From assembly GCF_002252475.1 (NCBI RefSeq), contig NZ_NNRK01000021.1, positions 1 to 64,000 on the forward strand: 64,000 nt of DNA, in the 5' to 3' direction. Of the stretch, positions 1 through 64,000 are shown in pieces. The notes beneath the pieces are model-generated. The model did no database searches and was not told where the DNA came from. It worked only from the letters and a program-made list of their open reading frames with translations. A program made the translations under genes and the position numbers. Position 1 is the first letter of the stretch, and each line of letters opens with the position of its first letter. The stretch comes from Brucella rhizosphaerae (GTDB lineage Bacteria > Pseudomonadota > Alphaproteobacteria > Rhizobiales > Rhizobiaceae).

Positions 1-48
1 GACAGCTATGCCCTCAAAGCAACAATCGGCTTCAGAACAAAGTGGTGA
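1..48 (+). CDS. C-terminus of an outer-membrane protein (partial)
   Basis: Frame 1 is open from the window edge to a TGA at 46-48 and gives the last 15 residues of a protein ending ALKATIGFRTKW. Alternating hydrophobic residues and a terminal aromatic residue are the usual C-terminal signal recognised by the outer-membrane assembly machinery, so this is probably the last beta-strand of a porin or autotransporter. A strong hairpin lies 70 bases downstream on the same strand, as expected for a gene end. Almost the whole gene is outside the window, so the family cannot be named. Confidence 0.5.
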   Translation, partial: DSYALKATIGFRTKW

Positions 49-117
49 GAAGGCCGACATAACGGTCATTTGAACTCAACAGAGCGGAAAGCCACAAAGC
101 AAACACCAGAGCCTCCT

Positions 118-150
118 AAACCCATGGACCCATAACAGGGCCATGGGTTT
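118..150 (+). terminator. Intrinsic-type terminator hairpin
   Basis: A perfect 10-bp inverted repeat AAACCCATGG / CCATGGGTTT (118-127 and 141-150) with a 13-base loop, followed by a short T-rich stretch (ggatagtttt). It follows the partial outer-membrane gene ending at 48 and probably ends its transcript. Confidence 0.6.
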
Positions 151-598
151 GGATAGTTTTAAGCATTACGCCTAATGGATTTTTGCCTCAAGTTTGCTGG
201 CACCACCATCGATGTTAGCGCATTGAAAAGATACTTATCGCGGATGTACGCCGGAACCCTCGAAAAATTCCATCGTCCACAACGAACAACTGCAATTACG
301 AATTCTCCAACAACGGGACCGAATGCTTCATGATCCGGTTGAGTTCTGTTGCGATAAAGAAATATTATTATTTCACGGAACTCTAGGATAAGATATCCTG
401 GGAAATGGATCTAGTCGTGTATATCACGTACATTGGCAAGGTATATATAATCTATCAACGGCGACTGCTGTGGCTATGAGCGCTGCAAGCCATTGATGTC
501 AAATCCAACAACGATCTTGTCAATTATGAGAAGACGTAAGTGCCGCCCGTCAGGTCTGCATAAACATCCGCGTTCCATTTTCAGTTCAACGCCTGAAC
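151..598. other. Intergenic stretch, no gene recognised
   Basis: No reading frame with recognisable protein character on either strand. An open frame beginning at 493 overlaps the antisense side of the resolvase remnant and looks like chance. The stretch is probably degraded mobile DNA continuous with the remnants at 599-842. Confidence 0.4.
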
Positions 599-696
599 CT
601 TGCATGGGCTTGATCAAGTCCGGGCCTTGCTCGGTTTGTACCGGTAAAGCCTACATCTGTATAAATGCGATCTGTCATGACACCAAGTTTCAACAA
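599..696 (-). pseudogene. Serine resolvase remnant
   Basis: The minus strand encodes about 32 residues containing GVMTDRIYTDVGFTGTNRA followed by RPGLDQA. This is the characteristic stretch after the catalytic N-terminal half in Tn3-type resolvases (D-R-I-Y-x-D-x-G-x-T-G-T-N-R-x-R-P-G-L). There is no start, no catalytic serine region and no C-terminal helix-turn-helix; in-frame stops follow. It is a fragment left by a transposon, abutting an IS6-type fragment upstream on the same strand. Confidence 0.6.
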
Positions 697-842
697 GGAA
701 TAGGGCACGGCGACGGATTGTACTGGCACAGGCGCCTCCGAATTTCCCAACCCATTCGCGCACTGTCCTATGAGTGACGATGATTCCTCAATAAGCTAGC
801 AAATCCTCAACAATGCGAAAGCTTAGGGAAAGCGAAAATTCG
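697..842 (-). mobile_element. IS6-family transposase remnant
   Basis: The minus strand contains a degraded stretch resembling the N-terminal part of IS6-family transposases (roughly H-R-T-V-R-E-W-V-x-K-F-G). The same DNA, clearly similar but not identical, occurs on the plus strand at about 23940-24070, including the shared segment around ggatttgctagc and atcgtcactcat. No ends or complete reading frame can be identified. Confidence 0.5.
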
Positions 843-1132
843 ACCATACGGCATCCGCAATGTTTCAATTGGAAAACAATGACAGTGATAAACGAGGCGC
901 CAGGGTCGATCATTCCCTTTTACCTCCGATTTCTTTACGCCACAATTAAAGTTCCAATGCCAACGTAGGGCAGATTATCGGCCCTCTCATGGCAGATGCA
1001 TTATACCCAAGAACTGCATCTTTCGATAGCTCGCTCATGGTCGCGGCTGTTGCTCTTGTCATTGGGTCTATCCTCTGTCTCGCTCCGCCAGCGCGGTCAT
1101 TGACAAAAGCTGCCCCAAGCTAAGCACAGCCG
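843..1132. other. Intergenic stretch downstream of the giant gene
   Basis: No coding frame or clear hairpin was recognised. It holds the 3' flank of the minus-strand gene ending at 1133; no convincing T-tract terminator is visible for that gene. Confidence 0.35.
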
Positions 1133-4100
1133 CTAATTTTGAACCCGCGATGAACGAAGAGCCTGAACCGTATGATGCAGACCACTGCCATGCGCTCCTT
1201 TAAACCACCAGACATCCCCATCGCGGATGTCGGTCTGTAAGGTTTTCTGGAGTTGATCAAGTGTTTCAAAGTGGTGCCCCCGTTGCGCTTCAGGTAATTC
1301 CTTCCAGAACTCGCCGTAAGCCTGACCAACCGCATAGACCTGTTCAATGGGAAGGCCGGCAATAACATGCGCAAGACGTGTATGGATCGCTGTTGAATTT
1401 TGTCCAAGCTCAAGCATTTCACCCAAAACCAGAACGCGACGAGATGCTTTCATTTCGGCGGCGAGCGCTTCAGCTGCGGCTAACATTGCTATCGGCGCTG
1501 CGTTGAAAGCATCGTCAACGATCATCGCTTTGCCGCCCGACAATGCAGAGACATAGAATGGTAGTCCACGACCAGCGGGTGGAGACCAATTCTCCAGTAT
1601 CTTCGCTGCAGTCCGCCAATCCTCACCTGCCGCTGCTAAACAGGCCAAAGTTCCAGCAACATTGACAGCCTGATGTCGCGCACCAGGAATTAGCTTAAGC
1701 TTTAATTGTTCATTGCCAATTTTATATTCGGCTGCGCCAGACGAAGAATCAAAGTCAGTCAGCCTCCAGTCGGCAGATTCGTGTGCTCCATAGGTGATAA
1801 TTTTCACCCCTTTACGCTCCGCATGTCCCCTTACACGTTCATAAAGTGCCGTGTCACGGCAGATCACGGCAGTACCATCCGGTTCTAGTGCGCGGATCAC
1901 GGCGGACTTGGCGTCTGCAATGCCTTCGATCCCGTTAAAAGCTTCCAAATGCGCTTCAGAAATGTTGGTCACTATTGCAATGTTTGGCCTGAGCACGGGT
2001 GCCGATCGTGTTGCGTGTCCGACAGCAACTTCCTGAACAAGATGACTATGCTCGGGCTTGAGCGCTGTCATTGTGCGCATAACCCCCATGAACATGTTCT
2101 GATTGCCGGTTGTACCCAATATTCCTTGATCAGCATGTAATCTGCTAAGGGTGGACAGCAACATGCTATTGACGCTCGACTTGCCCGCACTTCCCGTAAC
2201 GGCAAAGCAAGTGCCTTTAAAAGCGTCACGACGCATACCTGCAAGTGCTTTGGTGGTGTGCGACCATCTCTGATCATGAATATGCGGCACATCCGAAAGC
2301 GGCGGCTCAGGAACGATCCCTATCGTTGCGACGATAGATGCTTTGTGCTTTTGCAACTGCGCTTGTGTCAGTCCCATAGGACCGTCTTCGGTTTGAACAA
2401 TTGCAACTGATTGATCGTTCAACGTTTCAACCGAAAATGAAATAGCATTAAACTTGACCGCATCATTGCTTTCGGACAGTCCGCTACCCGGACCTAATAG
2501 CCGCCTGATTTCTCCCAACGTCGAGGACATTGGTTGGCTATTCTTTACCGGTTTAGCCGCATCTCTCAAAAGATCGCACACACTTCCAAAATCGGAATCG
2601 CGACGAGAACCTTTTACAAGCACAACATCATCTCGTTCCAATATCGGATAGAGGAACTGAGCCAATTCCTTAGCCGTAGAAAAATGCGGCCCGAGGATGC
2701 TTATGGGCAGTTTCTCACGCAGAAAACGCATTTCATCGCCATGAGTGAGAACGATCCTCGGATTCGCCGTAAGCAATGGCTCTGCAAGGCTCTCGTGGAG
2801 CTGCTTACCCATCTCTCCCAAGTGTACAATGCGCCCAAGAACCGCAATTTTACGACCCTTGTTAGCCGGCGTGATATTTTCCAGAACCGATATCGCATTG
2901 AGCATCGAACTGACTTCGGCATTCCAGCTATCATCAATGATTGTTGCCACGCCGCTGGAAAGAAGCGGAAGCGAAAAACGCTGCAGTCGACCCGTCTGCA
3001 CGGCCAACCCCATCAGGCTGTTTGTCATCCTGGTAACGTCATGACCCATTGCATAAAGGACGCAAAGTGCTGACATCGCGTTCGTAATCATGCCATTTCC
3101 CGGCAATGGAATTTCCAGAACCCCTTCCGATCCATCAGGGGTGCGGAAGCGTATCGTACTGGCTTCAGCATTCATCTGCCGGTCGATGATACGCATTGTG
3201 GCGCGCGCGCTCTCGCCGAAAATAATGATTTTCTTCGCATGATCGCTAGCTTTGGCCAGAATATCATCAAAACACGCCAGATGATCGCCGATAACAGCCA
3301 CGGCTTGTCCGGTCAGCCCATCAAAAATTCTGGATTTCCATTTTGCAACATCGCTAAGAGATTTAACCCGGCGATCGGACTGAGACATTCCTATTTCGGT
3401 CACCAGAGCAATTGTTGGCTCAATGAGGCGCGTGACCGGGCCTCTTTCCATCCAAAGCGCGCTTTGGGCGATTTCCACAATTGCAGCTTTGTGGTCGAGC
3501 GACAGATTTGCAAACAGTGCGGGTGCACCAACCCGTGAATTGTAATTATCGTAGCTGGAGAGTATTTTTTGATCTCGTCCAAGCATCTCACGGATCATGC
3601 TGACGGTCGTTGATTTTCCAACAGTTCCCGTTACCGCGATGACATCATTTTTGTATCGCTTGCGCGCGGCAATGCCCAATTCAATCAATGCTTTGATGGG
3701 ATCTGCGACTTGCAAAAGTGGAAAATCGTGCGAAAGGCCAGGAACCGGCTTGGTGACGATTGCGCCCGCAAATGCAGCTTCATTTTTTACGAGCAAGCTG
3801 TGCGTGTCCATACCGGATCGCTTCGTGGATGAATATTGTTCATGAAAAGCAAGGTGTTCAAATTCCGACGCGATATAAAGTGTTGGTCCGTCGACGAATT
3901 TTTGATGTGTGAGACCCCGTATAACGGAGCGGACAAACCAGTTGGGAGGTGGTGCCACAAGCCACTTTCCGCCTGTGACTGTGGCCAGCTGACCGGCTGT
4001 CCATGTCTGGCCCGATAAGCAATCATCAATGCTGTCGTCATGCTGCTGCCGGTAAATTCTTGAGCTGGATGCAGCCACCACTGGCTGCTTCACAACTGGT

Positions 4101-7100
4101 GTCGGAAGATTGGGGACGGCGAGCTGAATATTAAACGGCAGCGCAACCGGAGCCACCTCATAGGTTTTCGACACGATACCGAGAGTTAGTTGCAGATCGA
4201 CATTCTCCCAATCCTTCAAATAAGGAGGACGTAAACCATAGAAATCCCGGTAAATCTGGCCCGGCTTCCATGAAGTAGTTGGAGCAATCCAGTCACACGG
4301 ATCGTGATCCATGGAACGCCCCCAGGGGCGCATTCGTGTGGGCTCTAAAGGGACTGCCTGAATGTCAAGCCGAACGTCCTCATCGATAAAACTATCAGTG
4401 CACCAGAACGTCTCAACCCAGAGCATCCGTCGGTCGGTAAATTTTTGCGGTGAAACGCGAGCACCCAATAAGGTCAACGGGCCAATTTGAACCGGAGGAA
4501 TACGCGCATCATCTGGTACTTCGTCCGGGTTCCAGCATTTATCGAGTTCGCAGGTAAGAGCCTCTGGCAGGCAATGTTTCTCACTCACTGGGGTAACTCG
4601 ATCAGTAACAATTTTTGGCGTCGCTCGCGTTTCTGGTGAAAGATGCACAATGCCTTGCCCTGATGCACTTACCTGCATTTGTGTGCCTGCATTCAAGCAT
4701 TGCGTTGCAAACTCCTGCGCGGCTTTGCATGCCTCCTGGCCCTCCAGCTGCCGTGTTGTACCAAAGCCACCGCTAAGCGGTGTAAAGATGACGGTCTCAA
4801 CACCATTGGAACTTAGCTCCAGCGAAAACAGTCCCGATTTCGTCGGCTTGCTCTGAATGGCATCAAACAAAAAATCGCCCGCATCGTGGATAATCGGGCG
4901 GCCACTATAAATTTCGACAGCTTGAAGCAGATGTGCTGATGCACCCAATACAGCATCGGCACCCGCCTCTATAATCGCGTGGCCCACCGCTACTTCATCA
5001 GCCGATGGCTCCGCTCTCAGATTGTCACCCCAGTGGACCGCAACAAGCACTACGTGTGCTTGCTTACGAGCATCGTTGATCCTTGGCGCCAGCATGTCGA
5101 GCCAGGCTTGGGGATTACTCAAAGACAAATATGCCGAGCCCGCGGTATCTTCTGTTGCGGCAAACCGATGTTGCGTCGCATCGACAGAAAATATTGCGGC
5201 CTTCAGATCTCCCACCTGTTTGATGACAGGAGTGAAAGCAGCATTCCGGGTTTCCCCCGTGCCGACTGATGAGATACCCACTTGCTTCAAGAACCCGGCC
5301 TGCTGCTGCAATGCCTGCGGCCCATAATCCCCGCTGTGATTATTCGCGGTGGCAACCAAATCAATTCCCGCCCAGGTCAGGATTTCGAGCATTTGCGGCC
5401 GTGCTCGATAATAATATGGACCGCCTTCGCCTTTGTTGACACCTTGTTCGCCAAGCGTTGAGACGACACACTCCAAATTGATTATCCGAAGATCCGCTTT
5501 TTCAAGTTGCGGAATGTTCAATATATTCCCGACACCCAGTTCACTGAGCCGGTAATGCTGGCGGCGCCCAAGGTTAACGTCGCCACCCCAGGCAACAATT
5601 GGCCCCTTCGGATCAAAAGCATCCGCTAGTCCGACTGCGGCGTCCGATGCCCAGGGAGCCTTCCAATCAGAAAGTTTCAACCGATAATGTCGATAGGCGA
5701 TCAGCCCGGAAAGATAATGTTCCACATCGTCAATACGCACACGAAATGCGTGGTGGCGGATGAAGAAGCTTCCAGCTATTCGGGCCGGATTAGCAAAAAA
5801 CATAGCGATCTCGGGCCAGAAGTGCCCGTTCATGAGATAATGAGCGCGAGTTTCAAGCGCTGTGTAAAATTTTTTCTTATCGATGGTCGCCACAAGGTCG
5901 CTCAGCGAGCTGTCTGCTTCGAGCCGCGCAATCATTTGCTGCGCTGCCATCATAAGCTCCAGCAAAGTCGGAAAAGTGGTAATCCGTTCTGTCACGAAAT
6001 CCAGATAGTCGGCAAAATTCTTCAGCCCAAACTCATAATAGCGACGCTCGGGTTTGTATCGCGTCAGTTCGTTAACCGCATAAGCAAGCCAATGATCGTG
6101 GGCTTTCCAGTGATCGGCCTCAATAAAATAATCGACGGCTCGTTCAACGCAATTCAGCCATCTTGGATCTTTGGTAAGCGCATAAAGCCGCAACAATCCG
6201 AAGGCGGCTTCACCATCATAATAAATGGTTCTGAAGTGTGCTTTCACGTCTAATGTGGGATACTGTAGAACATGGGCGAACTGTCCTGTCGCAGGATTTT
6301 GCATGAGACAAATCGCAAGAGCCAACTGTTCAAGAAGGGCATGATAGCGCGACGTCTGATGAAGCTCGCTATACTTCACGAGAGCCAACAAACAGACCGC
6401 ATTCCCGCCCAGCTTCACCTCGTCTTGGGCATCAACAAGGACGGTGATTTCCTGCCCCTCATGTAGGACAGTTTTAATCAACTTTTCAGTTAGGTACGAA
6501 AGGCCGCGTTCAATGGCTTCTCCAAGCCCATCGTCACGCGTGACCTCATAGGCTTCAATCATCGCGTATAGTGAGCTCGCATGGCGCAACGCATTGTAAG
6601 TCTTGATTTCACGATCAAAACAAGGATGCCAACCATAGATGAAGCGGCCAGTCTCCTGCGTCTGCGAAGCAAGATAACGACTACCTCCCGCGATCAACTC
6701 ATCAATATCTTTTAATTCAAGTGTTTCTATATTTCGGCGACTGCAATTCTGCCCCTGTCCCTCAATCTTATAGATCGTGGGCTCACCAGATGTGAGGAAC
6801 ACGCCCCGCGTCGAAAAGCGAAATACAGTATCTTCATCTGAGATTGAAAATTTATCTTCGCCGTGGCGGAGTTTTAGATACCGGTCAAAGTTTGCAACAT
6901 TAAAGACGCCGCTTACGGTGTCTCCGCCGCCATAGAGAACGGCATTCGCATTAATTTCCGTCTCAAGCAGGGCAATGTGGAACTGCCGATCAAACGAAAT
7001 ACCAAATCTGAAATAGTTGCGTTTGGTGGCTTCGATCTCTGACTTCAGCTTTTGCCAACTAAGAGCTTCCACACTGTTTGGCCATTCGATACGCAGCCAT

Positions 7101-7327
7101 TCGATTTCAAACGAATTGCGTAGCCACGCTTGCGTTGCTTTTTCTATGAGCGCTTTCCAACAATCTTCTATGCTTGTGGCCGAAGCGTTAACTGTTATCG
7201 CCCGACGCTTTCCGTCAGTCATGGAGAGAAAGAGTACGTAAGAGGGAGCATCTCCAGTTAAAGGTACGATATTTGTGAAAACCGCTTGCGTGGCGCGTTC
7301 TATCAGATCCACAAACTTATCTTGCAT
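1133..7327 (-). CDS. Giant fusion: helical domain + CapA phosphoesterase + two MurF-like ligases
   Basis: A single uninterrupted frame of 2064 residues with a good ribosome site (GGGGAAGAG) before the ATG at 7327. Residues 1 to about 560 are not recognised with certainty; the W-H-P-x-x-D motif near a run of helices suggests an alpha/alpha-toroid fold of the kind found in glycosidases and epimerases. Residues about 575-880 are CapA/PgsA-like (GGDVNLGR, the metal-site stretch ATANNHSGDYG, then HWGDN). Residues about 1115-1590 form a MurF-like ligase with P-loop TGTVGKST near residue 1230, and about 1600-2064 a second one with TGSAGKSS near 1708. CapA proteins and Mur-type ligases (CapB) together make poly-gamma-glutamate in other bacteria, so synthesis or attachment of an amide-linked polymer is inferred. 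No signal peptide is evident, although CapA is normally extracytoplasmic. The gene stands alone, with no exporter nearby. Domain calls for CapA and Mur are strong; the product is unknown. Confidence 0.85.
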   Translation of the reverse strand: MQDKFVDLIERATQAVFTNIVPLTGDAPSYVLFLSMTDGKRRAITVNASATSIEDCWKALIEKATQAWLRNSFEIEWLRIEWPNSVEALSWQKLKSEIEATKRNYFRFGISFDRQFHIALLETEINANAVLYGGGDTVSGVFNVANFDRYLKLRHGEDKFSISDEDTVFRFSTRGVFLTSGEPTIYKIEGQGQNCSRRNIETLELKDIDELIAGGSRYLASQTQETGRFIYGWHPCFDREIKTYNALRHASSLYAMIEAYEVTRDDGLGEAIERGLSYLTEKLIKTVLHEGQEITVLVDAQDEVKLGGNAVCLLALVKYSELHQTSRYHALLEQLALAICLMQNPATGQFAHVLQYPTLDVKAHFRTIYYDGEAAFGLLRLYALTKDPRWLNCVERAVDYFIEADHWKAHDHWLAYAVNELTRYKPERRYYEFGLKNFADYLDFVTERITTFPTLLELMMAAQQMIARLEADSSLSDLVATIDKKKFYTALETRAHYLMNGHFWPEIAMFFANPARIAGSFFIRHHAFRVRIDDVEHYLSGLIAYRHYRLKLSDWKAPWASDAAVGLADAFDPKGPIVAWGGDVNLGRRQHYRLSELGVGNILNIPQLEKADLRIINLECVVSTLGEQGVNKGEGGPYYYRARPQMLEILTWAGIDLVATANNHSGDYGPQALQQQAGFLKQVGISSVGTGETRNAAFTPVIKQVGDLKAAIFSVDATQHRFAATEDTAGSAYLSLSNPQAWLDMLAPRINDARKQAHVVLVAVHWGDNLRAEPSADEVAVGHAIIEAGADAVLGASAHLLQAVEIYSGRPIIHDAGDFLFDAIQSKPTKSGLFSLELSSNGVETVIFTPLSGGFGTTRQLEGQEACKAAQEFATQCLNAGTQMQVSASGQGIVHLSPETRATPKIVTDRVTPVSEKHCLPEALTCELDKCWNPDEVPDDARIPPVQIGPLTLLGARVSPQKFTDRRMLWVETFWCTDSFIDEDVRLDIQAVPLEPTRMRPWGRSMDHDPCDWIAPTTSWKPGQIYRDFYGLRPPYLKDWENVDLQLTLGIVSKTYEVAPVALPFNIQLAVPNLPTPVVKQPVVAASSSRIYRQQHDDSIDDCLSGQTWTAGQLATVTGGKWLVAPPPNWFVRSVIRGLTHQKFVDGPTLYIASEFEHLAFHEQYSSTKRSGMDTHSLLVKNEAAFAGAIVTKPVPGLSHDFPLLQVADPIKALIELGIAARKRYKNDVIAVTGTVGKSTTVSMIREMLGRDQKILSSYDNYNSRVGAPALFANLSLDHKAAIVEIAQSALWMERGPVTRLIEPTIALVTEIGMSQSDRRVKSLSDVAKWKSRIFDGLTGQAVAVIGDHLACFDDILAKASDHAKKIIIFGESARATMRIIDRQMNAEASTIRFRTPDGSEGVLEIPLPGNGMITNAMSALCVLYAMGHDVTRMTNSLMGLAVQTGRLQRFSLPLLSSGVATIIDDSWNAEVSSMLNAISVLENITPANKGRKIAVLGRIVHLGEMGKQLHESLAEPLLTANPRIVLTHGDEMRFLREKLPISILGPHFSTAKELAQFLYPILERDDVVLVKGSRRDSDFGSVCDLLRDAAKPVKNSQPMSSTLGEIRRLLGPGSGLSESNDAVKFNAISFSVETLNDQSVAIVQTEDGPMGLTQAQLQKHKASIVATIGIVPEPPLSDVPHIHDQRWSHTTKALAGMRRDAFKGTCFAVTGSAGKSSVNSMLLSTLSRLHADQGILGTTGNQNMFMGVMRTMTALKPEHSHLVQEVAVGHATRSAPVLRPNIAIVTNISEAHLEAFNGIEGIADAKSAVIRALEPDGTAVICRDTALYERVRGHAERKGVKIITYGAHESADWRLTDFDSSSGAAEYKIGNEQLKLKLIPGARHQAVNVAGTLACLAAAGEDWRTAAKILENWSPPAGRGLPFYVSALSGGKAMIVDDAFNAAPIAMLAAAEALAAEMKASRRVLVLGEMLELGQNSTAIHTRLAHVIAGLPIEQVYAVGQAYGEFWKELPEAQRGHHFETLDQLQKTLQTDIRDGDVWWFKGAHGSGLHHTVQALRSSRVQN

Positions 7328-7893
7328 GCTCTCTTCCCCATTATGCTTAAACTACGTTAAAAGGGCATTGAACCTTCCGAATATTATTATTTGTCTTTCA
7401 GGTTGCCGTTGTCACAAACTGTTCACCAGATTTTATTCCATCTTTTGACATATTAGCCAACGAGAAAGCTTCCATTATAAATAAAATAATAACGTTACAC
7501 TGATTTTTGGCGTGTCGACATGAGAGGTAAGTTTGTAGAAAACGAACTACACGCCCCGAATTAACGCAAACACATCAGCGCTGCTTCTGGATTTGATATG
7601 GGAACACGAAGTGACCATCTCTGTTATTTAGATCAATTTGCTAATGTTCGATGCTCGGACCGACAAAAGCCAAGATCGTAGACTGTGCTGCGGAGTTATT
7701 TGCCAAGCATCGCTTTGCACATACATCACTGCAACAATGAACATGATCTGGAACTGTCGTTGCAGCACAGGTCAATTCCCGGAAAAAACATCTAGAAACA
7801 ACATAATTTTGAGCATTTGATTCCAATCAATGCCGCTCAGGCCCAACTTCCCCATACCCTTGAATATTCCTACATCTTTGGGGGCTGAGGCAC
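7328..7893. other. Intergenic region with a decayed regulator fragment
   Basis: Upstream sequence of both the minus-strand fusion gene and the plus-strand cytochrome genes, so it must hold promoters for both. The segment next to 7327 is AT-rich. Apart from the TetR-like fragment at 7651-7740 no coding sequence is recognised. Confidence 0.4.
7651..7740 (+). pseudogene. TetR-family regulator N-terminal remnant
   Basis: ATG at 7651 opens a 29-codon frame reading MLGPTKAKIVDCAAELFAKH and continuing RFAHTSLQQ before a TGA at 7738. This matches the first helix and start of the helix-turn-helix of TetR regulators (K-x-x-I-x-x-A-A-x-L-F-x-x-x-G-x-x-x-T-S-x-x-x-I). The rest of the gene is absent, so it is a decayed fragment. 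Confidence 0.5.
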
Positions 7894-9237
7894 ATGAAAC
7901 TGATTTGGAAAGCGGGAATTGCGGGCGCTGGCGCACTGGCCACAGCATGGCTCTTTGCGCTTTCGACACCCTATTGGCTGACACCCAGGCAGGAACAAGC
8001 CGTAAATATCAGCGACAAAGATCTAGTCGCCAGAGGTGAATACGTTGCTCATGCAGGCGACTGCGCAGCATGTCATAGCGCACCCGGGGGCAAAGCCTTT
8101 GCAGGTGGCTTGGGAATGCAAACTCCGCTGGGTACGATTTATTCGACCAACATCACGCCCGATAAAGAAACGGGTATTGGTAACTATAGTTATGCCGACT
8201 TTGAACGTGCTGTACGGCAGGGCGTGCGCAGGGACAACGTTCATCTTTATCCCGCGATGCCATTCGTTTCCTACACCGTCGTCAATGATGACGATATGAA
8301 AGCACTTTACGCGTTCTTCATGTCGAAAGTGGACGTAGTCAAGCAGGAAAACCAGTCAAGCACCTTGCCCTGGCCGACCAATATGCGCTGGCCGCTTGCT
8401 TATTGGCAGTTGTTTTTCGGCAATTCCCGTTCGTTCGAAATTTCCGCCGATACCGATCCGGTTGTTGCTCGGGGCGCATATCTGGTCGAGGGCCTTGGTC
8501 ACTGCGGCGCATGTCATACACCGCGTGGCCTGGCATACGAAGAAACCGCTGTGAAGAATGATCCGAAGGGCAAGTTCCTCTCCGGCTCCGTACTCGAAGG
8601 CTGGTATGCGAAAAATTTGCGCGATCAGGATACGGGGCTTTCCACCTGGGCGGAAGACGAGATCGTAACCTTCCTCAAAACCGGACGTACTGAGCGAACA
8701 GCTGCATTCGGCTCTATGGCCGACGTTGTTCAACACTCAACCCAGTATCTTGAGGAAGAGGATTTACATTCGATTGCTCGTTATCTGAAATCACTTCCAC
8801 CCAGTGAAGGACGCGAACGACAGTGGAAGCCGAAGGAAGATGTCACGACAGCTGCGCTTAAATCCGGCGATTTCAGTGCGCCAGGTGCCTTGTCTTATGT
8901 CGAACAATGTTCGGTCTGTCACCGTATGGACGGTAAGGGTGCTCCACGCATCTATCCTGCACTTGCAGATAACTCCATCGTTTTCGCAGACGATCCAAGT
9001 TCGCTCATTCAGGTTACGCTGACTGGCGGCAGAACGCCTGAGACCCCCAAGGACAAAATGGCTTTCACAATGCCCGGCTTCGCTAATCTACCAAACTGGC
9101 AGGTCGCTGAGATCCTCAACTTCGTCCGCAATGGCTGGGGCAATCATGGCAGCACCATCACAGAGCAGGATATCGCGCGCATGCGACGCGAAATTGCTCA
9201 CAAGCCCGTTCACTATGTTCCGGAGAACAAGCAATGA
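7894..9237 (+). CDS. Triheme cytochrome c (alcohol/gluconate dehydrogenase cytochrome-subunit type)
   Basis: 447 residues with an N-terminal hydrophobic segment (about residues 5-25, signal or anchor) and three CxxCH haem sites: CAACH near residue 55, CGACH near 206 and CSVCH near 345. Three-domain architecture and length are typical of the membrane-associated cytochrome subunits of flavin- or PQQ-dependent periplasmic dehydrogenases, which pass electrons to ubiquinone or an oxidase. No dehydrogenase subunit is adjacent; the only partner is the diheme cytochrome whose start codon overlaps this stop (ATGA, 9234-9237). A GAGG stretch just before the ATG can serve as ribosome site. Confidence 0.85.
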   Translation: MKLIWKAGIAGAGALATAWLFALSTPYWLTPRQEQAVNISDKDLVARGEYVAHAGDCAACHSAPGGKAFAGGLGMQTPLGTIYSTNITPDKETGIGNYSYADFERAVRQGVRRDNVHLYPAMPFVSYTVVNDDDMKALYAFFMSKVDVVKQENQSSTLPWPTNMRWPLAYWQLFFGNSRSFEISADTDPVVARGAYLVEGLGHCGACHTPRGLAYEETAVKNDPKGKFLSGSVLEGWYAKNLRDQDTGLSTWAEDEIVTFLKTGRTERTAAFGSMADVVQHSTQYLEEEDLHSIARYLKSLPPSEGRERQWKPKEDVTTAALKSGDFSAPGALSYVEQCSVCHRMDGKGAPRIYPALADNSIVFADDPSSLIQVTLTGGRTPETPKDKMAFTMPGFANLPNWQVAEILNFVRNGWGNHGSTITEQDIARMRREIAHKPVHYVPENKQ

Positions 9238-10145
9238 AAACCAGTACGATTGTCGTTCTCGGCGCGGGTTTCGCAGTGGCGGTAACGGGCGGTGCTTTCG
9301 CCTTCAACCATTTCAGACCAATCATGGATGCTCCGGCATCCGTGACCTACGCTGTACTGGACAAGGATAAGAAGCAGGTGGGCACCTATGTCATTCCACC
9401 AGATCGGGATATTCTCAAAGAGCCCAATGCTCCCGCAATCATGCACGGAAAGCGACTGCTCAACGAAACGGCCCGGCTTCTGCCCGATAATGTCGGCAAT
9501 GGATTGAATTGCAATTCCTGCCACATCGGTCAGGGTAAAGTGGATAATGTCGCCTCCTATATCAATAGCAGCAATTCCTATCCCGCGGTCATGCCGCGCG
9601 CGGGAAAAGAAGTCGATCTGGTGATGCGCATTAATGGGTGCTTTCAGCGTTCAATGAACGGCAAGCCGCTGCCGCCAGAAGGAACGGATATGACGGCAAT
9701 GGTCGCTTACATGGACTGGTTAAGACAAGGTGTGACGAAAGGAACAAAAGTGGCGGTCCGAAATGCGGGGCCTATCGATGAAAGCCTTGTTCCCGATCCG
9801 GCCAATGGCGCAAGGATTTACGCCGCACAATGTTCGACCTGTCACGGTGCAGATGGCGAGGGCATGAAGGATGCAGCAGGCGATTATATATTCCCACCGC
9901 TTTGGGGTGACGAAAGCTTTAACATCGGAGCTGGTCTCGCGCGTACTTATAAAGCCGCGCAATTCGTGAAATACGCAATGCCGCCTGGACAGAACCACAA
10001 TCTCCCTATCGGACAAGGTGGTGTTCTGACAGATCAGGAAGCTATTGATGTGTCCGAATATTTCACCCATATGCCGCGGCCCGATTTCGCCGGAAAGGTG
10101 AAAGACTGGCCAACCGGCAAGAAGCCGAAAGACGCACGCTACTGA
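9234..10145 (+). CDS. Diheme cytochrome c, thiosulfate dehydrogenase (TsdA)-like
   Basis: 303 residues with an N-terminal hydrophobic export segment (residues 5-25) and two CxxCH motifs: CNSCH near residue 95 within LPDNVGNGLNCNSCH, and CSTCH near 201 within CSTCHGADGEG. The first domain, including the stretch INGCFQRSMNGKPLP, resembles TsdA-type cytochromes that oxidise thiosulfate to tetrathionate; in that family a cysteine can be a haem ligand. It overlaps the preceding triheme gene by four bases, so the two are translationally coupled and probably form one periplasmic electron-transfer module. TsdA activity is inferred; a general electron carrier is the alternative. Confidence 0.75.
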   Translation: MKTSTIVVLGAGFAVAVTGGAFAFNHFRPIMDAPASVTYAVLDKDKKQVGTYVIPPDRDILKEPNAPAIMHGKRLLNETARLLPDNVGNGLNCNSCHIGQGKVDNVASYINSSNSYPAVMPRAGKEVDLVMRINGCFQRSMNGKPLPPEGTDMTAMVAYMDWLRQGVTKGTKVAVRNAGPIDESLVPDPANGARIYAAQCSTCHGADGEGMKDAAGDYIFPPLWGDESFNIGAGLARTYKAAQFVKYAMPPGQNHNLPIGQGGVLTDQEAIDVSEYFTHMPRPDFAGKVKDWPTGKKPKDARY

Positions 10146-10185
10146 GGCCGTAGAATACAGTAGCAAGCCTTATGAGCCAATGAGA

Positions 10186-10215
10186 ACGCTCTGGACCGAT
10201 ATAGGGCCAGAGCGT
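10186..10215 (+). terminator. Hairpin after the cytochrome operon
   Basis: Perfect 9-bp inverted repeat ACGCTCTGG / CCAGAGCGT (10186-10194 and 10207-10215) in the 115-base gap between the convergent cytochrome and permease genes. It lacks a long T-tract, but position and symmetry suit a bidirectional transcription stop. Confidence 0.5.
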
Positions 10216-10260
10216 CGATTTAATCATGCACAAAGTCGATGAAATTATGATGTTCCCGGG

Positions 10261-11250
10261 TCAGCCGATTGCCGATAGCCGCTCACGATATTTATCGACA
10301 ATGACTGCGAGAATAATGACAAATCCCGTAATCATCTGACGCATGAAATCGCTAAGACCAAGCAAAACAAGACCATTGGCGAGTACCCCGATAATCACCG
10401 CCCCAAGAAGCGTTCCGAGAATAGAACCCCTGCCGCCTGTGAGACTGACACCGCCAATAATGACCGCGGCGATGGCGTTTAATTCAAAGCCAATACCTAT
10501 GATTGGGCTCGCGACGTTCAGTCGTGCCATATAGATGATTGCACCGATCCCAACGGCTGCGCCAGCAATCGTAAATGCAGCAATTTTATACCAGAATACT
10601 GGATGCCCGGCCAATCGCACAGCTTCTTCATTGTTACCAATGCCATAAAGCAAACGGCCGAAAACAGTTCGATTGAGTACAAACCAGCCGATAGCTACCA
10701 TCGCTAAAGCGACGAGAAAGGCAAGCGGTATCCCGAACAATGTCTGCGAGCCGAACGCGTTGAACGCTGGTGGAAAGGAATAGATCGCACGCGCGTCAGT
10801 TACCTGCAACGCAGCACCTCGCGCGATGTTCAGCATACCCAACGTCACGATAAAGGACGGCAATCCCCAGTAGGCGCTGATAAAGCCATTCACGAACCCA
10901 CAGGCAATGCCAACAGCGATTGAGGCCAATGTCGCGAGTGCAACAGCTTCAGCAACGCCAAGTCCGGGCAGGTTCATAACCGTACCCCCAACCACGGCAC
11001 AAAGCGCCAGAACCGAACCTACCGACAGATCAATACCGCCAATTAATATGACGAAGGTCATGCCGATTGCCAGAATGAGATTAATCGTGACCTGGGTAAG
11101 GATATTGGTGATGTTGTTGAATGTCAGAAAATGCTGTGTGGTCAGCGAGAAGACCACGATGAGCAGCAGGAGCGCGAGGGCAATGCCAGAGTCGCGCAAA
11201 ATATTTGTGAACCGGACGGAGGAAGAACGGTTCGGAGCGACACTAGCCAT
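10261..11250 (-). CDS. Ribose-type ABC transporter permease
   Basis: 329 residues, almost entirely hydrophobic with about 8-10 membrane spans, and the family segments GMTFVILIGGIDLSVGS and AVIIGGVSLTGGRGS that identify RbsC-like permeases. The open frame extends to an ATG at 11277, but the ATG at 11250 is preferred: it overlaps the stop of the upstream ATPase gene (ATGGCTAG), a usual sign of coupled translation, and leaves a normal cytoplasmic N-terminus. Third gene of the minus-strand operon binding protein - ATPase - permease. It would form the inner-membrane channel for a pentose or related sugar. Confidence 0.9.
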   Translation of the reverse strand: MASVAPNRSSSVRFTNILRDSGIALALLLLIVVFSLTTQHFLTFNNITNILTQVTINLILAIGMTFVILIGGIDLSVGSVLALCAVVGGTVMNLPGLGVAEAVALATLASIAVGIACGFVNGFISAYWGLPSFIVTLGMLNIARGAALQVTDARAIYSFPPAFNAFGSQTLFGIPLAFLVALAMVAIGWFVLNRTVFGRLLYGIGNNEEAVRLAGHPVFWYKIAAFTIAGAAVGIGAIIYMARLNVASPIIGIGFELNAIAAVIIGGVSLTGGRGSILGTLLGAVIIGVLANGLVLLGLSDFMRQMITGFVIILAVIVDKYRERLSAIG

Positions 11251-12850
11251 GAGCTGCCATTCCTTGTGCTGAAACATGCTGTTGAGATTTTGAAGTCTTG
11301 TAAGCGAGATTAAGGATACGCTCTTCCGAGAACTCGTCGCGTTTCAATTCCCCGGTAATTGAATGATTGGCCATCACAAGAATGCGATCTGAAAGCGCCA
11401 TTAGTTCCGGCAATTCAGAAGAAACGACAAGCAGCCCCTTTCCCTCGGCCGAAAAGGAACGAAGAAGCGAATAGATTTCCGCTTTTGCTCCAACATCGAC
11501 GCCGCGGGTGGGCTCATCGAGCAAAAGGATCGAGGGGGAGCGGGCCAGCCATTTAGCTAAGACCACTTTCTGCTGGTTGCCGCCTGACAATGTTGCAACC
11601 CGGTCAGAAAGTGTTCCAAACTTCAGTTTCAGATCAGAAGCTTGTTCTTCTGCCAACCGGAACTCCGACTGGCGATCCAGAAGTCCAAACCGCGATACGG
11701 CTTTCATATCGGCAAGACTGATATTTGCTGCTATCGGCATTTCGAGGATCAGACCTTCGTCTTTGCGATCCTCCGTAACGAAGGCTATCCCCGCTTCAAT
11801 GGCTTCAGCCGGAGAACGAAACAGGGTCCCGGCACCTTGAATGGCAACCTCACCAGAAAGAGCTTTATCTATCCCGAAGATCGCACGCAGCAATTCTGTA
11901 CGGCCAGCACCGATCAATCCACCGATGCCGAGAATTTCTCCCTTATGCAGGGTGAAGCTCACACCTTCCGGGTTGGACGATTTCACATGTCTCAACTTAT
12001 CCACACGCAACAGCACTTCTGTCGTCGCTGCTGAGGGAACTTTCGCATGCATCGGGTCGACCAGATTGCGCCCGACCATACCTTGAATCAGATCATCGCT
12101 ATTTGTTTCACTGATCGGTTTCGTAAACACGGTCCTGCCATTGCGCATGACGGTGACCTGCTGACAATGATCAAATATTTCATCCAGATGATGGGAAACA
12201 AAGACGATCGCTACCCCCCGCGCTTTCAATTGATCAAGAAGCTCGAACAGGCGGCGTGCTTCATGCGCGGTCAATGTCGCTGTCGGTTCGTCAAGGATCA
12301 GAATGCGACTATCGCTCATCAGCGCCCGAGCAATCTCAACAAGCTGACGATGTGCAATACCCAGCCGCTCGACCGGTACAGTTACATCGACTTCATCAAG
12401 GCCGATGGTATCAAGGGCAGCACGGGCTTTTTGTTTCAAAGTCGGACGATCAAGGATTCCAAAAGCATTTCTTGGCAAATTCTCGAAGCAGATATTCTCT
12501 GCGACAGACATGTAAGGAAGCTGACTGAATTCCTGATGAACAACCTGTACGCCTGCCTGCTTTGCCTCTCTTGGTGAGGTTGGCTCATACAGCTTACGAT
12601 CCAGTGTCATGATGCCGTCATCACGCTTGATGATACCGCTCATTATTTTGATAAGCGTCGATTTACCTGCACCATTCTCGCCCACGAGCCCGTGAATCTC
12701 ACCTGGTGTCAGGTCAAGATCAACGCCGTCCAGGGCAACAACGCCGCCGAAGCGTTTCCGAATCCCTTTGAGTGATAGGACCGGGGCCGATTGCGCGTTA
12801 ACGCCGTTCTCGCCCATAGCTTTTCTCCGGTTGAACGGTGGTGGCTCCAA
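11243..12850 (-). CDS. Ribose-type ABC transporter ATPase (two nucleotide-binding domains)
   Basis: 535 residues with duplicated ATPase modules as in RbsA/MglA/XylG. Domain 1 has Walker A GENGAGKST (about residue 57) and Walker B ILILDEPTATL; domain 2 has the degenerate P-loop GLIGAGRTEL, signature LSGGNQQK and Walker B ILLLDEPTRGVD. It powers sugar import through the permease encoded immediately downstream (8-bp overlap) with the binding protein encoded 28 bases upstream. The start may be at 12850 or at the internal ATG encoding MGENGVNAQS. Substrate class (ribose or similar) is inferred from family and from the divergent nucleoside hydrolase. Confidence 0.92.
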   Translation of the reverse strand: MEPPPFNRRKAMGENGVNAQSAPVLSLKGIRKRFGGVVALDGVDLDLTPGEIHGLVGENGAGKSTLIKIMSGIIKRDDGIMTLDRKLYEPTSPREAKQAGVQVVHQEFSQLPYMSVAENICFENLPRNAFGILDRPTLKQKARAALDTIGLDEVDVTVPVERLGIAHRQLVEIARALMSDSRILILDEPTATLTAHEARRLFELLDQLKARGVAIVFVSHHLDEIFDHCQQVTVMRNGRTVFTKPISETNSDDLIQGMVGRNLVDPMHAKVPSAATTEVLLRVDKLRHVKSSNPEGVSFTLHKGEILGIGGLIGAGRTELLRAIFGIDKALSGEVAIQGAGTLFRSPAEAIEAGIAFVTEDRKDEGLILEMPIAANISLADMKAVSRFGLLDRQSEFRLAEEQASDLKLKFGTLSDRVATLSGGNQQKVVLAKWLARSPSILLLDEPTRGVDVGAKAEIYSLLRSFSAEGKGLLVVSSELPELMALSDRILVMANHSITGELKRDEFSEERILNLAYKTSKSQQHVSAQGMAAHG

Positions 12851-12878
12851 TCGATTGAAGCCACCACTTTGACTGAGA

Positions 12879-13814
12879 TTATTTCAGCTTATCAGCCGTG
12901 ATCAGCTCAACGTCGGTTTTGACCCAACCCGTAAGCGGTGCGCCACCGGCAAACACTTCAAGCGCCTTATCGATACCCATGGCAGCCATCTGCGATCCAA
13001 ACTGATCAACAGTCGCCAGCACCTTGCCAGCTTTGATTTCTGGCTCTATCGCCGGCAAATTATCGAACCCGACAACCTTGATATCGTTACGCTTGGCCGC
13101 ATCCAGTGCTTTAACGACCCCAAGCGCCATGGAGTCATTTGCCGCCATCACACCCTGGATATCAGGATGAGCGGTGAGCATATTAGTGAATACCGAATTT
13201 GCTTCTTCGGTTTCCCAGTGAGCAGTACGGGAGTCCAATACTTCGAGACCACCCTCTTTTGCCGCATCATCAAAGCCAAGTTTGCGCTGTGCAGCATTGT
13301 CGGCACCGGGATTTCCCTCAAGCATGACGACCTTACCGCCCTTGCCGATCACTTTGGCAAGCTCATCGCCAGACATTTTGGCGCCCGCACGATTGTCAGG
13401 GCCAACAAAGGCAAGCTCAAGTCCTGCATCTTTCTTTGCCTGCGCATCCAATTCCACATCGATATTGACGACTACGATACCCGCATCCACTGCGCGTTTA
13501 AGCGGGGGAACCAATGCACGTGAATCTGCCGGAGCAATGACGATGGCATTCACACCCTGAGTAATGAAGTTCTCAACGGCGTTAATCTGGGTTTCAATGT
13601 CCGTTTCGGACTGCATACCCACTGCCTTCAACTCATAAGTGCCCTTTTCCTTATTATGGGCCTGGGCACCTTCGAGCATATTCTTGAAAAACTCGTTGGC
13701 GAGTGATTTCATCACAAGACCGACGACAGGCTTATCGGCAGCAAAGCTGGCTACCGGAGCTACGATCAATCCACTCGCGACAGTCGCGGCTGCAACAAAA
13801 GCTTTAAAGCGCAT
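12879..13814 (-). CDS. Periplasmic sugar-binding protein (RbsB-like)
   Basis: 311 residues from the ATG at 13814, chosen because a strong ribosome site (GGGGAGGAAAGA) precedes it and because the protein then begins with a classical signal peptide ending in ASFAADKP. The open frame to 13895 would add an unlikely 27-residue leader. The mature part has the type-I periplasmic fold signatures VVGLVMKSLANEFFKNM and GVMAANDSMALGVVKA. First gene of the transporter operon. Adjacent exported nucleoside hydrolase suggests that the ligand is ribose (or another nucleoside-derived sugar) released in the periplasm. Confidence 0.9.
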   Translation of the reverse strand: MRFKAFVAAATVASGLIVAPVASFAADKPVVGLVMKSLANEFFKNMLEGAQAHNKEKGTYELKAVGMQSETDIETQINAVENFITQGVNAIVIAPADSRALVPPLKRAVDAGIVVVNIDVELDAQAKKDAGLELAFVGPDNRAGAKMSGDELAKVIGKGGKVVMLEGNPGADNAAQRKLGFDDAAKEGGLEVLDSRTAHWETEEANSVFTNMLTAHPDIQGVMAANDSMALGVVKALDAAKRNDIKVVGFDNLPAIEPEIKAGKVLATVDQFGSQMAAMGIDKALEVFAGGAPLTGWVKTDVELITADKLK

Positions 13815-13999
13815 TCTTTCCTCCCCGTTCGTCGCATTCTTCGTCTTACGCAAGACCAGCGACGGTGTTGACGATTGGCCTAATGATACTCCCACGAGAA
13901 GCGTCCCGGGGGAATAGTTCTCCTACCCAATGGTCGGCATGTTTGTAACATGACAGCCATCCACCCAATCAAAAACAGAATAGAATTTTCGAGTCAATA

Positions 14000-14011
14000 T
14001 GAAACGGTTCA
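14000..14011 (+). promoter_or_regulatory. Candidate LacI-family operator 1
   Basis: TGAAACGGTTCA, an imperfect palindrome, 186 bases upstream of the binding-protein start; the exact reverse complement recurs at 14147-14158. Assigned to the neighbouring LacI regulator by inference. Confidence 0.5.
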
Positions 14012-14146
14012 TTGTTGAGAAACGTGATTTCAAGAATAATGCTCCCTATTTTTGCGACTTCTCAAAAATTATGATCGATTATTATCATAGTATCGGCACT
14101 TGAGAGCCACTGGACAAGAGATTTTCCAGTTGTTACGTTTTGTTGA

Positions 14147-14158
14147 TGAACCGTTTCA
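14147..14158 (-). promoter_or_regulatory. Candidate LacI-family operator 2
   Basis: TGAACCGTTTCA, reverse complement of the site at 14000-14011, 66 bases before the nucleoside hydrolase start, where a bound repressor would block transcription. Confidence 0.5.
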
Positions 14159-14223
14159 TTTCTGGAATGTAACATTCTTCTGAAAAGGAGTGGACGGTTG
14201 TGGGAGAAGAGGAGGAGTTTTCA

Positions 14224-15315
14224 ATGAGACGCCTGTTAACTGCAATATGCATCGCTACAAGCACTTTACTTGCATTACCGGCGTATGCCGCTTCTGAAAA
14301 AATGATCATCGATACCGATTTCAGCACAATTGGTGATGACGGTCAGGTTCTGATCATGGCTGCGCAACTCTACAAGCAGGGCACCATTGATCTCCTTGGC
14401 GTCACTGTCGTCACCGGCAATAACTGGCTGAAGCAGGAAGTCGCGGATGCACTTCGCGCCGTCGAACGCCTGGGCATAGAGGACAAGGTTGGTGTCTACG
14501 CGGGTGCCAATTTGCCTTTGGTTCATGATCCCCGCAGCTTTGAAAGTGAGCGAGCACTCTTCGGCTTTGGCGAGAGCTACAAGACAGCTTTCCATCGCCC
14601 CGAGCCATCCGAGAAAGACCTGATCGCTCCACCCGACGGCTTTGCAAAGAAGGCACAACTCGAGAAAGAAGACGCCGTCGATTTCATAGTCAATACGGTT
14701 AAGGCCAATCCAAACGAGGTAACACTGCTGGTTATTGGTCCAGTCACAAATGTCGCCTTAGCCATTCGAAAAAATCCGGAGATCGTGCCGCTTATCAAGC
14801 GTATCGTCTACATGGCGGGCGCGGTTGATGTGAAAGGCAATACGACGCCCGCAGCCGAAATGAATGTCTGGGTCGACCCTGAAGCTGCACGTATCGTTAT
14901 GCGCGCGCCAATTGATCAGGCTATGATCCCGCTCGATGTCACGGATATTACGCAGCTTGATAAAGAAACATTTGATCGCGTCACTGCAGGTGACGGTCCT
15001 GTGCAAAAACTTTTTGCTGACAGCTGGATGGCCAAGACTTTTGCAAAGGACCCTAAAGCCGGGGCTAGCGTCTTTGATACACTGGCCCTGGCCTATGCGA
15101 TCGACCCAAGTTACGCGACAAAAGTGGACGATCTTTATATGGATGTCGACATCGCTTTTGGCCCAAGCTATGGGCGTACTCTCGGCTATTGGCAAAAGCA
15201 GCCGACGCCACTATTGCAAAAGATGAAAGTCGTCAAAGAATTCGATAAGCAGCGGTTCTTTGATCTTTATGTAGACCTGATGCAGCGCCCGGTGCCGATC
15301 AAATTCGACAAGTAG
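14224..15315 (+). CDS. Exported inosine/uridine-preferring nucleoside hydrolase
   Basis: 363 residues from the ATG at 14224 (AGGAGG-type site a few bases upstream; the upstream GTG-initiated frame adds only an acidic leader). An N-terminal signal peptide ends LPAYAAS. The mature protein starts with the family's calcium site IIDTDFSTIGDD, a variant of the canonical DTDxGxDD, and has VTVVTGN and the NVWVDPEAARIV segment expected before the catalytic region. It should cleave nucleosides to base plus ribose in the periplasm. Next to a ribose-type importer and a LacI regulator, this forms a compact nucleoside-salvage locus. The substitution pattern in the DTD motif leaves exact specificity open. 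Confidence 0.85.
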   Translation: MRRLLTAICIATSTLLALPAYAASEKMIIDTDFSTIGDDGQVLIMAAQLYKQGTIDLLGVTVVTGNNWLKQEVADALRAVERLGIEDKVGVYAGANLPLVHDPRSFESERALFGFGESYKTAFHRPEPSEKDLIAPPDGFAKKAQLEKEDAVDFIVNTVKANPNEVTLLVIGPVTNVALAIRKNPEIVPLIKRIVYMAGAVDVKGNTTPAAEMNVWVDPEAARIVMRAPIDQAMIPLDVTDITQLDKETFDRVTAGDGPVQKLFADSWMAKTFAKDPKAGASVFDTLALAYAIDPSYATKVDDLYMDVDIAFGPSYGRTLGYWQKQPTPLLQKMKVVKEFDKQRFFDLYVDLMQRPVPIKFDK

Positions 15316-15482
15316 AACTTAAAGCGGTTCCGGTTAAGACTGAAGTGCTGGAGTCGCTCTATCTATTTGTTTTTACGCATTATCCAACACAAAACCGCTT
15401 CGTACTTTTGCTGGAAATGCTTTAATCTCTTGCCTCTCAGGATTAACCTGGAGGCAAGAAAAAATATGCGGGGCACTCATCA

Positions 15483-16472
15483 ATGGCGACGATAAAGGAT
15501 GTTGCGAAACGAGCTGGCGTATCGGTCGGCACGGTTTCGCGCGTACTTAGCAACAATCCTTCCGTCACCACCAAAATGCGCGAGGCGGTCGGAGAAGCGG
15601 TCGCGGCACTCGGATATAGACCGAACAATCTGGCACGCGGCCTGCGGCGCCACCGCACCAACATGATCGCCCTCGTCTTACCCGATATAACCAATCCATA
15701 TTTCTCGGAATTGGCCCAACGCATAGAAGCGGCGGCCTATAGTTATGGCCATCTGGTTGTTCTTGCAGACACGCACGGCGATCCGGCCCGCGAGGAACAA
15801 CAGATACTGGGCTTAAGGGCTCACTTGCCCGCAGGCTTTCTGGTTATTCCAGTAAATGCCGACTCTCCGAGCTCTTTGACCGGCTCCATTCGCACCATTG
15901 CACTTGATCGCCCCTATGGAAATCATCCGCTCATCGCGGTCGATCATTATGCTGGCGGAGAACTGGCAGCGCGTCACCTGCTCGGGCTGGGACACCGAAA
16001 GATTACCTATATTTCTGGCCCGTCCAATCTGACCATCTCTGCGGAGCGGCGGAAAGGGTTCCTGGATTACTGCCAACACTCCATTCAGTCCGGAGAAGTC
16101 GAGATGGCAATGCCAGAATTGATGGAAGCGGGTTTCGACTATAATTCAGGCGAGGCATTGGCCTCAAAACTCTTCATGCGAAAGCGCGATGATCTGCCAA
16201 CGGCTATTGCAGCCTCTAGTGATCAGCAGGCCATTGGCATCATGCGTGGAGCATCCGATTACGGGATTTCTATCCCGCGTGATGTTTCTATCATCGGCTT
16301 CGATGATATTCCGCTGGCGCGCCTCACTACCCCTCGCCTGTCAACAATCGTTCAACCCGTGAAAGCAATCGCAGAGAATGCTGTCGCTGCCCTGCTCGGA
16401 ACAGATATGCCGCAACGCTCAATGTTGCTCACGCCGACAATAAAACTGCGTGAAACGACGATAAAACTCTAA
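15483..16472 (+). CDS. LacI-family transcriptional regulator
   Basis: 329 residues. The N-terminal helix-turn-helix MATIKDVAKRAGVSVGTVSR plus hinge helix (NNLARGLRR) is diagnostic; the rest is a periplasmic-binding-protein-like sensor with the closing segment VSIIGFDDIPLARLTTPRLS. It follows the nucleoside hydrolase on the same strand after a 167-base gap and probably represses both that gene and the divergent transporter through the 12-bp sites at 14000 and 14147, with ribose or a nucleoside as inducer. The regulatory link is inference from proximity. Confidence 0.92.
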   Translation: MATIKDVAKRAGVSVGTVSRVLSNNPSVTTKMREAVGEAVAALGYRPNNLARGLRRHRTNMIALVLPDITNPYFSELAQRIEAAAYSYGHLVVLADTHGDPAREEQQILGLRAHLPAGFLVIPVNADSPSSLTGSIRTIALDRPYGNHPLIAVDHYAGGELAARHLLGLGHRKITYISGPSNLTISAERRKGFLDYCQHSIQSGEVEMAMPELMEAGFDYNSGEALASKLFMRKRDDLPTAIAASSDQQAIGIMRGASDYGISIPRDVSIIGFDDIPLARLTTPRLSTIVQPVKAIAENAVAALLGTDMPQRSMLLTPTIKLRETTIKL

Positions 16473-16554
16473 ACACACTGGCCGTCCAGCCGCGCAGTGC
16501 CGACATTTGTGTTCTACCCATCATCAGTGAAGGCAAATGTTGGGGCAAAAACGA

Positions 16555-17574
16555 CTATGATTTGTCGGAGCGCTTAAACTGCTCGTAAAGTTCATCAAGG
16601 TGTTCAACAAGAAACTCCGCAAACCTCGGCCCATCGGTCGCACTGAGCGAAAGCACCGCTTTTTTCTCTGTTCTTTTCAAAGAAGCGTCAACGGCTTGAT
16701 CGTCGGCAATCCACTGGCGTACCGGGAACGCGTTCGATGACGACGTCGATACCTTTTTTGATGCTTTTTGCGTTTCAGCCGATATCTGCTCAAACACCTG
16801 TATGAATCTATCATCCGAGTTGGCCGCTCGGAATGCCGGCCTATTGATCAACTCTTCAACTGACGAGAAAGTGTCCGACAACTGCCAGCGCCTCGAAAAC
16901 TCTTCCCAGCGGCCTCTCCCAATCCCCGGTGCCTTGCCGATCGCAAAAAGGACAGGCCGATCAACCAACGAGCCAATTTTTATCATCTCTGAAACGTGAG
17001 ACTTGCCAGTCGACAATGAAGAGCAAATTGTTTCCCGTTTATACCCGGCATCGGCCTGTGCTACCGCGAAAAGGCACTTTTCAATGAACGAAAGGTCTTC
17101 GCGAGCAGTGTTCTCCTCGCCCTGAATGATAACGGCTTCTTCATCGCTCAACTCGCGCATGGCAGCCTTGAACTTCAGGCCAAGCTGTTTCGCTGCTGCA
17201 AGACGTCGCCGACCATAAACTATCTGGAACTGATCCGGACGCCCGGGAACCGGGCGCACAAGTCCGGGAACTATCTGCCCTCTTTCCTGAATGGATTGAG
17301 CAATTTCCGCAATAGCTTCCGCATCATAGGCCGCATCAAAACGATCCATGATTGAGGAAGGCATAATGGCGGATGGGTCGAGTTCGACAATCACCTCTCC
17401 CTGATGGAGCAGCCGCTCCGCCATCTCGCTTCGTTCCTGCATCTGTCGAACACCAGCCGCGACCTTCATCAAATGAGGCGATGACGACCGTGGCGTAGGC
17501 TGCTCCTTTGACTTCTCTTCGTCGAGTTTTCCGAGAACGGCAGCGAACATGCCTTTTGAATCTTTACGGCTCAT
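16555..17574 (-). CDS. repB: RepB/ParB-type partition protein of the second repAB pair
   Basis: 339 residues. RepB-family features: N-terminal MSRKDSKGMFAAVLGKL, ParB/Srx-like core with IVYGRRRLAAAKQLG, E-E-N-T-A-R-E-D-L-S motif, and a central helix-turn-helix (ETICSSLSTGKSHVSEMIKIG). It would bind parS and spread to form the partition complex. Its start overlaps the upstream repA stop by four bases (17571-17574), as in repABC operons. Unlike the full cassette, no repC follows; the next gene is a converging LacI regulator. Sequence is clearly diverged from the repB at 21145, so the two systems can have separate specificities. Confidence 0.9.
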   Translation of the reverse strand: MSRKDSKGMFAAVLGKLDEEKSKEQPTPRSSSPHLMKVAAGVRQMQERSEMAERLLHQGEVIVELDPSAIMPSSIMDRFDAAYDAEAIAEIAQSIQERGQIVPGLVRPVPGRPDQFQIVYGRRRLAAAKQLGLKFKAAMRELSDEEAVIIQGEENTAREDLSFIEKCLFAVAQADAGYKRETICSSLSTGKSHVSEMIKIGSLVDRPVLFAIGKAPGIGRGRWEEFSRRWQLSDTFSSVEELINRPAFRAANSDDRFIQVFEQISAETQKASKKVSTSSSNAFPVRQWIADDQAVDASLKRTEKKAVLSLSATDGPRFAEFLVEHLDELYEQFKRSDKS

Positions 17575-18722
17575 TGCTCACGTCCCCACGCACTGGTTAT
17601 CAGGCTTTCGATTTCTGCATTTGCAGCATTGATGGATTCAATAGCGCGATCATACGTTTTTGGTGCCGAGAAGCGCGATCGTTGCACTTCGTAAAGACTT
17701 TGCTTCCAGGTCAAAGCATCAGCAACCGCGGTTGATTTGACAACCATGTTCAACAAAAGATCATCACCGAAGACCTGTCGCATCAACGCCTGCATATTGG
17801 CCTGCGGATGATCATTGCCTTCAAACTTCGTAATCAGGAACTTTGCAAAATCCCATTGAGCACCAGCTCCCGCATCATCAAGAATCTGCATATAAGATGC
17901 GGCAAGCTCCAGAAATTTGGCAGTGGAGTCCACGTCCAACATATGAGCCGGCACAGGAATGAGAACCCCGGTCGCGGCCGTCAACGATGAAAGAGTGAGA
18001 AAGTTAAGCGATGGGGCGCAATCAAGAAGAATAACGTCATAATCATCACTCACTGTTTCCAGGGCCTGAGCGACGCGCAGCAGAAATCCCGTACCAGCAG
18101 TTTTGCGCATTTCAAGCGCAACAGCAGTTTCAAATTCTGTAAGTTCAAGCCCGGCACAAATGACGTCGAACCCAGCAATATGGGTTTTGTGAATAATTCG
18201 GGCGGCCGGAATTGGCTCTTCAAACCTGATAGCTGAATAGAGCGTCTCCCCATCACGATAATCGAAGCCGGGCAACGCACCATGAAGGCTTGTTAAAGAT
18301 GCCTGAGGATCCATATCCACGGCCAGAACACGATACCCCTTCAAGGCAAGCCAATGACCGAGGTGAATTGCGGTCGATGTTTTCGATGAGCCACCCTTGA
18401 AATTGGTAACCGCTATCGTCTGACATTCTTCGTTCCCCGTTCGCTGCGGATTGATCGATTTCTTTCGACCCTTTTCAGCGAGAGACACGCGGAGCTCTGA
18501 GACCTGTTCCAGCGTATAAAGACGACGACCATGAGGATTTGCCTCCGGCGTCGGCCCCTGCCCCTTTAACGAAACTTGTCTGATATAGGCTTCGGTTACT
18601 CCGAGAAGGGCTGCCACTTCGGTGGAAGAGAACTTGCGCATAGAGCGCGGTTCATCCGGCGGATATTGCGCGAGCGAAAGATTATTAAGCGCCTTATCGA
18701 GTTTGTTTGAAAAGGTACTCAT
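17571..18722 (-). CDS. repA: RepA/ParA-type partition ATPase of the second repAB pair
   Basis: 383 residues from the ATG at 18722. The frame is open to 18932, but the extra sequence lacks RepA character and would cover the parS palindrome at 18901. N-terminal MerR-like helix-turn-helix (MRKFSSTEVAALLGVTEAYI) as in RepA, then deviant Walker A NFKGGSSKTSTAIH, switch motif DMDPQASLT and VILLDCAPSL. ParA-type ATPase that positions replicon copies and autoregulates its operon. It forms a two-gene unit with the RepB-like protein downstream. The lack of repC means this pair cannot start replication alone; a relic of a fused plasmid or an accessory partition system are both possible. Confidence 0.88.
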   Translation of the reverse strand: MSTFSNKLDKALNNLSLAQYPPDEPRSMRKFSSTEVAALLGVTEAYIRQVSLKGQGPTPEANPHGRRLYTLEQVSELRVSLAEKGRKKSINPQRTGNEECQTIAVTNFKGGSSKTSTAIHLGHWLALKGYRVLAVDMDPQASLTSLHGALPGFDYRDGETLYSAIRFEEPIPAARIIHKTHIAGFDVICAGLELTEFETAVALEMRKTAGTGFLLRVAQALETVSDDYDVILLDCAPSLNFLTLSSLTAATGVLIPVPAHMLDVDSTAKFLELAASYMQILDDAGAGAQWDFAKFLITKFEGNDHPQANMQALMRQVFGDDLLLNMVVKSTAVADALTWKQSLYEVQRSRFSAPKTYDRAIESINAANAEIESLITSAWGREQ

Positions 18723-18900
18723 AAAATGGAGACTGCTTAGATGGCGAGACAATGAGAGCTTCCCTCCAGATCGCACAAAAATTTTATTGCCAGCGATATA
18801 TGAAGAGTATAGTTCGCCCAAACTACGCAAACAAGCCGAATTACGGAATTTTCGCGTAGTTAGCCTCGATGCCATTTTGATGGAACGATCGTTATGTAAC

Positions 18901-18918
18901 AGTTCCCAGCTGGGAACT
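18901..18918. promoter_or_regulatory. parS-like palindrome of the second repAB pair
   Basis: Perfect 18-bp palindrome AGTTCCCAGCTGGGAACT containing the repABC parS pattern GTTNNNNGCNNNNAAC. It lies 179 bases upstream of the orphan repA start and differs from the repABC site at 22071 in the inner positions (CCCA instead of CTCA), the positions expected to carry RepB specificity. Confidence 0.75.
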
Positions 18919-18953
18919 TCCTCGGCAATCATTCCCGGATGAGCTCTAACGCA

Positions 18954-19211
18954 TTACATTTCGACATAACCGCGCTTACGTCGCTTGCAAACGGCCTGAT
19001 CAAGAGCAACACGAGCCCGAACCTCGCTTTCATATGTGTGCAGTAAACTTCGGCCCTTTGTGCCTACCCTGCCCCATCGCCGGACAAGGCTCCATTCGCC
19101 AAACAAAGTGGGTTGCAAAGAGACAGTATAGAACCGGCGCATGTTGCATAGCGCTTGAACCTTGCGAAAATGAAATTCATGCTGCTGAGTTGAAACAATG
19201 TTTGTGAACAT
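18954..19211 (-). CDS. Small WGR-domain protein
   Basis: 85 residues, essentially one WGR domain: NMRRFYTVSLQPTLFGEWSL followed by VRRWGRVGTKG, then an alanine-rich helix and a basic C-terminus (CKRRKRGYVEM). Stand-alone WGR proteins of this size are common on rhizobial replicons next to replication genes; WGR domains occur in PARP-type and nucleic-acid-associated proteins and are thought to bind nucleic acid, but the small versions have no assigned role. It sits between the orphan repA and repC. Confidence 0.75.
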   Translation of the reverse strand: MFTNIVSTQQHEFHFRKVQALCNMRRFYTVSLQPTLFGEWSLVRRWGRVGTKGRSLLHTYESEVRARVALDQAVCKRRKRGYVEM

Positions 19212-19767
19212 GGCGTCAGCATCGGCGATGTCTTATTTTCTGTCCAACGAGTAATTTGAATCAATCGGCTGGAATCGATTCATGACGCTGATGGTTTGCT
19301 CAGGATCATGTGTTCGCGGCAGCAGTCATATTACAATGGAATTGCTGCTCGATGGGCATTCGTTCAGAAATTCTACGCCGTGGATAAAAATATTGCCTGG
19401 AGGCTAAGAAAGATGCTACATTTTCGAGGATACCATTATGATCACTCATTACATGTGGCCCTGGTTTACAGTGGCAGTTTGATCCTTGGTAAGCCTCAAA
19501 AATCAACCTTAATTTTATCAGCAGAAACAGAGTCACAGTAACGCAAGTTATTGTAGATTTGACTTTCACGTGACTAAAATTTCGGTTTATTTTCAAGTTG
19601 ATAGAAAGTGTCAAATAGTCCTGTCTATCTCCATTCTGAGCAGGTTTAGGACTTAGAATGTCAAATGCACTACCACGTGTTTCTAGTTAATCTAAACTCA
19701 TAAGAAAAAGTGGCAAACCGGAATGTGCTTTCTATGTGTTGAAGCCTGCAATACTCCATCCCGTGAA
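19212..19767. other. Non-coding stretch downstream of repC
   Basis: 556 AT-rich bases without a convincing gene on either strand. Short frames at 19296-19541 (+) and 19306-19614 (-) overlap each other and show no family features. It separates the end of the repABC operon from the WGR gene. Confidence 0.4.
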
Positions 19768-20991
19768 TTAACAGCCACTGCGCATGACCTGATCAGGGTC
19801 CGACATAAGAAGTCGATAGATGGATAAACGGCCTGACTGAGCTTGTTGCGTCAAAAACCTCAGATAACCGCCAGCAGATCTGATCCTGGCATTTCGTTGT
19901 AATATCCACGCGATGATTGCAGATGTGTTCTCCTGTCCCATTAATGCAGCAGCGTCATGATAAGCCGATTGAGCAATGCCGAGGAATTTGGCTACTATCC
20001 GACTGGCATCGCTTAGATCTCGCCATGACGAAACATGGCCAGATGCATAATCGCGAATATCAGGGCAGGTGCGAAGGACCATGTCGAGATCTAAGCTCGA
20101 ATGCTGGTGGGTCTTGTTTGCCAGGCTCAGTCCTGAATCGCTATGAGAAAGCTTTTGTGCAGGTTCTTTCAATTCAATGAATTGTTCTTTTTGATCTTCA
20201 TAAAAGGATTCAGAATGTGATTCATTATAGTGCCGCTCATTTTGAGCGTGATTGTCGCTCAATTCAGTTGCATCGTTCAATGAATTCATATGGTTAGTTA
20301 TATCGGCATGGAGCGCTGTCAAATTGTCCAAAATGTCGTTCAGTTCAGCTATGGAGGCGCGCCGCGGGATACCGTCAACGATGGCGCGGAACTGTTGATA
20401 AGAGGGTTCCCAGAATTTGGGATCAACCTCAGGAGGCGTGGCATCGTATAGCTGCGCAAGCTCTCGGCGCTGCAGTGTGAGCCTTTCACGCGTGCGTTTT
20501 AGAAGTTTGGTCTCCGCTTGTGTCTTTTCCGCAGCCGCTTCGATCTCTTTGGCACGCGTTAGCAAAGGCGCGAAGGAAAAGCCAAAAGCTTCCTCTACCG
20601 CACCCGTTTCTGTCTTGTAAGCATATCGCTTGCCATTTGGACTATCACGCCGCGCGATCACCCCAGCATCGATGAGAGAAGCCAGGTGTCTGCGAAGTGT
20701 GGATTCGGGCATGCCATGTGCTCTGAGTGACAGCTGACGATTGGATGGAAACACGACAAGGCCGGTCTTGGCGCTGATATCGTTTTCTGGATAGAACGAC
20801 AGCAGCGCACTCAAAACTGCCAAGCAGCGGTCATTTAAACCAAAAACAGACTTGGCAACGCAGAGCTGCTTGTAAATAGCCCAGCGGTTAACTGACGTGG
20901 CTTTGCAACTGGTTGACGATGTAGCCGGGTTTTGGATACGCGCCATCGTTCGCCTACGAAATGTAGACGTCACATTCTCCAGACTGTACAT
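19768..20991 (-). CDS. repC: Replication initiator RepC
   Basis: 407 residues with the RepC family pattern: VNRWAIYKQLCVAKSVFGLNDR near the N-terminus, the winged-helix stretch FPSNRQLSLRAHGMPESTLRRHLASL and the C-terminal region ending in RSAGGYLRFLTQQAQSGR. The start at 20991 has a good ribosome site (GAAGGAAA); an internal ATG at 20946 is weaker. It is separated from repB by a 153-base gap that encodes the antisense RNA, exactly the repABC arrangement. In characterised repABC replicons the origin lies inside repC. This protein defines the replicon as a repABC plasmid or chromid. Confidence 0.93.
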   Translation of the reverse strand: MYSLENVTSTFRRRTMARIQNPATSSTSCKATSVNRWAIYKQLCVAKSVFGLNDRCLAVLSALLSFYPENDISAKTGLVVFPSNRQLSLRAHGMPESTLRRHLASLIDAGVIARRDSPNGKRYAYKTETGAVEEAFGFSFAPLLTRAKEIEAAAEKTQAETKLLKRTRERLTLQRRELAQLYDATPPEVDPKFWEPSYQQFRAIVDGIPRRASIAELNDILDNLTALHADITNHMNSLNDATELSDNHAQNERHYNESHSESFYEDQKEQFIELKEPAQKLSHSDSGLSLANKTHQHSSLDLDMVLRTCPDIRDYASGHVSSWRDLSDASRIVAKFLGIAQSAYHDAAALMGQENTSAIIAWILQRNARIRSAGGYLRFLTQQAQSGRLSIYRLLMSDPDQVMRSGC

Positions 20992-21050
20992 TTTCCTTCA
21001 CCTTTATTTAGGCAAAAGATATCCACCCGCCAAAATGACGTTTATGACTC

Positions 21051-21079
21051 TTGACAGCGATTCATGGAAATGCGATTCT
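21051..21079 (+). promoter_or_regulatory. Promoter of the repABC antisense RNA
   Basis: TTGACA at 21051-21056, 17-base spacer, GATTCT at 21074-21079 on the strand opposite to repABC, pointing at the terminator hairpin at 21103-21130. A perfect -35 with optimal spacing is typical for the strong constitutive promoter of these counter-transcribed RNAs. Confidence 0.7.
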
Positions 21080-21085
21080 CGTACT

Positions 21086-21138
21086 TGCTAAGGTTAGAGA
21101 AGGGCTTCCAACGGAAACGTTTTGGGGGCCTTTTTCTT
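21086..21138 (+). ncRNA. Counter-transcribed RNA (incA/ctRNA) of repABC
   Basis: Short RNA encoded opposite to the repB-repC intergenic region. Promoter at 21051-21079; the transcript would start near 21086 and end at a clear intrinsic terminator: GGCTTCCAACG - GAAA - CGTTTTGGGGGCC (21103-21130) followed by TTTTTCTTTT. Size about 50 nt, tetraloop hairpin and position between repB and repC match the ctRNA that represses repC in repABC plasmids and determines incompatibility. No equivalent is present for the second repAB pair. Confidence 0.8.
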
Positions 21139-21144
21139 TTGCGG

Positions 21145-22146
21145 TTATTCTCCTGAGTTGATCTTTGCTTGTCGGTATTCCACGTACAAGCGTTCGAGAT
21201 GGTTCGTCAGCCACTCGCCAAAAATCTTCCCTTCAGAACTGGAAAATTCCAACGCTAAGGTCTTGGATTTTGATTTAGCAGTGACTTGTACAGTCTGGTC
21301 TGTTGATGACCAGCCATCATGAATAGGATCGCGGTTCTTCTGTTTGTTCTGAACCGTTTTGAATGCTAACTGAAAACGGTCGGCACTCTTGAGGCTGGTA
21401 AAAGCAGGTGACGCGAACAATGCTTTCAGCTTCTCTGTTACCCCACCGCTCAATTCGTTTGCGAAGCTTTCCCATTTAGGGCGGCCCACTCCGGGAGCGG
21501 CACCAATTGCCTGAACAACATCATCAGGTAGCTTGCGTGCGAGTGAGATCATTTCTGACAAAACACCTTTGGACGTTGTTCCAAAGGTCGACATGATGAC
21601 AGCGCGTGACGTGCCTCTGTCTTCAAGGCGCATTGCAAAGAATGCCTTCTCGATGAAAGTAAGGTCCTTGCGCTCCAGGTTCTCGTTACCCTGAGCAATA
21701 ACCAGTTGATCATCCGACAACTCACGAACGAACGCTTTGACCTTTTGCCCCAGTTTCTTCAGAGCGGCTACGCGCCTGTGGCCATAAGCAATCTGATAGC
21801 GCCCTGCCCGATCAGGATAGGGTCTGACCAATACGGGCACTGCCTGACCATTATCCCTAATGCTTTCAAGCAGTGCTTCAAAATCCGAACTATCGAAATC
21901 TTCGATACGGTCTTTTACGAACGACGCATCGATATCGTTGGCATCAAGCTCAACGATTAACGTGCCATCAGCAAGCGCGTGGCGCAGCTCTTCCGCTTCA
22001 TGTGAGAGGCCAGAAATGGCATCATTCATACTTTGAAGCGCGCCCGACGTTGCTTGAGGACGACGAAAAGAGTTCTCAGCTGAGAACTCCTGCGTCGCCG
22101 TGATCGGCGTCAAAAAATCCTTGAGGGCATCGCGACGTTTGCTCAT
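21145..22146 (-). CDS. repB: Partition protein RepB of the repABC cassette
   Basis: 333 residues. MSKRRDALKDFLTPI start, ParB-like core IAYGHRRVAALKKLG and NENLERKDLTFIEKAFF, and a helix-turn-helix region (SKGVLSEMISLARKLPDDV). It binds parS sites; one perfect site lies inside its own 5' coding region (22071-22088). Start overlaps the repA stop by four bases (ATGA). Followed by the antisense-RNA region and repC. Confidence 0.93.
   Translation of the reverse strand: MSKRRDALKDFLTPITATQEFSAENSFRRPQATSGALQSMNDAISGLSHEAEELRHALADGTLIVELDANDIDASFVKDRIEDFDSSDFEALLESIRDNGQAVPVLVRPYPDRAGRYQIAYGHRRVAALKKLGQKVKAFVRELSDDQLVIAQGNENLERKDLTFIEKAFFAMRLEDRGTSRAVIMSTFGTTSKGVLSEMISLARKLPDDVVQAIGAAPGVGRPKWESFANELSGGVTEKLKALFASPAFTSLKSADRFQLAFKTVQNKQKNRDPIHDGWSSTDQTVQVTAKSKSKTLALEFSSSEGKIFGEWLTNHLERLYVEYRQAKINSGE
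22071..22088. promoter_or_regulatory. parS site inside repB
   Basis: Perfect 18-bp palindrome AGTTCTCAGCTGAGAACT fitting the repABC parS pattern GTTNNNNGCNNNNAAC, embedded in the first 25 codons of repB. Partition sites within or beside rep genes are usual for this family. A near copy lies at 23727-23742 upstream of repA. Confidence 0.75.
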
Positions 22147-23357
22147 TTCCTACCCCATGCATCTCGTACCAGGTCTTCAAGCTCACTATTCACAGCATCC
22201 AAGGCTTCGATGGCCCTGTCATAGGTTTGCCTATGGAAATTCTCTCGGCCAACTTCATAGAGGGTCTGCTTGGTAATACCTGCATCAGAAATAGCAGCTG
22301 ACTTGACCATGGAACTTGTGAGAACGCGATCCCCAAACAGGCCTTTGAGGAGGCCGGCAATTTGAGACTGAGAGCTGTCATTGGGCTCATACCGCGTAAG
22401 AACATAGCGGAACCAGTCATAGTTCGCGTTGCCACCTGCCCGTTCTACGACGTCGAACAGGCCAGCAGTCATATGTAGAAACTGGCTCATTGAAGCGACG
22501 TCGAGCATCTGCGGGTGAATAGTGACGAGCACCGATGTGGCTGCACAGAGAGCCGATAGGGTGAGATAACCAAGCGATGGGGGGCAATCAAGCACAACAA
22601 TATCGTAATTGTCTTCGACGCTTTTCAAAGCGGCGCCAACGCGGGTAAAAAACATCTTATCAGCAGATCGCGCAGAGGAGGTGAGGGCACGAGGTGTTTC
22701 GTGCTCAAACTCCTGAAGCTCCAGATTTCCGGGAACTATGTCGAGACCGTTGAAATATGTCTTCTTGATTATGCTGCTGAGCGGTCGTTGCTGCTCATCA
22801 TAACGGATAGCTCCATAAAGCGTTTCATTTGGCTCGAGGTCAAATTCAGGCTGAATACCAAACAAAGCGGAAAGCGATGCCTGAGGGTCCAAGTCCACCG
22901 CCAAAACTCGATATCCTCGCAAGGCAAAGTATTGTGCCAAATGAGCCGCTGTTGTGGTTTTACCGGAGCCGCCCTTGAAGTTGGTTACAGCGATAACCTG
23001 CATCCGGTCTTCAGAACTACGGTGCTGAATATAGCTCTTCTTGTTTTTTCCCAGGTGATCTCGCAATGCGTGGATCTGGTCCAGTGAGTAGGATCGGCGG
23101 CCAGCGGAATTTTTCTCTGCCTCGCCGATTACGCCTTCATTGACGAGAGTTCGCAGATAAACATCGCTGATGCCAATGAGCTTTGCCGCTTCCCCTGGAG
23201 CAAACTTTCGAAGCTCTTTCTGAGCGGTTGGTGGAAAAGCTCGTGCGCGGAGCTGTTGCAGCTGTGCGCTGAGGGTATCAGCATCCGCTTCGATCAGGCG
23301 CGTTAGCGACTTTTCGACTGTGTTTTGCTTTTCGGTGGCAATGGCGCTCTGGATCAT
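22143..23357 (-). CDS. repA: Partition ATPase and autorepressor RepA of the repABC cassette
   Basis: 404 residues: N-terminal coiled region, DNA-binding helix-turn-helix (FAPGEAAKLIGISDVYLRTL), deviant Walker A NFKGGSGKTTTAAH, DLDPQASLSALFG and IVVLDCPPSLGYL. First gene of the repABC operon. Functions in segregation with RepB and represses its own promoter. Length and motif spacing are normal, and the four-base overlap with repB is retained, so the cassette appears functional. Confidence 0.93.
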   Translation of the reverse strand: MIQSAIATEKQNTVEKSLTRLIEADADTLSAQLQQLRARAFPPTAQKELRKFAPGEAAKLIGISDVYLRTLVNEGVIGEAEKNSAGRRSYSLDQIHALRDHLGKNKKSYIQHRSSEDRMQVIAVTNFKGGSGKTTTAAHLAQYFALRGYRVLAVDLDPQASLSALFGIQPEFDLEPNETLYGAIRYDEQQRPLSSIIKKTYFNGLDIVPGNLELQEFEHETPRALTSSARSADKMFFTRVGAALKSVEDNYDIVVLDCPPSLGYLTLSALCAATSVLVTIHPQMLDVASMSQFLHMTAGLFDVVERAGGNANYDWFRYVLTRYEPNDSSQSQIAGLLKGLFGDRVLTSSMVKSAAISDAGITKQTLYEVGRENFHRQTYDRAIEALDAVNSELEDLVRDAWGRK

Positions 23358-23940
23358 TAAAATCGCTCAATAGGGATATTTGAAGATATGAGCGTCAAGA
23401 TGACGGCTTCCAGCTGAGTCGTCAACAAGTTTAAGGTTAATGGATGGTTAACGCGGCCCTCTACCAAATTTCATCTGTGTAGTTGGTCGTGAATAATGCA
23501 GACTTTATGCATATCAAAGATTCTGACTTTCAGAATTATATCAGTTTCACCGGTTCCTTTCATTTAGGGGCGATGATTATTTTATGCATAGTTCCTGTTG
23601 CGGAAGCGCTCGTCTTTGTTTCGGATGGCCATGCGTGCATTGGGGCGTAGTGTCTTGGCTGGCATGTTGCAATTCGAGAAGGCGCACGTTTCGCATTCCG
23701 ATATTCCGAGTGACAATTGACTCTAAGTTCTCAACTGAGAACAGGCTATAGAATAGATCGTTGATTGCGTGTGGGTCTGCAGCCGTTTGAATATCTGCTC
23801 GCCACGCACAGACTTCATCGAAATCGACCGCCATGTAGAAGTGCCTTTGCAATGATCAGCAGGATAACAGAACCGAGCACTGGAACCCGAGTTTTGTGTA
23901 ACGAAATCGGTGCTAAAAGGGAATGGTCGACCGTTGCGCC
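23358..23940. promoter_or_regulatory. repABC upstream region
   Basis: Contains the promoter region of repABC. The only palindromic element recognised is GTTCTCAACTGAGAAC at 23727-23742, one centre base away from the parS consensus and sharing the CTCA/TGAG arms of the site in repB. A minus-strand frame at 23577-23852 (91 aa) runs through it but has no recognisable features and no convincing ribosome site. Confidence 0.45.
23727..23742. promoter_or_regulatory. Second parS-like site upstream of repA
   Basis: GTTCTCAACTGAGAAC: the arms are identical to those of the parS in repB, and only the central dinucleotide (AC for GC) breaks the palindrome. Lies 370 bases upstream of repA. Confidence 0.5.
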
Positions 23941-24200
23941 TCTCTTTCCCTTAAGCTTACACAGGGGCTAGGATTTGCTAGCCTATCGGGGTCATCGTCA
24001 CTCATGAGACAGTAGCGAATAGGCCGAGAAATTCAGAAGCGCCTATGCCAATGCAATCAGCCTCCATGCCCAGCGTTTTGGTGGCAAGTGGCGCCCGGAT
24101 GAGCACGTTGTAACGATCAAACTCCACATCGTTATCCGTTGGGTCGGCAGAATAATAGTCTGGCTTTATGGATTCTTCTGTTTAACGCAGGCTGTCTGAA
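23941..24200 (+). mobile_element. IS6-family transposase remnant
   Basis: The plus strand reads, with frame changes, through an IS6-like segment: a T-H-E-T-V stretch, then YANAISLHAQRFGGKWRPDE near the first catalytic Asp, then TIKLHIVIRWVGRIIVWLYG. Similar but diverged DNA lies in opposite orientation at 697-842. No start, ends or catalytic triad survive. Confidence 0.5.
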
Positions 24201-24234
24201 AGCAGGGTGCCCGTGATCAGGCGGTCATTTAAGA

Positions 24235-24927
24235 AGTGTAGTTACGCCATAACGCGAATGCATCGGTTCTCGCATGAGGGTAGGGCAGGGTAGTGAGTTT
24301 GTGGCGGCGACGGCGGAAAATCAGATTAATCTGATCATAAACGGAGGGGAATCTTTGCGCATGCCTTGGTGACTTGAACCGGCCAAATATCTTTTCTCGC
24401 TTCCACGGGTGTATATGCGAGACTTCAATTGCTTTAGTAAGCCTCTTACGGGCCCGATGGTTTGCGTCTGGCGAAAGGGTTCGAATTGGCTAGAGATAGC
24501 TTGGCAGTTTATCACCCACGGCAACTCGCGACTTACCAAACCGTGCCGTGAGACTATGCAGGGAACGCTTTGCCGCCTTCGTATTTTGGCGTGGCTGGAC
24601 AAGTATATCGAGCATATTTCCATGTGCATCGATCACAAGCCAAAGCCAATGCTTTACGCCTTGGATTGAGATGACGACTTCATCGGCATGCCACTTGTCA
24701 CAAGGAGCCGGTCGATCGCGTCGGACGTACTCTGCAAAATGCCGCGCGAAACCGATGACCCAAAGCCCGATCGCTTCTTGACTGACAACAACATCCCGTC
24801 CGGTTGGCAGCTCTTCGACATCTGCAGTACTCATATCAAATCTATGATGAGCCCAGACCACGTATGCGATGATTTCGCGAGCGAAGCGAAAGCCTTTTAG
24901 GTGTGGCATGGTGGATGGAACAGTCAT
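24235..24927 (-). pseudogene. IS6-family transposase, frameshifted
   Basis: An open minus-strand frame from 24927 (145 aa) gives the N-terminal two thirds of an IS6 transposase: MPHLKGFRFAREIIAYVVWA, then KWHADEVVISIQGVKHWLW with the first catalytic Asp, and RQNTKAAKRSLHSLTARFGK. It stops at 24490. Downstream the homology continues in other frames (remnants of the H-K-G-L-N-N stretch and of KREKIFGRFKSPRHAQRF), so indels have destroyed the gene. Terminal repeats were not identified. Confidence 0.65.
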
Positions 24928-25186
24928 TCAGCTCAAATAGCCCGACCGCAATCTGCAAATAACTTAACAATGCTGTTTAACCTACACATCAAGGTCAATC
25001 GGAACAATCTCTCTTTCGGACGATGAAGACCCCCAGTTTTGCATTTTCTGGTGGCCTTCATCTCCATGAAAAGGTCAGTCTATATTCGTAGTTTCATCCT
25101 GAAACAGATTGTTGGTCAGACACACATACGTCGTGCGTGATCAAATAGAAAACCTGCATCTGAATACGACTGATCCCCGGGTTCTT
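24928..25186. other. Intergenic stretch with an imperfect hairpin
   Basis: No gene recognised. The notable element is an inverted repeat at 25022-25063: GATGAAGACCCCCAG and CTGGTGGCCTTCATC pair at 13 of 15 positions around a 12-base T-rich loop. It could be an IS end, a terminator or an operator; nothing decides between these. Confidence 0.35.
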
Positions 25187-25432
25187 TTATTTATCTGGGA
25201 AATACTTTTTGGGATAAAGTACGCAGTTATTCACGACATACTCAACGCAACGCTCATAGTACCCTGGGTCTTTTCCACCACAATAATCGAAAGGATGGCT
25301 TATAACATATGCCCTGCATCTGGCGGCTAAACTGCTATCATTGTTACCGGATGCATATGCGGATTGAGTTGCCATGATAAACGCGCCGCCCACTGCAAGC
25401 ATACGCAATATCGTTGAAATTCTGCTTTTCAT
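25187..25432 (-). CDS. Small exported cysteine-containing protein
   Basis: 81 residues with a clear signal peptide (MKSRISTILRMLAVGGAFIM, cleavage near SAYASG). The mature part of about 54 residues has four cysteines (ARC, DYC, ERC, NNC) spaced so that two disulfides are possible, with a basic C-terminus KKYFPDK. A ribosome site (GGAAA) precedes the ATG. No family was recognised. Its start lies only 12 bases from the divergent start of the disrupted hxsA-like gene, so the two share a very compact or overlapping promoter zone. Confidence 0.55.
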   Translation of the reverse strand: MKSRISTILRMLAVGGAFIMATQSAYASGNNDSSLAARCRAYVISHPFDYCGGKDPGYYERCVEYVVNNCVLYPKKYFPDK

Positions 25433-25457
25433 TATGTTTCCATTATGCGTTTAATTA

Positions 25458-26306
25458 GGTCCTGTTGACAAAGTGGGTTTGCACATCACCTGAAGCATGA
25501 TTCAACGCCGTCTTTTAGGAGGCTGCTTTGGCTCGTGGCGATCTTTCGGATGTCGAATGGCGGATTATTGAAGGGCTTTTGCCTGCAGAGCGCGGACGAA
25601 AATCCCGTCCTGCCCATGATAATCGGCGCTTTCTAAACGGGATGCTGCACGTTCTGCGCGTCGGATGCCCTTGGCGGGATATGCACGAACGATACGGCAA
25701 ATGGAATTCGGTCTATGTCCGTTTCCGGCGATGGGCTGAGCACGGCGTTTGGGATGCCCTTCTGGAAACATTGGTCGGCCTTGGCCTGACTGAGGACTGG
25801 CAGCACATGATCGATAGCACCACAGTTCGCGGCCATTCGCAGGCAGCGGGCGCTAAAGGGGGACTCATAAGGAGGCTTTTGGTCGATCACGCGGCGGCTT
25901 TACGACAAAAATCCATGCCAGAGCGGACGGTCAGGGACGCCCTCTTGGCTTTATCCTGACGGGTGGCGAGACCTCGGACTACAATGCCGTTCCGGCTCTG
26001 TTGGCCATGCCAGTCAACAAGCCCAGGCTATTCCTGGCAGATAAGGGGTATGACGGCGACTCTATCCGGGAAGAGCTTTTGATGCGCGGCATCCGTCCCG
26101 TTATTCCGCCAAAAGCGAACCGGAAGAACCCGCCTGCCTGTGACTACCGAGCATACAGGGATCGCAATCGTATCGAGCGGATGTTTAATCGTCTCAAGCA
26201 GTTTCGCAGGATCGCCACCAGATACGATAAGACCAGAGCTTCCTTTGAAGCCTTCCTCGCGTTGGCTGCCACAAAGATTTGGCTACCATACTTTGTCAAC
26301 AGGACC
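25458..26306 (+). mobile_element. IS5-family insertion sequence (IS427-like)
   Basis: 849-bp element with perfect 17-bp terminal inverted repeats GGTCCTGTTGACAAAGT (25458-25474) and its complement (26290-26306), flanked by a TA duplication (25456-25457 and 26307-26308). It contains one transposase gene in two overlapping frames. The intact ends and target duplication indicate a fairly recent insertion, into hxsA. Confidence 0.9.
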
Positions 26307-26309
26307 TAA
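25528..26309 (+). CDS. IS5-family transposase in two frames (probable programmed -1 frameshift)
   Basis: First frame 25528-25959 (143 aa): MARGDLSDVEWRIIEGLLPA, HDNRRFLNGMLHVLRVGCPW, and MIDSTTVRGHSQ with the first catalytic Asp. The second frame continues the homology from THKEAFGRSRGGFTTKIHAR through LFLADKGYDGD (second Asp) to YRDRNRIERMFNRLKQFRRI (catalytic Glu) and stops within the right end. The frames join if the ribosome slips back one base at the GCTAAAGGGGGACTC tract (about 25854-25868), the same layout used by two-frame IS427-group elements. A simple loss-of-function indel is the alternative. Confidence 0.8.
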
Positions 26310-26889
26310 GTCGCTGTTTGATGTATTCCGAATGGACCATGAATTCACTCTTGCGGGCCATCGAAGTCATAGTTCACACCGATCACATAGCAGTCACAGG
26401 TCATCAAGTGGGGGTTATTCATACCGTGCCCCAACCTATAGCCGGCCTTCTCCCAGTTATGCGGCACCGCTATATAATCCACCTGTAAGAACGGCGCCGT
26501 CTCCGGTTTATCCCGCGGCACCCTCAGGAAACGAGACGACAACACCAGCACCTTTGAAGGTTTTGCCCGGAAACACGGATAAGTTTCGTGAAATTGTTAA
26601 GCAAGTTCAGTTGGCCATGTTGGCGTACGGTTATTACTCAGGTCAGATTGATGGGGTACTCGGTTCCACATCGAAGGCAGGATTACAGCGTCTTCAAGCC
26701 GATTATGGGTTGAAGGTTACTGGGACGGTTACGCCTGAAACCCTTGATGCGCTAAAGATTTCGGCACGATAGAATTTGCGCCGTTGATGTTCTCCGGCAC
26801 GGTTCGCCGAAGCCTCGGGACCCAACTGGGGCATTTTCTGATACGGGTGCCTAAGATTAATTCTCCACGAAAATGCGGGAGTATGTGAT

Positions 26890-27468
26890 TTGCGCTTCAA
26901 AATAACTGCTCTCGTGTTCATCAGCGTGTCTATGGCCAACCTCACAGATGCGATAGCGACCCAGTTTCGCACGCTGAAAGAAGTTCAAAGTGAACTTACC
27001 TCCAGAGGGTTCGATCCGGGTTCCGCGGATGGTGTTTGGGGTCGCAAATCCGTCTTGGCACTGAAGAAGTTTCAGCGCGAAAGTGGGCTTGAGGAGAAAG
27101 GTACGATTGATAAACCAACGCTGGAAAAACTCTTTCCGATTGTTGACGCAGATACAGTCGTTTCGCAGAATTCCAGCGGTACAGCTATCATAACGCAGGC
27201 TCAAGATAGGAACTCCATAGGGACTGTAGCCGATGGTGGAACGACTGACGGGAATGCGGATTCCTCAAGCTTTAAGGTTCTGTTTTTTGGAGCTTTCTTA
27301 ATCGTCATGATGTTTTGGAGACGTGGCAAAAGAAAGAAGCCAGGTGGAGGTGAGGATGATCCGCTCGCCGCGAAAGTTGAACCAACTCTCAACGTAACTA
27401 AAGTTCGTTCACGATCTGAAGCTCCGAGGCTGGACGTCCGCGCCAAGCCTTCTACACGAAAAAGATAG
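26890..27468 (+). CDS. Exported peptidoglycan-binding protein with C-terminal membrane anchor
   Basis: 192 residues from a TTG start at 26890, supported by a GGGAG ribosome site eight bases upstream and by the signal peptide it gives (RFKITALVFISVSMANLTDA). Residues about 25-80 are a peptidoglycan-binding domain (VQSELTSRGFDPGSADGVWG, then KSVLALKKFQRESGL). A single membrane span (FKVLFFGAFLIVMMFW) is followed by a strongly basic cytoplasmic tail. Located 117 bases after the hxsA-like gene, whose protein ends in the same domain, so the two may act together at the cell wall. No closer family was recognised. Confidence 0.7.
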   Translation: MRFKITALVFISVSMANLTDAIATQFRTLKEVQSELTSRGFDPGSADGVWGRKSVLALKKFQRESGLEEKGTIDKPTLEKLFPIVDADTVVSQNSSGTAIITQAQDRNSIGTVADGGTTDGNADSSSFKVLFFGAFLIVMMFWRRGKRKKPGGGEDDPLAAKVEPTLNVTKVRSRSEAPRLDVRAKPSTRKR

Positions 27469-27512
27469 GGCGTTTTTAGCATGTAGATTTTTTGTGATTG
27501 AGATATAGCGTT

Positions 27513-27635
27513 ATGCTTCTTGATCTTATTAAGCGGCTTGAAACGGAAACTGAATATCACATTCGGCAGGCTCTAGCTGAAGCTTCCTCTAGGGGGAGTG
27601 TTGCGTCCGGAGGGAACTTGAACCAAGAATCTTGA
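27513..27635 (+). CDS. Possible 40-residue hydrophilic protein
   Basis: ATG at 27513 to TGA at 27635: MLLDLIKRLETETEYHIRQA followed by a short Ser/Gly-rich tail. It starts 44 bases after the peptidoglycan-binding protein on the same strand. The N-terminal amphipathic helix looks protein-like, but the ribosome site is weak and no family is recognised. Confidence 0.3.
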   Translation: MLLDLIKRLETETEYHIRQALAEASSRGSVASGGNLNQES

Positions 27636-27730
27636 CTGGCAATCATAGTTATTTTCTTTGATCCTTCACTCGTGCTCGCGCGCTTTTCGCTTTGAGGAGC
27701 TTGCTCTTTGACTGGATCATAATCCATCCA

Positions 27731-28804
27731 TTACTTTTTCAGCAGGCTTTCCACGATATCGGAGCCCAGTGTTGTTTTTAACGCATCAACTCCGTTTTTG
27801 GGCAATCTCGAAAGGCCACTGACGATGCCTTCTTTCCATGCGTCACCGCGGTTCCATGCTTCTTCCCAGGCATCTGTTAGCTCATCACCGTGACGCGTTT
27901 GCACCAGAGCTTCGAAGAGCAGAGCGGCCTGTGTAAGGTCCTTGTCTGCCTTCAAGCGTCCTAAGGTGTCTGCAAGCCTCCGCGAAGACACAATCAGTTT
28001 GTGAATGGCATATCTTTCCGGAGCAGGAACGAGGACGTTGACGCCTTCACGGAAAAGGAGCACCGTGCGGATAGGCTCGTAAATTAAGTAGTCGAGGAAA
28101 CGCAGGTTTTCCGCCGAGGCGCCACCCAGAGCCGGCATGGGCGATGGCTTTCCTGTGTATTCGTCTGATCCCCGGTTACCGGTCAGGAATTCCACTCTGT
28201 AGTCTTTGGCGTTCACGAAAGCGGTTACACTGACTTTATCTGTCTGATGCGGAACAGCCCGGAATTGTGGATCAACCGACTGTAATATTTCGAGGATTGG
28301 CGGCAGGCTGTCCTGGACCTCAGCTGATATTGCAAAGTCCTGAGCAAAATCCGCGTCGCCTGTCTGCATCGCTGTGGAAGGCAAGCGGACACCTAGCATT
28401 CCAGCGTAAGTGCTGAATGCCACTGACCCGATCAGGATAGCGCGCAACCGAAACAGTCCGGCCTCGGCTAAGGCTTTGGTGACATCGCCTGCAAAAGGAT
28501 CAGGACCGGGAAGGCCAGCGCGTCGCAGCGTGCTAACCATGCGCCTTCGCTCCCTAATGTTGTCCTTGATCTCTTTGTGGGTATTTACCCGCTCACTGAT
28601 CGCTTCGTCACTCGCAGGGCCTACGTAACTTCGTTTGTCTTTGCCTTCGGGGGTAGGGAGGTCGAAATACCAGTAATCACGATTTTTGACTGTAACGTTC
28701 ACGAACCATCCCTCCAGGGGAAAGTCTGCTGTAAATTGTGCATCCATTGTCCTCTGGGTTAACTCAGCGAACATTGTTCGATAACTGATGTCGATATCTT
28801 TCAT
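27731..28804 (-). CDS. GSU2403-type nucleotidyltransferase-fold protein
   Basis: 357 residues from the ATG at 28804. Characteristic stretch: LIGSVAFSTYAGMLGVRLPS then TGDADFAQDFAIS, where G-S and D-x-D form the polymerase-beta-like nucleotidyltransferase core; later FLTGNRGSDEYTG and IHKLIVSSRR are also typical. The family is of unknown function; other stand-alone nucleotidyltransferases of this fold (AbiEii, MntA) are toxins or antitoxins. The frame could start at TTG 28888, adding 28 residues, but that codon lies within a repeated palindromic element that looks like an operator, so the ATG is preferred. No partner gene is adjacent on the same strand. Confidence 0.7.
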   Translation of the reverse strand: MKDIDISYRTMFAELTQRTMDAQFTADFPLEGWFVNVTVKNRDYWYFDLPTPEGKDKRSYVGPASDEAISERVNTHKEIKDNIRERRRMVSTLRRAGLPGPDPFAGDVTKALAEAGLFRLRAILIGSVAFSTYAGMLGVRLPSTAMQTGDADFAQDFAISAEVQDSLPPILEILQSVDPQFRAVPHQTDKVSVTAFVNAKDYRVEFLTGNRGSDEYTGKPSPMPALGGASAENLRFLDYLIYEPIRTVLLFREGVNVLVPAPERYAIHKLIVSSRRLADTLGRLKADKDLTQAALLFEALVQTRHGDELTDAWEEAWNRGDAWKEGIVSGLSRLPKNGVDALKTTLGSDIVESLLKK

Positions 28805-28870
28805 CCCTGAAGCTTCTCTTTTTAAGTGATCTGGCTCTGGTGAGGGTCGAGAAAACCATTTCGCGACGGT

Positions 28871-28947
28871 GTTATAAGTTTCTGTCAAAACCTTATAACC
28901 GAGTTATGGGTTGTTGTCATTATAAGCTATTGGCAGAACCTTATAAC
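28871..28947 (-). promoter_or_regulatory. Double palindromic operator upstream of the nucleotidyltransferase
   Basis: Two direct copies of a dyad TTATAAG-N13-CTTATAA at 28872-28898 and 28920-28946, 48 bases apart. The first is extended to GTTATAAG/CTTATAAC. The copies also agree over most of the inner bases (23 of 28 positions), so they are repeats of one binding site, not chance AT-rich sequence. They lie 67-143 bases before the ATG at 28804, where a promoter would be, and suggest cooperative repression. Confidence 0.6.
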
Positions 28948-29193
28948 GAGTGAACCGGCAAAAGACCTCCAAATAGCGGAAGTAAACATTTTTCGTTTGG
29001 TTCACGACTGTATCGACGTGATTCAATAGCGTACGTTCCGCTCGTCCCTTCCTCCTGTCAGCTATCCGGTCGTGATACTGACAGGAGGGAGAATTATGCC
29101 CGACTAAAGTCTGACAGACGACGGCAGTCCGTCATATCTAATATTGGCATCTATTCAGCAACAAGCGGCATAGCGTAGAATCTGAACTCCAGC
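28948..29193. other. Intergenic stretch with an inverted repeat
   Basis: Between the nucleotidyltransferase promoter and the end of the recombinase gene. It contains an 11-bp perfect inverted repeat CCTCCTGTCAG / CTGACAGGAGG at 29051-29061 and 29078-29088 with a 16-base spacer. No T-tract follows on either strand, so a protein-binding or recombination site is as likely as a terminator for the recombinase gene. Confidence 0.45.
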
Positions 29194-31047
29194 TCAAACC
29201 TCCATCCATACCTGATTGAGAGTTCGGGCAGCCAGCGCAGCTTTATCCTGCGGCAGAAAACGCCCATAATGGCTTGCAACCATCTCTGGAGTGTCCTGAA
29301 TTGCATAACTGGCCTGTTCGTAAGAACCTGTTTGTTTGAGAATATGGGTGGCCAGAACATCGCGCACATTATGCGGTCCATGGGGAAGTAAGCCTTTGAT
29401 CGCACCCCTGTCAGTATATGGATTGTAAATGCCATACCGCTGTATTGTGAGCCGCCATGCTTCGTAAAACGTCGTCTGGTTATAAGCTGCATCTTCACTC
29501 GTCAGTTTTACCGTCTTCACGAACAGTGTGCCTGGATCTTCTGCTTTGCCGAGCAGGACAGCCCGATGCCGGCTGATATAGTTCTCAAGGTGCGTATAAA
29601 GGTCAAGCAGGTCGGGGAGAACCAGCCGAAATGGTTTTGAACCAAAGAATGATGAATTGGAGTTCTTAAAAGCAACTGCCGGTATGAAAACTTCCCAGCC
29701 ATTATCGCGATCGCTCCAGCGGATCTCACCACGCTTCATATCCTCAAGACGACGCTCCGGTGTTGGGAAATGCCCGCGCGGACAGACGAGAAGCTGACGC
29801 AGGTTCTTTTGGCGAAGCCCAAGATGCAATCCAAGCCGAAGCATTAAAAATGACCGGACAGCTTCAGCGGCCTGTACAGGATAACGACCTTCATCTGGAA
29901 TGCGTTTTACAATTTCGTCTGTGATTTTTCTATATTCAGCGAGTGGTCTGTCAGCCGCGAGAATGCACATGATCGGTTCGAACGGATCCGGGTGAACACG
30001 CATCACGCGCTGGACCTCCCTTGATCGATGTGTTGCATGTTTAAAGCACTCAGCGCATGCTCCATGCCAGTCCTGCTGCGCAAATTCGATTTCTTCAGCC
30101 GTCACCAATCCCCCAACAGGCTCTAGTCCCCTTGCCAGTTCAGCGTGTTGCCACATCCAGCCGGTTTCAGGTCGTGTCATGCCGAGAAGTGCGCTCAGCA
30201 TGTCCTGCTCCCACGATGTGTAAAATCCGCGTCGCTTCTCTCGCCACTGAAGGTACGAGTCCCATATTCCGGGAAATACCAGCAAGCCGAACGTTATGTG
30301 TCGCAATGGAATGCCCCGGCCCTTAACTTCGCCATCCGGCGAAGCGGCGAGGGCGCCGAATAGAAGGCCGAAATGTTCGACTTTTTGCGATGCTGTCTCT
30401 TCTCCCCAGACACCGGTTCGCTGAAATCCGACTGATGTCAGTGTTGCCGTCTTAAACCGTACGAGATTGGCCATTTCCATTGCAAGGCGCGGAGCTGCAT
30501 CCACAACGCCAGCCAGCAGATCAGGATCATCGATGGCAACATTTTCATCAGAGCGGTAATCAAATACCAGAGTCTCTGATCTCGTTCGCGGGGACAAAAC
30601 CTGTCCGTAAGTGATCCCGGGGAACCGTATGGCATATCGCTGTCTGGACGCCTTCGCCTGAAACCGGCGATAATTGGTTGAGCCTGATACGATTACGCGG
30701 CGGACCCATTCCAGGATCTCGTCTCTTTTGCTGAATGGAAGCTGATTAAAGTCGTCGGGCAAGTGCCATACAATACGTCGTCGTTCAGAAGCGCTGATGT
30801 CATCACCCACTTCATGACCATATACCGACCGGGTCTGATGTGGCAGTCTGGATTTAAAATAACCCTCTGGCAGTCGATAACGTCTCTCTATCCTTGAAAG
30901 CACATCGAAGCTGTCGGCGGAGCGGGGCGTTTTTGTGCCATTCGCCCAATTGGCTATCGTACGGATATCAAATATCTCATGCTGTTTCACAACCGCACGG
31001 TGGAGACGCCAGTTAGTCTCATTGAACCTGCGCATGTGATAATTCAA
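29194..31047 (-). CDS. Large tyrosine-recombinase-like protein
   Basis: 617 residues. The C-terminal third has tyrosine-recombinase landmarks: LRLGLHLGLRQKNLRQL (first Arg), then PHGPHNVRDVLATHILKQTG (H-x-x-R), and MVASHYGRFLP, in which the Tyr is the candidate nucleophile. The usual LGH box ahead of it reads YAIQDTPE, so the second His is replaced. The N-terminal 400 residues (helical, with CAECFKHATHRS, which could bind metal) are not recognised. The protein would mediate site-specific recombination of an integrated or plasmid element. It follows a small 148-residue gene by 45 bases, probably one operon. Confidence 0.65.
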   Translation of the reverse strand: MNYHMRRFNETNWRLHRAVVKQHEIFDIRTIANWANGTKTPRSADSFDVLSRIERRYRLPEGYFKSRLPHQTRSVYGHEVGDDISASERRRIVWHLPDDFNQLPFSKRDEILEWVRRVIVSGSTNYRRFQAKASRQRYAIRFPGITYGQVLSPRTRSETLVFDYRSDENVAIDDPDLLAGVVDAAPRLAMEMANLVRFKTATLTSVGFQRTGVWGEETASQKVEHFGLLFGALAASPDGEVKGRGIPLRHITFGLLVFPGIWDSYLQWREKRRGFYTSWEQDMLSALLGMTRPETGWMWQHAELARGLEPVGGLVTAEEIEFAQQDWHGACAECFKHATHRSREVQRVMRVHPDPFEPIMCILAADRPLAEYRKITDEIVKRIPDEGRYPVQAAEAVRSFLMLRLGLHLGLRQKNLRQLLVCPRGHFPTPERRLEDMKRGEIRWSDRDNGWEVFIPAVAFKNSNSSFFGSKPFRLVLPDLLDLYTHLENYISRHRAVLLGKAEDPGTLFVKTVKLTSEDAAYNQTTFYEAWRLTIQRYGIYNPYTDRGAIKGLLPHGPHNVRDVLATHILKQTGSYEQASYAIQDTPEMVASHYGRFLPQDKAALAARTLNQVWMEV

Positions 31048-31092
31048 AGCATGCTGGAAAGCCTGCGGATCCTCAACCCAGTCGAACAGCGG

Positions 31093-31539
31093 CTAAGGAA
31101 ACTCCTCGACAGGATCCCTCGACACTGCTGCGGACGGCTGGGGACGGACTGGTGTTTTTCCGGATGCCGAAACGGGAGATCTCACCTGCTTCGGCACGCG
31201 AACTGCGGGGCGCCGTTCCCGTACGTTTCGTTTAGGTTTAATCTGATCTGTTCGGGGAACTCCATTGTCGACCCACCGAATTATGGATTCCAGCGCAGGC
31301 CGGATGATAGTCTTCAGCTTATCTGTGAATTCGCAATCTATCCGGCTTTCCGAAGCCAATGATAACCAGTCAATCTGACTTCGGCGCATCGGAGGTTTTT
31401 TGCGATTCACGATCAAATCATTAAAATATGATTTGATTTTATTGAGTATTTCATCCGACACGTGTGGCTCAACGCGCTTGTCGCAGAATTCGGAAATCAT
31501 ACTTTGAAATTGAAGAGGTGAAGAAATCTGTGTGTTCAT
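31093..31539 (-). CDS. Conserved-looking hypothetical protein upstream of the recombinase
   Basis: 148 residues, no family recognised. Residues 1-90 are mixed helical and charged (MNTQISSPLQFQSMISEFCD, FTDKLKTIIRPALESIIRWV); residues 95-148 are very basic and Pro/Ser/Val-rich (KPKRNVRERRPAVRVPKQVR), like a disordered nucleic-acid-binding tail. Same strand and 45 bases upstream of the recombinase-like gene, so probably co-transcribed and possibly an accessory directionality or DNA-binding factor. Confidence 0.5.
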   Translation of the reverse strand: MNTQISSPLQFQSMISEFCDKRVEPHVSDEILNKIKSYFNDLIVNRKKPPMRRSQIDWLSLASESRIDCEFTDKLKTIIRPALESIIRWVDNGVPRTDQIKPKRNVRERRPAVRVPKQVRSPVSASGKTPVRPQPSAAVSRDPVEEFP

Positions 31540-31764
31540 TGTAGCCCAAATTGCTGAATTGACCGGCGTGTTGCCGGGCGTGGGCTGCTAATGCGAAATA
31601 ATTAATCTATTCTGAAGCTTACCGAAATTTTCAAGGATGTTGGAGGTTCATATCCCTTCAAGGCGTAGCGTTCTATGGCTCTAGCGACAGTTCGCTTCTT
31701 GACTGATTATCATAATCAACGGGCTAGCCGAGAACGTAAAATGGATAGGTAGCTGGTAGAATAA

Positions 31765-31783
31765 ATTGGCAAACCTTGCCAAT
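31765..31783 (+). promoter_or_regulatory. Operator-like palindrome before parD remnant
   Basis: Perfect 8-bp dyad ATTGGCAA-ACC-TTGCCAAT, 35 bases before the parD start. Antitoxins of the ribbon-helix-helix type repress their own operon by binding such sites, so this is probably the autoregulatory operator. Confidence 0.55.
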
Positions 31784-31817
31784 CTGCGATTATAAATTGT
31801 AGCGAAGGGAGAATTTG

Positions 31818-32072
31818 ATGGTAACGATGAACGTATCGCTCCCTCATCCTATGAAAGAATGGGTTGAGGCTCAGGCCAAAATGGGACGCTATTCGAACAC
31901 GAGTGACTATGTGCGCGATTTGATCCGTAAAGATCAGATGCGTAGCGATAAGATTGCGACGATGCAGCGCTTTGTCGACGAAGGCTAACAAAGTGGCCCG
32001 GGAAGTCGTTCGCAGGATGAACTCTTCGCTAAGGCAATCGACAACGCCGAAAAATCTCTGAAACGCAACTAA
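31818..32072 (+). pseudogene. parD: ParD-type antitoxin with premature stop; ParE lost
   Basis: ATG at 31818 gives MNVSLPHPMKEWVEAQAKMG then RYSNTSDYVRDLIRKDQ, the standard ribbon-helix-helix start of ParD antitoxins, but a TAA at 31986 ends it after 56 codons. Reading through the stop gives a good ParD C-terminus (SRSQDELFAKAIDNAEKS) to a TAA at 32070. That stop overlaps the ATG (TAATG) of a would-be parE, of which only about four codons remain before an IS6-type end at 32084. The toxin gene is therefore gone; the truncated antitoxin could still bind DNA. Confidence 0.7.
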
Positions 32073-32083
32073 TGGAATTTAAG

Positions 32084-32805
32084 GGTGCTGTCACATTGTT
32101 TGAAGTAGACTCGTGCTGAAGGGGGCAATTGGATTGCAGGCCAGTTGATGCGCTATGGCGTTCCGTTCCGTGATTTTGCGTTTTTGCGATGCGCTCGGAT
32201 CAGGCCCGCTGGACTGTTGGAACTGGATTGAGCGAAAATAGTTTCGCGTGGCAGAGAAGATGGATACGAAATGTTGCAAGGATCCAATTGATCGAAAGCC
32301 TTGTTGAGTTCGCTCTCGTTTCCGAAACGGCAAGTGCGAATTTTCAGCTCGGTTGTTTAGTCCCTTGTGTGATCGATGATCCACATTAGCCATGACTTGA
32401 CGCTTGGCAGCCTTGGTGTTGCGGTGGGTTTGAACAATCTCATCAAGCACATATCCATCTTGATCAACTGCGCGCCAGAGCCAGCATTTTTCCCGCCGAT
32501 ACTAACAACAACTTCATCAAGATGCCAGACATCACGGTTCGAAGGTGACTTGCGACGCAATCGCGACGTAAGCAGAGAACCATGCGACCGGCACCATCGG
32601 CGGATTGTTTCGTAAGAAACCTCAATGCCACGCTCAAGCATCATTTCTTCAACTTCACGCAGGCTGAGATTGAAACGGAAGTACAGCCAGATTGCACGAG
32701 CTACGATTGAGATCGGAAAGCGATGGTTTTTGTACGTGGGCGCGTGCACATTCATAAACATCAAATATCGCAATCTCATTGACGAATAATCAATGTGACA
32801 GCACC
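32084..32805 (-). mobile_element. Decayed IS6-family element
   Basis: 722-bp element bounded by perfect 15-bp inverted repeats GGTGCTGTCACATTG (32084-32098) and its complement (32791-32805). The minus-strand transposase starts near 32780 (HRFPISIVARAIWLYFRFNL, then EVEEMMLERGIEVSYETIRRW, VWHLDEVVVSIGGK), shifts frame near 32470, and resumes as VDHRSHKGLNNRAENSHLPF. Roughly 25 residues around the second catalytic Asp are missing, so it cannot transpose. Flanking 8-mers differ, so there is no target duplication. It removed parE on its left side. Confidence 0.75.
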
Positions 32806-33045
32806 GCGGCGAGTATTTAATAACCCACCGATTCAACGTTGCATGGTCAATCTCTACGCCGCGTTCAGCCATTATTTCCTGTAGGTCACGATACGAAACC
32901 GAATAACGAACATAGAAGAAAACAGCATATAGGATGACACTGTTGGGAAAATGAACAAGCTTGAAATCAACCATGGTCAATGCCTCGCTTCTATCTGCAA
33001 TCGACGAAAGCCATCGCACAAAGTAGCAGACCTGAAAAGTTTGTG
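32806..33045 (-). pseudogene. N-terminal fragment of a second IS6-family transposase
   Basis: Minus-strand residues MVDFKLVHFPNSVILYAVFF then YVRYSVSYRDLQEIMAERGV and EIDHATLNRWVIKYSP are the N-terminus of another IS6 transposase, distinct from its neighbours. It is cut by the IS6 element at 32805. An open frame from 33190 runs through three different IS pieces here, which makes it look like one 277-residue gene; it is a mosaic. Confidence 0.65.
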
Positions 33046-33510
33046 ACATGACCTGCAATTCATCGATCCGGCGCATCAGTGACAGATCGCCATCCGATAC
33101 CGGGCGCGATGAATAGTAGACACTGCTACGGCTGAACCCAAGGAGCTTCGCCTGCTTTGCGACCGATAGCTTGTGCGTGCGGTCGATCATTTCTTTCCGC
33201 TCAGCAATCCCACCTTGCTGAGCGCTCCGGCTAAAAAATCATTTTCCAGAGTTAGCTCGCCGATTTTGGCGTGAAGCGTTTTGACATCGACGTAGGCCCC
33301 GCTGGCTCCGTCTTGGTCTCGTCGCCAAAAACACCAGTCTCCCCCTCTAGAGGCTGTTCTATCCATTGCTTGATCTGGTTCGCGTGCACGTCGAATTGCT
33401 GGGATAATTACACAAGCGTCTTCTCGCCTCTGATTGCAGCGAGCGCAACTTTTGCCTTGAAAGCCGGGCTATGTGGGTCCAGCGTGGTCGTCTCGTCATA
33501 GTATCTCCTG
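33046..33510 (-). pseudogene. IS3-family remnant (orfA and start of orfB)
   Basis: From 33505 the minus strand reads an IS3-type OrfA in fragments: MTRRPRWTH, then in another frame SPAFKAKVALAAIRGEKTLV followed by an in-frame stop, LSQQFDVHANQIKQW, and after a further shift VDVKTLHAKIGELTLENDFL. The start of OrfB follows at 33190 (MIDRTHKLSVAKQAKLLGFS, RSSVYYSSRPV) and is cut off by IS6 sequence near 33045. Several indels and a nonsense codon show long decay. Confidence 0.7.
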
Positions 33511-34108
33511 TTCTCGGCATCTAAGCCGAAGTCAGGCAGAAATTCCACTTATCCTAGTTGTTCAAATTTCCCGAACCACTTCTCTAATTGAGCCCAAACA
33601 TCCTTTGTACAGGTGGGTCAGCAAATTTAAGGAGGGTTCCCATCTGTTGAGAGTTGCAGCTTTAAAGCAGATCGTTTGATTCTCAGGATCGACGAGCTGC
33701 CGACACAAATCTGTCTGGTTTTTCCAAACGTTCCAATCATCCCAGCGACTTGTGTCTCTTTAATCGGGACTATTTGCTCTCACTGGACTTAGAGCTCTTT
33801 TATTATTTCATTGGGCTTTCCTCCGATCACATGAGTTTTTCATACATATTCCTTCAACTTAAGTCGAAAGTGTCCGTTATTATCGCCGATATGGCTTGAC
33901 AATTTAGGGGAAATCTCGCATCCGACTAAATATTATTCTGGTTGCAGCATTGCTGTTCTGCGTGTGGGGCGGGAGGAACTTCAGACAATTCGGCAACCAA
34001 CGCATGCATAGTTCAATCGAGTATCGATCATCATAATTGGCAAAGTCTTTTATATGATCCACCGACCTTTGAGTGGGAATTGGTCGGTTCAATCGGGGAC
34101 GTATTGAA
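33511..34108. other. Intergenic stretch before the CDI operon
   Basis: 598 bases without a recognisable gene. It presumably includes the outer end of the IS3 remnant and the promoter of the plus-strand operon starting at 34109; no promoter could be assigned with confidence. Confidence 0.35.
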
Positions 34109-34702
34109 ATGCAATTTAGTATGAATTTGGCTCCTTTGGGTGCCGCTGTAATTATTTTGATGTCGACCTTTCTTCCTGCACAGGCACAGGAAGCCGCTGC
34201 TGCCGTTGCCAAACCGGAAGCCCCCACAGTTCAATCCACCCGTTTTGATGACTGGTATTATCGTTGCGCTGAGGTCAAAGCTGCTGACGGGAAAGCTCTG
34301 TCACAATGTGAAGTGGCACAGATTGCCCAGGTCAAGCAAGGCGAGGAGAACGTCAATGTTCTCACATTGGCTATTGCCAAGGCTGCGCCCGAAGCTGGAA
34401 AGAAGCCTTCCGGCAATGAGCTGCTACTGACTGCTCTTGTGCCGCTGAATGTTGTGCTGCCAATCGGTCTTGGTTTGGCTGCCGACGGCAAGGATGTCGT
34501 CACGATCCCTTATCGCAATTGTAATCAGGCCGGATGCTGGGCACAGCAGAAGCTCGATCAAAAAATGCTGACAGCTTTGCAGAAAGGGTCTGCAGGAGAA
34601 GCCCGTCTACGCCTGATGAATGGGCAGAACATCAATCTGAAGTTTTCGTTGAAAGGGCTCACCAAGGCTCTCGCAGAACTGCAAAAACCAACTAAAGCCT
34701 GA
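34109..34702 (+). CDS. IalB-family exported protein
   Basis: 197 residues from the ATG at 34109, which has a GGGGA ribosome site and gives a standard signal peptide (NLAPLGAAVIILMSTF, cleavage after AQAQ). The mature protein has the IalB pattern: RFDDWYYRCAEV, SQCEVAQIAQV, then NCNQAGCWAQQ, with four conserved cysteines probably forming disulfides. IalB was first described as an invasion-associated protein of Bartonella and is widespread in Rhizobiales, with no defined activity. It is the first gene of an operon with the CdiB transporter (11-base gap), which suggests a periplasmic accessory role in two-partner secretion here. Confidence 0.8.
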   Translation: MQFSMNLAPLGAAVIILMSTFLPAQAQEAAAAVAKPEAPTVQSTRFDDWYYRCAEVKAADGKALSQCEVAQIAQVKQGEENVNVLTLAIAKAAPEAGKKPSGNELLLTALVPLNVVLPIGLGLAADGKDVVTIPYRNCNQAGCWAQQKLDQKMLTALQKGSAGEARLRLMNGQNINLKFSLKGLTKALAELQKPTKA

Positions 34703-34713
34703 CGGATAAGATT

Positions 34714-36483
34714 ATGATTTATTCTGTTCGTTTGGGCCAGCTTTGGTTCGCAGTTTGCGTGGCTTTGCTTGCTTCAGCAACTTCTGGTTTTGCGCAGCAA
34801 TCACCAATTGCGGCATCCAATCCGTCTGCATCCCCTGCCGATGATTTCATGCGTCGTCAGGCCGAACAGGATTTGGAACAGCGATTACGTGCTTTGGGAG
34901 ATGCAACTCCACGTGAAGTGACACCAGCCACGCCCGAGCAAGCTGGGCCTTTGAGCAAAGCTGCAAAAGGTCCATGCTTCGCAATTACCCGTGTCGAGGT
35001 GGAGGGTGTCACTCTGCTTTCCAAGTCAATACTTGCGCCTACGCTGGCGTCATATCAAAACAAGTGCATCGGCCTTGCTGACATCAATGTTCTCTTGAAA
35101 GACATCACCAGCCTTTACATGGATGCAGGCTATATTACGTCGCGCGTTTATGTGCCGGAACAGGACATTGCAAAGACCAGAGTTTTGCGCCTTGTGGCTG
35201 CCGAAGGTTCACTTTCTGATATTTACCTGAATGGTAAACCTGCAGCTTATCCGGGATTGCTTGCAACAGCCTTTCCGGGTTTGAAGGGTAAGCCCGTTAA
35301 CATCCGCGATGTTGAACAAGGCCTCGATCAGGTCAATCGACTGTCTTCTAACAATGCCAAGACTTCAATGTTGCCCGGAAAAGAGCCCGGAGCATCTATT
35401 CTCAACGTCGAGAATAAACCCGGTCTACCTTGGCATTTCTCGGTGGCCAACAACAATCTTGGCCAGAAGTCGACCGGTTATTCGCGATCATCAGTGTCGT
35501 TTCGGATGGATAATCTGGTCAATCTGAATGACCTCGTATCGCTCAACTATGAACACACCGGGCCTGATTATCCCTGGCCCAACGACGGTACAGGACAGAG
35601 CAACAGCATTTCCGGCTCGATCAGTGTGCCTTATGGCTACTGGAGCTTCACGCTCAATGGCTCCTATTACAAATACCGCAGTTCCGTTCCCGGCCAATAT
35701 TCTGACATCGACACATCCGGAAATTCCAAACAATTGGGCTTCAACGTTGATCGGGTAATCCTGCGAGACAAGGATTCTATCACCACGTTCAATGCAGGTC
35801 TCGCGTATAAGGCTACAGACAACTTTTTGATGGGTAATCTGATCGAGGTTGGCAGTCGCGAATATTCGGTTGCCAATCTCGGTATCTCTCATTCGCGTCG
35901 TATGCTGGGCGGGCTGTGGGTTTTTGACCTGAGCTACAATCAGGGCCTTGGCGTGTTTGGTGCAACCAGACGCGGAGAACCCGGCGCAGGTGATGCCGAG
36001 CCTGAATTTGCGAAGTTTACGGGGACGATAAACGTCACCAAACCTTTCCAGTTGGCGAGCCAGAACCTGCAATTCTCTACGCTGATCAACGGGCAGTATT
36101 CACCGGACAATCTCTATGGGGCCGAGCAAATATCGCTTGGCGGCTATTCCAACGTGCGCGGAACCCGCGACAGTATTCTGTTCGGCAATAATGGCCTGTT
36201 CACCCGCAATGAGATCACGTGGCGCACGTTGCCGTGGAAGGACAGCGAACTTCTGACCAAACGGCTAGGCGAGTTGCGGCCCTATGCAGCCATTGATTAT
36301 GGCCATGTTTTTGAACAGGCGCGATTTGGCATTGAAGGTGGTGATGTTTCTGGTTGGACCGTGGGGATGCGTCTGGCTGGTGGCAATATTGGTGCTGACA
36401 TTGGCTATTCGCGCATCATCAAAAGTACGGACGAGACCAACGGTAAAGATCTGTTTTTTGTCAGCACATCACTGCAGTGGTGA
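34714..36483 (+). CDS. cdiB: Two-partner secretion transporter (TpsB/CdiB)
   Basis: 589 residues with a signal peptide (cleavage near SGFAQQ). Domain order is that of FhaC/ShlB/CdiB: N-terminal plug/linker, two POTRA domains (about residues 85-240; FAITRVEVEGVTLLSKSIL, then YITSRVYVPEQDI and GLKGKPVNIRDVEQGLDQVN), and a 16-strand barrel with the motif VRGTRDSILFGNNGLF near residue 485 and a C-terminal strand ending in SLQW. It exports the CdiA protein encoded downstream across the outer membrane. A 20-base gap to the lipoprotein gene supports one transcript. Confidence 0.93.
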   Translation: MIYSVRLGQLWFAVCVALLASATSGFAQQSPIAASNPSASPADDFMRRQAEQDLEQRLRALGDATPREVTPATPEQAGPLSKAAKGPCFAITRVEVEGVTLLSKSILAPTLASYQNKCIGLADINVLLKDITSLYMDAGYITSRVYVPEQDIAKTRVLRLVAAEGSLSDIYLNGKPAAYPGLLATAFPGLKGKPVNIRDVEQGLDQVNRLSSNNAKTSMLPGKEPGASILNVENKPGLPWHFSVANNNLGQKSTGYSRSSVSFRMDNLVNLNDLVSLNYEHTGPDYPWPNDGTGQSNSISGSISVPYGYWSFTLNGSYYKYRSSVPGQYSDIDTSGNSKQLGFNVDRVILRDKDSITTFNAGLAYKATDNFLMGNLIEVGSREYSVANLGISHSRRMLGGLWVFDLSYNQGLGVFGATRRGEPGAGDAEPEFAKFTGTINVTKPFQLASQNLQFSTLINGQYSPDNLYGAEQISLGGYSNVRGTRDSILFGNNGLFTRNEITWRTLPWKDSELLTKRLGELRPYAAIDYGHVFEQARFGIEGGDVSGWTVGMRLAGGNIGADIGYSRIIKSTDETNGKDLFFVSTSLQW

Positions 36484-36503
36484 TGCGTTAGTAGGGGATA
36501 GTT

Positions 36504-36956
36504 ATGGTTTTAGGGAATATTTTGAACAACAGGAAACGGCATTTTGCGGTAGCGACAGCGATGGTCCTTAGCATCGCTCTTGCAGGCTGCGGCGGTCGTG
36601 AAGCAAAACCTATTGCGATAACCAATCCGACCGATAGCGCATTTGATTGTGCGGGGATTTCACGGGAATTTGCTGCGAATGAGCGGCAGATAATGGTCAC
36701 TCTGAAAGAACGCAGTCAGGCTCAGGGCAAGAATATTGTTCTGGGAGCCGCAGGTGTCCTTTTCCTTCCTGCACTGTTTTTCATGGACCCGAAGTCGCCT
36801 GAGAAGGTGGAGATCGATGCGCTGCGCAATCGCAACAAGGTTCTCGAAGACATTGCACGCACCAAGAAGTGTTCGGCCCTCAAATCCCAACTGACCGAAG
36901 TTTACAAAAAACTCGACAATCCGGGCAGCGGACAGTCCGCAAAATCGAGAGATTAG
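36504..36956 (+). CDS. Small lipoprotein of the CDI operon
   Basis: 150 residues with a lipoprotein signal: basic N-terminus, hydrophobic ATAMVLSIALAGC with the lipobox LAGC (Cys at residue 29). The mature part has a Cys near residue 50, a hydrophobic segment (VLGAAGVLFLPALFFM) and a charged helix (KVEIDALRNRNKVLEDIA). No family was recognised. Located between cdiB and cdiA. Burkholderia CDI loci (bcpAIOB) also carry a small lipoprotein, BcpO, so an accessory role in CdiA export or assembly is plausible but not shown. Confidence 0.75.
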   Translation: MVLGNILNNRKRHFAVATAMVLSIALAGCGGREAKPIAITNPTDSAFDCAGISREFAANERQIMVTLKERSQAQGKNIVLGAAGVLFLPALFFMDPKSPEKVEIDALRNRNKVLEDIARTKKCSALKSQLTEVYKKLDNPGSGQSAKSRD

Positions 36957-37016
36957 AGACTCTTGCGGCTTAAACGCCGCATGATTTTCGATTCATATTT
37001 TAAGGCAGGATCGGCC

Positions 37017-40000
37017 ATGAAGAATTTTGCATACCGTCATTATTTCTCGCGTGTATCCGGTTTCTCCAAGGGAACCAAGCGGACACATCGCTGGTTTGAT
37101 CCTGTCGCATTTGCCCGTAAAGGCGTTGCCAGTCTTCTAAGTGGGCTTCTGGTTCTCCAGCCCGTGTTATTGCAGGCGCAACAGCTGACACCGGATGTCA
37201 GTGCTCCGATTGGCAATCAACCGGGTATAGGGGCGGCCCCCAATGGTGTTCCACTAGTCGATATTGTGACGCCGAACCAGCAAGGGCTGTCGCATAATAA
37301 ATATGGCGACTTCAATGTCGGAACGCCTGGTCTGATCCTCAATAACCACAATGGCGAGTTAGGAAACTCGAAGCTCGGTGGCGTGACACCGGGCAATGCC
37401 AATCTGAAGAACAGCGGGCCTGCAAGCGTCATTCTCAATGAAGTTACGAGTGGCAATCGCAGTGCCCTGCAAGGGGCAACGGAAGTGTTCGGCGGCAGAG
37501 CAGATGTCATTATCGCCAACCCTAACGGGATCACCTGTGATGGCTGTGGCTTCATCAACACGCCACGCGCCACGCTAACCACAGGCACACCCGACATCGA
37601 TGGTACAGGAAGGCTGTCTGGTTTCACTGTTCAGGGCGGTGATGTCACCTTTGGATCGAAAGGTGGCAACTTTGCTTCTGGCGATGGAACCGTTGATCTT
37701 TTCGATATCGTGTCCCGCCGCATTCAGATCGATGGTCCGGTCAATGGCAAAAACCTCCGGCTGACGGCAGGTCGACAAAAGTTCGACTACACTACGGGCG
37801 AAGCCACGGCTTTGAGCGGAACTGAGGATGCGGGCGAGTTCGCCATTGACGGCTCTGCCCTTGGTGCCATGCAGGCCGATCGTATCAAGATCGTTGTCAC
37901 CGATAAAGGTGCTGGCGTGCGTATGCGCAATGATATGGCGGCCAATGCGGGCGAACTTACGCTTTCTGCAGATGGCAAGATATCGCTTGGTAACGCTTCT
38001 GGTCGTGACGGCGTTTCCGTACAATCGAAGAGCAGGCAGGTCGAAGCAAAGAAGATCACCTCGAAAAAGAAGGTGGTCGTCAAGTCAGCCAAAGGCATCA
38101 CACTGGAAGCGGTTTCTGCCGACGAAGATGTCATTCTGGGCAATGGCGACGGCTTGCTTTCTGTCGCAGGGGACGTTGGATCCCTTAGAAATATAGAGCT
38201 GACCTCGTTCGGTGCGATTACGGCTGGCAATATCGCAGCTGGCAAGAACGCAAGCTTGCAAGCGGGACAGGGCATCGCTGCTGGTCAGCTTAATGTCGAC
38301 GGTGCGGCAAATCTGACCACGGCATCTGGTAACATCGCGCTGTCCGGCACTACTAAAGCAGGTGGCGGCGTGCTGACCATGACGGCTACGTCCGGTTCTA
38401 TCACCGCTGCCTCGCTTGTCAGTTTCAACAATATGGCGCTGACCGCCGGCACCGACATTACGACCGGTGATATTCTGTCTGGCGGTGCGCTTGTTGCCTC
38501 CGCGCGTTCTTTGAAAGCTGGGAATGTTGTCTCGGGCGTTGATGTCGTCGCTACCAACGCTGCCAATGGCGCTATCCAAATCGGATCGACAGGCGACATG
38601 CGCCTTGCTACGTCTGGGGGGATTGATGTTGCTTCTCTGCTTTCTGCCGGAAATCTGAATATAGCCGCTGCAGCACTTGCAGCGCAAAACGTGACCAGCC
38701 ACGGGACTGTTGTGATTTCTGGCGACACAAATGTCTCGGGCCAGATTCTGGGCAGTGGTGATGTCAGCATCGCGGGCGCAAACATCACAGCTGGTGCGAT
38801 CATCTCAGGCGTTGATTTTGTAGCCAGCAGGTCCTCAAACGGGGCCATTATTGTCGGAAACACAGGCGATACAACGCTTTTAGCGCAAGCCGGAACGATT
38901 AATGTTGGCACGCTTCTTTCGGCGGGCAATTTTCTTGGCGATACCGCCACATTCAAAGCCGCTAATGTCACCAGCTATGGTGCGGCTAATATCGCCGGCA
39001 CAACGACGATCAGCGGCCAGCTTCTGGCGGGCTCAGACGTCACCATTAACGGATCAGCGATTTCTATCGGTGCTGCTGTTGCTGGTGTCGATCTGACTGC
39101 ATTGCGCCAAGGCAATATCGTTTTGGGGAATGGCGCACGCACGCTTAATCTCACCGCGACCGCTGGTGATCTCAAAGCAGATCGGTTGCTATCATCTGGA
39201 AACACAATTGCTTCTGCTTCCAGAAATCTTTCCGCAAATATTCTCACGCATGGCGACCTCAGTCTTACAGCAGGTGGTAATCTTACGCTTTCCGGTCAAT
39301 CACTTTCGGGCGGAAATGCAACTCTCACAGCAGGTTCGATGAACATCGGAACACTTGTTTCCGGTGTTGATTTTGCAGCAACTGAACAATCAGGCCGTTC
39401 GCTTACCTTAAAACCTGGCGCGGCCAGTGCGACCAGTTCGACTGGCAATGCCCAGTCTGGCCAGATGACATTAACGGCCACTGGCGAGATTGACGCTGGA
39501 ACTTTGTTGTCAGCACAGGCTTTGACGGTCAATGCCGGATCATTCAATGCCACAAACGTCACCAGCAATAGTACTGCTAATATCACGGGCGCAACTACGA
39601 TCAGTGGCCAGCTTTTGGCGGGTTCTGATCTTGCCGTTACGGGGGCTGCAATCAACATCGCGACGGCTGTCGCTGGCGTTGATCTGGTCGCTTTGGCCAA
39701 AGGAACAATAGCAACAAGCAATGTTGCAAGTGGCCTCAACCTGATTGCTACGGCTGGTGATCTGATCACCAACCGTCTTCTTTCCTCTGGAACAACAGTC
39801 GCGTCTGCTACAAGAAACCTGTCAGCGAATGTCGTTTCGCGCGGCGATCTGACCCTGACGGCGGGCGGCGCTGTTACCCTTTCCGGCCAGTCTCTGGCAG
39901 GTGGCAATGCGACCATCAACGGAGCATCACTTAACATCGGAACGCTTGTTTCTGGCGTTGATTTTGCTGCCACCGAGCAGTCAGGCGGCTCTCTGATCCT

Positions 40001-43000
40001 CAAGACTGGTTTGGCTAATGCAGGCCAGATGTTGCTCAATGCTTCCAGTGGCTCGATTTTCGCTGATCAGTTGCTGAGTGGCGGCGATCTGAAGGCCAAA
40101 GCACAACAGAACGTTTCCTACAATAGCTTGCAAAGCTTCGCCTCCGCCGATCTCAATGTGGTCTTAGGTGCCATCAGTCTGGACAAGAATACGGTCGCGA
40201 AGGGTAATATCGCGCTGACGTTGCAAAGCCTTGATCTGAGCAATAATCGTTCCAAGCTTGCGACCGCTGGAAATCTCATCGTAAACGCTGCAAGTGCCGA
40301 TCTTTCGAACTCGACGCTCATTTTTGGCGGCATTGCTTTGAACCTCTCAGGTTCTGCTGATGCTGCAAATTCGAAAATCCGCGCGGTTACAGCTGATGGC
40401 GGCAGCGGCGATATTACAATCAATGCCCAGACAATATCGACGACGTCTGCGACGGCGCTCCTTGCTGCCAATGACCTCACTCTGACACTTGCTTCGCTTA
40501 CAAACCCTGGACAGCTTGCCGCCAACAGAAATCTGACGCTCAATATTGCAGGCAGCTTCACGAATACCGCGTCCGGTCTTGTTTATGCCGGACAGGACGG
40601 TCGCCTTTATGTTGCAGGCGATCTTCTCAACGATCAGGGTGCGATCCTTGTTGGTAACGACCTGACGATTGCAGCAAACGCAAATGGCGAACGCAATCAG
40701 TCCATTACCAATGTGTCCGGTCTAATTAAAGCCGGGCGTGATGCCGACATTACAACGGCAAATCTGACCAATAAGCGTAGTACAGTTCCGACCTGGTCGA
40801 CGGTTGTTGTGAGCAACGACGCTATTGCAAAGTTTGAGCTTAATCCCGAGACATGGGGTAAGCCGCTTGGACATATCTTTGTCAACTCAAACACCAACGC
40901 ACCGCTTAATCTTTACCCCGGCGAAGATTATGCTGAGCTCGCATGGATGGCACAGCTTTACGGCGTGATCACCTTTGCTGACGGTACATCCTACCGCACG
41001 CGCAGCTTGCAGTCTTATGAAGAAAATACTCCCTGGAAATGGGGTGACAGCCTCAGCAGCGTCCAGGCAATGCGCAACTGGCTGCTGTCGCGTTATCCGG
41101 GCGACGGAAAAGGCAACATTCTTCTGACACCTGATTTGCAGAGCAAATCGGTCATCATCGTCAACCGCAACGATCCGTTTGCCTGGACATTTACCTGGGA
41201 CGAAGGCACCCAGATGCGTCAGTCGATTGAAGAACAGCGATTTGATGGCAATCTATCTCCTGAGGCTCTTATCCAGACAGGCCGCAATCTGAACATTGAT
41301 GCGACGATCCTCAACAATGCTCATAGCTCGATTGAAGCGGGTGGAAATGCAAAACTGACGGGCTCGGTTCTTAACAATGAAGGTGTTGCGCTCTATCGCA
41401 CTGTGACTTCCAAGTGTGAGGCGACAGGTGGTTGCGAGGCGTATGATGCCAATGGCAATCGCGATGGTACCAATGATCTGGACAAGGGTAATTCTCGGGT
41501 AACAGGCCAAACGATTGTTGGCGGCGCATTCGGCAACATCAAAGCAGCTGGCAACATGGATATCAGCGGCTTTGCGAGCGTCAACAACACCTCTGCACCC
41601 GGATCGATTGCTGGCGGCGCGCAGCTTTCTACTGCACCGGTCACCAATGATCCGACTGCTGCCCTGAATGGCCTGACGGCAGCGGGTGCGTTGTTCACAC
41701 CAAATTCTGCAATAGCAAATCTTTTGGCTGAAAAGGGTATCTCGGTTTCCGGCAATAGCCTGCAAGCGGGCGGACTGCCATTATCACCAGCGGAAATTAT
41801 TGCGGCTCTGGGTTCGATAGCGCCTAAGCCAGACTCCGGTGGTTTTGGCGGCACAATTCCCGGACAAGTCTTTCTCTATGAAACCCGTGCCGAGTTCCTG
41901 GACGTAAGCAAGTTCTACGGTTCCGGCTATTTCATCAATCGAATTGGTTATAACCCTGACCGTTCTATTCCGTTTATGGGGGACGCCTATTTCGAGAACC
42001 AGCTGGTCGATCAACAATTGCGTCAGCTCATCAATCAGGGGCTTGGCAAGGGTTCGTTCATACCGGGAAGCGACGCCATTGAACAGATGAAGGTTCTGCT
42101 CGACCGCGGCGCGGACTTTGCGAGCGCCAATGGTCTGACAATCGGCGAAAAGCTTTCACCAGAACTCATCGCCAATCTGACCGAAACGATGGTCTGGTAT
42201 GAGAAGAAGACCGTCAACGGCATCGAAGTGCTTGTACCGACCGTTTATATCGCCAATGCCGACAAGGCGAACTTGACGGTTGCAGGCGCAATCATCTCCG
42301 GTGACACAGTCAATATGAATGTCAGTGATGTCAGCAACGCTGGCGTTATCCAGGCTAAAACTGACCTGAAGCTTCAGGCTACAAATATCACCGCAACGGG
42401 CGGCAGCTTTACCGCTGGCAACGATCTGTCGCTGTCAGCATCGCAGAACCTGACAATTGCGGCAGCCGACATGCAGATCGGCGGTGAGACCTTCGTCAAA
42501 GCGGGCAGCGGTGTGCAGGCGGGTGGCAATGCAAGCCTTTCGGCAGGTGATGCACTCACCTTGCGCGGTGCAGAGGTCAAAGCAGGTAATGACGTCGATC
42601 TCACGGGACAAACTGTGACGCTCGACACGGCAAAGGCGACCAATAATGGTTCCGACAATGTCATCGGCACAAATGTCCAATCGGGCGGCGATACGACGAT
42701 CACCGCCAAACAGGATGTGAATGTTATTGGTTCCAATGTTGCAGCTGGCGGCAATCTCGGCATTGAGGCTGAACAAGGTTCGGTCAATGTTGTCGCGGCA
42801 GGCGTTGAGAAGAAGGTCAACGGTGTTGCTGGCACACGCATGTCGCAGACGGATTCCACCTTTGCACAAACATCCAACCTGTCGTCGGGTGGTGACACCT
42901 CCATTAAAGCAGGCGACGATATTCTGATATCGGGTTCAAAGGTGAAGGCAGGCGGTGACGTCAGCATCGAAGCCAAGGACGATATCAATATCACGGTCGC

Positions 43001-46000
43001 TCAACAGCGTACCGAGACAATTGGTTCGGAAGTCAAACAGGGTTCCGAAACCCATATTGGCTCGGAAATCAGTTCTGGCGGTTCGGCCAGCGTTGCAGCA
43101 GGCGACAAGACCGATGTCGACAATTCGCATGATCTCAACATTATTGGCTCGAAAATTGATGCCAAGGGCAAGGTTGATCTCAGCGCAACCGACAATGTCA
43201 CCATCGCAGAAGCGCGGGATACGGGCTATTCGCAGCTTGATACGAGTTCAAAGGGTATTTTCAGCAAAAAGGAAAGCCATAGTCGTACTGAAACCGAAAC
43301 CGCTGTTGGATCGTCGATTAGCGGTGGTGACGGTGTCGATATCAGCTCCGGCAAGGATACGACGATTTCTGCCTCGAACATTCAGGCGGGAACGGCCGAT
43401 AACAAGGCTGATCTGAATATCGATGCAGGTGGTGATCTGATCATCGCGTCCGGCAAGAACACCTCTGAAACGGATGCCTCCAAATCAAAATCAGGCCTTT
43501 TGTCGAAGAAGAGCGACAAGGGACACACTTACGATGAAACGACGGTTGCATCCGAGCTTGGTGCATCCGGCAATGTGAACCTCAATGCTGGCGACAATGT
43601 CGTGATCTCCGGCTCCAAGGTCACGGCCGGTGAGAACATCGCAGTCGAAGGTGACAGCGTTTCCATCATCGGTGCGCAGGAACAGCACGATGCTTCATCG
43701 TCCTCCAAGAAGTCCGGACTTGGTGCCGGCTCCGGCGACGGCTTCTATTCGGTCTGGGGCAAGGAAGAAAAAAGCAGCAAGGAAAACACTGTCGCGAACG
43801 TCAGTTCTGAACTGTCCGCTGGAAACGATGTCTCCATCAAGGCTCGCGAAACCGACGTCAACATTGTCGGCTCGAAAGTCGAAGCAGGCAACGATATCGC
43901 ACTCGATGCGGCGCGCGACGTTAACATCCTGCCGGGTGCGGAAAGTTACGCTTCTGAGGACAAGGAGAAGCGATCCGGTTTTGGCGTTCAGGTGAAGTCC
44001 AGCGAAGGCAGCGCTTCCATCGGTATTGGTTTTGGCTCGTCGAAAGACGAAACGAAGCAGGGTGCTGAGACAAATGCTGTCTCCAGTCTAAAGGCTGGCA
44101 ACAACGTCATCATCAATGCGGGTCGCGATGCGAACCTTCAGGCCGCACGGGTTGAAGCCGAAAACGATGTCGCCATTACAGCAGAGCGGGATGTCAATCT
44201 TCTCGCTGCACAGGACAAGACCAATTACGAGCATATGCATGAGGAACTGTTTGCGGGGATCACCGCGAGTGTTTCCACAGGTCTCGTCAGTTCGGCCAAG
44301 AGCATTGCTGATGCTGCGGGTAAGGTCGCCAAGGTGTCAGACGGCTATTCCGCAGCCAATGCAGGCTTTGCAGGTCTGAAGGCAGCAGACGCATTGAACA
44401 ATATCAGCTCGATGTTCACGCTGGATGAAAACGGCAATGCCAAGGGCAATGTCGCCTCTGCGTCAGTTGGCGTGGGGTTTGAATATTCAAAGTCGAAGGA
44501 AAGTGCAGAAAGCTCGACCCCTGTCGTTACAGGCATTCGTGGCGGAAACAGCGTTTCCATTGAAGCCAAGTCAGGCGACATCAACAGCCATGGCGCACAG
44601 ATTGTTGCTGGCTATGATGAAAATGGTGTGCTTTCTGGTGGAGCTGGCGATATCAGCCTGAAAGCTGGCAATGATATCAATCTGGAAAGCGCGCAGGCTA
44701 CCAACTCTTCGTCGTCATCCAGCACATCAGCAGGAGCGAGTGTTGGTGTCTCGGCAGGTGTATCCATTACGGGCGTTGAATTTGGTCCCTATGCCAATGC
44801 GCATGGCGGCGTCGGGAAATCCAAAGGCAACGGGACGACTCAGGTCAACACTCACGTCAATGCCACGGGCAATATCACCATTGAATCCGGCCGGGACACC
44901 AATCTGAAAGGTGCGGTCGTCGAAGGTGACACCGTCACGGCGGACGTTGGTCGCGATCTCAACATCATCTCGGTTCCCGACACCGGGGAAAACTCGAACA
45001 AGTCTGTTTCGCTTGGCGTCAGCACCTCTGGCATTTCCCCGGGCTATAGCACAGGTTCCGGCGAAACCAACTGGATCAGCGAGCAGTCCGGTCTCGTGTC
45101 AAAAGGTGAGATGGATGTCACTGTCGAGGGCAACACGCATCTGGGTGCAGGCAAGATCGTTTCTAAGAGTGGTGATCTTACCCTCGATACCGGTACGCTA
45201 ACCCATGAGGATTTCTCAGGATCGAAGCAATATGAGGGCTTCGATGTTCAGGCCAATATCGACCTAACCGGTAAGCAACAGCAGCCGGATCAGACCTCTC
45301 AGCCAAAGAACTCAGCTGAAGGCACTTACCAGCTTGACGACACGCGTCAGGAAGTGCGCGCCACCGTCGGGCCGGGTGAGATCATTATCCGCGACAAGGA
45401 CAAACAGGCAGAACTGGAAGCGAGCGGCCAGACCGAAGACCTCGCAGCGCTCAACCGCGATCCCGACATGGCTTACGAAATCACCAAGGATAAGCATGTC
45501 GAGATCGACTATTATCTGTCGGATACGTCGGTAAAGGCGGCGTTGGAGGCTGGGAAATCAACGGTTGAGATCGTTATCGATGCTCTGGGGCGGATGGCGA
45601 ATGATGGTAAGCTCACGCCACAGGACTACGATACGGCTCGCAGACTTGCGAAGTATAAAGACGATCCGAACGTTATCGCTCAGTTGAATGCATGCGGTCA
45701 GCGGCAGGGCTTCAATCAGTTCAGCCCGTTGGATTGGCTGATAACACCCGCTCATGCGCAGGCCCCGTGCATGATCAGTACGACCGAAGGAACATTTCCG
45801 ATCTCTGTAATTGGTGCAGAGACATGCAGAACGGCATTTGCTGTGATGACCGGAACTGCTGGTTTGATGGGTCTTGCGACTGCAACCATTTTACTTGGCA
45901 CCACGAATCCAGCAGGCGGCGGCAAGATTGATGAGACGCACAATCTGGATGACGGTACTGTCGTACGCCTGCAGGGGAACGGTTCTGACCTAAAGCGGAC

Positions 46001-46568
46001 GGCAACGCTTTCCATGCCGGACGGCACCAAGTCGGTGCTGGATTTTATGCTAGATCCCACAACGGGGGTGCTTGTTCTCGCCGGTGGTACGCTGAACGGC
46101 AAGTCAATGGCGCGCGCATCATTGCAGAACGTTGTTTACAGCATGCAATCCGGTGGCGTGAAAAATGTGGTGCTGAGTGAAGAAGCTCCGGGCATGGGCC
46201 ACAATGGTGGTCCACCGTTGGACGATAAGGGCTCAAACAACGGTGGAAACTCAGGTGGAAAGCCGCCCCTTGTTCCGCCACCTGTTCCGGGTATGAACAT
46301 CGATTATGATAAAATATCAACTGCCAAATCGTGGCAGTCAACCCAGCCAAGAAATCTGGAAGAACAAGTTCTGTGGAACCAGATTAAAGGGAAACCCAGT
46401 GCAGGAACAAAGCTTGCCGATATGAATAATGATCCGCGGTTTCCAGCTTCAAATGGTTGGCAGAAAATGGAAGTTACGCATACGCAACCAGATGGCTCCA
46501 AAATATCGATTCATTATCAGTATAATTCGATCAGCAAACAAGCGTATGATATGAAGTTCACAAATTAG
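37017..46568 (+). CDS. cdiA: CdiA/filamentous-haemagglutinin-type toxin-delivery protein
   Basis: 3183 residues from the ATG at 37017 (AGGCAGGA ribosome site; the frame is open to 36963). Long signal region ending VLLQAQQ, then a TPS secretion domain (about residues 55-300) with the motif ADVIIANPNGITCDGCGF. Residues about 420-1040 are imperfect repeats built on LLSAGN/NVTSHG/SGVDFVA units; residues about 1750-2700 are haemagglutinin-type repeats (AGNDVDL, SGSKVKAGG). Residues about 2700-2842 (repeat A) recur downstream in orphan modules. A G-M-G-H-N-G-G-P-P-L-D-D motif and a Pro/Gly linker precede the last 90 residues (from about 3093), which are the variable toxin: NLEEQVLWNQIKGKPSAG, NGWQKMEVTHTQPDG, IHYQYNSIS. 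This C-terminus looks like a small nuclease-size domain of unknown type. The immunity gene follows after 10 bases. Confidence 0.93.
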   Translation: MKNFAYRHYFSRVSGFSKGTKRTHRWFDPVAFARKGVASLLSGLLVLQPVLLQAQQLTPDVSAPIGNQPGIGAAPNGVPLVDIVTPNQQGLSHNKYGDFNVGTPGLILNNHNGELGNSKLGGVTPGNANLKNSGPASVILNEVTSGNRSALQGATEVFGGRADVIIANPNGITCDGCGFINTPRATLTTGTPDIDGTGRLSGFTVQGGDVTFGSKGGNFASGDGTVDLFDIVSRRIQIDGPVNGKNLRLTAGRQKFDYTTGEATALSGTEDAGEFAIDGSALGAMQADRIKIVVTDKGAGVRMRNDMAANAGELTLSADGKISLGNASGRDGVSVQSKSRQVEAKKITSKKKVVVKSAKGITLEAVSADEDVILGNGDGLLSVAGDVGSLRNIELTSFGAITAGNIAAGKNASLQAGQGIAAGQLNVDGAANLTTASGNIALSGTTKAGGGVLTMTATSGSITAASLVSFNNMALTAGTDITTGDILSGGALVASARSLKAGNVVSGVDVVATNAANGAIQIGSTGDMRLATSGGIDVASLLSAGNLNIAAAALAAQNVTSHGTVVISGDTNVSGQILGSGDVSIAGANITAGAIISGVDFVASRSSNGAIIVGNTGDTTLLAQAGTINVGTLLSAGNFLGDTATFKAANVTSYGAANIAGTTTISGQLLAGSDVTINGSAISIGAAVAGVDLTALRQGNIVLGNGARTLNLTATAGDLKADRLLSSGNTIASASRNLSANILTHGDLSLTAGGNLTLSGQSLSGGNATLTAGSMNIGTLVSGVDFAATEQSGRSLTLKPGAASATSSTGNAQSGQMTLTATGEIDAGTLLSAQALTVNAGSFNATNVTSNSTANITGATTISGQLLAGSDLAVTGAAINIATAVAGVDLVALAKGTIATSNVASGLNLIATAGDLITNRLLSSGTTVASATRNLSANVVSRGDLTLTAGGAVTLSGQSLAGGNATINGASLNIGTLVSGVDFAATEQSGGSLILKTGLANAGQMLLNASSGSIFADQLLSGGDLKAKAQQNVSYNSLQSFASADLNVVLGAISLDKNTVAKGNIALTLQSLDLSNNRSKLATAGNLIVNAASADLSNSTLIFGGIALNLSGSADAANSKIRAVTADGGSGDITINAQTISTTSATALLAANDLTLTLASLTNPGQLAANRNLTLNIAGSFTNTASGLVYAGQDGRLYVAGDLLNDQGAILVGNDLTIAANANGERNQSITNVSGLIKAGRDADITTANLTNKRSTVPTWSTVVVSNDAIAKFELNPETWGKPLGHIFVNSNTNAPLNLYPGEDYAELAWMAQLYGVITFADGTSYRTRSLQSYEENTPWKWGDSLSSVQAMRNWLLSRYPGDGKGNILLTPDLQSKSVIIVNRNDPFAWTFTWDEGTQMRQSIEEQRFDGNLSPEALIQTGRNLNIDATILNNAHSSIEAGGNAKLTGSVLNNEGVALYRTVTSKCEATGGCEAYDANGNRDGTNDLDKGNSRVTGQTIVGGAFGNIKAAGNMDISGFASVNNTSAPGSIAGGAQLSTAPVTNDPTAALNGLTAAGALFTPNSAIANLLAEKGISVSGNSLQAGGLPLSPAEIIAALGSIAPKPDSGGFGGTIPGQVFLYETRAEFLDVSKFYGSGYFINRIGYNPDRSIPFMGDAYFENQLVDQQLRQLINQGLGKGSFIPGSDAIEQMKVLLDRGADFASANGLTIGEKLSPELIANLTETMVWYEKKTVNGIEVLVPTVYIANADKANLTVAGAIISGDTVNMNVSDVSNAGVIQAKTDLKLQATNITATGGSFTAGNDLSLSASQNLTIAAADMQIGGETFVKAGSGVQAGGNASLSAGDALTLRGAEVKAGNDVDLTGQTVTLDTAKATNNGSDNVIGTNVQSGGDTTITAKQDVNVIGSNVAAGGNLGIEAEQGSVNVVAAGVEKKVNGVAGTRMSQTDSTFAQTSNLSSGGDTSIKAGDDILISGSKVKAGGDVSIEAKDDINITVAQQRTETIGSEVKQGSETHIGSEISSGGSASVAAGDKTDVDNSHDLNIIGSKIDAKGKVDLSATDNVTIAEARDTGYSQLDTSSKGIFSKKESHSRTETETAVGSSISGGDGVDISSGKDTTISASNIQAGTADNKADLNIDAGGDLIIASGKNTSETDASKSKSGLLSKKSDKGHTYDETTVASELGASGNVNLNAGDNVVISGSKVTAGENIAVEGDSVSIIGAQEQHDASSSSKKSGLGAGSGDGFYSVWGKEEKSSKENTVANVSSELSAGNDVSIKARETDVNIVGSKVEAGNDIALDAARDVNILPGAESYASEDKEKRSGFGVQVKSSEGSASIGIGFGSSKDETKQGAETNAVSSLKAGNNVIINAGRDANLQAARVEAENDVAITAERDVNLLAAQDKTNYEHMHEELFAGITASVSTGLVSSAKSIADAAGKVAKVSDGYSAANAGFAGLKAADALNNISSMFTLDENGNAKGNVASASVGVGFEYSKSKESAESSTPVVTGIRGGNSVSIEAKSGDINSHGAQIVAGYDENGVLSGGAGDISLKAGNDINLESAQATNSSSSSSTSAGASVGVSAGVSITGVEFGPYANAHGGVGKSKGNGTTQVNTHVNATGNITIESGRDTNLKGAVVEGDTVTADVGRDLNIISVPDTGENSNKSVSLGVSTSGISPGYSTGSGETNWISEQSGLVSKGEMDVTVEGNTHLGAGKIVSKSGDLTLDTGTLTHEDFSGSKQYEGFDVQANIDLTGKQQQPDQTSQPKNSAEGTYQLDDTRQEVRATVGPGEIIIRDKDKQAELEASGQTEDLAALNRDPDMAYEITKDKHVEIDYYLSDTSVKAALEAGKSTVEIVIDALGRMANDGKLTPQDYDTARRLAKYKDDPNVIAQLNACGQRQGFNQFSPLDWLITPAHAQAPCMISTTEGTFPISVIGAETCRTAFAVMTGTAGLMGLATATILLGTTNPAGGGKIDETHNLDDGTVVRLQGNGSDLKRTATLSMPDGTKSVLDFMLDPTTGVLVLAGGTLNGKSMARASLQNVVYSMQSGGVKNVVLSEEAPGMGHNGGPPLDDKGSNNGGNSGGKPPLVPPPVPGMNIDYDKISTAKSWQSTQPRNLEEQVLWNQIKGKPSAGTKLADMNNDPRFPASNGWQKMEVTHTQPDGSKISIHYQYNSISKQAYDMKFTN
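45115..45540 (+). repeat. CDI direct repeat A, copy 1 (in cdiA)
   Basis: About 425 bp encoding the region from VEGNTHLGAGK to YYLSDTS. Nearly the same sequence recurs at 46911-47339 and 50302-50721. These long direct repeats can serve for recombination that swaps orphan toxin modules onto the end of cdiA. Confidence 0.85.
45798..46388 (+). repeat. CDI direct repeat B, copy 1 (in cdiA)
   Basis: About 590 bp encoding the segment from PISVIGAETC through the GHNGGPPLDD motif to EEQVLWNQIK. A nearly identical copy lies at 49194-49787. The two copies differ mainly by a short indel cluster near 49250 and scattered substitutions toward the toxin end. Confidence 0.85.
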
Positions 46569-46578
46569 ACGGTATTTA

Positions 46579-46896
46579 ATGATGAAAATAATGGAAAGAG
46601 ATGGCTTCGAAAGGGTAGTAGAAGTCTATGCAATTTATTGGTTTGATGAGGTAAGGCACCATCTTGTCATTCCATATAAGAAATTTGGTGGTTTAATGGT
46701 AGTAACAGAAGAAAATTGTGATGTAATTGACCCTTCAATAAATGGATTTGTTTTAATAAAATCTGGAAGTGGCCGTGATATGTTTATCCATTGGGCTACT
46801 GAAAAAGATGCGTTATTGGATAGGATGATTGATCACGATCCTGAAGCGATGGAAGAATTTGAACGCCGTTTGAAGGAAGGTAAGCCTGTGACTTAA
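46579..46896 (+). CDS. cdiI: CDI immunity protein for the cdiA C-terminal toxin
   Basis: 105 residues, acidic overall (C-terminal MIDHDPEAMEEFERRLKEGK). Position right after cdiA, small size and AT-rich sequence relative to the flanking cdiA sequence mark it as the immunity gene. No named immunity family is recognised. A paralogue with a diverged N-terminal two thirds and an identical last 28 residues is encoded at 49970-50287, next to a diverged copy of the same toxin, as expected for allelic toxin-immunity pairs. It should bind and neutralise the toxin in the cytoplasm. Confidence 0.75.
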   Translation: MMKIMERDGFERVVEVYAIYWFDEVRHHLVIPYKKFGGLMVVTEENCDVIDPSINGFVLIKSGSGRDMFIHWATEKDALLDRMIDHDPEAMEEFERRLKEGKPVT

Positions 46897-48360
46897 TTGC
46901 GCAGGATTGATCTGACCGTCGAGGGCAACACACATCTTGGTGCTGGTAAGATCATATCCGAAAGCGGTGATCTGACGCTCGATACCGGCACGCTTACGCA
47001 CGAGGATTTCTCAGGATCGAAGCAATATGAGGGCTTCGATGTTCAGGCCAATATCGACCTAACCGGTAAGCAACAGCAGCCTGACCAAACCTCGCAGCCC
47101 AACAACACTGCTGAAGGCACGTATCAGCTTGGCGATACGCGTCAGGAAGTTCGTGCCACCGTCGGGCCGGGTGAGATCATTATCCGCGATAAGGACAAAC
47201 AGGCAGAACTGGAAGCGAGCGGCCAGACTGAAGATATTGCAAGCCTCAACCGTGATTCGGACAAGGCGTACGAGATCACCAAGGATAAGCACGTCGAGAT
47301 CGAATATTATCTGTCGGATACATCGGTAAAGGCTGCTGCTGATGCGCTTCAGGAGGCTGGTTCTACACTTAGGGACGCATTGTCTGCATTTGTAGGCACC
47401 AAAAGTGGCCTTGACGCTCAAACCCGGCAGGAAGCTTTGCAGCTCACAGGGGAAATTGCCAATAGCATCAATAGCAAAGAGGCTTTGCAGGAACTTCGGA
47501 GTTGCGTAGGCCGTCAAGGCTTCAACCTACTGGATATTTTCATCTCAAAGGCTTATGCGGGTGGGGTCTGCGAACGCTATTCGACAGCAGCAATCAATCT
47601 GTGTCTTGAAGGCTTTGACAAGTTACGTTTGGCTGTCGTCGAAAGCGGTGCTTCCGGTCTTGAGTATTTCAGCAAGCGTATCGAACAGGACCCAGAGGGC
47701 TTTGAACAGATTGCACGGCTTCTGGACTTTATGCCGTCCAGTCTCGCTATGGCTCCTTTGGAAAATGAAATCAAAGCCGAGATCGAGAAAAATGGTGGCG
47801 ATCTTGATGCCATCAATCGTATGGTAAATGATTTCATTTCCCGGCAAACACAGGCTGTAGAAAATGGCGAAATAACGCCGGAAGTGGCTGCGAGTATAGC
47901 TGTTGCTGCGACGATTATCGTTGCCAAGATCACGCCGAAATCAGTGCGAGGAAAAGTTGTCAATAAAGCGATAGCTTCATCGAAGACTCTCTTTAATGCC
48001 GCAAAGCAGAAGCTCGGTGGAACGGCTGGCACAAGTAAATTTGGTTTTGACTCTTCGAACGTTGAGAGTAAGCTGAAGGGGTATTTGCTCGATCCCCTGC
48101 ACCCACAGAACCAAACTAAAGCCAACTGGTTCAGTCAAGCTCTTGGATTTAATCAGAGCAACTGGCAGGAACTCGCTTCACAATTACGTTTCGATCCAAA
48201 AACTGCTGTTGCGACTAAAGCCACGCAATACGGGCAAACTTATGAGCAGGTAATCGCCATAACTGGCACTAATGGTAAAACAATAAACACAACATTCGTG
48301 TTCATGAAAGATAATTCAGGGACTGTTCGCCTCGTCACAGGAATTCCGGCAAAGAAATGA
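46897..48360 (+). CDS. Orphan cdiA C-terminal module with DUF6883-like toxin domain
   Basis: 487 codons from a TTG immediately after the immunity stop; there is no signal peptide or ribosome site, so it is an orphan module, not a normal gene. Residues 1-148 are repeat A of CdiA (LTVEGNTHLGAGKIISESGD to YYLSDTS). Residues about 150-390 differ completely from CdiA: helical, with LRSCVGRQGFNLLDIFISKA and the hydrophobic EVAASIAVAATIIVAKI, a plausible membrane-entry domain. The last 90 residues (KLKGYLLDPLHPQNQTKANW, NWQELASQLRF, YGQTYEQVIAITGTNGK, RLVTGIP) match the DUF6883 pattern. The downstream partner overlaps by four bases. Recombination through repeat A would graft this toxin onto cdiA. 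Confidence 0.75.
   Translation: MRRIDLTVEGNTHLGAGKIISESGDLTLDTGTLTHEDFSGSKQYEGFDVQANIDLTGKQQQPDQTSQPNNTAEGTYQLGDTRQEVRATVGPGEIIIRDKDKQAELEASGQTEDIASLNRDSDKAYEITKDKHVEIEYYLSDTSVKAAADALQEAGSTLRDALSAFVGTKSGLDAQTRQEALQLTGEIANSINSKEALQELRSCVGRQGFNLLDIFISKAYAGGVCERYSTAAINLCLEGFDKLRLAVVESGASGLEYFSKRIEQDPEGFEQIARLLDFMPSSLAMAPLENEIKAEIEKNGGDLDAINRMVNDFISRQTQAVENGEITPEVAASIAVAATIIVAKITPKSVRGKVVNKAIASSKTLFNAAKQKLGGTAGTSKFGFDSSNVESKLKGYLLDPLHPQNQTKANWFSQALGFNQSNWQELASQLRFDPKTAVATKATQYGQTYEQVIAITGTNGKTINTTFVFMKDNSGTVRLVTGIPAKK
46911..47339 (+). repeat. CDI direct repeat A, copy 2
   Basis: Second copy of the segment at 45115-45540, at the start of the first orphan module. It is preceded by ttgcgcaggattgatctgac, the same junction sequence found before copy 3. 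Confidence 0.85.
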
Positions 48361-48578
48361 AAGTATTGAAAGAGAACGACGTATTTGCGCTGTCGAAGCC
48401 AGTAGAGGCCACGACGATTGGTGAAACAGACACAGTGGAACTGCCAGTCGGTCAGATCGTTTCAGTTGTGCTGGTGTTTGGTGATCCTTCTACGCCAGTC
48501 GCTTACGAGGTAGAGGCATTCTTAGAGAGCCGTGAAAGATACGTACTGGCTACAGTGGCGGCTAGCGACGTTCAGTGA
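48357..48578 (+). CDS. DUF4926-like probable immunity protein
   Basis: 73 residues: MKVLKENDVFALSKPVEATT, then LPVGQIVSVVLVFGDPSTPV and AYEVEAFLES. The pattern (E-x-D-x-V, a Gly-x-I-V-x-V strand, then A-Y-E-V-E-F-like) is that of DUF4926, a small beta-rich family often encoded beside DUF6883 proteins. The start overlaps the stop of the DUF6883 module (ATGA), so it should be the cognate antidote. Toxin-immunity roles for this pair are inferred from the CDI context. Confidence 0.7.
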   Translation: MKVLKENDVFALSKPVEATTIGETDTVELPVGQIVSVVLVFGDPSTPVAYEVEAFLESRERYVLATVAASDVQ

Positions 48579-49200
48579 TTTTTGTCGCGTCAGAATACGC
48601 TAAGTCTGAACCAACAAAGATAGGCGCCAAGATTGCGCCCGAGAATGTGGTCGAAATCCCAAAAACTACCGAATGGCAAAACTGTCTCGCTTGAGACCGG
48701 AACCGCGATTGGGCAGCGTTCGGCTGCCATTACGGCGTACTTGAACACTTTAGGTTTTGAAGATCGAGTCAAGGTAGTTCAGTCTGTTGGGTTCGCAAAG
48801 GGAATAGGTGTTGTTCCAGCAAACGGTGAAGCAATCGCTCTGACGCAATGGCTCTGGTCTTCATTGGACGAACTCGACGGTAAGCCCAAAGGTTACTATT
48901 TCAATCAGTATCTGATTGGGAATGCTGATGGCTATAACACTGGCATATCGACATCGTTGGAATGGCGCTCGAACCGTACGTGCAACTTTCAGCGCATACG
49001 GCTCTCTATTCAAGCTTGGCCCATGGCCATTGCAACAGCCACGTCACCGGATCAGGTAACATCAATATTGAATCTGGTCGCGATAGCAATCTGAAGGGTG
49101 CGGATGTTGAAGGCGAGACGATCACTGCCAATGTCGGGCGTGATCTCAACATCATCTCGGTTCCAGATACTGGTGAAAGCTCCAACAAACCTTCCCGATC
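48575..49200 (+). pseudogene. Decayed CDI module between two orphan modules
   Basis: A GTG overlapping the previous stop opens VIFVASEYAKSEPTKIGAKI and stops at 48694; after a frame change a protein-like stretch follows (LPNGKTVSLETGTAIGQRSA, LNTLGFEDRVKVVQSVGF, ALTQWLWSSLDELDGKPKGY) whose family I do not recognise. From about 49000 a third frame matches CdiA (GNINIESGRDSNLKGADVEG, GRDLNIISVPDTGESSNK; compare 44868-44999). It then joins abruptly to repeat B at 49194, skipping about 800 bp present in cdiA. It is the scar of at least one lost toxin-immunity module. Confidence 0.6.
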
Positions 49201-49787
49201 TCTGTAATTGGTGCAGAGACATGCAGAACGGCATTTGCTGTGATGACCGCAGAACGCTGGTTTGATGGGTCTTGCGACTGCAACCATTTTACTTGGCACC
49301 ACGAATCCAGCAGGCGGCGGCAAGATTGATGAGACGCACAATCTGGATGACGGTACTGTCGTACGCCTGCAGGGGAACGGTTCTGACCTAAAGCGGACGG
49401 CAACGCTTTCCATGCCGGACGGCACCAAGTCGGTGCTGGATTTTATGCTAGATCCCACAACGGGGGTGCTTGTTCTCGCCGGTGGTACGCTGAACGGCAA
49501 GTCAATGGCGCGCGCATCATTGCAGAACGTTGTTTACAGCATGCAATCCGGTGGCGTGAAAAATGTGGTGCTGAGTGAAGAAGCTCCGGGTATGGGTCAC
49601 AATGGTGGTCCACCGCTGGACGATAAGGGCTCAAACAACGGCGGAAATTCAGGGGGAAAGCCGCCTGTTGTTCCGCCACCTGTTTCGGGTATGAACATCG
49701 ATTATGATAAAATATCAACTGCCAAACCGTGGCAGGCAACACAGCCGAGAAATCTGGAAGAACAAGTTCTGTGGAACCAGATTAAAT
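49194..49787 (+). repeat. CDI direct repeat B, copy 2
   Basis: Copy of 45798-46388, with a small scrambled region around 49248-49258 that shifts the frame relative to cdiA. The reading frame is open again from 49262. Confidence 0.85.
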
Positions 49788-49966
49788 GGAAACCCAGTGC
49801 AGGAGAACCACTCCAAAACCTTAATAATGACCCACGTTTTCCAATCTCAAATGGCTGGCAGAAAATGCAGATATCCCATGAGCTTCCTGATGGGTCAAAT
49901 ATTACGATTCATTATCAGTATAACTCGATAAGTAATCGGGCCTATGATATGAAGTTTACGAACTGA
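49265..49966 (+). CDS. Orphan cdiA C-terminal module, second variant of the main toxin
   Basis: 233 codons from an ATG at 49265; no ribosome site or export signal, so expression on its own is doubtful. It reproduces the CdiA C-terminus from MGLATATILLGTTNPAGGGK through GMGHNGGPPLDDKGSNNGG and ends in a diverged toxin: NLEEQVLWNQIKWKPSAGEP, NDPRFPISNGWQKMQISHEL, IHYQYNSISNRAYDMKFTN. Differences from the cdiA toxin cluster in the region after EEQVLWNQIK, i.e. within the toxin, while flanks are almost identical. Its immunity gene follows after three bases. Confidence 0.75.
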   Translation: MGLATATILLGTTNPAGGGKIDETHNLDDGTVVRLQGNGSDLKRTATLSMPDGTKSVLDFMLDPTTGVLVLAGGTLNGKSMARASLQNVVYSMQSGGVKNVVLSEEAPGMGHNGGPPLDDKGSNNGGNSGGKPPVVPPPVSGMNIDYDKISTAKPWQATQPRNLEEQVLWNQIKWKPSAGEPLQNLNNDPRFPISNGWQKMQISHELPDGSNITIHYQYNSISNRAYDMKFTN

Positions 49967-49969
49967 GGG

Positions 49970-50287
49970 TTGTCGATGAAAATAAAAGAGCTAACTCGTG
50001 ATTATGCTGTTGAAGTCTATGCAATCTACTGGTTGGATAGTATTAGATATCATTTAATCATTCCGTATCAAGGGTATGGTGGATTGATAACTGTGAATGA
50101 GAGTAAATGTGATGTTATCGATCCCACAATAGACGGTTTTATTTTAACGGCATCGGGGAGTGGTGGCGACATGTTGATTCATTGGGCTACTGAAGAAGAT
50201 GCGTTACTGGATAGGATGATTGATCACGATCCTGAAGCGATGGAAGAATTTGAACGCCGTTTGAAGGAAGGTAAGCCTGTGACTTAA
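49970..50287 (+). CDS. cdiI: CDI immunity protein paralogue
   Basis: 105 residues, same length and pattern as the protein at 46579: VEVYAIYWLDSIRYHLIIPY, CDVIDPTIDGFILTASGSGG, and an identical C-terminus (ALLDRMIDHDPEAMEEFERR). The N-terminal part differs at many positions, matching the change in the adjacent toxin. It probably protects against the variant toxin encoded at 49265-49966 and may not cross-protect against the main one. Confidence 0.75.
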   Translation: MSMKIKELTRDYAVEVYAIYWLDSIRYHLIIPYQGYGGLITVNESKCDVIDPTIDGFILTASGSGGDMLIHWATEEDALLDRMIDHDPEAMEEFERRLKEGKPVT

Positions 50288-50721
50288 TTGCGCAGGATTG
50301 ATCTGACCGTCGAGGGCAATACCCATCTTGGCGCAGGCAAGATCATATCCGAAAGCGGTGATCTGACGCTCGATACCGGCACGCTTACGCACGAGAATTT
50401 CTCAGGATCGAAGCAATATGAGGGCTTCGATGTTCAGGCCAATATCGACCTAATCGGTAAGCAACAGCAGCCTGAACAAACCGCGCAGCCCAACAATACT
50501 GCAGAAGGCACGTATCAGCTTGACGATACGCGTCAGGAAGTTCGTGCCACTGTCGGGCCGGGTGAGATCATTATCCGCGATAAGGACAAACAGGCAGAAC
50601 TGGAAGCGAGCGGCCAGACTGAAGACGTCGCCGCGCTCAACCGCGATCCCGACAAGGCGTATGAGGTCACAAAGGATAAGCACGTCGAGATCGAATATTA
50701 CCTGTCGGATACGTCTCTGAA
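50288..50721 (+). pseudogene. Third orphan CDI module, truncated by an IS element
   Basis: Starts TTG right after the immunity stop, with repeat A copy 3 (50302-50721; LTVEGNTHLGAGKIISESGD to YYLSDTSLK). It is cut at 50721 by the IS6-family element. The open frame to 50860 is a fusion with IS sequence. Whatever toxin and immunity gene followed have been lost. Confidence 0.8.
50302..50721 (+). repeat. CDI direct repeat A, copy 3
   Basis: Third copy of the segment at 45115-45540 and 46911-47339, ending exactly at the IS boundary. Confidence 0.85.
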
Positions 50722-51534
50722 GGTTCTGTTGCAAAAATTCGGTCAGCACGGAGCGCTGCTTAACTCTGGACGGAATTATGCTGCGAGCGCTGTGAACTGT
50801 TGTTTGAGAGAAAGCGCTTTCGTTAAGGCGAAGATGCCTTGTTGTTTGCGCATCATGTGAACGAGTTCGATGCCAGCCAATGTGATGTTGGCAGTGGCTT
50901 CAGACTTGAAGCCGAGCATGGATCTTATCCGGCGTTTGACGCGGCGATGATCCTGCTCAATCGTGTTGTTCATGTATTTGCTGGAGCGGATCGTGATGGG
51001 ATGGCCATGCTGTTTCAGCCTGTTTTCTGCATCGCATTGCAAAATAGCTGTTCTATTGGTCTGGCTACCATCAATGGTAATGCGCTCTGGCCTGCCGTGG
51101 CGAGCCAGAGCCTTGCGAAGGAAGCGTTTGGCAGCGGCCAAATCACGATCTTTACTAAAACAGAACTCAACCGTATCCCCGTTACTATCGATGGCACGAT
51201 ACAAGTACATCCACACGCCTTTGACCTTCACATAGGTCTCGTCAAGGTTCCATTTACGTGTCACCTGGCGCCTCCTGCGATTGAAACACTCAAGCAGTTT
51301 TGGGCTGAAATGCAGAACCCAGCGATGCACAGTGGAATGGTCCATCGCAATGCCGCGCTCTGCCATCATTTCCTTTAGATTGCGCAGGCTAAGATTGTAA
51401 GCAAGATACCATCTCACACATAAAAGAATGACAGACTTATCGAAATGGCGGCCTTTGAACATCAAAAATACTCAGCTGCTTAAAAGCCATGATACTACCA
51501 TCCAAGTCATTGATGAAATGTTTGCAACAGAACC
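50722..51534 (-). mobile_element. IS6-family insertion sequence
   Basis: 813 bp with perfect 14-bp terminal inverted repeats GGTTCTGTTGCAAA (50722-50735 and complement 51521-51534). It encodes one full-length transposase. Flanking 8-mers (tctctgaa on the left, ccttcgag on the right) differ, so this copy is not a simple insertion. It sits at the junction between a truncated CDI module and a truncated choX, which is what an IS6-mediated deletion or replicon fusion leaves. Confidence 0.9.
50776..51465 (-). CDS. IS6-family transposase
   Basis: 229 residues, intact: N-terminal FKGRHFDKSVILLCVRWYLA, LKEMMAERGIAMDHSTVHRW (helix-turn-helix region), WNLDETYVKVKGVWMYLYRA (first catalytic Asp), ITIDGSQTNRTAI (second Asp) and NNTIEQDHRRVKRRIRSMLG (catalytic Glu). 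Length and spacing are normal for the IS6/IS26 group, so the element may be active. Confidence 0.92.
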   Translation of the reverse strand: MMFKGRHFDKSVILLCVRWYLAYNLSLRNLKEMMAERGIAMDHSTVHRWVLHFSPKLLECFNRRRRQVTRKWNLDETYVKVKGVWMYLYRAIDSNGDTVEFCFSKDRDLAAAKRFLRKALARHGRPERITIDGSQTNRTAILQCDAENRLKQHGHPITIRSSKYMNNTIEQDHRRVKRRIRSMLGFKSEATANITLAGIELVHMMRKQQGIFALTKALSLKQQFTALAA

Positions 51535-52415
51535 CCTTCGAGCCACGTGTCGAGTTGCTGCGGATTCTCACCAATCCACTTGGTCACGGCGGCTTTTGCC
51601 TCCATACCATCTTCCAGGATCAGCTTCATCATTGTACTTTCCATCGCGGTATCGAACTTCAGGTTCGAGAGGAAATGCGAAACATTGGGGCAATCTGTTG
51701 CATAGTTTTTGCGCGTAAGAGTTTCTACAGTTGCCGCGCCGTCATCCGGCCCAAAGACATTATCGCCATTCTCAAGATAGGTCAGCTTGTATTTAATGTT
51801 CATCGGATGCGGGGTCCATGCGAAGAATACAATAGGCTCGTTCTTCCGCACTGCATTTTGAACCTGTGAAAGCATTGCCTGCTCACTGGACTCTGCCAAC
51901 TGGAAATCCTTTAGTCCAAATTTGTCGTTCTCGACCATGGTTTGGATTGTGGCATTGGCGCTGCTGCCGGCTTCGATACCGTAGATCTTGCCACCAAGCT
52001 GATCCTTGAAATTGGCTATGTCTGCGTATTGCTTGATATCAAGATTCCCACCTGTGGTCGCAAGGCCGATCTTGGCCCCTTCCAGATTAGTCGCCGCTCG
52101 TTCTATCTTGTTGCCTTCCAGATAAGGCTTTCGTACTTCTTCCTGAAGTGGCATCCAGTTTCCAAGAAAAATATCAATTTGTCCGTTTTCAAGTGATTGC
52201 AGGGTCACGGGTACAGACAGAATAGTTGTCTGAGGTTCGTAGTCAGCCAATTCTAACAGAAGCGACGCTAGTGCCGTCGTTGCGGTGATGTCGGTCCAGC
52301 CGACATCTGAAAATTTCGGCGTCTTGCAGGCGTTCTCTTCTGCGGCATGGGCGGAAATCACCAGCATGCTCGTGATCGCAGTTGTGGCGAGGCATAGATT
52401 GAGCTTCTTCATCAT
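51507..52415 (-). CDS. choX: Choline/betaine ABC transporter binding protein, 3' end replaced by IS sequence
   Basis: 302 residues with a signal peptide (cleavage near SAHAAEEN). Matches the ChoX/OpuAC pattern: KFSDVGWTDITATTALASLL, the GNWMPLQEE stretch and FFAWTPHPMN, which contribute aromatic residues to the quaternary-amine cage. The native C-terminus is missing: after LDTWLEGV the frame enters the IS terminal repeat and ends with LQTFHQ, so probably 10-20 residues are lost. In rhizobia choX is followed by choW and choV (permease and ATPase); here the IS and CDI remnants follow, so the transporter is incomplete at this locus. Confidence 0.85.
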   Translation of the reverse strand: MMKKLNLCLATTAITSMLVISAHAAEENACKTPKFSDVGWTDITATTALASLLLELADYEPQTTILSVPVTLQSLENGQIDIFLGNWMPLQEEVRKPYLEGNKIERAATNLEGAKIGLATTGGNLDIKQYADIANFKDQLGGKIYGIEAGSSANATIQTMVENDKFGLKDFQLAESSEQAMLSQVQNAVRKNEPIVFFAWTPHPMNIKYKLTYLENGDNVFGPDDGAATVETLTRKNYATDCPNVSHFLSNLKFDTAMESTMMKLILEDGMEAKAAVTKWIGENPQQLDTWLEGVLLQTFHQ

Positions 52416-52931
52416 TCGTTCCCTGGTTTATTATTGAAACGTATATGATACGGGAACCTGAAAAGGTCCGTTTACATTTTACGCATTAAAGTTTGCGTTT
52501 TGCGAATTGTAGAAGCCTGCCCAGCTATGGTGAATGTTTTGCGCAGTTGCTGGACGTTTGGGTCGGATATTCGCACTGGAAGCACATTGCGTCTCAGATG
52601 CAGTGCATAAAAGGCTTTAGCTTTGGGAACTGTTTTAAGGGCTATGAATAGTTACCTGTTCCCATGATATCGCAATAATGCGTCAGGCGGCCAGGAAGTG
52701 TTGTCGCCAATTTGGTCTGAGACTGGGTTTCCTCCAAAACCCTCAGCGATAGCATCGATAATTGAGGTTCGCGCGCAAAGCATTGGCATTGGAGTGGTTG
52801 GAATTACCGCGAAACGACAGAGTTCAACCGCGTATTGACGGACACCTCCAGCATAAACCGGCGAAACGCCGGTACAGGCTGAACGAGATCATCCGTATTC
52901 TACTCGCATCAGGTTTTGAAGGAGTAGTGGA
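52416..52931. other. Intergenic region between choX and the ThDP enzyme
   Basis: 516 bases holding the divergent promoters of choX and the gene at 52932. The only structural element noticed is a short hairpin CCGGCG-AAA-CGCCGG at 52858-52872, 60 bases before the plus-strand start. An open frame through its end (52762-52965) lacks protein features. Confidence 0.4.
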
Positions 52932-54683
52932 ATGCGCGGCGCGGATATTTTGGTCCAAATGTTGATTGGCTATGGCGTGGAGACAATCTTCGGAGTGCCG
53001 GGCGACACCAATGTACCTCTCTATGAAGCGCTTCAGCAGCGGGAGGGAGAAATACGCCATATCATGGCGCGTGACGAACGTTCCGCCGGCTATATGGCGG
53101 ATGCCTACGGACGCTTTACCAACAAACCGGGCGTTTTCGAATGTCCGTCGGGTGCGGGTGCTATGTATTCGCTGCCGCCTGTCGCTGAATCGAACGGATC
53201 TTCAATACCAGTGATCCTCCTGACCATCGATATTCCACTGCCCGGGGAGGGACGTGGTGTTCTGACCGAGCTTGATTGCGCCAAACTGTTTGAGCCGGTG
53301 ACAAAGCTTTCCGTTCAAGTGAAATCTGCCGAGAAATTGCCAGAAATCATCCGCCGCGCGTTTCGTGTGGCCTGTTCCGGTAAACCTGGCGCGGTCCATC
53401 TCCAGATCCCTGAGGATATGCTTCTCGCCGAGGTCGACCCTGCGCGTATTTCGCTGCATGTTGAAGAAGAGTGTAAAACCTTCCCGGCTTTCCCCACACT
53501 GCCGCCAAAGCAGAAGTTGCATGAACTGCTCGAACTGATTGCCAAGGCAGAACGACCTCTGATCGTCGCGGGTGGGGGCGTCAATCGTGCCCGTGCAGGC
53601 AGCCAGATTTCAAGGTTGGCCGAGAAGTATAACATTCCGATGTGTACAACGATGACTGGGCAGGGCGCGATCGATGACGATCACCGTCTGGCCATCGGTG
53701 TGATTGGCGACAATGGGTATCATCCCCATGCCAACTGGGCATTGGAACATTCCGATTTTACTTTGTTTGTTGGGTCGCGTATCGGTTCGGTGGTCACGAT
53801 CGGCTGGACATTCCCCAAGATCACACTCAATCGCCGACTGGCACAGATCGATATTTCGCCTGAAATCATGGCTAACAATTACGAGAATCTGCTCTCCATT
53901 CAGGGCGATGCATTGCTGGTTCTTGAAGAACTGTTGCAGATTGAGCTGACAATAGAGCCCAAAAAGCACGATGGCTGGATCGAGGAATTGAATGCCAGCA
54001 GGCGCATTTTCTGGGAGCATGCCGAGGAAGCTTTAAACGACGAGCGCGTGCCTTTGCGTCCGGAACGGGTTGTACGTTCCTTTAATGAAGCACTCAGTCA
54101 ATCTGGCCAACCAGCCCTGATATACTCCGATGCCGGTACACCGACGCCCTATATGACCCGCTTTCTGAAGATAAATGATCAGGAAACGCGTTTTGCCATT
54201 CCGCGTGCCTTTGGTGGTCTTGGATCAGCACTTCCCGCAACAGTTGGTGCATGGCGTGCCGACCCCACCAAACGGCCCATCGGACTGTTTGGGGATGGTT
54301 CATTCGGCATGACGGTAGGTGAGCTTGAAACGCTGGTGCGATTGCAGGTGCCTGCTATTTTGATCCTTTTCAACAATGCAACTTTCGGCTGGATCAAAGG
54401 CCTGCACCGGCTGAAAGGGCACAACCAATGCTTTGGCGTCGATTTTCTTGCTCCCAAAGGTCAAGCAATCGCCGAAGCTTATGGCTTAAAAGCATGGACG
54501 GCAAAAACTGCTGATGGGGTTGATACAGCCCTGGAGGAAGCCTTCGCATGGAAAGATGGGCCATGCTTCATCGACATTCATGTTGAATCAATCGCTGACC
54601 GTGTTCCCCCAGTATATTCATGGCTTTTGAAGCGCGGTGAAAACCCGCTGGATTTGAAGCCTGTTGAGCGTTCCTATATCTAA
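52932..54683 (+). CDS. Thiamine-diphosphate-dependent decarboxylase/synthase (acetolactate synthase-like)
   Basis: 583 residues; AAGGAG ribosome site before the ATG. Three-domain ThDP enzyme: pyrimidine domain (YGVETIFGVPGDTNVPLYEA, then ARDERSAGYMADAYGR with the cofactor-activating Glu), a central domain (RPLIVAGGGVNRARAG), and the diphosphate domain with GDGSFGMTVGELETL ending in the ILFNNATFGW part of the Gly-Asp-Gly/Asn-Asn motif. The family covers acetolactate synthase, benzoylformate decarboxylase, oxalyl-CoA decarboxylase and sulfoacetaldehyde acetyltransferase; the substrate cannot be fixed from sequence. No small regulatory subunit is nearby, which argues against biosynthetic acetolactate synthase. 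The neighbouring D-amino-acid operon suggests a 2-oxo acid substrate, by inference only. Confidence 0.8.
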   Translation: MRGADILVQMLIGYGVETIFGVPGDTNVPLYEALQQREGEIRHIMARDERSAGYMADAYGRFTNKPGVFECPSGAGAMYSLPPVAESNGSSIPVILLTIDIPLPGEGRGVLTELDCAKLFEPVTKLSVQVKSAEKLPEIIRRAFRVACSGKPGAVHLQIPEDMLLAEVDPARISLHVEEECKTFPAFPTLPPKQKLHELLELIAKAERPLIVAGGGVNRARAGSQISRLAEKYNIPMCTTMTGQGAIDDDHRLAIGVIGDNGYHPHANWALEHSDFTLFVGSRIGSVVTIGWTFPKITLNRRLAQIDISPEIMANNYENLLSIQGDALLVLEELLQIELTIEPKKHDGWIEELNASRRIFWEHAEEALNDERVPLRPERVVRSFNEALSQSGQPALIYSDAGTPTPYMTRFLKINDQETRFAIPRAFGGLGSALPATVGAWRADPTKRPIGLFGDGSFGMTVGELETLVRLQVPAILILFNNATFGWIKGLHRLKGHNQCFGVDFLAPKGQAIAEAYGLKAWTAKTADGVDTALEEAFAWKDGPCFIDIHVESIADRVPPVYSWLLKRGENPLDLKPVERSYI

Positions 54684-54685
54684 GC

Positions 54686-55600
54686 TTATAACGCCACAGG
54701 CTGATGGCGTCTGTGGCGTTTTGCTTCCGCAATGAACCAGTCGCGAAAGAGGCGAACATTTTTCGAGCCCTGACGCGCCTGCGCTGAGCAAAGAAAATAA
54801 CTCTCTCCTGATGTCTGGACACGCTCCAGCGCCAGTTTGAGTTTTCCAGAAGCTAACTCATCCTGCACGAAAATCCTGGGGGCGATCGCAAGACCCATAC
54901 CAGCAACTGCACATTGGATGATCACATCATGTGTTGGCAGGCGCGGGCCAAAGATGCGCTTATTATAGTGGATACCCGCACCCCGTAGCCAGTGAAGCCA
55001 TAGGCTGGGCCTATTTGAGTTCTGTATCAGCGGAAAGTCGAGCAATTCGACATCGCCAGTCAGCCTGTTCTCAGGAACGACGTCTGGCGACCCCACCACG
55101 ACGAGTTCTTCTGGGAACAACAGATGACTGCGCACGTTCGCCCAGTTGCCGATGCCACGCAGCACGGCCAGATCAAGGTCGGACTTACCCCAGTCGAGAT
55201 CATGTGAACACGGAAATACTTCAAACCATATTTGTGGATGCGCTCTGGCGAAGTCGCTGATGATGCTTGGTGCCCATTTCCGCATCAGTGTGGGCGGCAG
55301 ACCAATCTTAAGCATTCCTTGCGTCTTGTATCCACGAACTGCATCCATAGATACTTCTTCAAGTTTCGCGAGAATGCGCGAAACTTCGTCGTAATAGCTC
55401 TGCCCTTCTTCCGTCAATACCAGTCGTGGCCCTGCGCGCTCAAAAAGCTTTAGGCCGAGAAAAGATTCAAGATTCTGGATCTGACGGCTAACGCCGCTTT
55501 GCGTCATACCGAGATTTTCCGATGCACGTGTGAAGCTCAGATAGCGCACCGAAGCATCGAAAGCGTGCAGCGCAGAAAGGGACGGAAGAAAGCGGCGCAT
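54686..55600 (-). CDS. LysR-family transcriptional regulator
   Basis: 304 residues from the ATG at 55600, preferred over 55624 because GGGGA precedes it and the family's first helix begins there (MRRFLPSLSALHAFDASVRY). Helix-turn-helix TRASENLGMTQSGVSRQIQN, then a GcvA-like effector domain. It is divergent from the Lrp gene and converges with the ThDP-enzyme gene (2-base gap). It could control either the D-amino-acid operon or the ThDP enzyme. Confidence 0.9.
   Translation of the reverse strand: MRRFLPSLSALHAFDASVRYLSFTRASENLGMTQSGVSRQIQNLESFLGLKLFERAGPRLVLTEEGQSYYDEVSRILAKLEEVSMDAVRGYKTQGMLKIGLPPTLMRKWAPSIISDFARAHPQIWFEVFPCSHDLDWGKSDLDLAVLRGIGNWANVRSHLLFPEELVVVGSPDVVPENRLTGDVELLDFPLIQNSNRPSLWLHWLRGAGIHYNKRIFGPRLPTHDVIIQCAVAGMGLAIAPRIFVQDELASGKLKLALERVQTSGESYFLCSAQARQGSKNVRLFRDWFIAEAKRHRRHQPVAL
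54690..54720. terminator. Bidirectional terminator hairpin
   Basis: Perfect 10-bp inverted repeat AACGCCACAG / CTGTGGCGTT (54690-54699 and 54711-54720) followed by TTTT in the plus direction. It ends the ThDP-enzyme transcript and overlaps the last codons of the converging LysR gene. Confidence 0.75.
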
Positions 55601-55715
55601 CGGATTTCCCCAAAATTTCATCATGAGTTTAAGTCATGCATTATCCAATTTTCAATGCTTTTATTTGATGAGAAAGCGCCGCATTCTCATTGGAAAATAA
55701 CGATAAGGGAACACG

Positions 55716-56180
55716 ATGGACTATGGTGATAGTATCGACCGCAACCTGGTGAGTATCCTGGAAGAAAACGCACGCTTACCTGCGAGCGAACTGGCGCGGC
55801 GGGTGGGTCTTGCCCGATCGAGTGTTCAGGAGCGGATCGGCCGTCTGGAGCGACGCGGTGTAATACTGGGTTATCGCGCCATCGTTCGTCGGACGAAGGA
55901 TGACAGCAGCATTTCAGCCTATCTGTTCATCACAGCATCGCAGCGCATCGTACAGCGCTTGTTTGGAGCCTTGCGTGCTTATCCGGAAATTCTTGCAGCA
56001 GATGCTATCAGTGGCCCGGCGAACATATTGTGTCGGGTCCATGTCGGGTTTCTTGAAGATCTGGAAGCACTGATTGAAGAACTGGCGCAGATCGAAGGGA
56101 TCGAGAATGTCAGTTACTCGGTGGTCCTTTCCAATAAGTTTAACAGAGAAAGCAGCCTGGCGCATTCAAGCGCACAGTAA
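55716..56180 (+). CDS. Lrp/AsnC-family transcriptional regulator
   Basis: 154 residues: N-terminal winged helix (DRNLVSILEENARLPASELA, RRVGLARSSVQERIGRLERR) and a C-terminal RAM domain (AISGPANILCRVHVGFLEDL) for amino-acid sensing and oligomerisation. It lies 28 bases before the binding-protein gene of the amino-acid transporter on the same strand, so it is probably part of that operon and controls it in response to the imported amino acid. Confidence 0.9.
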   Translation: MDYGDSIDRNLVSILEENARLPASELARRVGLARSSVQERIGRLERRGVILGYRAIVRRTKDDSSISAYLFITASQRIVQRLFGALRAYPEILAADAISGPANILCRVHVGFLEDLEALIEELAQIEGIENVSYSVVLSNKFNRESSLAHSSAQ

Positions 56181-56208
56181 TGCTCGGTTCAAACAAGAGG
56201 GAAACACA

Positions 56209-57042
56209 ATGAATAGACGTAAGTTTATCCAGACAACGTTTTTGGGCGGTGCAGCGGTCATGCTAGCGCCCGGATTTTCATGGGCTGTCGAAGAAGGTGC
56301 GACACTGAAAGCCATCAAGGATCGAGGCGCTCTGCGCATTGGTGTGTTCAATGGCACGCCGCCTTACTATCAGAAAAATCTCGCCACAGGCGAATGGGAT
56401 GGCTTTTGCGTTTCCATGGGCAAAGATCTGGCTGAAAATATCGGCGTTCCACTGGAAATGGTAGAAACCACCTGGGGTAATTCTGTCATGGACCTTCAGA
56501 GCGGCAAGATCGACATTATGTTTGCTCTCAGCAATAATCCTGAACGCGCAAAAACCGTCGATTTCACCGAAGCCATGATGGACAATGTCTTTACCGTCAT
56601 CACCAGTAAGGACCGCGAGATCAAAAGCTGGGAAGAATTGAACAAGCCGGAAATCCGTGTCACGGTTGATCTGGGCTCCACGCAGGATCTTTTCGCCCGC
56701 AAAACGCTGCCCAATTGCACGCTTGTTGCGCTTAAAGGTGCAGATGAAACGGTTATTGCACTACAGTCCGGCCGGGCTGATGCGATTGTGCAGGTTGCTC
56801 TGATGTCCGTGGTGACAGCGCATAAGCTTGGCGCGAAGTTTAAAGTATTTGTTCCGGAGCCGCTGGATAGCCAGCCAACGACGATTGGCGTGCGCAAGGA
56901 CGAAAAGGGCGAATTCCGCGACTATGTTGATGTTTGGCTGAAAAAGAGTCGCGAGGAAGGCAAGGTCAACGAATGGATCGTCAGCAGTCTTTCGCTTGTC
57001 GGCATTCAGCCATCTGACCTGCCGCCAACCCTGAAGTTCTGA
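56209..57042 (+). CDS. Amino-acid ABC transporter periplasmic binding protein
   Basis: 277 residues from the ATG at 56209 (AAGAGGGA ribosome site). The N-terminus NRRKFIQTTFLGGAAVMLAP carries a twin-arginine-like export signal, cleaved near FSWAVEEG. The mature protein is a family-3 solute-binding protein: LRIGVFNGTPPYYQKNLATG, DLAENIGVPLEMVETTWGNS and KIDIMFALSNNPERAKTVDF. Encoded ahead of a racemase-like protein, one permease and an ATPase, so this is a polar amino-acid importer. Ligand unknown; the operon's D-amino-acid oxidase-like and racemase-like genes suggest a D- or unusual amino acid. Confidence 0.9.
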   Translation: MNRRKFIQTTFLGGAAVMLAPGFSWAVEEGATLKAIKDRGALRIGVFNGTPPYYQKNLATGEWDGFCVSMGKDLAENIGVPLEMVETTWGNSVMDLQSGKIDIMFALSNNPERAKTVDFTEAMMDNVFTVITSKDREIKSWEELNKPEIRVTVDLGSTQDLFARKTLPNCTLVALKGADETVIALQSGRADAIVQVALMSVVTAHKLGAKFKVFVPEPLDSQPTTIGVRKDEKGEFRDYVDVWLKKSREEGKVNEWIVSSLSLVGIQPSDLPPTLKF

Positions 57043-57055
57043 CGCGTCAACCATC

Positions 57056-57769
57056 ATGCAGCAGCAGCAAAGATCACTCGGTGTCATCATGCTTGACACT
57101 GGCTTTCCGCGTCCGCCTGGAGATGTCGGCAATTCAGCGTCATGGGAAATGCCGGTGCGCTTCACAAGGGTAAGTGGTGCGTCACCCGATAAAATCATCC
57201 GTCACGGTGGTGCAGGATTGATCGAAAACTTCATCGCGGCAGGGGAAGTTTTGATTGATCAGGGTTGCAGCGCGCTGGTTACCTCCTGTGGTTTCATGGC
57301 CAGGCATCAAAGTGTTCTAAGTGCAAAACTATCAGTGCCGATAGCAACGTCCAGTCTGCTTCAATTACCGATGGTTAGTACCCTGATAGGGCCTCATCGC
57401 AAAGTGGGTGTGATCACCTATGATAAAGCCAGTCTCGATGATGCGATTTTTATCGCCTGTCGTGCCGATATAAGAACACCAAGGATTGGTATGCCAAACG
57501 ACGGGGCATTTCGGGATCTGATTGAAGGCAGCGGGAATTATGATCGCGCCGCGCTTGAAGCTGAAATCATACTTGCGGTGCAATGGCTTCAGTCAGACCA
57601 TCCTGATCTTGGTGCCATTGTTTTTGAGTGCACGAACATGCCGCCATTTCGACCAGCAGTTGCAAAAGCCTGTGGCTTGCCGATCTTCGATGTTTTGTCG
57701 CTTGGGCATTGGCTGTTCAGCTCAACGTCATCCCGTGCCTTTGCCGGGATGTCAGAAAGAGTGAATTAA
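57056..57769 (+). CDS. Aspartate/glutamate racemase superfamily protein (first copy)
   Basis: 237 residues. Superfamily landmarks with the two catalytic cysteines: ALVTSCGFMARHQ near residue 79 and AIVFECTNMPPFRP near residue 191. The N-terminal stretch LGVIMLDTGFPRPPGDVGNS is shared with the second copy at 60542. Members racemise amino acids or hydantoins or cleave related compounds without cofactors. Its stop overlaps the ATG of the permease (TAATG), so it is part of the transport operon. The two copies are clearly related but diverged, which suggests different substrates or a heteromer. Confidence 0.85.
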   Translation: MQQQQRSLGVIMLDTGFPRPPGDVGNSASWEMPVRFTRVSGASPDKIIRHGGAGLIENFIAAGEVLIDQGCSALVTSCGFMARHQSVLSAKLSVPIATSSLLQLPMVSTLIGPHRKVGVITYDKASLDDAIFIACRADIRTPRIGMPNDGAFRDLIEGSGNYDRAALEAEIILAVQWLQSDHPDLGAIVFECTNMPPFRPAVAKACGLPIFDVLSLGHWLFSSTSSRAFAGMSERVN

Positions 57770-58425
57770 TGGACTATCAATGGGACTTCTCCGGCCTCTG
57801 GCAATATCGAGGATTGTTCCTCCAGGGGCTGGCCTACACTGTCGGCTTCACAGTGATCACGGTGCTTGCGGGTATTTTTGTTGGCACAGTCTTCGCTTTG
57901 GGCAGGCTTTCTGGCAATAAAATCATTACCGTGCCCATTATGACTGTCGTCGAGATATTTCGCTGTACACCAGTACTGGTGCAGCTCGTCTGGTGCTATT
58001 ACGCGCTGCCCATGCTCATCGGGTTTGAAATTTCACCAGCCATGGCGGCATTCATCACACTTACATTTTATGGAGCGGCATTTTACGCGGAAATCATCCG
58101 CGGCGGCATTGTTTCAATAGACGCCGGGCAATGGGATGCGGGGCGTGCTATCGGTATGCGTCGCGGTCAGCTCATGGGTAAGATCATTCTACCGCAGGCG
58201 TTACGCCGTATGGTGCCGCCACTGGTCAACCAATCAGTGCTTCAGCTTAAGAATACATCGCTTCTGTCGGTTCTTGCTGTACCCGACCTTCTTTATCAGG
58301 GTCAGCTCGTCACCTCGGCAACCTATCGTCCACTTGAAACCTACACCTTGATTGCAGTGCTGTATCTCGCAGTTCTCTTTCCGCTGACACGGCTCGCCCA
58401 TGGGCTGGAAGGCAGGCTGAAATGA
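57769..58425 (+). CDS. Amino-acid ABC transporter permease (HisM/GlnP type)
   Basis: 218 residues from the ATG overlapping the previous stop; the frame is open further upstream but only inside the racemase gene. About five membrane spans and the cytoplasmic EAA loop EIIRGGIVSIDAGQWDAGRA that contacts the ATPase. Only one permease gene is present, so it probably acts as a homodimer. Confidence 0.92.
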   Translation: MDYQWDFSGLWQYRGLFLQGLAYTVGFTVITVLAGIFVGTVFALGRLSGNKIITVPIMTVVEIFRCTPVLVQLVWCYYALPMLIGFEISPAMAAFITLTFYGAAFYAEIIRGGIVSIDAGQWDAGRAIGMRRGQLMGKIILPQALRRMVPPLVNQSVLQLKNTSLLSVLAVPDLLYQGQLVTSATYRPLETYTLIAVLYLAVLFPLTRLAHGLEGRLK

Positions 58426-58462
58426 GGAGCTGTATGAAGCGCCATTCTAGTGGAGACACGCC

Positions 58463-59233
58463 ATGAATGCTGGACCTATGATTGAAGTGCGCGGACTAAA
58501 AAAGTCATTTGGCGACATCGAAGTCCTGCGCAATATCAGCCTTGCCGTCGAGCGAGGTCAGGTTGTAGCCCTGATAGGGCCAAGTGGCTCCGGTAAATCG
58601 ACGCTGCTGCGCAGCCTTAATCTGCTTTCGTTGCCTGATGCGGGTTACATCGCAATCGGCGAGCAGAAGATAGATTTCTCTTCAGGGAATGTTTCTCTGA
58701 AGGATAAATATCTCGCGGCATTCCGTGCCAATACCGGTATGGTGTTTCAGAACTTCAATCTGTTTCCGCATATGAGCGTTCTCGATAACGTCATGGTCGG
58801 CCCGGTTACAGTTCTGAAACAGGACAAAAAATCCGCTCGTGATCTGGCAATGGAATTGCTGGAAAAGGTAGGGCTTGCAGCCCGTGCTGATGCTCGACCC
58901 GAGCAGCTTTCCGGTGGTCAGAAACAGCGTGTGGCGATTGCGAGAGCGCTCGCCATGCGTCCCGAAGTGATGCTGTTTGATGAGGCCACTTCAGCTCTTG
59001 ATCCAGCACTGGTCGGTGAAGTTCTGGCGGTAATCCGGCAACTGGCTGAGCAGGGCATGACGATGATCCTCGTCACTCATGAAATGGCATTTGCACGTGA
59101 CGTTGCTGACAAAGTCATATTTATGCAGGACGGCTATGTCGTTGAAACGGGTAATGCACGTGAGATGATCAACGAACCCCGTGAAGCCGCAACCCGAGAG
59201 TTCCTGAGCCACTTTCATGGTGGCCTCGCATAA
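58463..59233 (+). CDS. Amino-acid ABC transporter ATPase
   Basis: 256 residues with Walker A GPSGSGKST, signature LSGGQKQRVAIARAL, Walker B VMLFDEATSALDP and the H-loop LVTHEMAFARDVADKV, a classical GlnQ/HisP-type ATPase. Thirty-seven bases after the permease; it energises the importer formed with the proteins at 56209 and 57769. Confidence 0.93.
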   Translation: MNAGPMIEVRGLKKSFGDIEVLRNISLAVERGQVVALIGPSGSGKSTLLRSLNLLSLPDAGYIAIGEQKIDFSSGNVSLKDKYLAAFRANTGMVFQNFNLFPHMSVLDNVMVGPVTVLKQDKKSARDLAMELLEKVGLAARADARPEQLSGGQKQRVAIARALAMRPEVMLFDEATSALDPALVGEVLAVIRQLAEQGMTMILVTHEMAFARDVADKVIFMQDGYVVETGNAREMINEPREAATREFLSHFHGGLA

Positions 59234-59259
59234 GCGCACGCGCAGAACGGATAAATGTC

Positions 59260-60516
59260 ATGACGGGCAATGTTATTGTCGTCGGGGCTGGTATTATCGG
59301 CTCCACCACCGCATTGCGACTGGCTGAGGCTGGCCTTAAGGTAACACTATGTGATGGTTCAGAGCCGGGCGGCCAGCAAAGTGCGAGCTATGGCAATGGT
59401 GGCTGGATCAGCCCTGCTTCCATTATTCCAATGAGCATGCCGGGTCTTTGGCGACAGGTTCCAGGCTTTCTGCTTGATCGCAACGGGCCGCTAACACTTG
59501 ACTGGAGATCTGTACCAAGACTGGCGCCGTGGCTCATGCGGTTTTTGCTTGCAGGAGCAACGAAATCGCGTGTGACGAAAACTGCAGCCAAGCTCAACTG
59601 GTTGCTCAATGATGGCCCCCAAAGGCATCTCGATCTTGCGAAGAAGACTGGGCAGGGGCATCTCATTGTGCAGAAGGGGTTGCTTTACGCTTATCCTGAT
59701 CGTTCTGCTTTTGAGGCTGAGGCTCTCAGCTGGCAATTGCGTCGCGACAACGGCGTTCTATTCAACGAATGGCAGGAAGCAGAACTACGCGAACGTGTCC
59801 CGGCGCTTGGAAGTAATTTTCGTTTTGCCATTCATGTGACGGAAGGCGCACATTGTCTTGATACAGGTACTTACGTTTCCGGGATTGCTGCACAAGCCGA
59901 AACAGCGGGCGTTCAGTTCATCCGCAAGAATGTTGTAAGAGTTCTCAGTGGGGTTTCCCCACGAGTCGTCTTCGATGACAATGAGAGTGTTGCTGCTGAT
60001 CATGTTGTGCTTGCAGCAGGCATTCATTCAGGGCGCATTATGCGTGATCTTGGCATGTATGTGCCGATGCAAAGTGAGCGCGGCTATCACGTAACCCTGC
60101 CGATGAGCAAACTGCCCTTCGATATACCGATCATGCCGAGCACAGGGCGAATGGGCAATACGCCCACCAATATGGGATTGCGGCTTTCAGGTCAGGTTGA
60201 ACTGGCAACAGTGGAAAAAGCACCGGACTGGCGACGTTCAGAAGTACTGTTAAAACACGCTCTGGCGAGTTATCCCAATCTGACAAAGCAGGATTTTCAG
60301 CATCTCAAATTTTGGATGGGGCATCGGCCATCACCTGCGGACGGAGTTCCGATTATAGGCCAATTTGCACGCTATTCCGGAGTTATCGCAGCTTTCGGCC
60401 ATGGTCATATCGGGATCGCTGCAGCACCCAAGACTGCCGATATGGTTCTCGAAGCGATTAACAATGTGTCTTCAGAAAGCGCTCGCGCTTTCTCGCCGGC
60501 TCGGTTCGGTCACTAG
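59260..60516 (+). CDS. FAD-dependent D-amino-acid dehydrogenase-like oxidoreductase
   Basis: 418 residues. N-terminal dinucleotide-binding fold VIVVGAGIIGSTTALRLAEA, followed by GGQQSASYGNGGWISPASII as in DadA-type enzymes, and a C-terminal segment WMGHRPSPADGVPIIG then GHGHIGIAAAPKTA that closes the FAD site. DadA enzymes oxidise D-amino acids to 2-oxo acids and pass electrons to the respiratory chain. In this operon it would process the imported substrate, after isomerisation by one of the racemase-like proteins if the substrate is the L-form. Substrate not determined. Confidence 0.88.
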   Translation: MTGNVIVVGAGIIGSTTALRLAEAGLKVTLCDGSEPGGQQSASYGNGGWISPASIIPMSMPGLWRQVPGFLLDRNGPLTLDWRSVPRLAPWLMRFLLAGATKSRVTKTAAKLNWLLNDGPQRHLDLAKKTGQGHLIVQKGLLYAYPDRSAFEAEALSWQLRRDNGVLFNEWQEAELRERVPALGSNFRFAIHVTEGAHCLDTGTYVSGIAAQAETAGVQFIRKNVVRVLSGVSPRVVFDDNESVAADHVVLAAGIHSGRIMRDLGMYVPMQSERGYHVTLPMSKLPFDIPIMPSTGRMGNTPTNMGLRLSGQVELATVEKAPDWRRSEVLLKHALASYPNLTKQDFQHLKFWMGHRPSPADGVPIIGQFARYSGVIAAFGHGHIGIAAAPKTADMVLEAINNVSSESARAFSPARFGH

Positions 60517-60541
60517 TAACCAATTTCAGAGGAATGATACG

Positions 60542-61267
60542 ATGATGCTCAAAGGTGGCTACACCAACTATGGCCAGCAGATTGGTGTACTTATGCTGGA
60601 CACGATTTTCCCTCGTCCAGCTGGTGATATTGGCAATGCTCTGTCTTATGATTTTCCCGTTCGTTATAAGACAGTGAAGGGTGCTCATGCCACCCGCATC
60701 ATGGGCAACAATCCTGATCCGAAACTAATCGAACCGTTTATCGACGCGGCACGCGAACTCGAAGCAGAGGGCGTACGCGCCATCACCACAAGCTGTGGCT
60801 TTCTTGGGCCGTTTCAGAAAGACATAGCTGCTGCAGTCAATATTCCAGTCTTCACTTCATCACTTATGCAAGCGCCGATCATTCACGCGATGCTGGCACC
60901 CGGCAAAGTGATCGGTGTCTTTACCGAACGCGCGCATCACATGAACGACGCACATTTCAAGGGCGTCGGCTGGTCATCCGAGGTTATCCCGGTCCAGGTG
61001 CAGGGCATGAAGCAGAATGCTGAATTTCCTCAGACTTATATTGAAGGTCGTGATTATCTCGACACGGAAGTGCTGAAGGAAGAAATGCTCGAGATGACGC
61101 GTCAGTTCATGGCGAGTTGCAATAATCCGGGCGCAATTCTATTTGAGTGCACCAATATGTGCCCGTTTTCCTCCTACGTCGCAGCGGAATCCGGCTTGCC
61201 TGTGTTCGATATTAATACGCTTATCAATACATTTTATATGGCCGCTAATCCTCGTCGCTTTCTATAG
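60542..61267 (+). CDS. Aspartate/glutamate racemase superfamily protein (second copy)
   Basis: 241 residues from the ATG at 60542 (GAGGA ribosome site; the longer frame from 60365 is within the oxidoreductase gene). Same architecture as the protein at 57056: IGVLMLDTIFPRPAGDIGNA, catalytic-Cys region AITTSCGFLGPFQK and ILFECTNMCPFSSY. It has an extra cysteine in the second motif. Last gene of the operon, 25 bases after the oxidoreductase. Two such proteins around one transporter and one oxidase are unusual and suggest a two-step conversion. Confidence 0.85.
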   Translation: MMLKGGYTNYGQQIGVLMLDTIFPRPAGDIGNALSYDFPVRYKTVKGAHATRIMGNNPDPKLIEPFIDAARELEAEGVRAITTSCGFLGPFQKDIAAAVNIPVFTSSLMQAPIIHAMLAPGKVIGVFTERAHHMNDAHFKGVGWSSEVIPVQVQGMKQNAEFPQTYIEGRDYLDTEVLKEEMLEMTRQFMASCNNPGAILFECTNMCPFSSYVAAESGLPVFDINTLINTFYMAANPRRFL

Positions 61268-61532
61268 TCCGGTTCAAAGCCGTTGTTAGAAGAGCACTTG
61301 AGTATGTGGATTGCCGAAGAGCATGAAGTTCAGCGAGTAAGTTTTTAGAAAAATACTCACCGACGGGCAGCCGCTTCATCTGAAACTGCGTGAAGTAGAG
61401 AAACTACTGCTCGACCATTCTGTTCTAACGGAAAGAGGATGGGGAAATCTACCCAATGTTTGCAGCACTGGAATTCTTGATCGCGCGAGAACTAAGTTCA
61501 ACTCTGAATCCTGCTTCTGAGAAATAATAGGA
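61268..61532. other. Intergenic stretch, no gene recognised
   Basis: Between the racemase-like gene and the terminator of the converging autotransporter gene. No coding frame with family features; no separate terminator for the plus-strand operon is evident other than the shared hairpin at 61533. Confidence 0.4.
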
Positions 61533-61565
61533 TGATCGCTGGACTTTTACTAAGTCCAGCGATCA
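61533..61565. terminator. Strong hairpin terminator of the autotransporter gene
   Basis: Perfect 14-bp inverted repeat TGATCGCTGGACTT / AAGTCCAGCGATCA around a 5-base loop, 20 bases after the minus-strand stop at 61586. It can also stop plus-strand transcription from the racemase-oxidase operon. Confidence 0.8.
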
Positions 61566-61585
61566 AACTTCGCTCATTAAACAGA

Positions 61586-64000
61586 TCAGAATGCTACACT
61601 GAACCGCGCGTTCAAACCGTTCTGGACTGCGCCCGAGCCAAATTGACCATTATAGGAAATTCCTACTTTGGAAGCTTCGTTAAGAGGAACATCAAAGCCT
61701 GCTTCTATCAAAGCAACATCCTTGGCAATTGGGGTGCCGGAGACATTGAAAGCATCAGATCCTACAAAGCTTGCAGTCGAAACCGGTATCACATCGCCAT
61801 ATGCATGACGCCAGCCAATATCCCCACGAGCTACGACCGCAGTATTGCCTATTTGCAGATCCGTCGAAGCACGCAAGCCTAACGTACTGAAACTGGTGTT
61901 CGTTGTTGCTGAGTTTACTGACAGTGCAGCTGCAGTCAGTCCGTCTTCATCAAAGCCATCGCTTTTGAAGCGCACAAAAGCGAGATTGGCATAAGGTTCA
62001 AAGACCGCGCGGCTCATTTTGACCTGATAGCCTACTTCGCCGAAGAGCTGCAGCGTGGATGCATCGTAATCACTGCTCAAGCTATCCTTCATCCCCGGAA
62101 AGGCGATACTGCGGTTCATCGACAGATTATGCCAGGTATAGGATAGACCCGAACGCAAATTCAGTGCTGCATTATTGGAAACCACCCACTGCGAACCAGC
62201 GTAAGTTCCCAGAGTGTAATTGTCGCTATTTCCAGACGAGGAACGGTCGTTCGAATGGAAGCTCGAATGACTATATCCTGCCAGGACGCCTATACGCCAT
62301 GTGTCCAGAACGACCGAATCTATCCCGCTTACAAAACCGCCGACTGATGATTTGATATCATCGGTATTGCCGTTTCCGTCTTGATTACCCCAGGTACCGT
62401 AAGCATTACCCCATACGGTATAGGGTGTCTGCTTCGGCGCAAGGCTTGACGGTGATACATAATCGATAGCTTCAGAAGATACGCGCCGCGGCGCTGCAAA
62501 GAATGAAAGCTGTTCGATTGGAGCAGCGGGCGCCCCGCCAAAAGCCTGTTGTAAGCGGCTGCCCATGACACCGCGTACGAACTGAGACTGATCAATCAGT
62601 ACGCCTGAAGCTGACGCATAGGCTTCGCCTGAAAGATTGTCGAAACCGTGCCTTGCTTCCTCGGCGGTTAGCATCAGGAGGTCATTATAGAGTGCAAGCG
62701 AAGATCCGGTTTGAGCCAGAGTATCAAGTGCCGCCGCAGTTGCAAACTGATTAGAAGTACCTGCAACTGTGGTAAACAGTGGATTGGGTTCAGGTTTACC
62801 AGGATCAATTCCACCGTTATTGAGAGCTATCTTGAGATCAACGCTGTTGGAATTATAAGCCAATGCAAAGTCTAAAAATGCCGAGCGGGACACTGCAGTG
62901 GAAAATTCTCCGCTAATTCCGTTATCGGCCGTTAATACCCGATATGTCTTTCCATCCTGATAGCTGGTTTCCGGGTCAATCGTGGTGACATATAAATTGC
63001 TGCCCGCAATACCCGCAGTGCCGGTCACGTTGACCAGATCTGCCCGTCCATCCCCGGCAATCTCTGTTTCAATATTCGATCCCGCGGCAAGTTTGAGATT
63101 GCCATTAATGGTAAGGGCACCAATTGAATTGCCGGCAGATAGTGTACCGCCTGAGGATATGGTAATCTCGGATCCGGTGCCCGAACCGACCGCGCCGGAC
63201 CCACCCAATGTTGCACCGTTCAGAACCAGAAGATTCCCACCAAGCTTTCCAGCTCCCTGGCTGTTGCCGACAATCAACTGTCCGTTCTTAACCGTCGTGT
63301 TGCCAGCAAAGGCAGAGCTGTCGCCAGTCAGCAGCAATGATCCTGAACCGGCCTGAATGATCTCGCCCGTTCCGTTATATTTACCGCGCCAAGTCAGGGC
63401 ATTAGAACGGTCGTAAATGAGTGTGCCTTCATTTGTTATGGTTCCAGGAAAATTGGTGCCGCCGATCAGACCAGTTGTGCCGCCGTTACCCAGTTGCAGT
63501 GTGCTACCGCCCGCGATCTTTACATTGCCACTTGAACTGCTCGTCCCCGTCAGAGTCAACTTGCCGCTGCCCAGTAGTTCGAAAGCACCCGGGCCAGTGA
63601 CGATCCCGGCATAGGTCAGCTCATCGCTGCGGTTGAAAGTCAGTGTGCCGTAATTGGTCACATTGCTTACAATCGAGCCAGATGTGCCACCGTCGCCGAT
63701 CTGAAGGCGGGCGCCTTGTGAAATACCGGCTCCGCCCGAAAAATTATTATTGCCGGACAGGACTTGTACGCCGCTGCTGATATTGATGCCGCCCGCGCCC
63801 GAAATATCGCCGCTAAAGGTTCCAGCGGCATTGCTGATGAGCAAGGCTTGGCTGCCCAGTACCACGGATCCTGATCCAGAGAGGTTGTTGATCTGCGCCG
63901 AAGCTGCCGCCGAAACATCGAATATACCATCAACAATGACGGCGGAGGAATTGTTAATGCGACCCTGACCTGAGAGTGCCAATGTCCCCTCTTTGATCTC
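61586..64000 (-). CDS. Classical (type V) autotransporter, 5' end outside the window
   Basis: At least 800 residues; the frame is open to the window edge, so the start and signal peptide are missing. The visible passenger part is a beta-helix of Gly/Ser/Asn-rich repeats (LTGTSSSSGNVKIAGGSTLQ, LGNGGTTGLIGG; LLLTGDSSAFAGNTTVKNGQ), typical of pertactin-like passengers, followed by a stretch that often ends it (DGKTYRVLTADNGISGEFST). The last roughly 270 residues form the translocating barrel (YTVWGNAYGTWGNQDGNGNT, GIDSVVLDTWRIGVLAGYSH) and end in NARFSVAF with terminal Phe. Brucella and Ochrobactrum carry large autotransporter adhesins of this kind, so adhesion is the likely role. Confidence 0.88.
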   Translation of the reverse strand, partial: EIKEGTLALSGQGRINNSSAVIVDGIFDVSAAASAQINNLSGSGSVVLGSQALLISNAAGTFSGDISGAGGINISSGVQVLSGNNNFSGGAGISQGARLQIGDGGTSGSIVSNVTNYGTLTFNRSDELTYAGIVTGPGAFELLGSGKLTLTGTSSSSGNVKIAGGSTLQLGNGGTTGLIGGTNFPGTITNEGTLIYDRSNALTWRGKYNGTGEIIQAGSGSLLLTGDSSAFAGNTTVKNGQLIVGNSQGAGKLGGNLLVLNGATLGGSGAVGSGTGSEITISSGGTLSAGNSIGALTINGNLKLAAGSNIETEIAGDGRADLVNVTGTAGIAGSNLYVTTIDPETSYQDGKTYRVLTADNGISGEFSTAVSRSAFLDFALAYNSNSVDLKIALNNGGIDPGKPEPNPLFTTVAGTSNQFATAAALDTLAQTGSSLALYNDLLMLTAEEARHGFDNLSGEAYASASGVLIDQSQFVRGVMGSRLQQAFGGAPAAPIEQLSFFAAPRRVSSEAIDYVSPSSLAPKQTPYTVWGNAYGTWGNQDGNGNTDDIKSSVGGFVSGIDSVVLDTWRIGVLAGYSHSSFHSNDRSSSGNSDNYTLGTYAGSQWVVSNNAALNLRSGLSYTWHNLSMNRSIAFPGMKDSLSSDYDASTLQLFGEVGYQVKMSRAVFEPYANLAFVRFKSDGFDEDGLTAAALSVNSATTNTSFSTLGLRASTDLQIGNTAVVARGDIGWRHAYGDVIPVSTASFVGSDAFNVSGTPIAKDVALIEAGFDVPLNEASKVGISYNGQFGSGAVQNGLNARFSVAF

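Follow-up and report, generated by a model that had tools for sequence, protein, structure and literature searches.

A Brucella rhizosphaerae protein joining a conserved domain to CapA-like and Mur-ligase domains, and its putative role in modifying Asp-X adhesin stalks

We examined a gene near one end of a 64,000-nucleotide stretch of Brucella rhizosphaerae DNA (the window), whose product, judging from comparison with related sequences, is probably a multi-domain enzyme of the cytosol. It would modify a surface adhesin prior to export, at a stalk made of Asp-X dipeptide repeats. Decoration of such a stalk appears most likely, in preference to the making of a free polymer. The protein belongs to what is apparently an undescribed bacterial family; as read from its members, this family is built of a constant domain, here called T, and a variable amide ligase or glycosyltransferase that matches the tract. 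No paper on this domain architecture was found among the titles listed; some of these genes may be discussed by Iyer et al. (2009) in their work on amidoligases.

A sequence-only reading of the window had described the gene as a single uninterrupted frame, and this held: 2064 codons run from an ATG without an internal stop, on the minus strand (Table 1). A purine-rich stretch lies 5' of the ATG; the G+C fraction is 0.48–0.54 in 500-base segments within the gene and 0.42 in the segment spanning its start. An assembly chimera joining separate genes was considered and set aside as unlikely, because the same domain order recurs in two distant full-length relatives, L001 (2117 aa, from Alcaligenaceae; best segment 45%) and L034 (2116 aa, from Halomonas; best segment 46%), and in L028, where acylphosphatase and VanY modules are added between the ligases.

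Table 1. Features of the gene and its product (positions are those of the window)
Feature	Residues	Position	Strand	Remarks
Whole gene	2064 aa	1133..7327	minus	Order T, CapA, unassigned segment, Mur1, Mur2
T domain	1–551	5675..7327	minus	Conserved in relatives; reached no curated Pfam or NCBIfam cutoff
CapA/PGA_cap metallophosphatase-fold domain	579–822	4862..5593	minus	Pfam PGA_cap 182.5 bits, cutoff 27
Unassigned conserved segment	~906–1112	3992..4612	minus	Between CapA and Mur1, from alignment; borders approximate
Mur ligase 1 (Mur1)	~1161–1600	2528..3847	minus	P-loop TGTVGKST and Lys kept, AHL His replaced
Mur ligase 2 (Mur2)	~1641–2062	1142..2407	minus	P-loop TGSAGKSS, AHL His and Lys kept

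The N-terminal part, taken earlier for an unassigned helical region, is better described as one conserved domain family. Across 54 sequences of T, 64 positions vary in at most one sequence, and 24 of these positions are Asp, Glu, His or Arg; R248/H249, D411/H412 and D533/D534/E536/H537 are among the kept residues. The window protein carries the kept residues of the family; a second copy, 62% identical, lies on contig C28 of the same genome. T weakly resembles alpha/alpha-toroid enzymes (GH88, E 0.0058), under the curated cutoffs, and its profile matched nothing credible among PDB sequences. By hydropathy it contains no signal peptide-like stretch, as had been claimed. T occurs alone, or with a Mur ligase (as in L074, Pelagerythrobacter rhizovicinus), CapA plus Mur (as in L003, Microbulbifer thermotolerans), ATP-grasp or a glycosyltransferase, the two named species each having an Asp-Ala adhesin, and its relatives may carry acylphosphatase, VanY, FemAB-like or hexapeptide-transferase modules; selenium genes adjoin T in one genome (G364), and several T genes are named "poly(glycerol-phosphate) alpha-glucosyltransferase" in public records. 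T without a ligase was also found beside (DA)n or (DG)n adhesins, so that the ligase is not obligatory. This occurrence of T alone would suit a role as chaperone of low-complexity acidic tracts or as a factor in their export, the fused ligases acting on something else, an account that we consider improbable given the enzyme-like make-up of the kept positions and the matches, below curated cutoffs, to toroid enzymes.

The CapA-like domain and the two Mur-ligase domains with intact P-loops, as first described, were confirmed by Pfam and alignment, with two stretches each for Mur_ligase_M (194.4 bits, cutoff 24) and Mur_ligase_C (83.5 bits, cutoff 28.4). The catalytic residues were kept in part: Mur2 has both the Lys and the His that have roles in the MurF active site, whereas Mur1 has the Lys without the His, the AHL-motif His being present in the MurF-like gene of the same genome while Mur1 and the consensus of its relatives read SQS/SQT. 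The CapA-like domain also gave a distant match to the NCBIfam model for MslH, a lasso-peptide epimerase (59.1 bits, under the cutoff of 700), and its PDB matches were 8gq9, which we take to be MslH, and kin; the segment of about 200 residues that follows it recurs in relatives ("Bsw" seed). Both ligases share the fold and most motifs of MurF, and the NCBIfam murF model gave 428.9 bits, summed over two stretches against a cutoff of 288.6 set for one protein. These scores, together with the VanY module of L028 and the cell-wall hydrolase of L065, are what might be seen if the Mur domains worked on UDP-muramoyl peptides, altering peptidoglycan or its precursors so as to anchor or release the adhesin. 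We regard this as the least probable of the accounts weighed here: besides the window gene, the genome has a MurF-like one (L080, 29% identical), Mur1 and Mur2 cluster with the ligases of the T family in a tree rooted on L080, and the partners of T include glycosyltransferases and ATP-grasp. The equivalog PRK14093.1 gave 414.8 bits and its threshold of 544 was not reached.

Evidence for an adhesin stalk as the substrate comes from the neighbors of T. In both Gram-negative and Gram-positive bacteria, genes for T often lie near surface adhesins whose long tracts are of the Asp-Ala, Asp-Ser or Asp-Gly type; type I secretion (T1SS), autotransport and LPXTG anchoring (Sdr) are the export routes of these adhesins. 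The best 80 of 149 relatives were taken, giving 77 loci (L001–L077); a tract was found in 22 of the 27 that hold T1SS ABC and HlyD genes, its ORF lying within the locus in 13 and in the adjoining stretch in 9 (this count and those below rest on related sequences and so are not independent). Among the other five, the contig stops within or ahead of the adhesin in L031, L034, L070 and L077, and L065, a twin of L066, was left unread. T1SS loci from genomes without T had a tract in 0/17 (in eight of these the giant ORF was visible in full), and 20 other 20-kb stretches had none; the T-less loci came from 11 genomes with an ABC match above 550 bits (of 57 with a match) plus four genomes from a set of the taxonomic family. 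Within the 61 genomes of that family, a strong T occurred in three, and the close ABC protein in exactly those three. T1SS itself was set aside as the signal, because T also adjoins autotransporters and LPXTG proteins and because T-less T1SS loci are free of tracts.

Two further samples were drawn. At least 15 dipeptides were found in 19 of the 22 T regions fetched from named plasmid records (54 records bear T), the regions without such a tract being L141, L183 and L248. An evenly drawn, less biased phylum sample of 349 genomes gave weaker support: it held T in 13, and a tract was confirmed in only six of these (G000, G054, G109, G156, which is L002, G164 and G225); none was found in the 8–18 kb read for G094, G133, G181, G240 and G364, the adhesin of G133 being cut by the contig end, and G196 and G212 were read no further than T. 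The ABC protein reached threshold in only 5/13 genomes of this sample with T versus 52/336 of the others. A scan of the 349 genomes for 30-base repeats is codon-specific and overlooks the tract already established for the genome of the window; no weight is given to genomes in which it found nothing. Fifteen T genomes lack a linked tract; nine of them have an unlinked one of at least 15 dipeptides, and in the other six no convincing unlinked tract was confirmed. Also speaking against the link, T is present in Variovorax 110B and OK212, but their BapB-like T1SS stretches (L191, L192) hold no tract, and in A. baumannii the T1SS-type protein next to T has no clear one (none in L141, eight dipeptides in L248).

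The residue X of the tract was compared with the partner enzyme, counting only loci that hold both. X was Ser in 4/4 loci with glycosyltransferase partners (L124, L136, L139 and L245, where the enzyme lies in or beside T), and Ala was the commonest X in 23/24 loci with amide-ligase partners; L010, which has a Mur partner, is Ser 50/Ala 48 and speaks against a strict match. Left out were ten tract stretches whose T gene sits in another locus (L193, L197, L229, L231, L233, L235, L236 and L239–L241; Ala 76–100%), and L138 and L243, in which the Mur gene is fragmented. SdgA/SdgB and GtfC/GtfD are glycosyltransferases that act on the Ser-Asp tract of staphylococcal adhesins (PMC7029136); glycosylation of Ser-Asp repeats by SdgA/SdgB is known. 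The partner glycosyltransferases of L124 and L139, the two run against NCBIfam, scored best with the O-glycosyltransferase models for SdgA/SdgB, under the cutoff of 800. As is often so for T, the genes for SdgA/SdgB and GtfC/GtfD lie near an Asp-X-tract adhesin, and an SdgA/SdgB-like domain is fused to T in L124 and adjoins it in L139. However, SdgA/SdgB are glycosyltransferases, whereas the window protein, in which Pfam found no GT4 or other glycosyltransferase domain, joins T to CapA and amide ligases, for which the matching tracts are mostly Asp-Ala.

The swapping of partners bears on the suggestion, made from the sequence, of a stand-alone synthase for an amide-linked polymer. Poly-gamma-glutamate synthesis employs CapA and Mur domains, and the acylphosphatase, VanY, FemAB-like and hexapeptide-transferase modules hint at the building of a small molecule or peptide; the product could then resemble poly-gamma-glutamate or cyanophycin, as an amide-linked polymer of the matrix or a small peptide that is separate from the adhesin but bound by it or co-regulated with it, the tract being only a spacer. 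We think this unlikely. SdgA/SdgB-like glycosyltransferases can replace the ligase, with X changing along, T1SS loci without T lack tracts, and no capsule polymer exporter was recognized among the subset of neighbors searched. Although the window protein has a PGA_cap domain above cutoff in common with CapA/PgsA, it shows no visible membrane anchor and the window has no capsule operon; the PgsB (CapB ligase) model gave 11.6 bits against a cutoff of 222.7. A free-polymer synthase is disfavored because many relatives belong to operons with adhesins, the adhesins have Asp-X tracts, and T is constant in the family whereas the ligase module can give way to ATP-grasp or a glycosyltransferase. The other option then offered, a peptide modification not yet described, is the part of that interpretation that our results favor.

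The position of the window gene itself speaks against the reading, since no adjoining Asp-X-tract adhesin was seen, such an adhesin being common but not universal beside T: the gene lies at the contig end, the bases from there to base 1 hold no adhesin gene, and cytochrome-type genes occupy its other flank. The reported lack of an exporter is correct for the window and not for the genome, since contig C21 holds a BapA-type T1SS together with a BapA-like adhesin in which 100 Asp-X dipeptides were counted (91 plus 9). The likely substrate in this genome would be this Asp-Ala adhesin, exported by its own T1SS. Paracoccus denitrificans BapA offers a parallel, with 891 Asp-Ala repeats and adjoining T1SS genes (PMC5588039). 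It has an apparent mass significantly above the true one; its authors could not exclude modification, and the accessible part of that paper names no modifying enzyme.

Decoration of the stalk might proceed as follows. T would bind or prime the Asp-X tract; Mur1 would activate an Asp side chain with ATP, as an acyl phosphate, and then couple an amine (an amino acid or small peptide) to it; Mur2 may extend or vary this branch, and the CapA-like domain may edit it by metal-dependent epimerization or hydrolysis. The Mur1 step is modelled on the Mur domain of cyanophycin synthetase (CphA), which applies Mur-type ligase chemistry to the Asp side chains of poly-Asp. The product of CphA is a free polymer, and that enzyme includes an ATP-grasp domain; the window protein matches the CphA profile weakly (35.6 bits, cutoff 850) and Pfam found no ATP-grasp domain in it, and the backbone proposed here is a ribosomally made adhesin.

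More tentatively, bacteria of at least two phyla may possess a dedicated post-translational system that turns Asp-X tracts into side-chain-decorated brushes, T acting with interchangeable amide ligases (Mur, ATP-grasp) on Asp-Ala and with O-glycosyltransferases on Asp-Ser; the stalk served by the window protein might then be cyanophycin-like and isopeptide-branched, with CapA epimerizing or trimming the branches. If T-ligase enzymes do decorate stalks, amide ligases would define a protein modification of a new class, and the public name "poly(glycerol-phosphate) alpha-glucosyltransferase" for T genes would be wrong. Such a modification could also bear on the excess apparent mass of Paracoccus BapA (PMC5588039).

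The sequence-only reading had described a single uninterrupted frame joining a CapA-like domain to two MurF-like ligases, and this was borne out: the frame (1133-7327, minus strand) opens with ATG and runs for 2064 codons, and following the N-terminal part, here called T, Pfam recognized PGA_cap and then, in two stretches each, the middle and the C-terminal domain of Mur ligases (Mur1 and Mur2). NCBIfam and phmmer concurred, MurF being the nearest ligase. The expectation of intact catalytic residues held for the P-loop and Lys, kept in both ligases, and failed for the AHL His, which is gone from Mur1 and also missing from the consensus of Mur1 relatives, so Mur1 must have either a different metal site or an altered activity. 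The window genome (4.9 Mb; the window is the beginning of contig C13) has a separate MurF-like gene (L080, 29% identical) and a second, stand-alone T copy on contig C28 (62% identical). A tree of 67 Mur domains, with the genome's MurF-like gene as its root, placed Mur1 among the ligases of T-CapA-Mur proteins; Mur2 clustered with the second ligases found in L034 and L001, together with the ligase from an 837-aa CapA-Mur protein of L046.

A single scan of the genome contigs yielded 149 relatives, and the best 80 were kept as 77 loci (L001-L077); among these best 80 of 149, searched with BLAST and domain seeds, T was the commonest constant part, and some relatives carry CapA-Mur without T (L042-L044, L052). 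T occurs alone (~560 aa), with one Mur ligase (~1030 aa), as T-CapA-unassigned segment-Mur1 (~1600 aa), or with CapA, Mur1 and Mur2 as in the window. The fused chain, which the sequence-only reading suggested could be a stand-alone synthase, recurs in its exact order in 2 of 74 tabulated T genes of L001-L077 (L001 and L034; best 80 of 149 relatives); L028 has this order with an acylphosphatase and VanY inserted. T is also fused to a YheC/D ATP-grasp (L122), to three ATP-grasp stretches (L144) and to a glycosyltransferase (L124, L136), and T and a Mur ligase are adjacent separate genes in L129, L143 and L133. Identity to the window T was 47-62% across 43 other aligned sequences, and 64 T positions were conserved in at least 53 of 54 sequences, Gram-positive ones included. 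T reached no Pfam or NCBIfam curated cutoff; because of its weak matches to GH88, GH127, LanM and cellobiose 2-epimerase we infer that it may fold as an alpha/alpha toroid. In public records the T genes of L133, L134, L137-L139, L242 and L243 bear the name 'poly(glycerol-phosphate) alpha-glucosyltransferase'; Pfam and NCBIfam found no glycosyltransferase domain in the two T proteins tested (L133, L134). Paper searches of the open-access literature found no published description of this family or architecture.

Many T loci share the gene order giant Ig-repeat adhesin, TolC-like protein, ABC transporter, HlyD protein, T, which is that of a BapA-type type I secretion (T1SS) operon, and the same operon appears in named records, e.g., on an Agrobacterium plasmid with the annotation 'BapA/Bap/LapF family large adhesin'. 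The Microbulbifer T1SS is on the opposite strand a few genes from T, and in the Variovorax T loci none was found within 9 kb. Two genomes of the window's family that lack the ABC protein have T immediately after an autotransporter; in Listeria, several staphylococci and an enterococcus T comes after a protein of the LPXTG or Sdr type. The adhesin neighbourhood is not universal, as selenium genes lie beside T in genome G364. An alpha/beta hydrolase and an HExxH metallopeptidase recur near T, both with N-termini resembling export signals by eye; the latter could release or trim the adhesin. The HExxH metallopeptidase-like protein adjoins T in L028, L076, L121, L124 and L125 and a CapA-Mur gene in L043, and the L121 protein matches NCBIfam MXAN_6640_HExxH below cutoff. 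For a ~600-aa protein near T, the two copies searched (L034, L125) gave no Pfam match.

Features of the window protein, the window and the T loci
Feature	Location	Strand	Remarks
T domain	residues 1-551	minus	N-terminal constant part
PGA_cap (CapA-like)	residues 579-822	minus	Pfam
Two-partner secretion locus	window 34073-48360		IalB-like gene, ShlB/FhaC-type transporter, 3201-aa TPS hemagglutinin with Fil_haemagg_2 repeats, DUF6883 ORF
~600-aa protein near T	L034:16192-17961, L037:17723-19591, L076:3056-4837, L125:4295-6091		hydrophobic N-terminal segments by eye
RimK-type ATP-grasp with acylphosphatase, adjoining transglutaminase-like protein	L003:14577-16565 and other Microbulbifer loci		between T gene and T1SS

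Low-complexity windows revealed (Asp-Ala)n, (Asp-Ser)n or (Asp-Gly)n tracts (Asp-X, X being the second residue) in 11 of 12 neighbouring adhesins, the exception being that of A. baumannii. With a tract scored as at least 8 Asp-X or at least 6 Asp-[ASGTN], 22 of 27 T loci with a T1SS in the locus had one (L001-L077, best 80 of 149 relatives), 13 in the locus and 9 in adjoining stretches; some of these show only one end of the tract-bearing ORF (L005, L008), and in L010 this ORF and the T1SS are some kilobases apart, on opposite strands. Four of the five without a tract count have a contig ending in or before the adhesin (L031, L034, L070, L077); the fifth, L065, was outside the tract reading, and its twin L066 has 932 dipeptides (L229). 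No tract was present in 17 ABC loci from 15 T-less genomes, eight of which (L146, L148, L150-L153, L156, L157) hold the whole giant ORF beside the T1SS inside the stretch; in the other nine either the ORF extends beyond the stretch or a giant ORF was not seen. The difference (22/27 vs 0/17) gave a Fisher p = 7.7e-8, which ignores kinship; the control ABC proteins scored 408-769 bits against the query, overlapping T-bearing G225 (721), and so kinship alone does not account for it. Twenty stretches of 20 kb, taken at round coordinates from four genomes with T, likewise had no tract.

Where the partner of T is a glycosyltransferase, X is Ser in 91-100% in all four loci (L124 and L136 fused; L139 and L245 next door); where an amide ligase and a tract occur together, Ala is the commonest X in 23 of 24, L010 having Ser 50 and Ala 48. 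Ser makes up 67-69% in L138 and L243 (staphylococcal plasmids on which the Mur gene next to T is fragmented), Ala makes up 66% in L244 with a short Mur remnant, and T without a partner goes with Ala or Gly. Of the four partner glycosyltransferases the two tested scored best, below the cutoff of 800, against SdgA (L124) and SdgB (L139). Ser-Asp repeats of neighbouring adhesins are glycosylated by SdgA/SdgB and GtfC/GtfD (PMC7029136; PMC5230774), and the minimal motif for SdgB is Asp-Ser-Asp (PMC8561734). By analogy with SdgA/SdgB, the ligase would act on the Asp-Ala tract, in which Asp is the sole reactive side chain. Paracoccus BapA has 891 Asp-Ala repeats and migrates anomalously (PMC5588039).

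The window genome has a BapA-type adhesin on contig C21 (91 + 9 dipeptides), next to which lie its T1SS and an alpha/beta hydrolase; a query of 140 N-terminal residues of the adhesin found no second such gene, and neither T gene is linked to this adhesin. Two further genes beside this operon (L087:6650-8876) are, from their first residues, presumably an aminotransferase and a Gfo/Idh-type oxidoreductase. Among 61 family genomes T occurs in 5 and the ABC protein in 7: the three with strong T (>800 bits) are the three with a close ABC protein (>900 bits), two with weaker T have autotransporters instead, and four with a weaker ABC protein have no T.

The less biased phylum sample was weaker. T occurs in 13 of 349 genomes, and the ABC protein reached threshold in 5 of these 13 vs 52 of 336 others. 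A tract was confirmed in six of the 13 (G000, G054, G109, G156, which is the genome of L002, G164, G225); none was seen in the 8-18 kb read for G094, G133, G181, G240 and G364, the G133 adhesin being cut by the contig end, and for G196 and G212 reading stopped at T. BapB-like T1SS stretches of two T-bearing Variovorax genomes had no tract (L191, L192). At least 15 dipeptides were present in 19 of 22 fetched T plasmid records, with eight in L248 and none in L141 and L183. Fifteen T genomes without a linked tract were screened with a pattern search and the best places then translated, which confirmed unlinked tracts of at least 15 dipeptides in nine (L006, L011, L012, L017, L033, L038, L040, L056, L063) and short runs in L064 (eight in a 46-codon frame) and L026 (six); the places read for L014, L019, L029 and L057 had none.

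The observed part of the case comprises the family, its genomic context, the tract and the matching of partner to X. As a mechanism, T would bind or prime the Asp-X tract, Mur1 would activate the Asp side chains using ATP and couple an amine, Mur2 might extend or vary the branch, and CapA might edit it. We file the window protein, provisionally, among putative adhesin-tract-modifying enzymes. Because of the weaker phylum, Variovorax, plasmid and unlinked-tract results, our confidence that it is a cytosolic enzyme modifying the adhesin Asp-X stalk before export is modest, the balance leaning slightly in favour. More tentatively, T may be the constant part of a dedicated system in which swappable ligase or glycosyltransferase modules would turn Asp-X tracts into decorated brushes, a possibility to which we give somewhat less than even weight.
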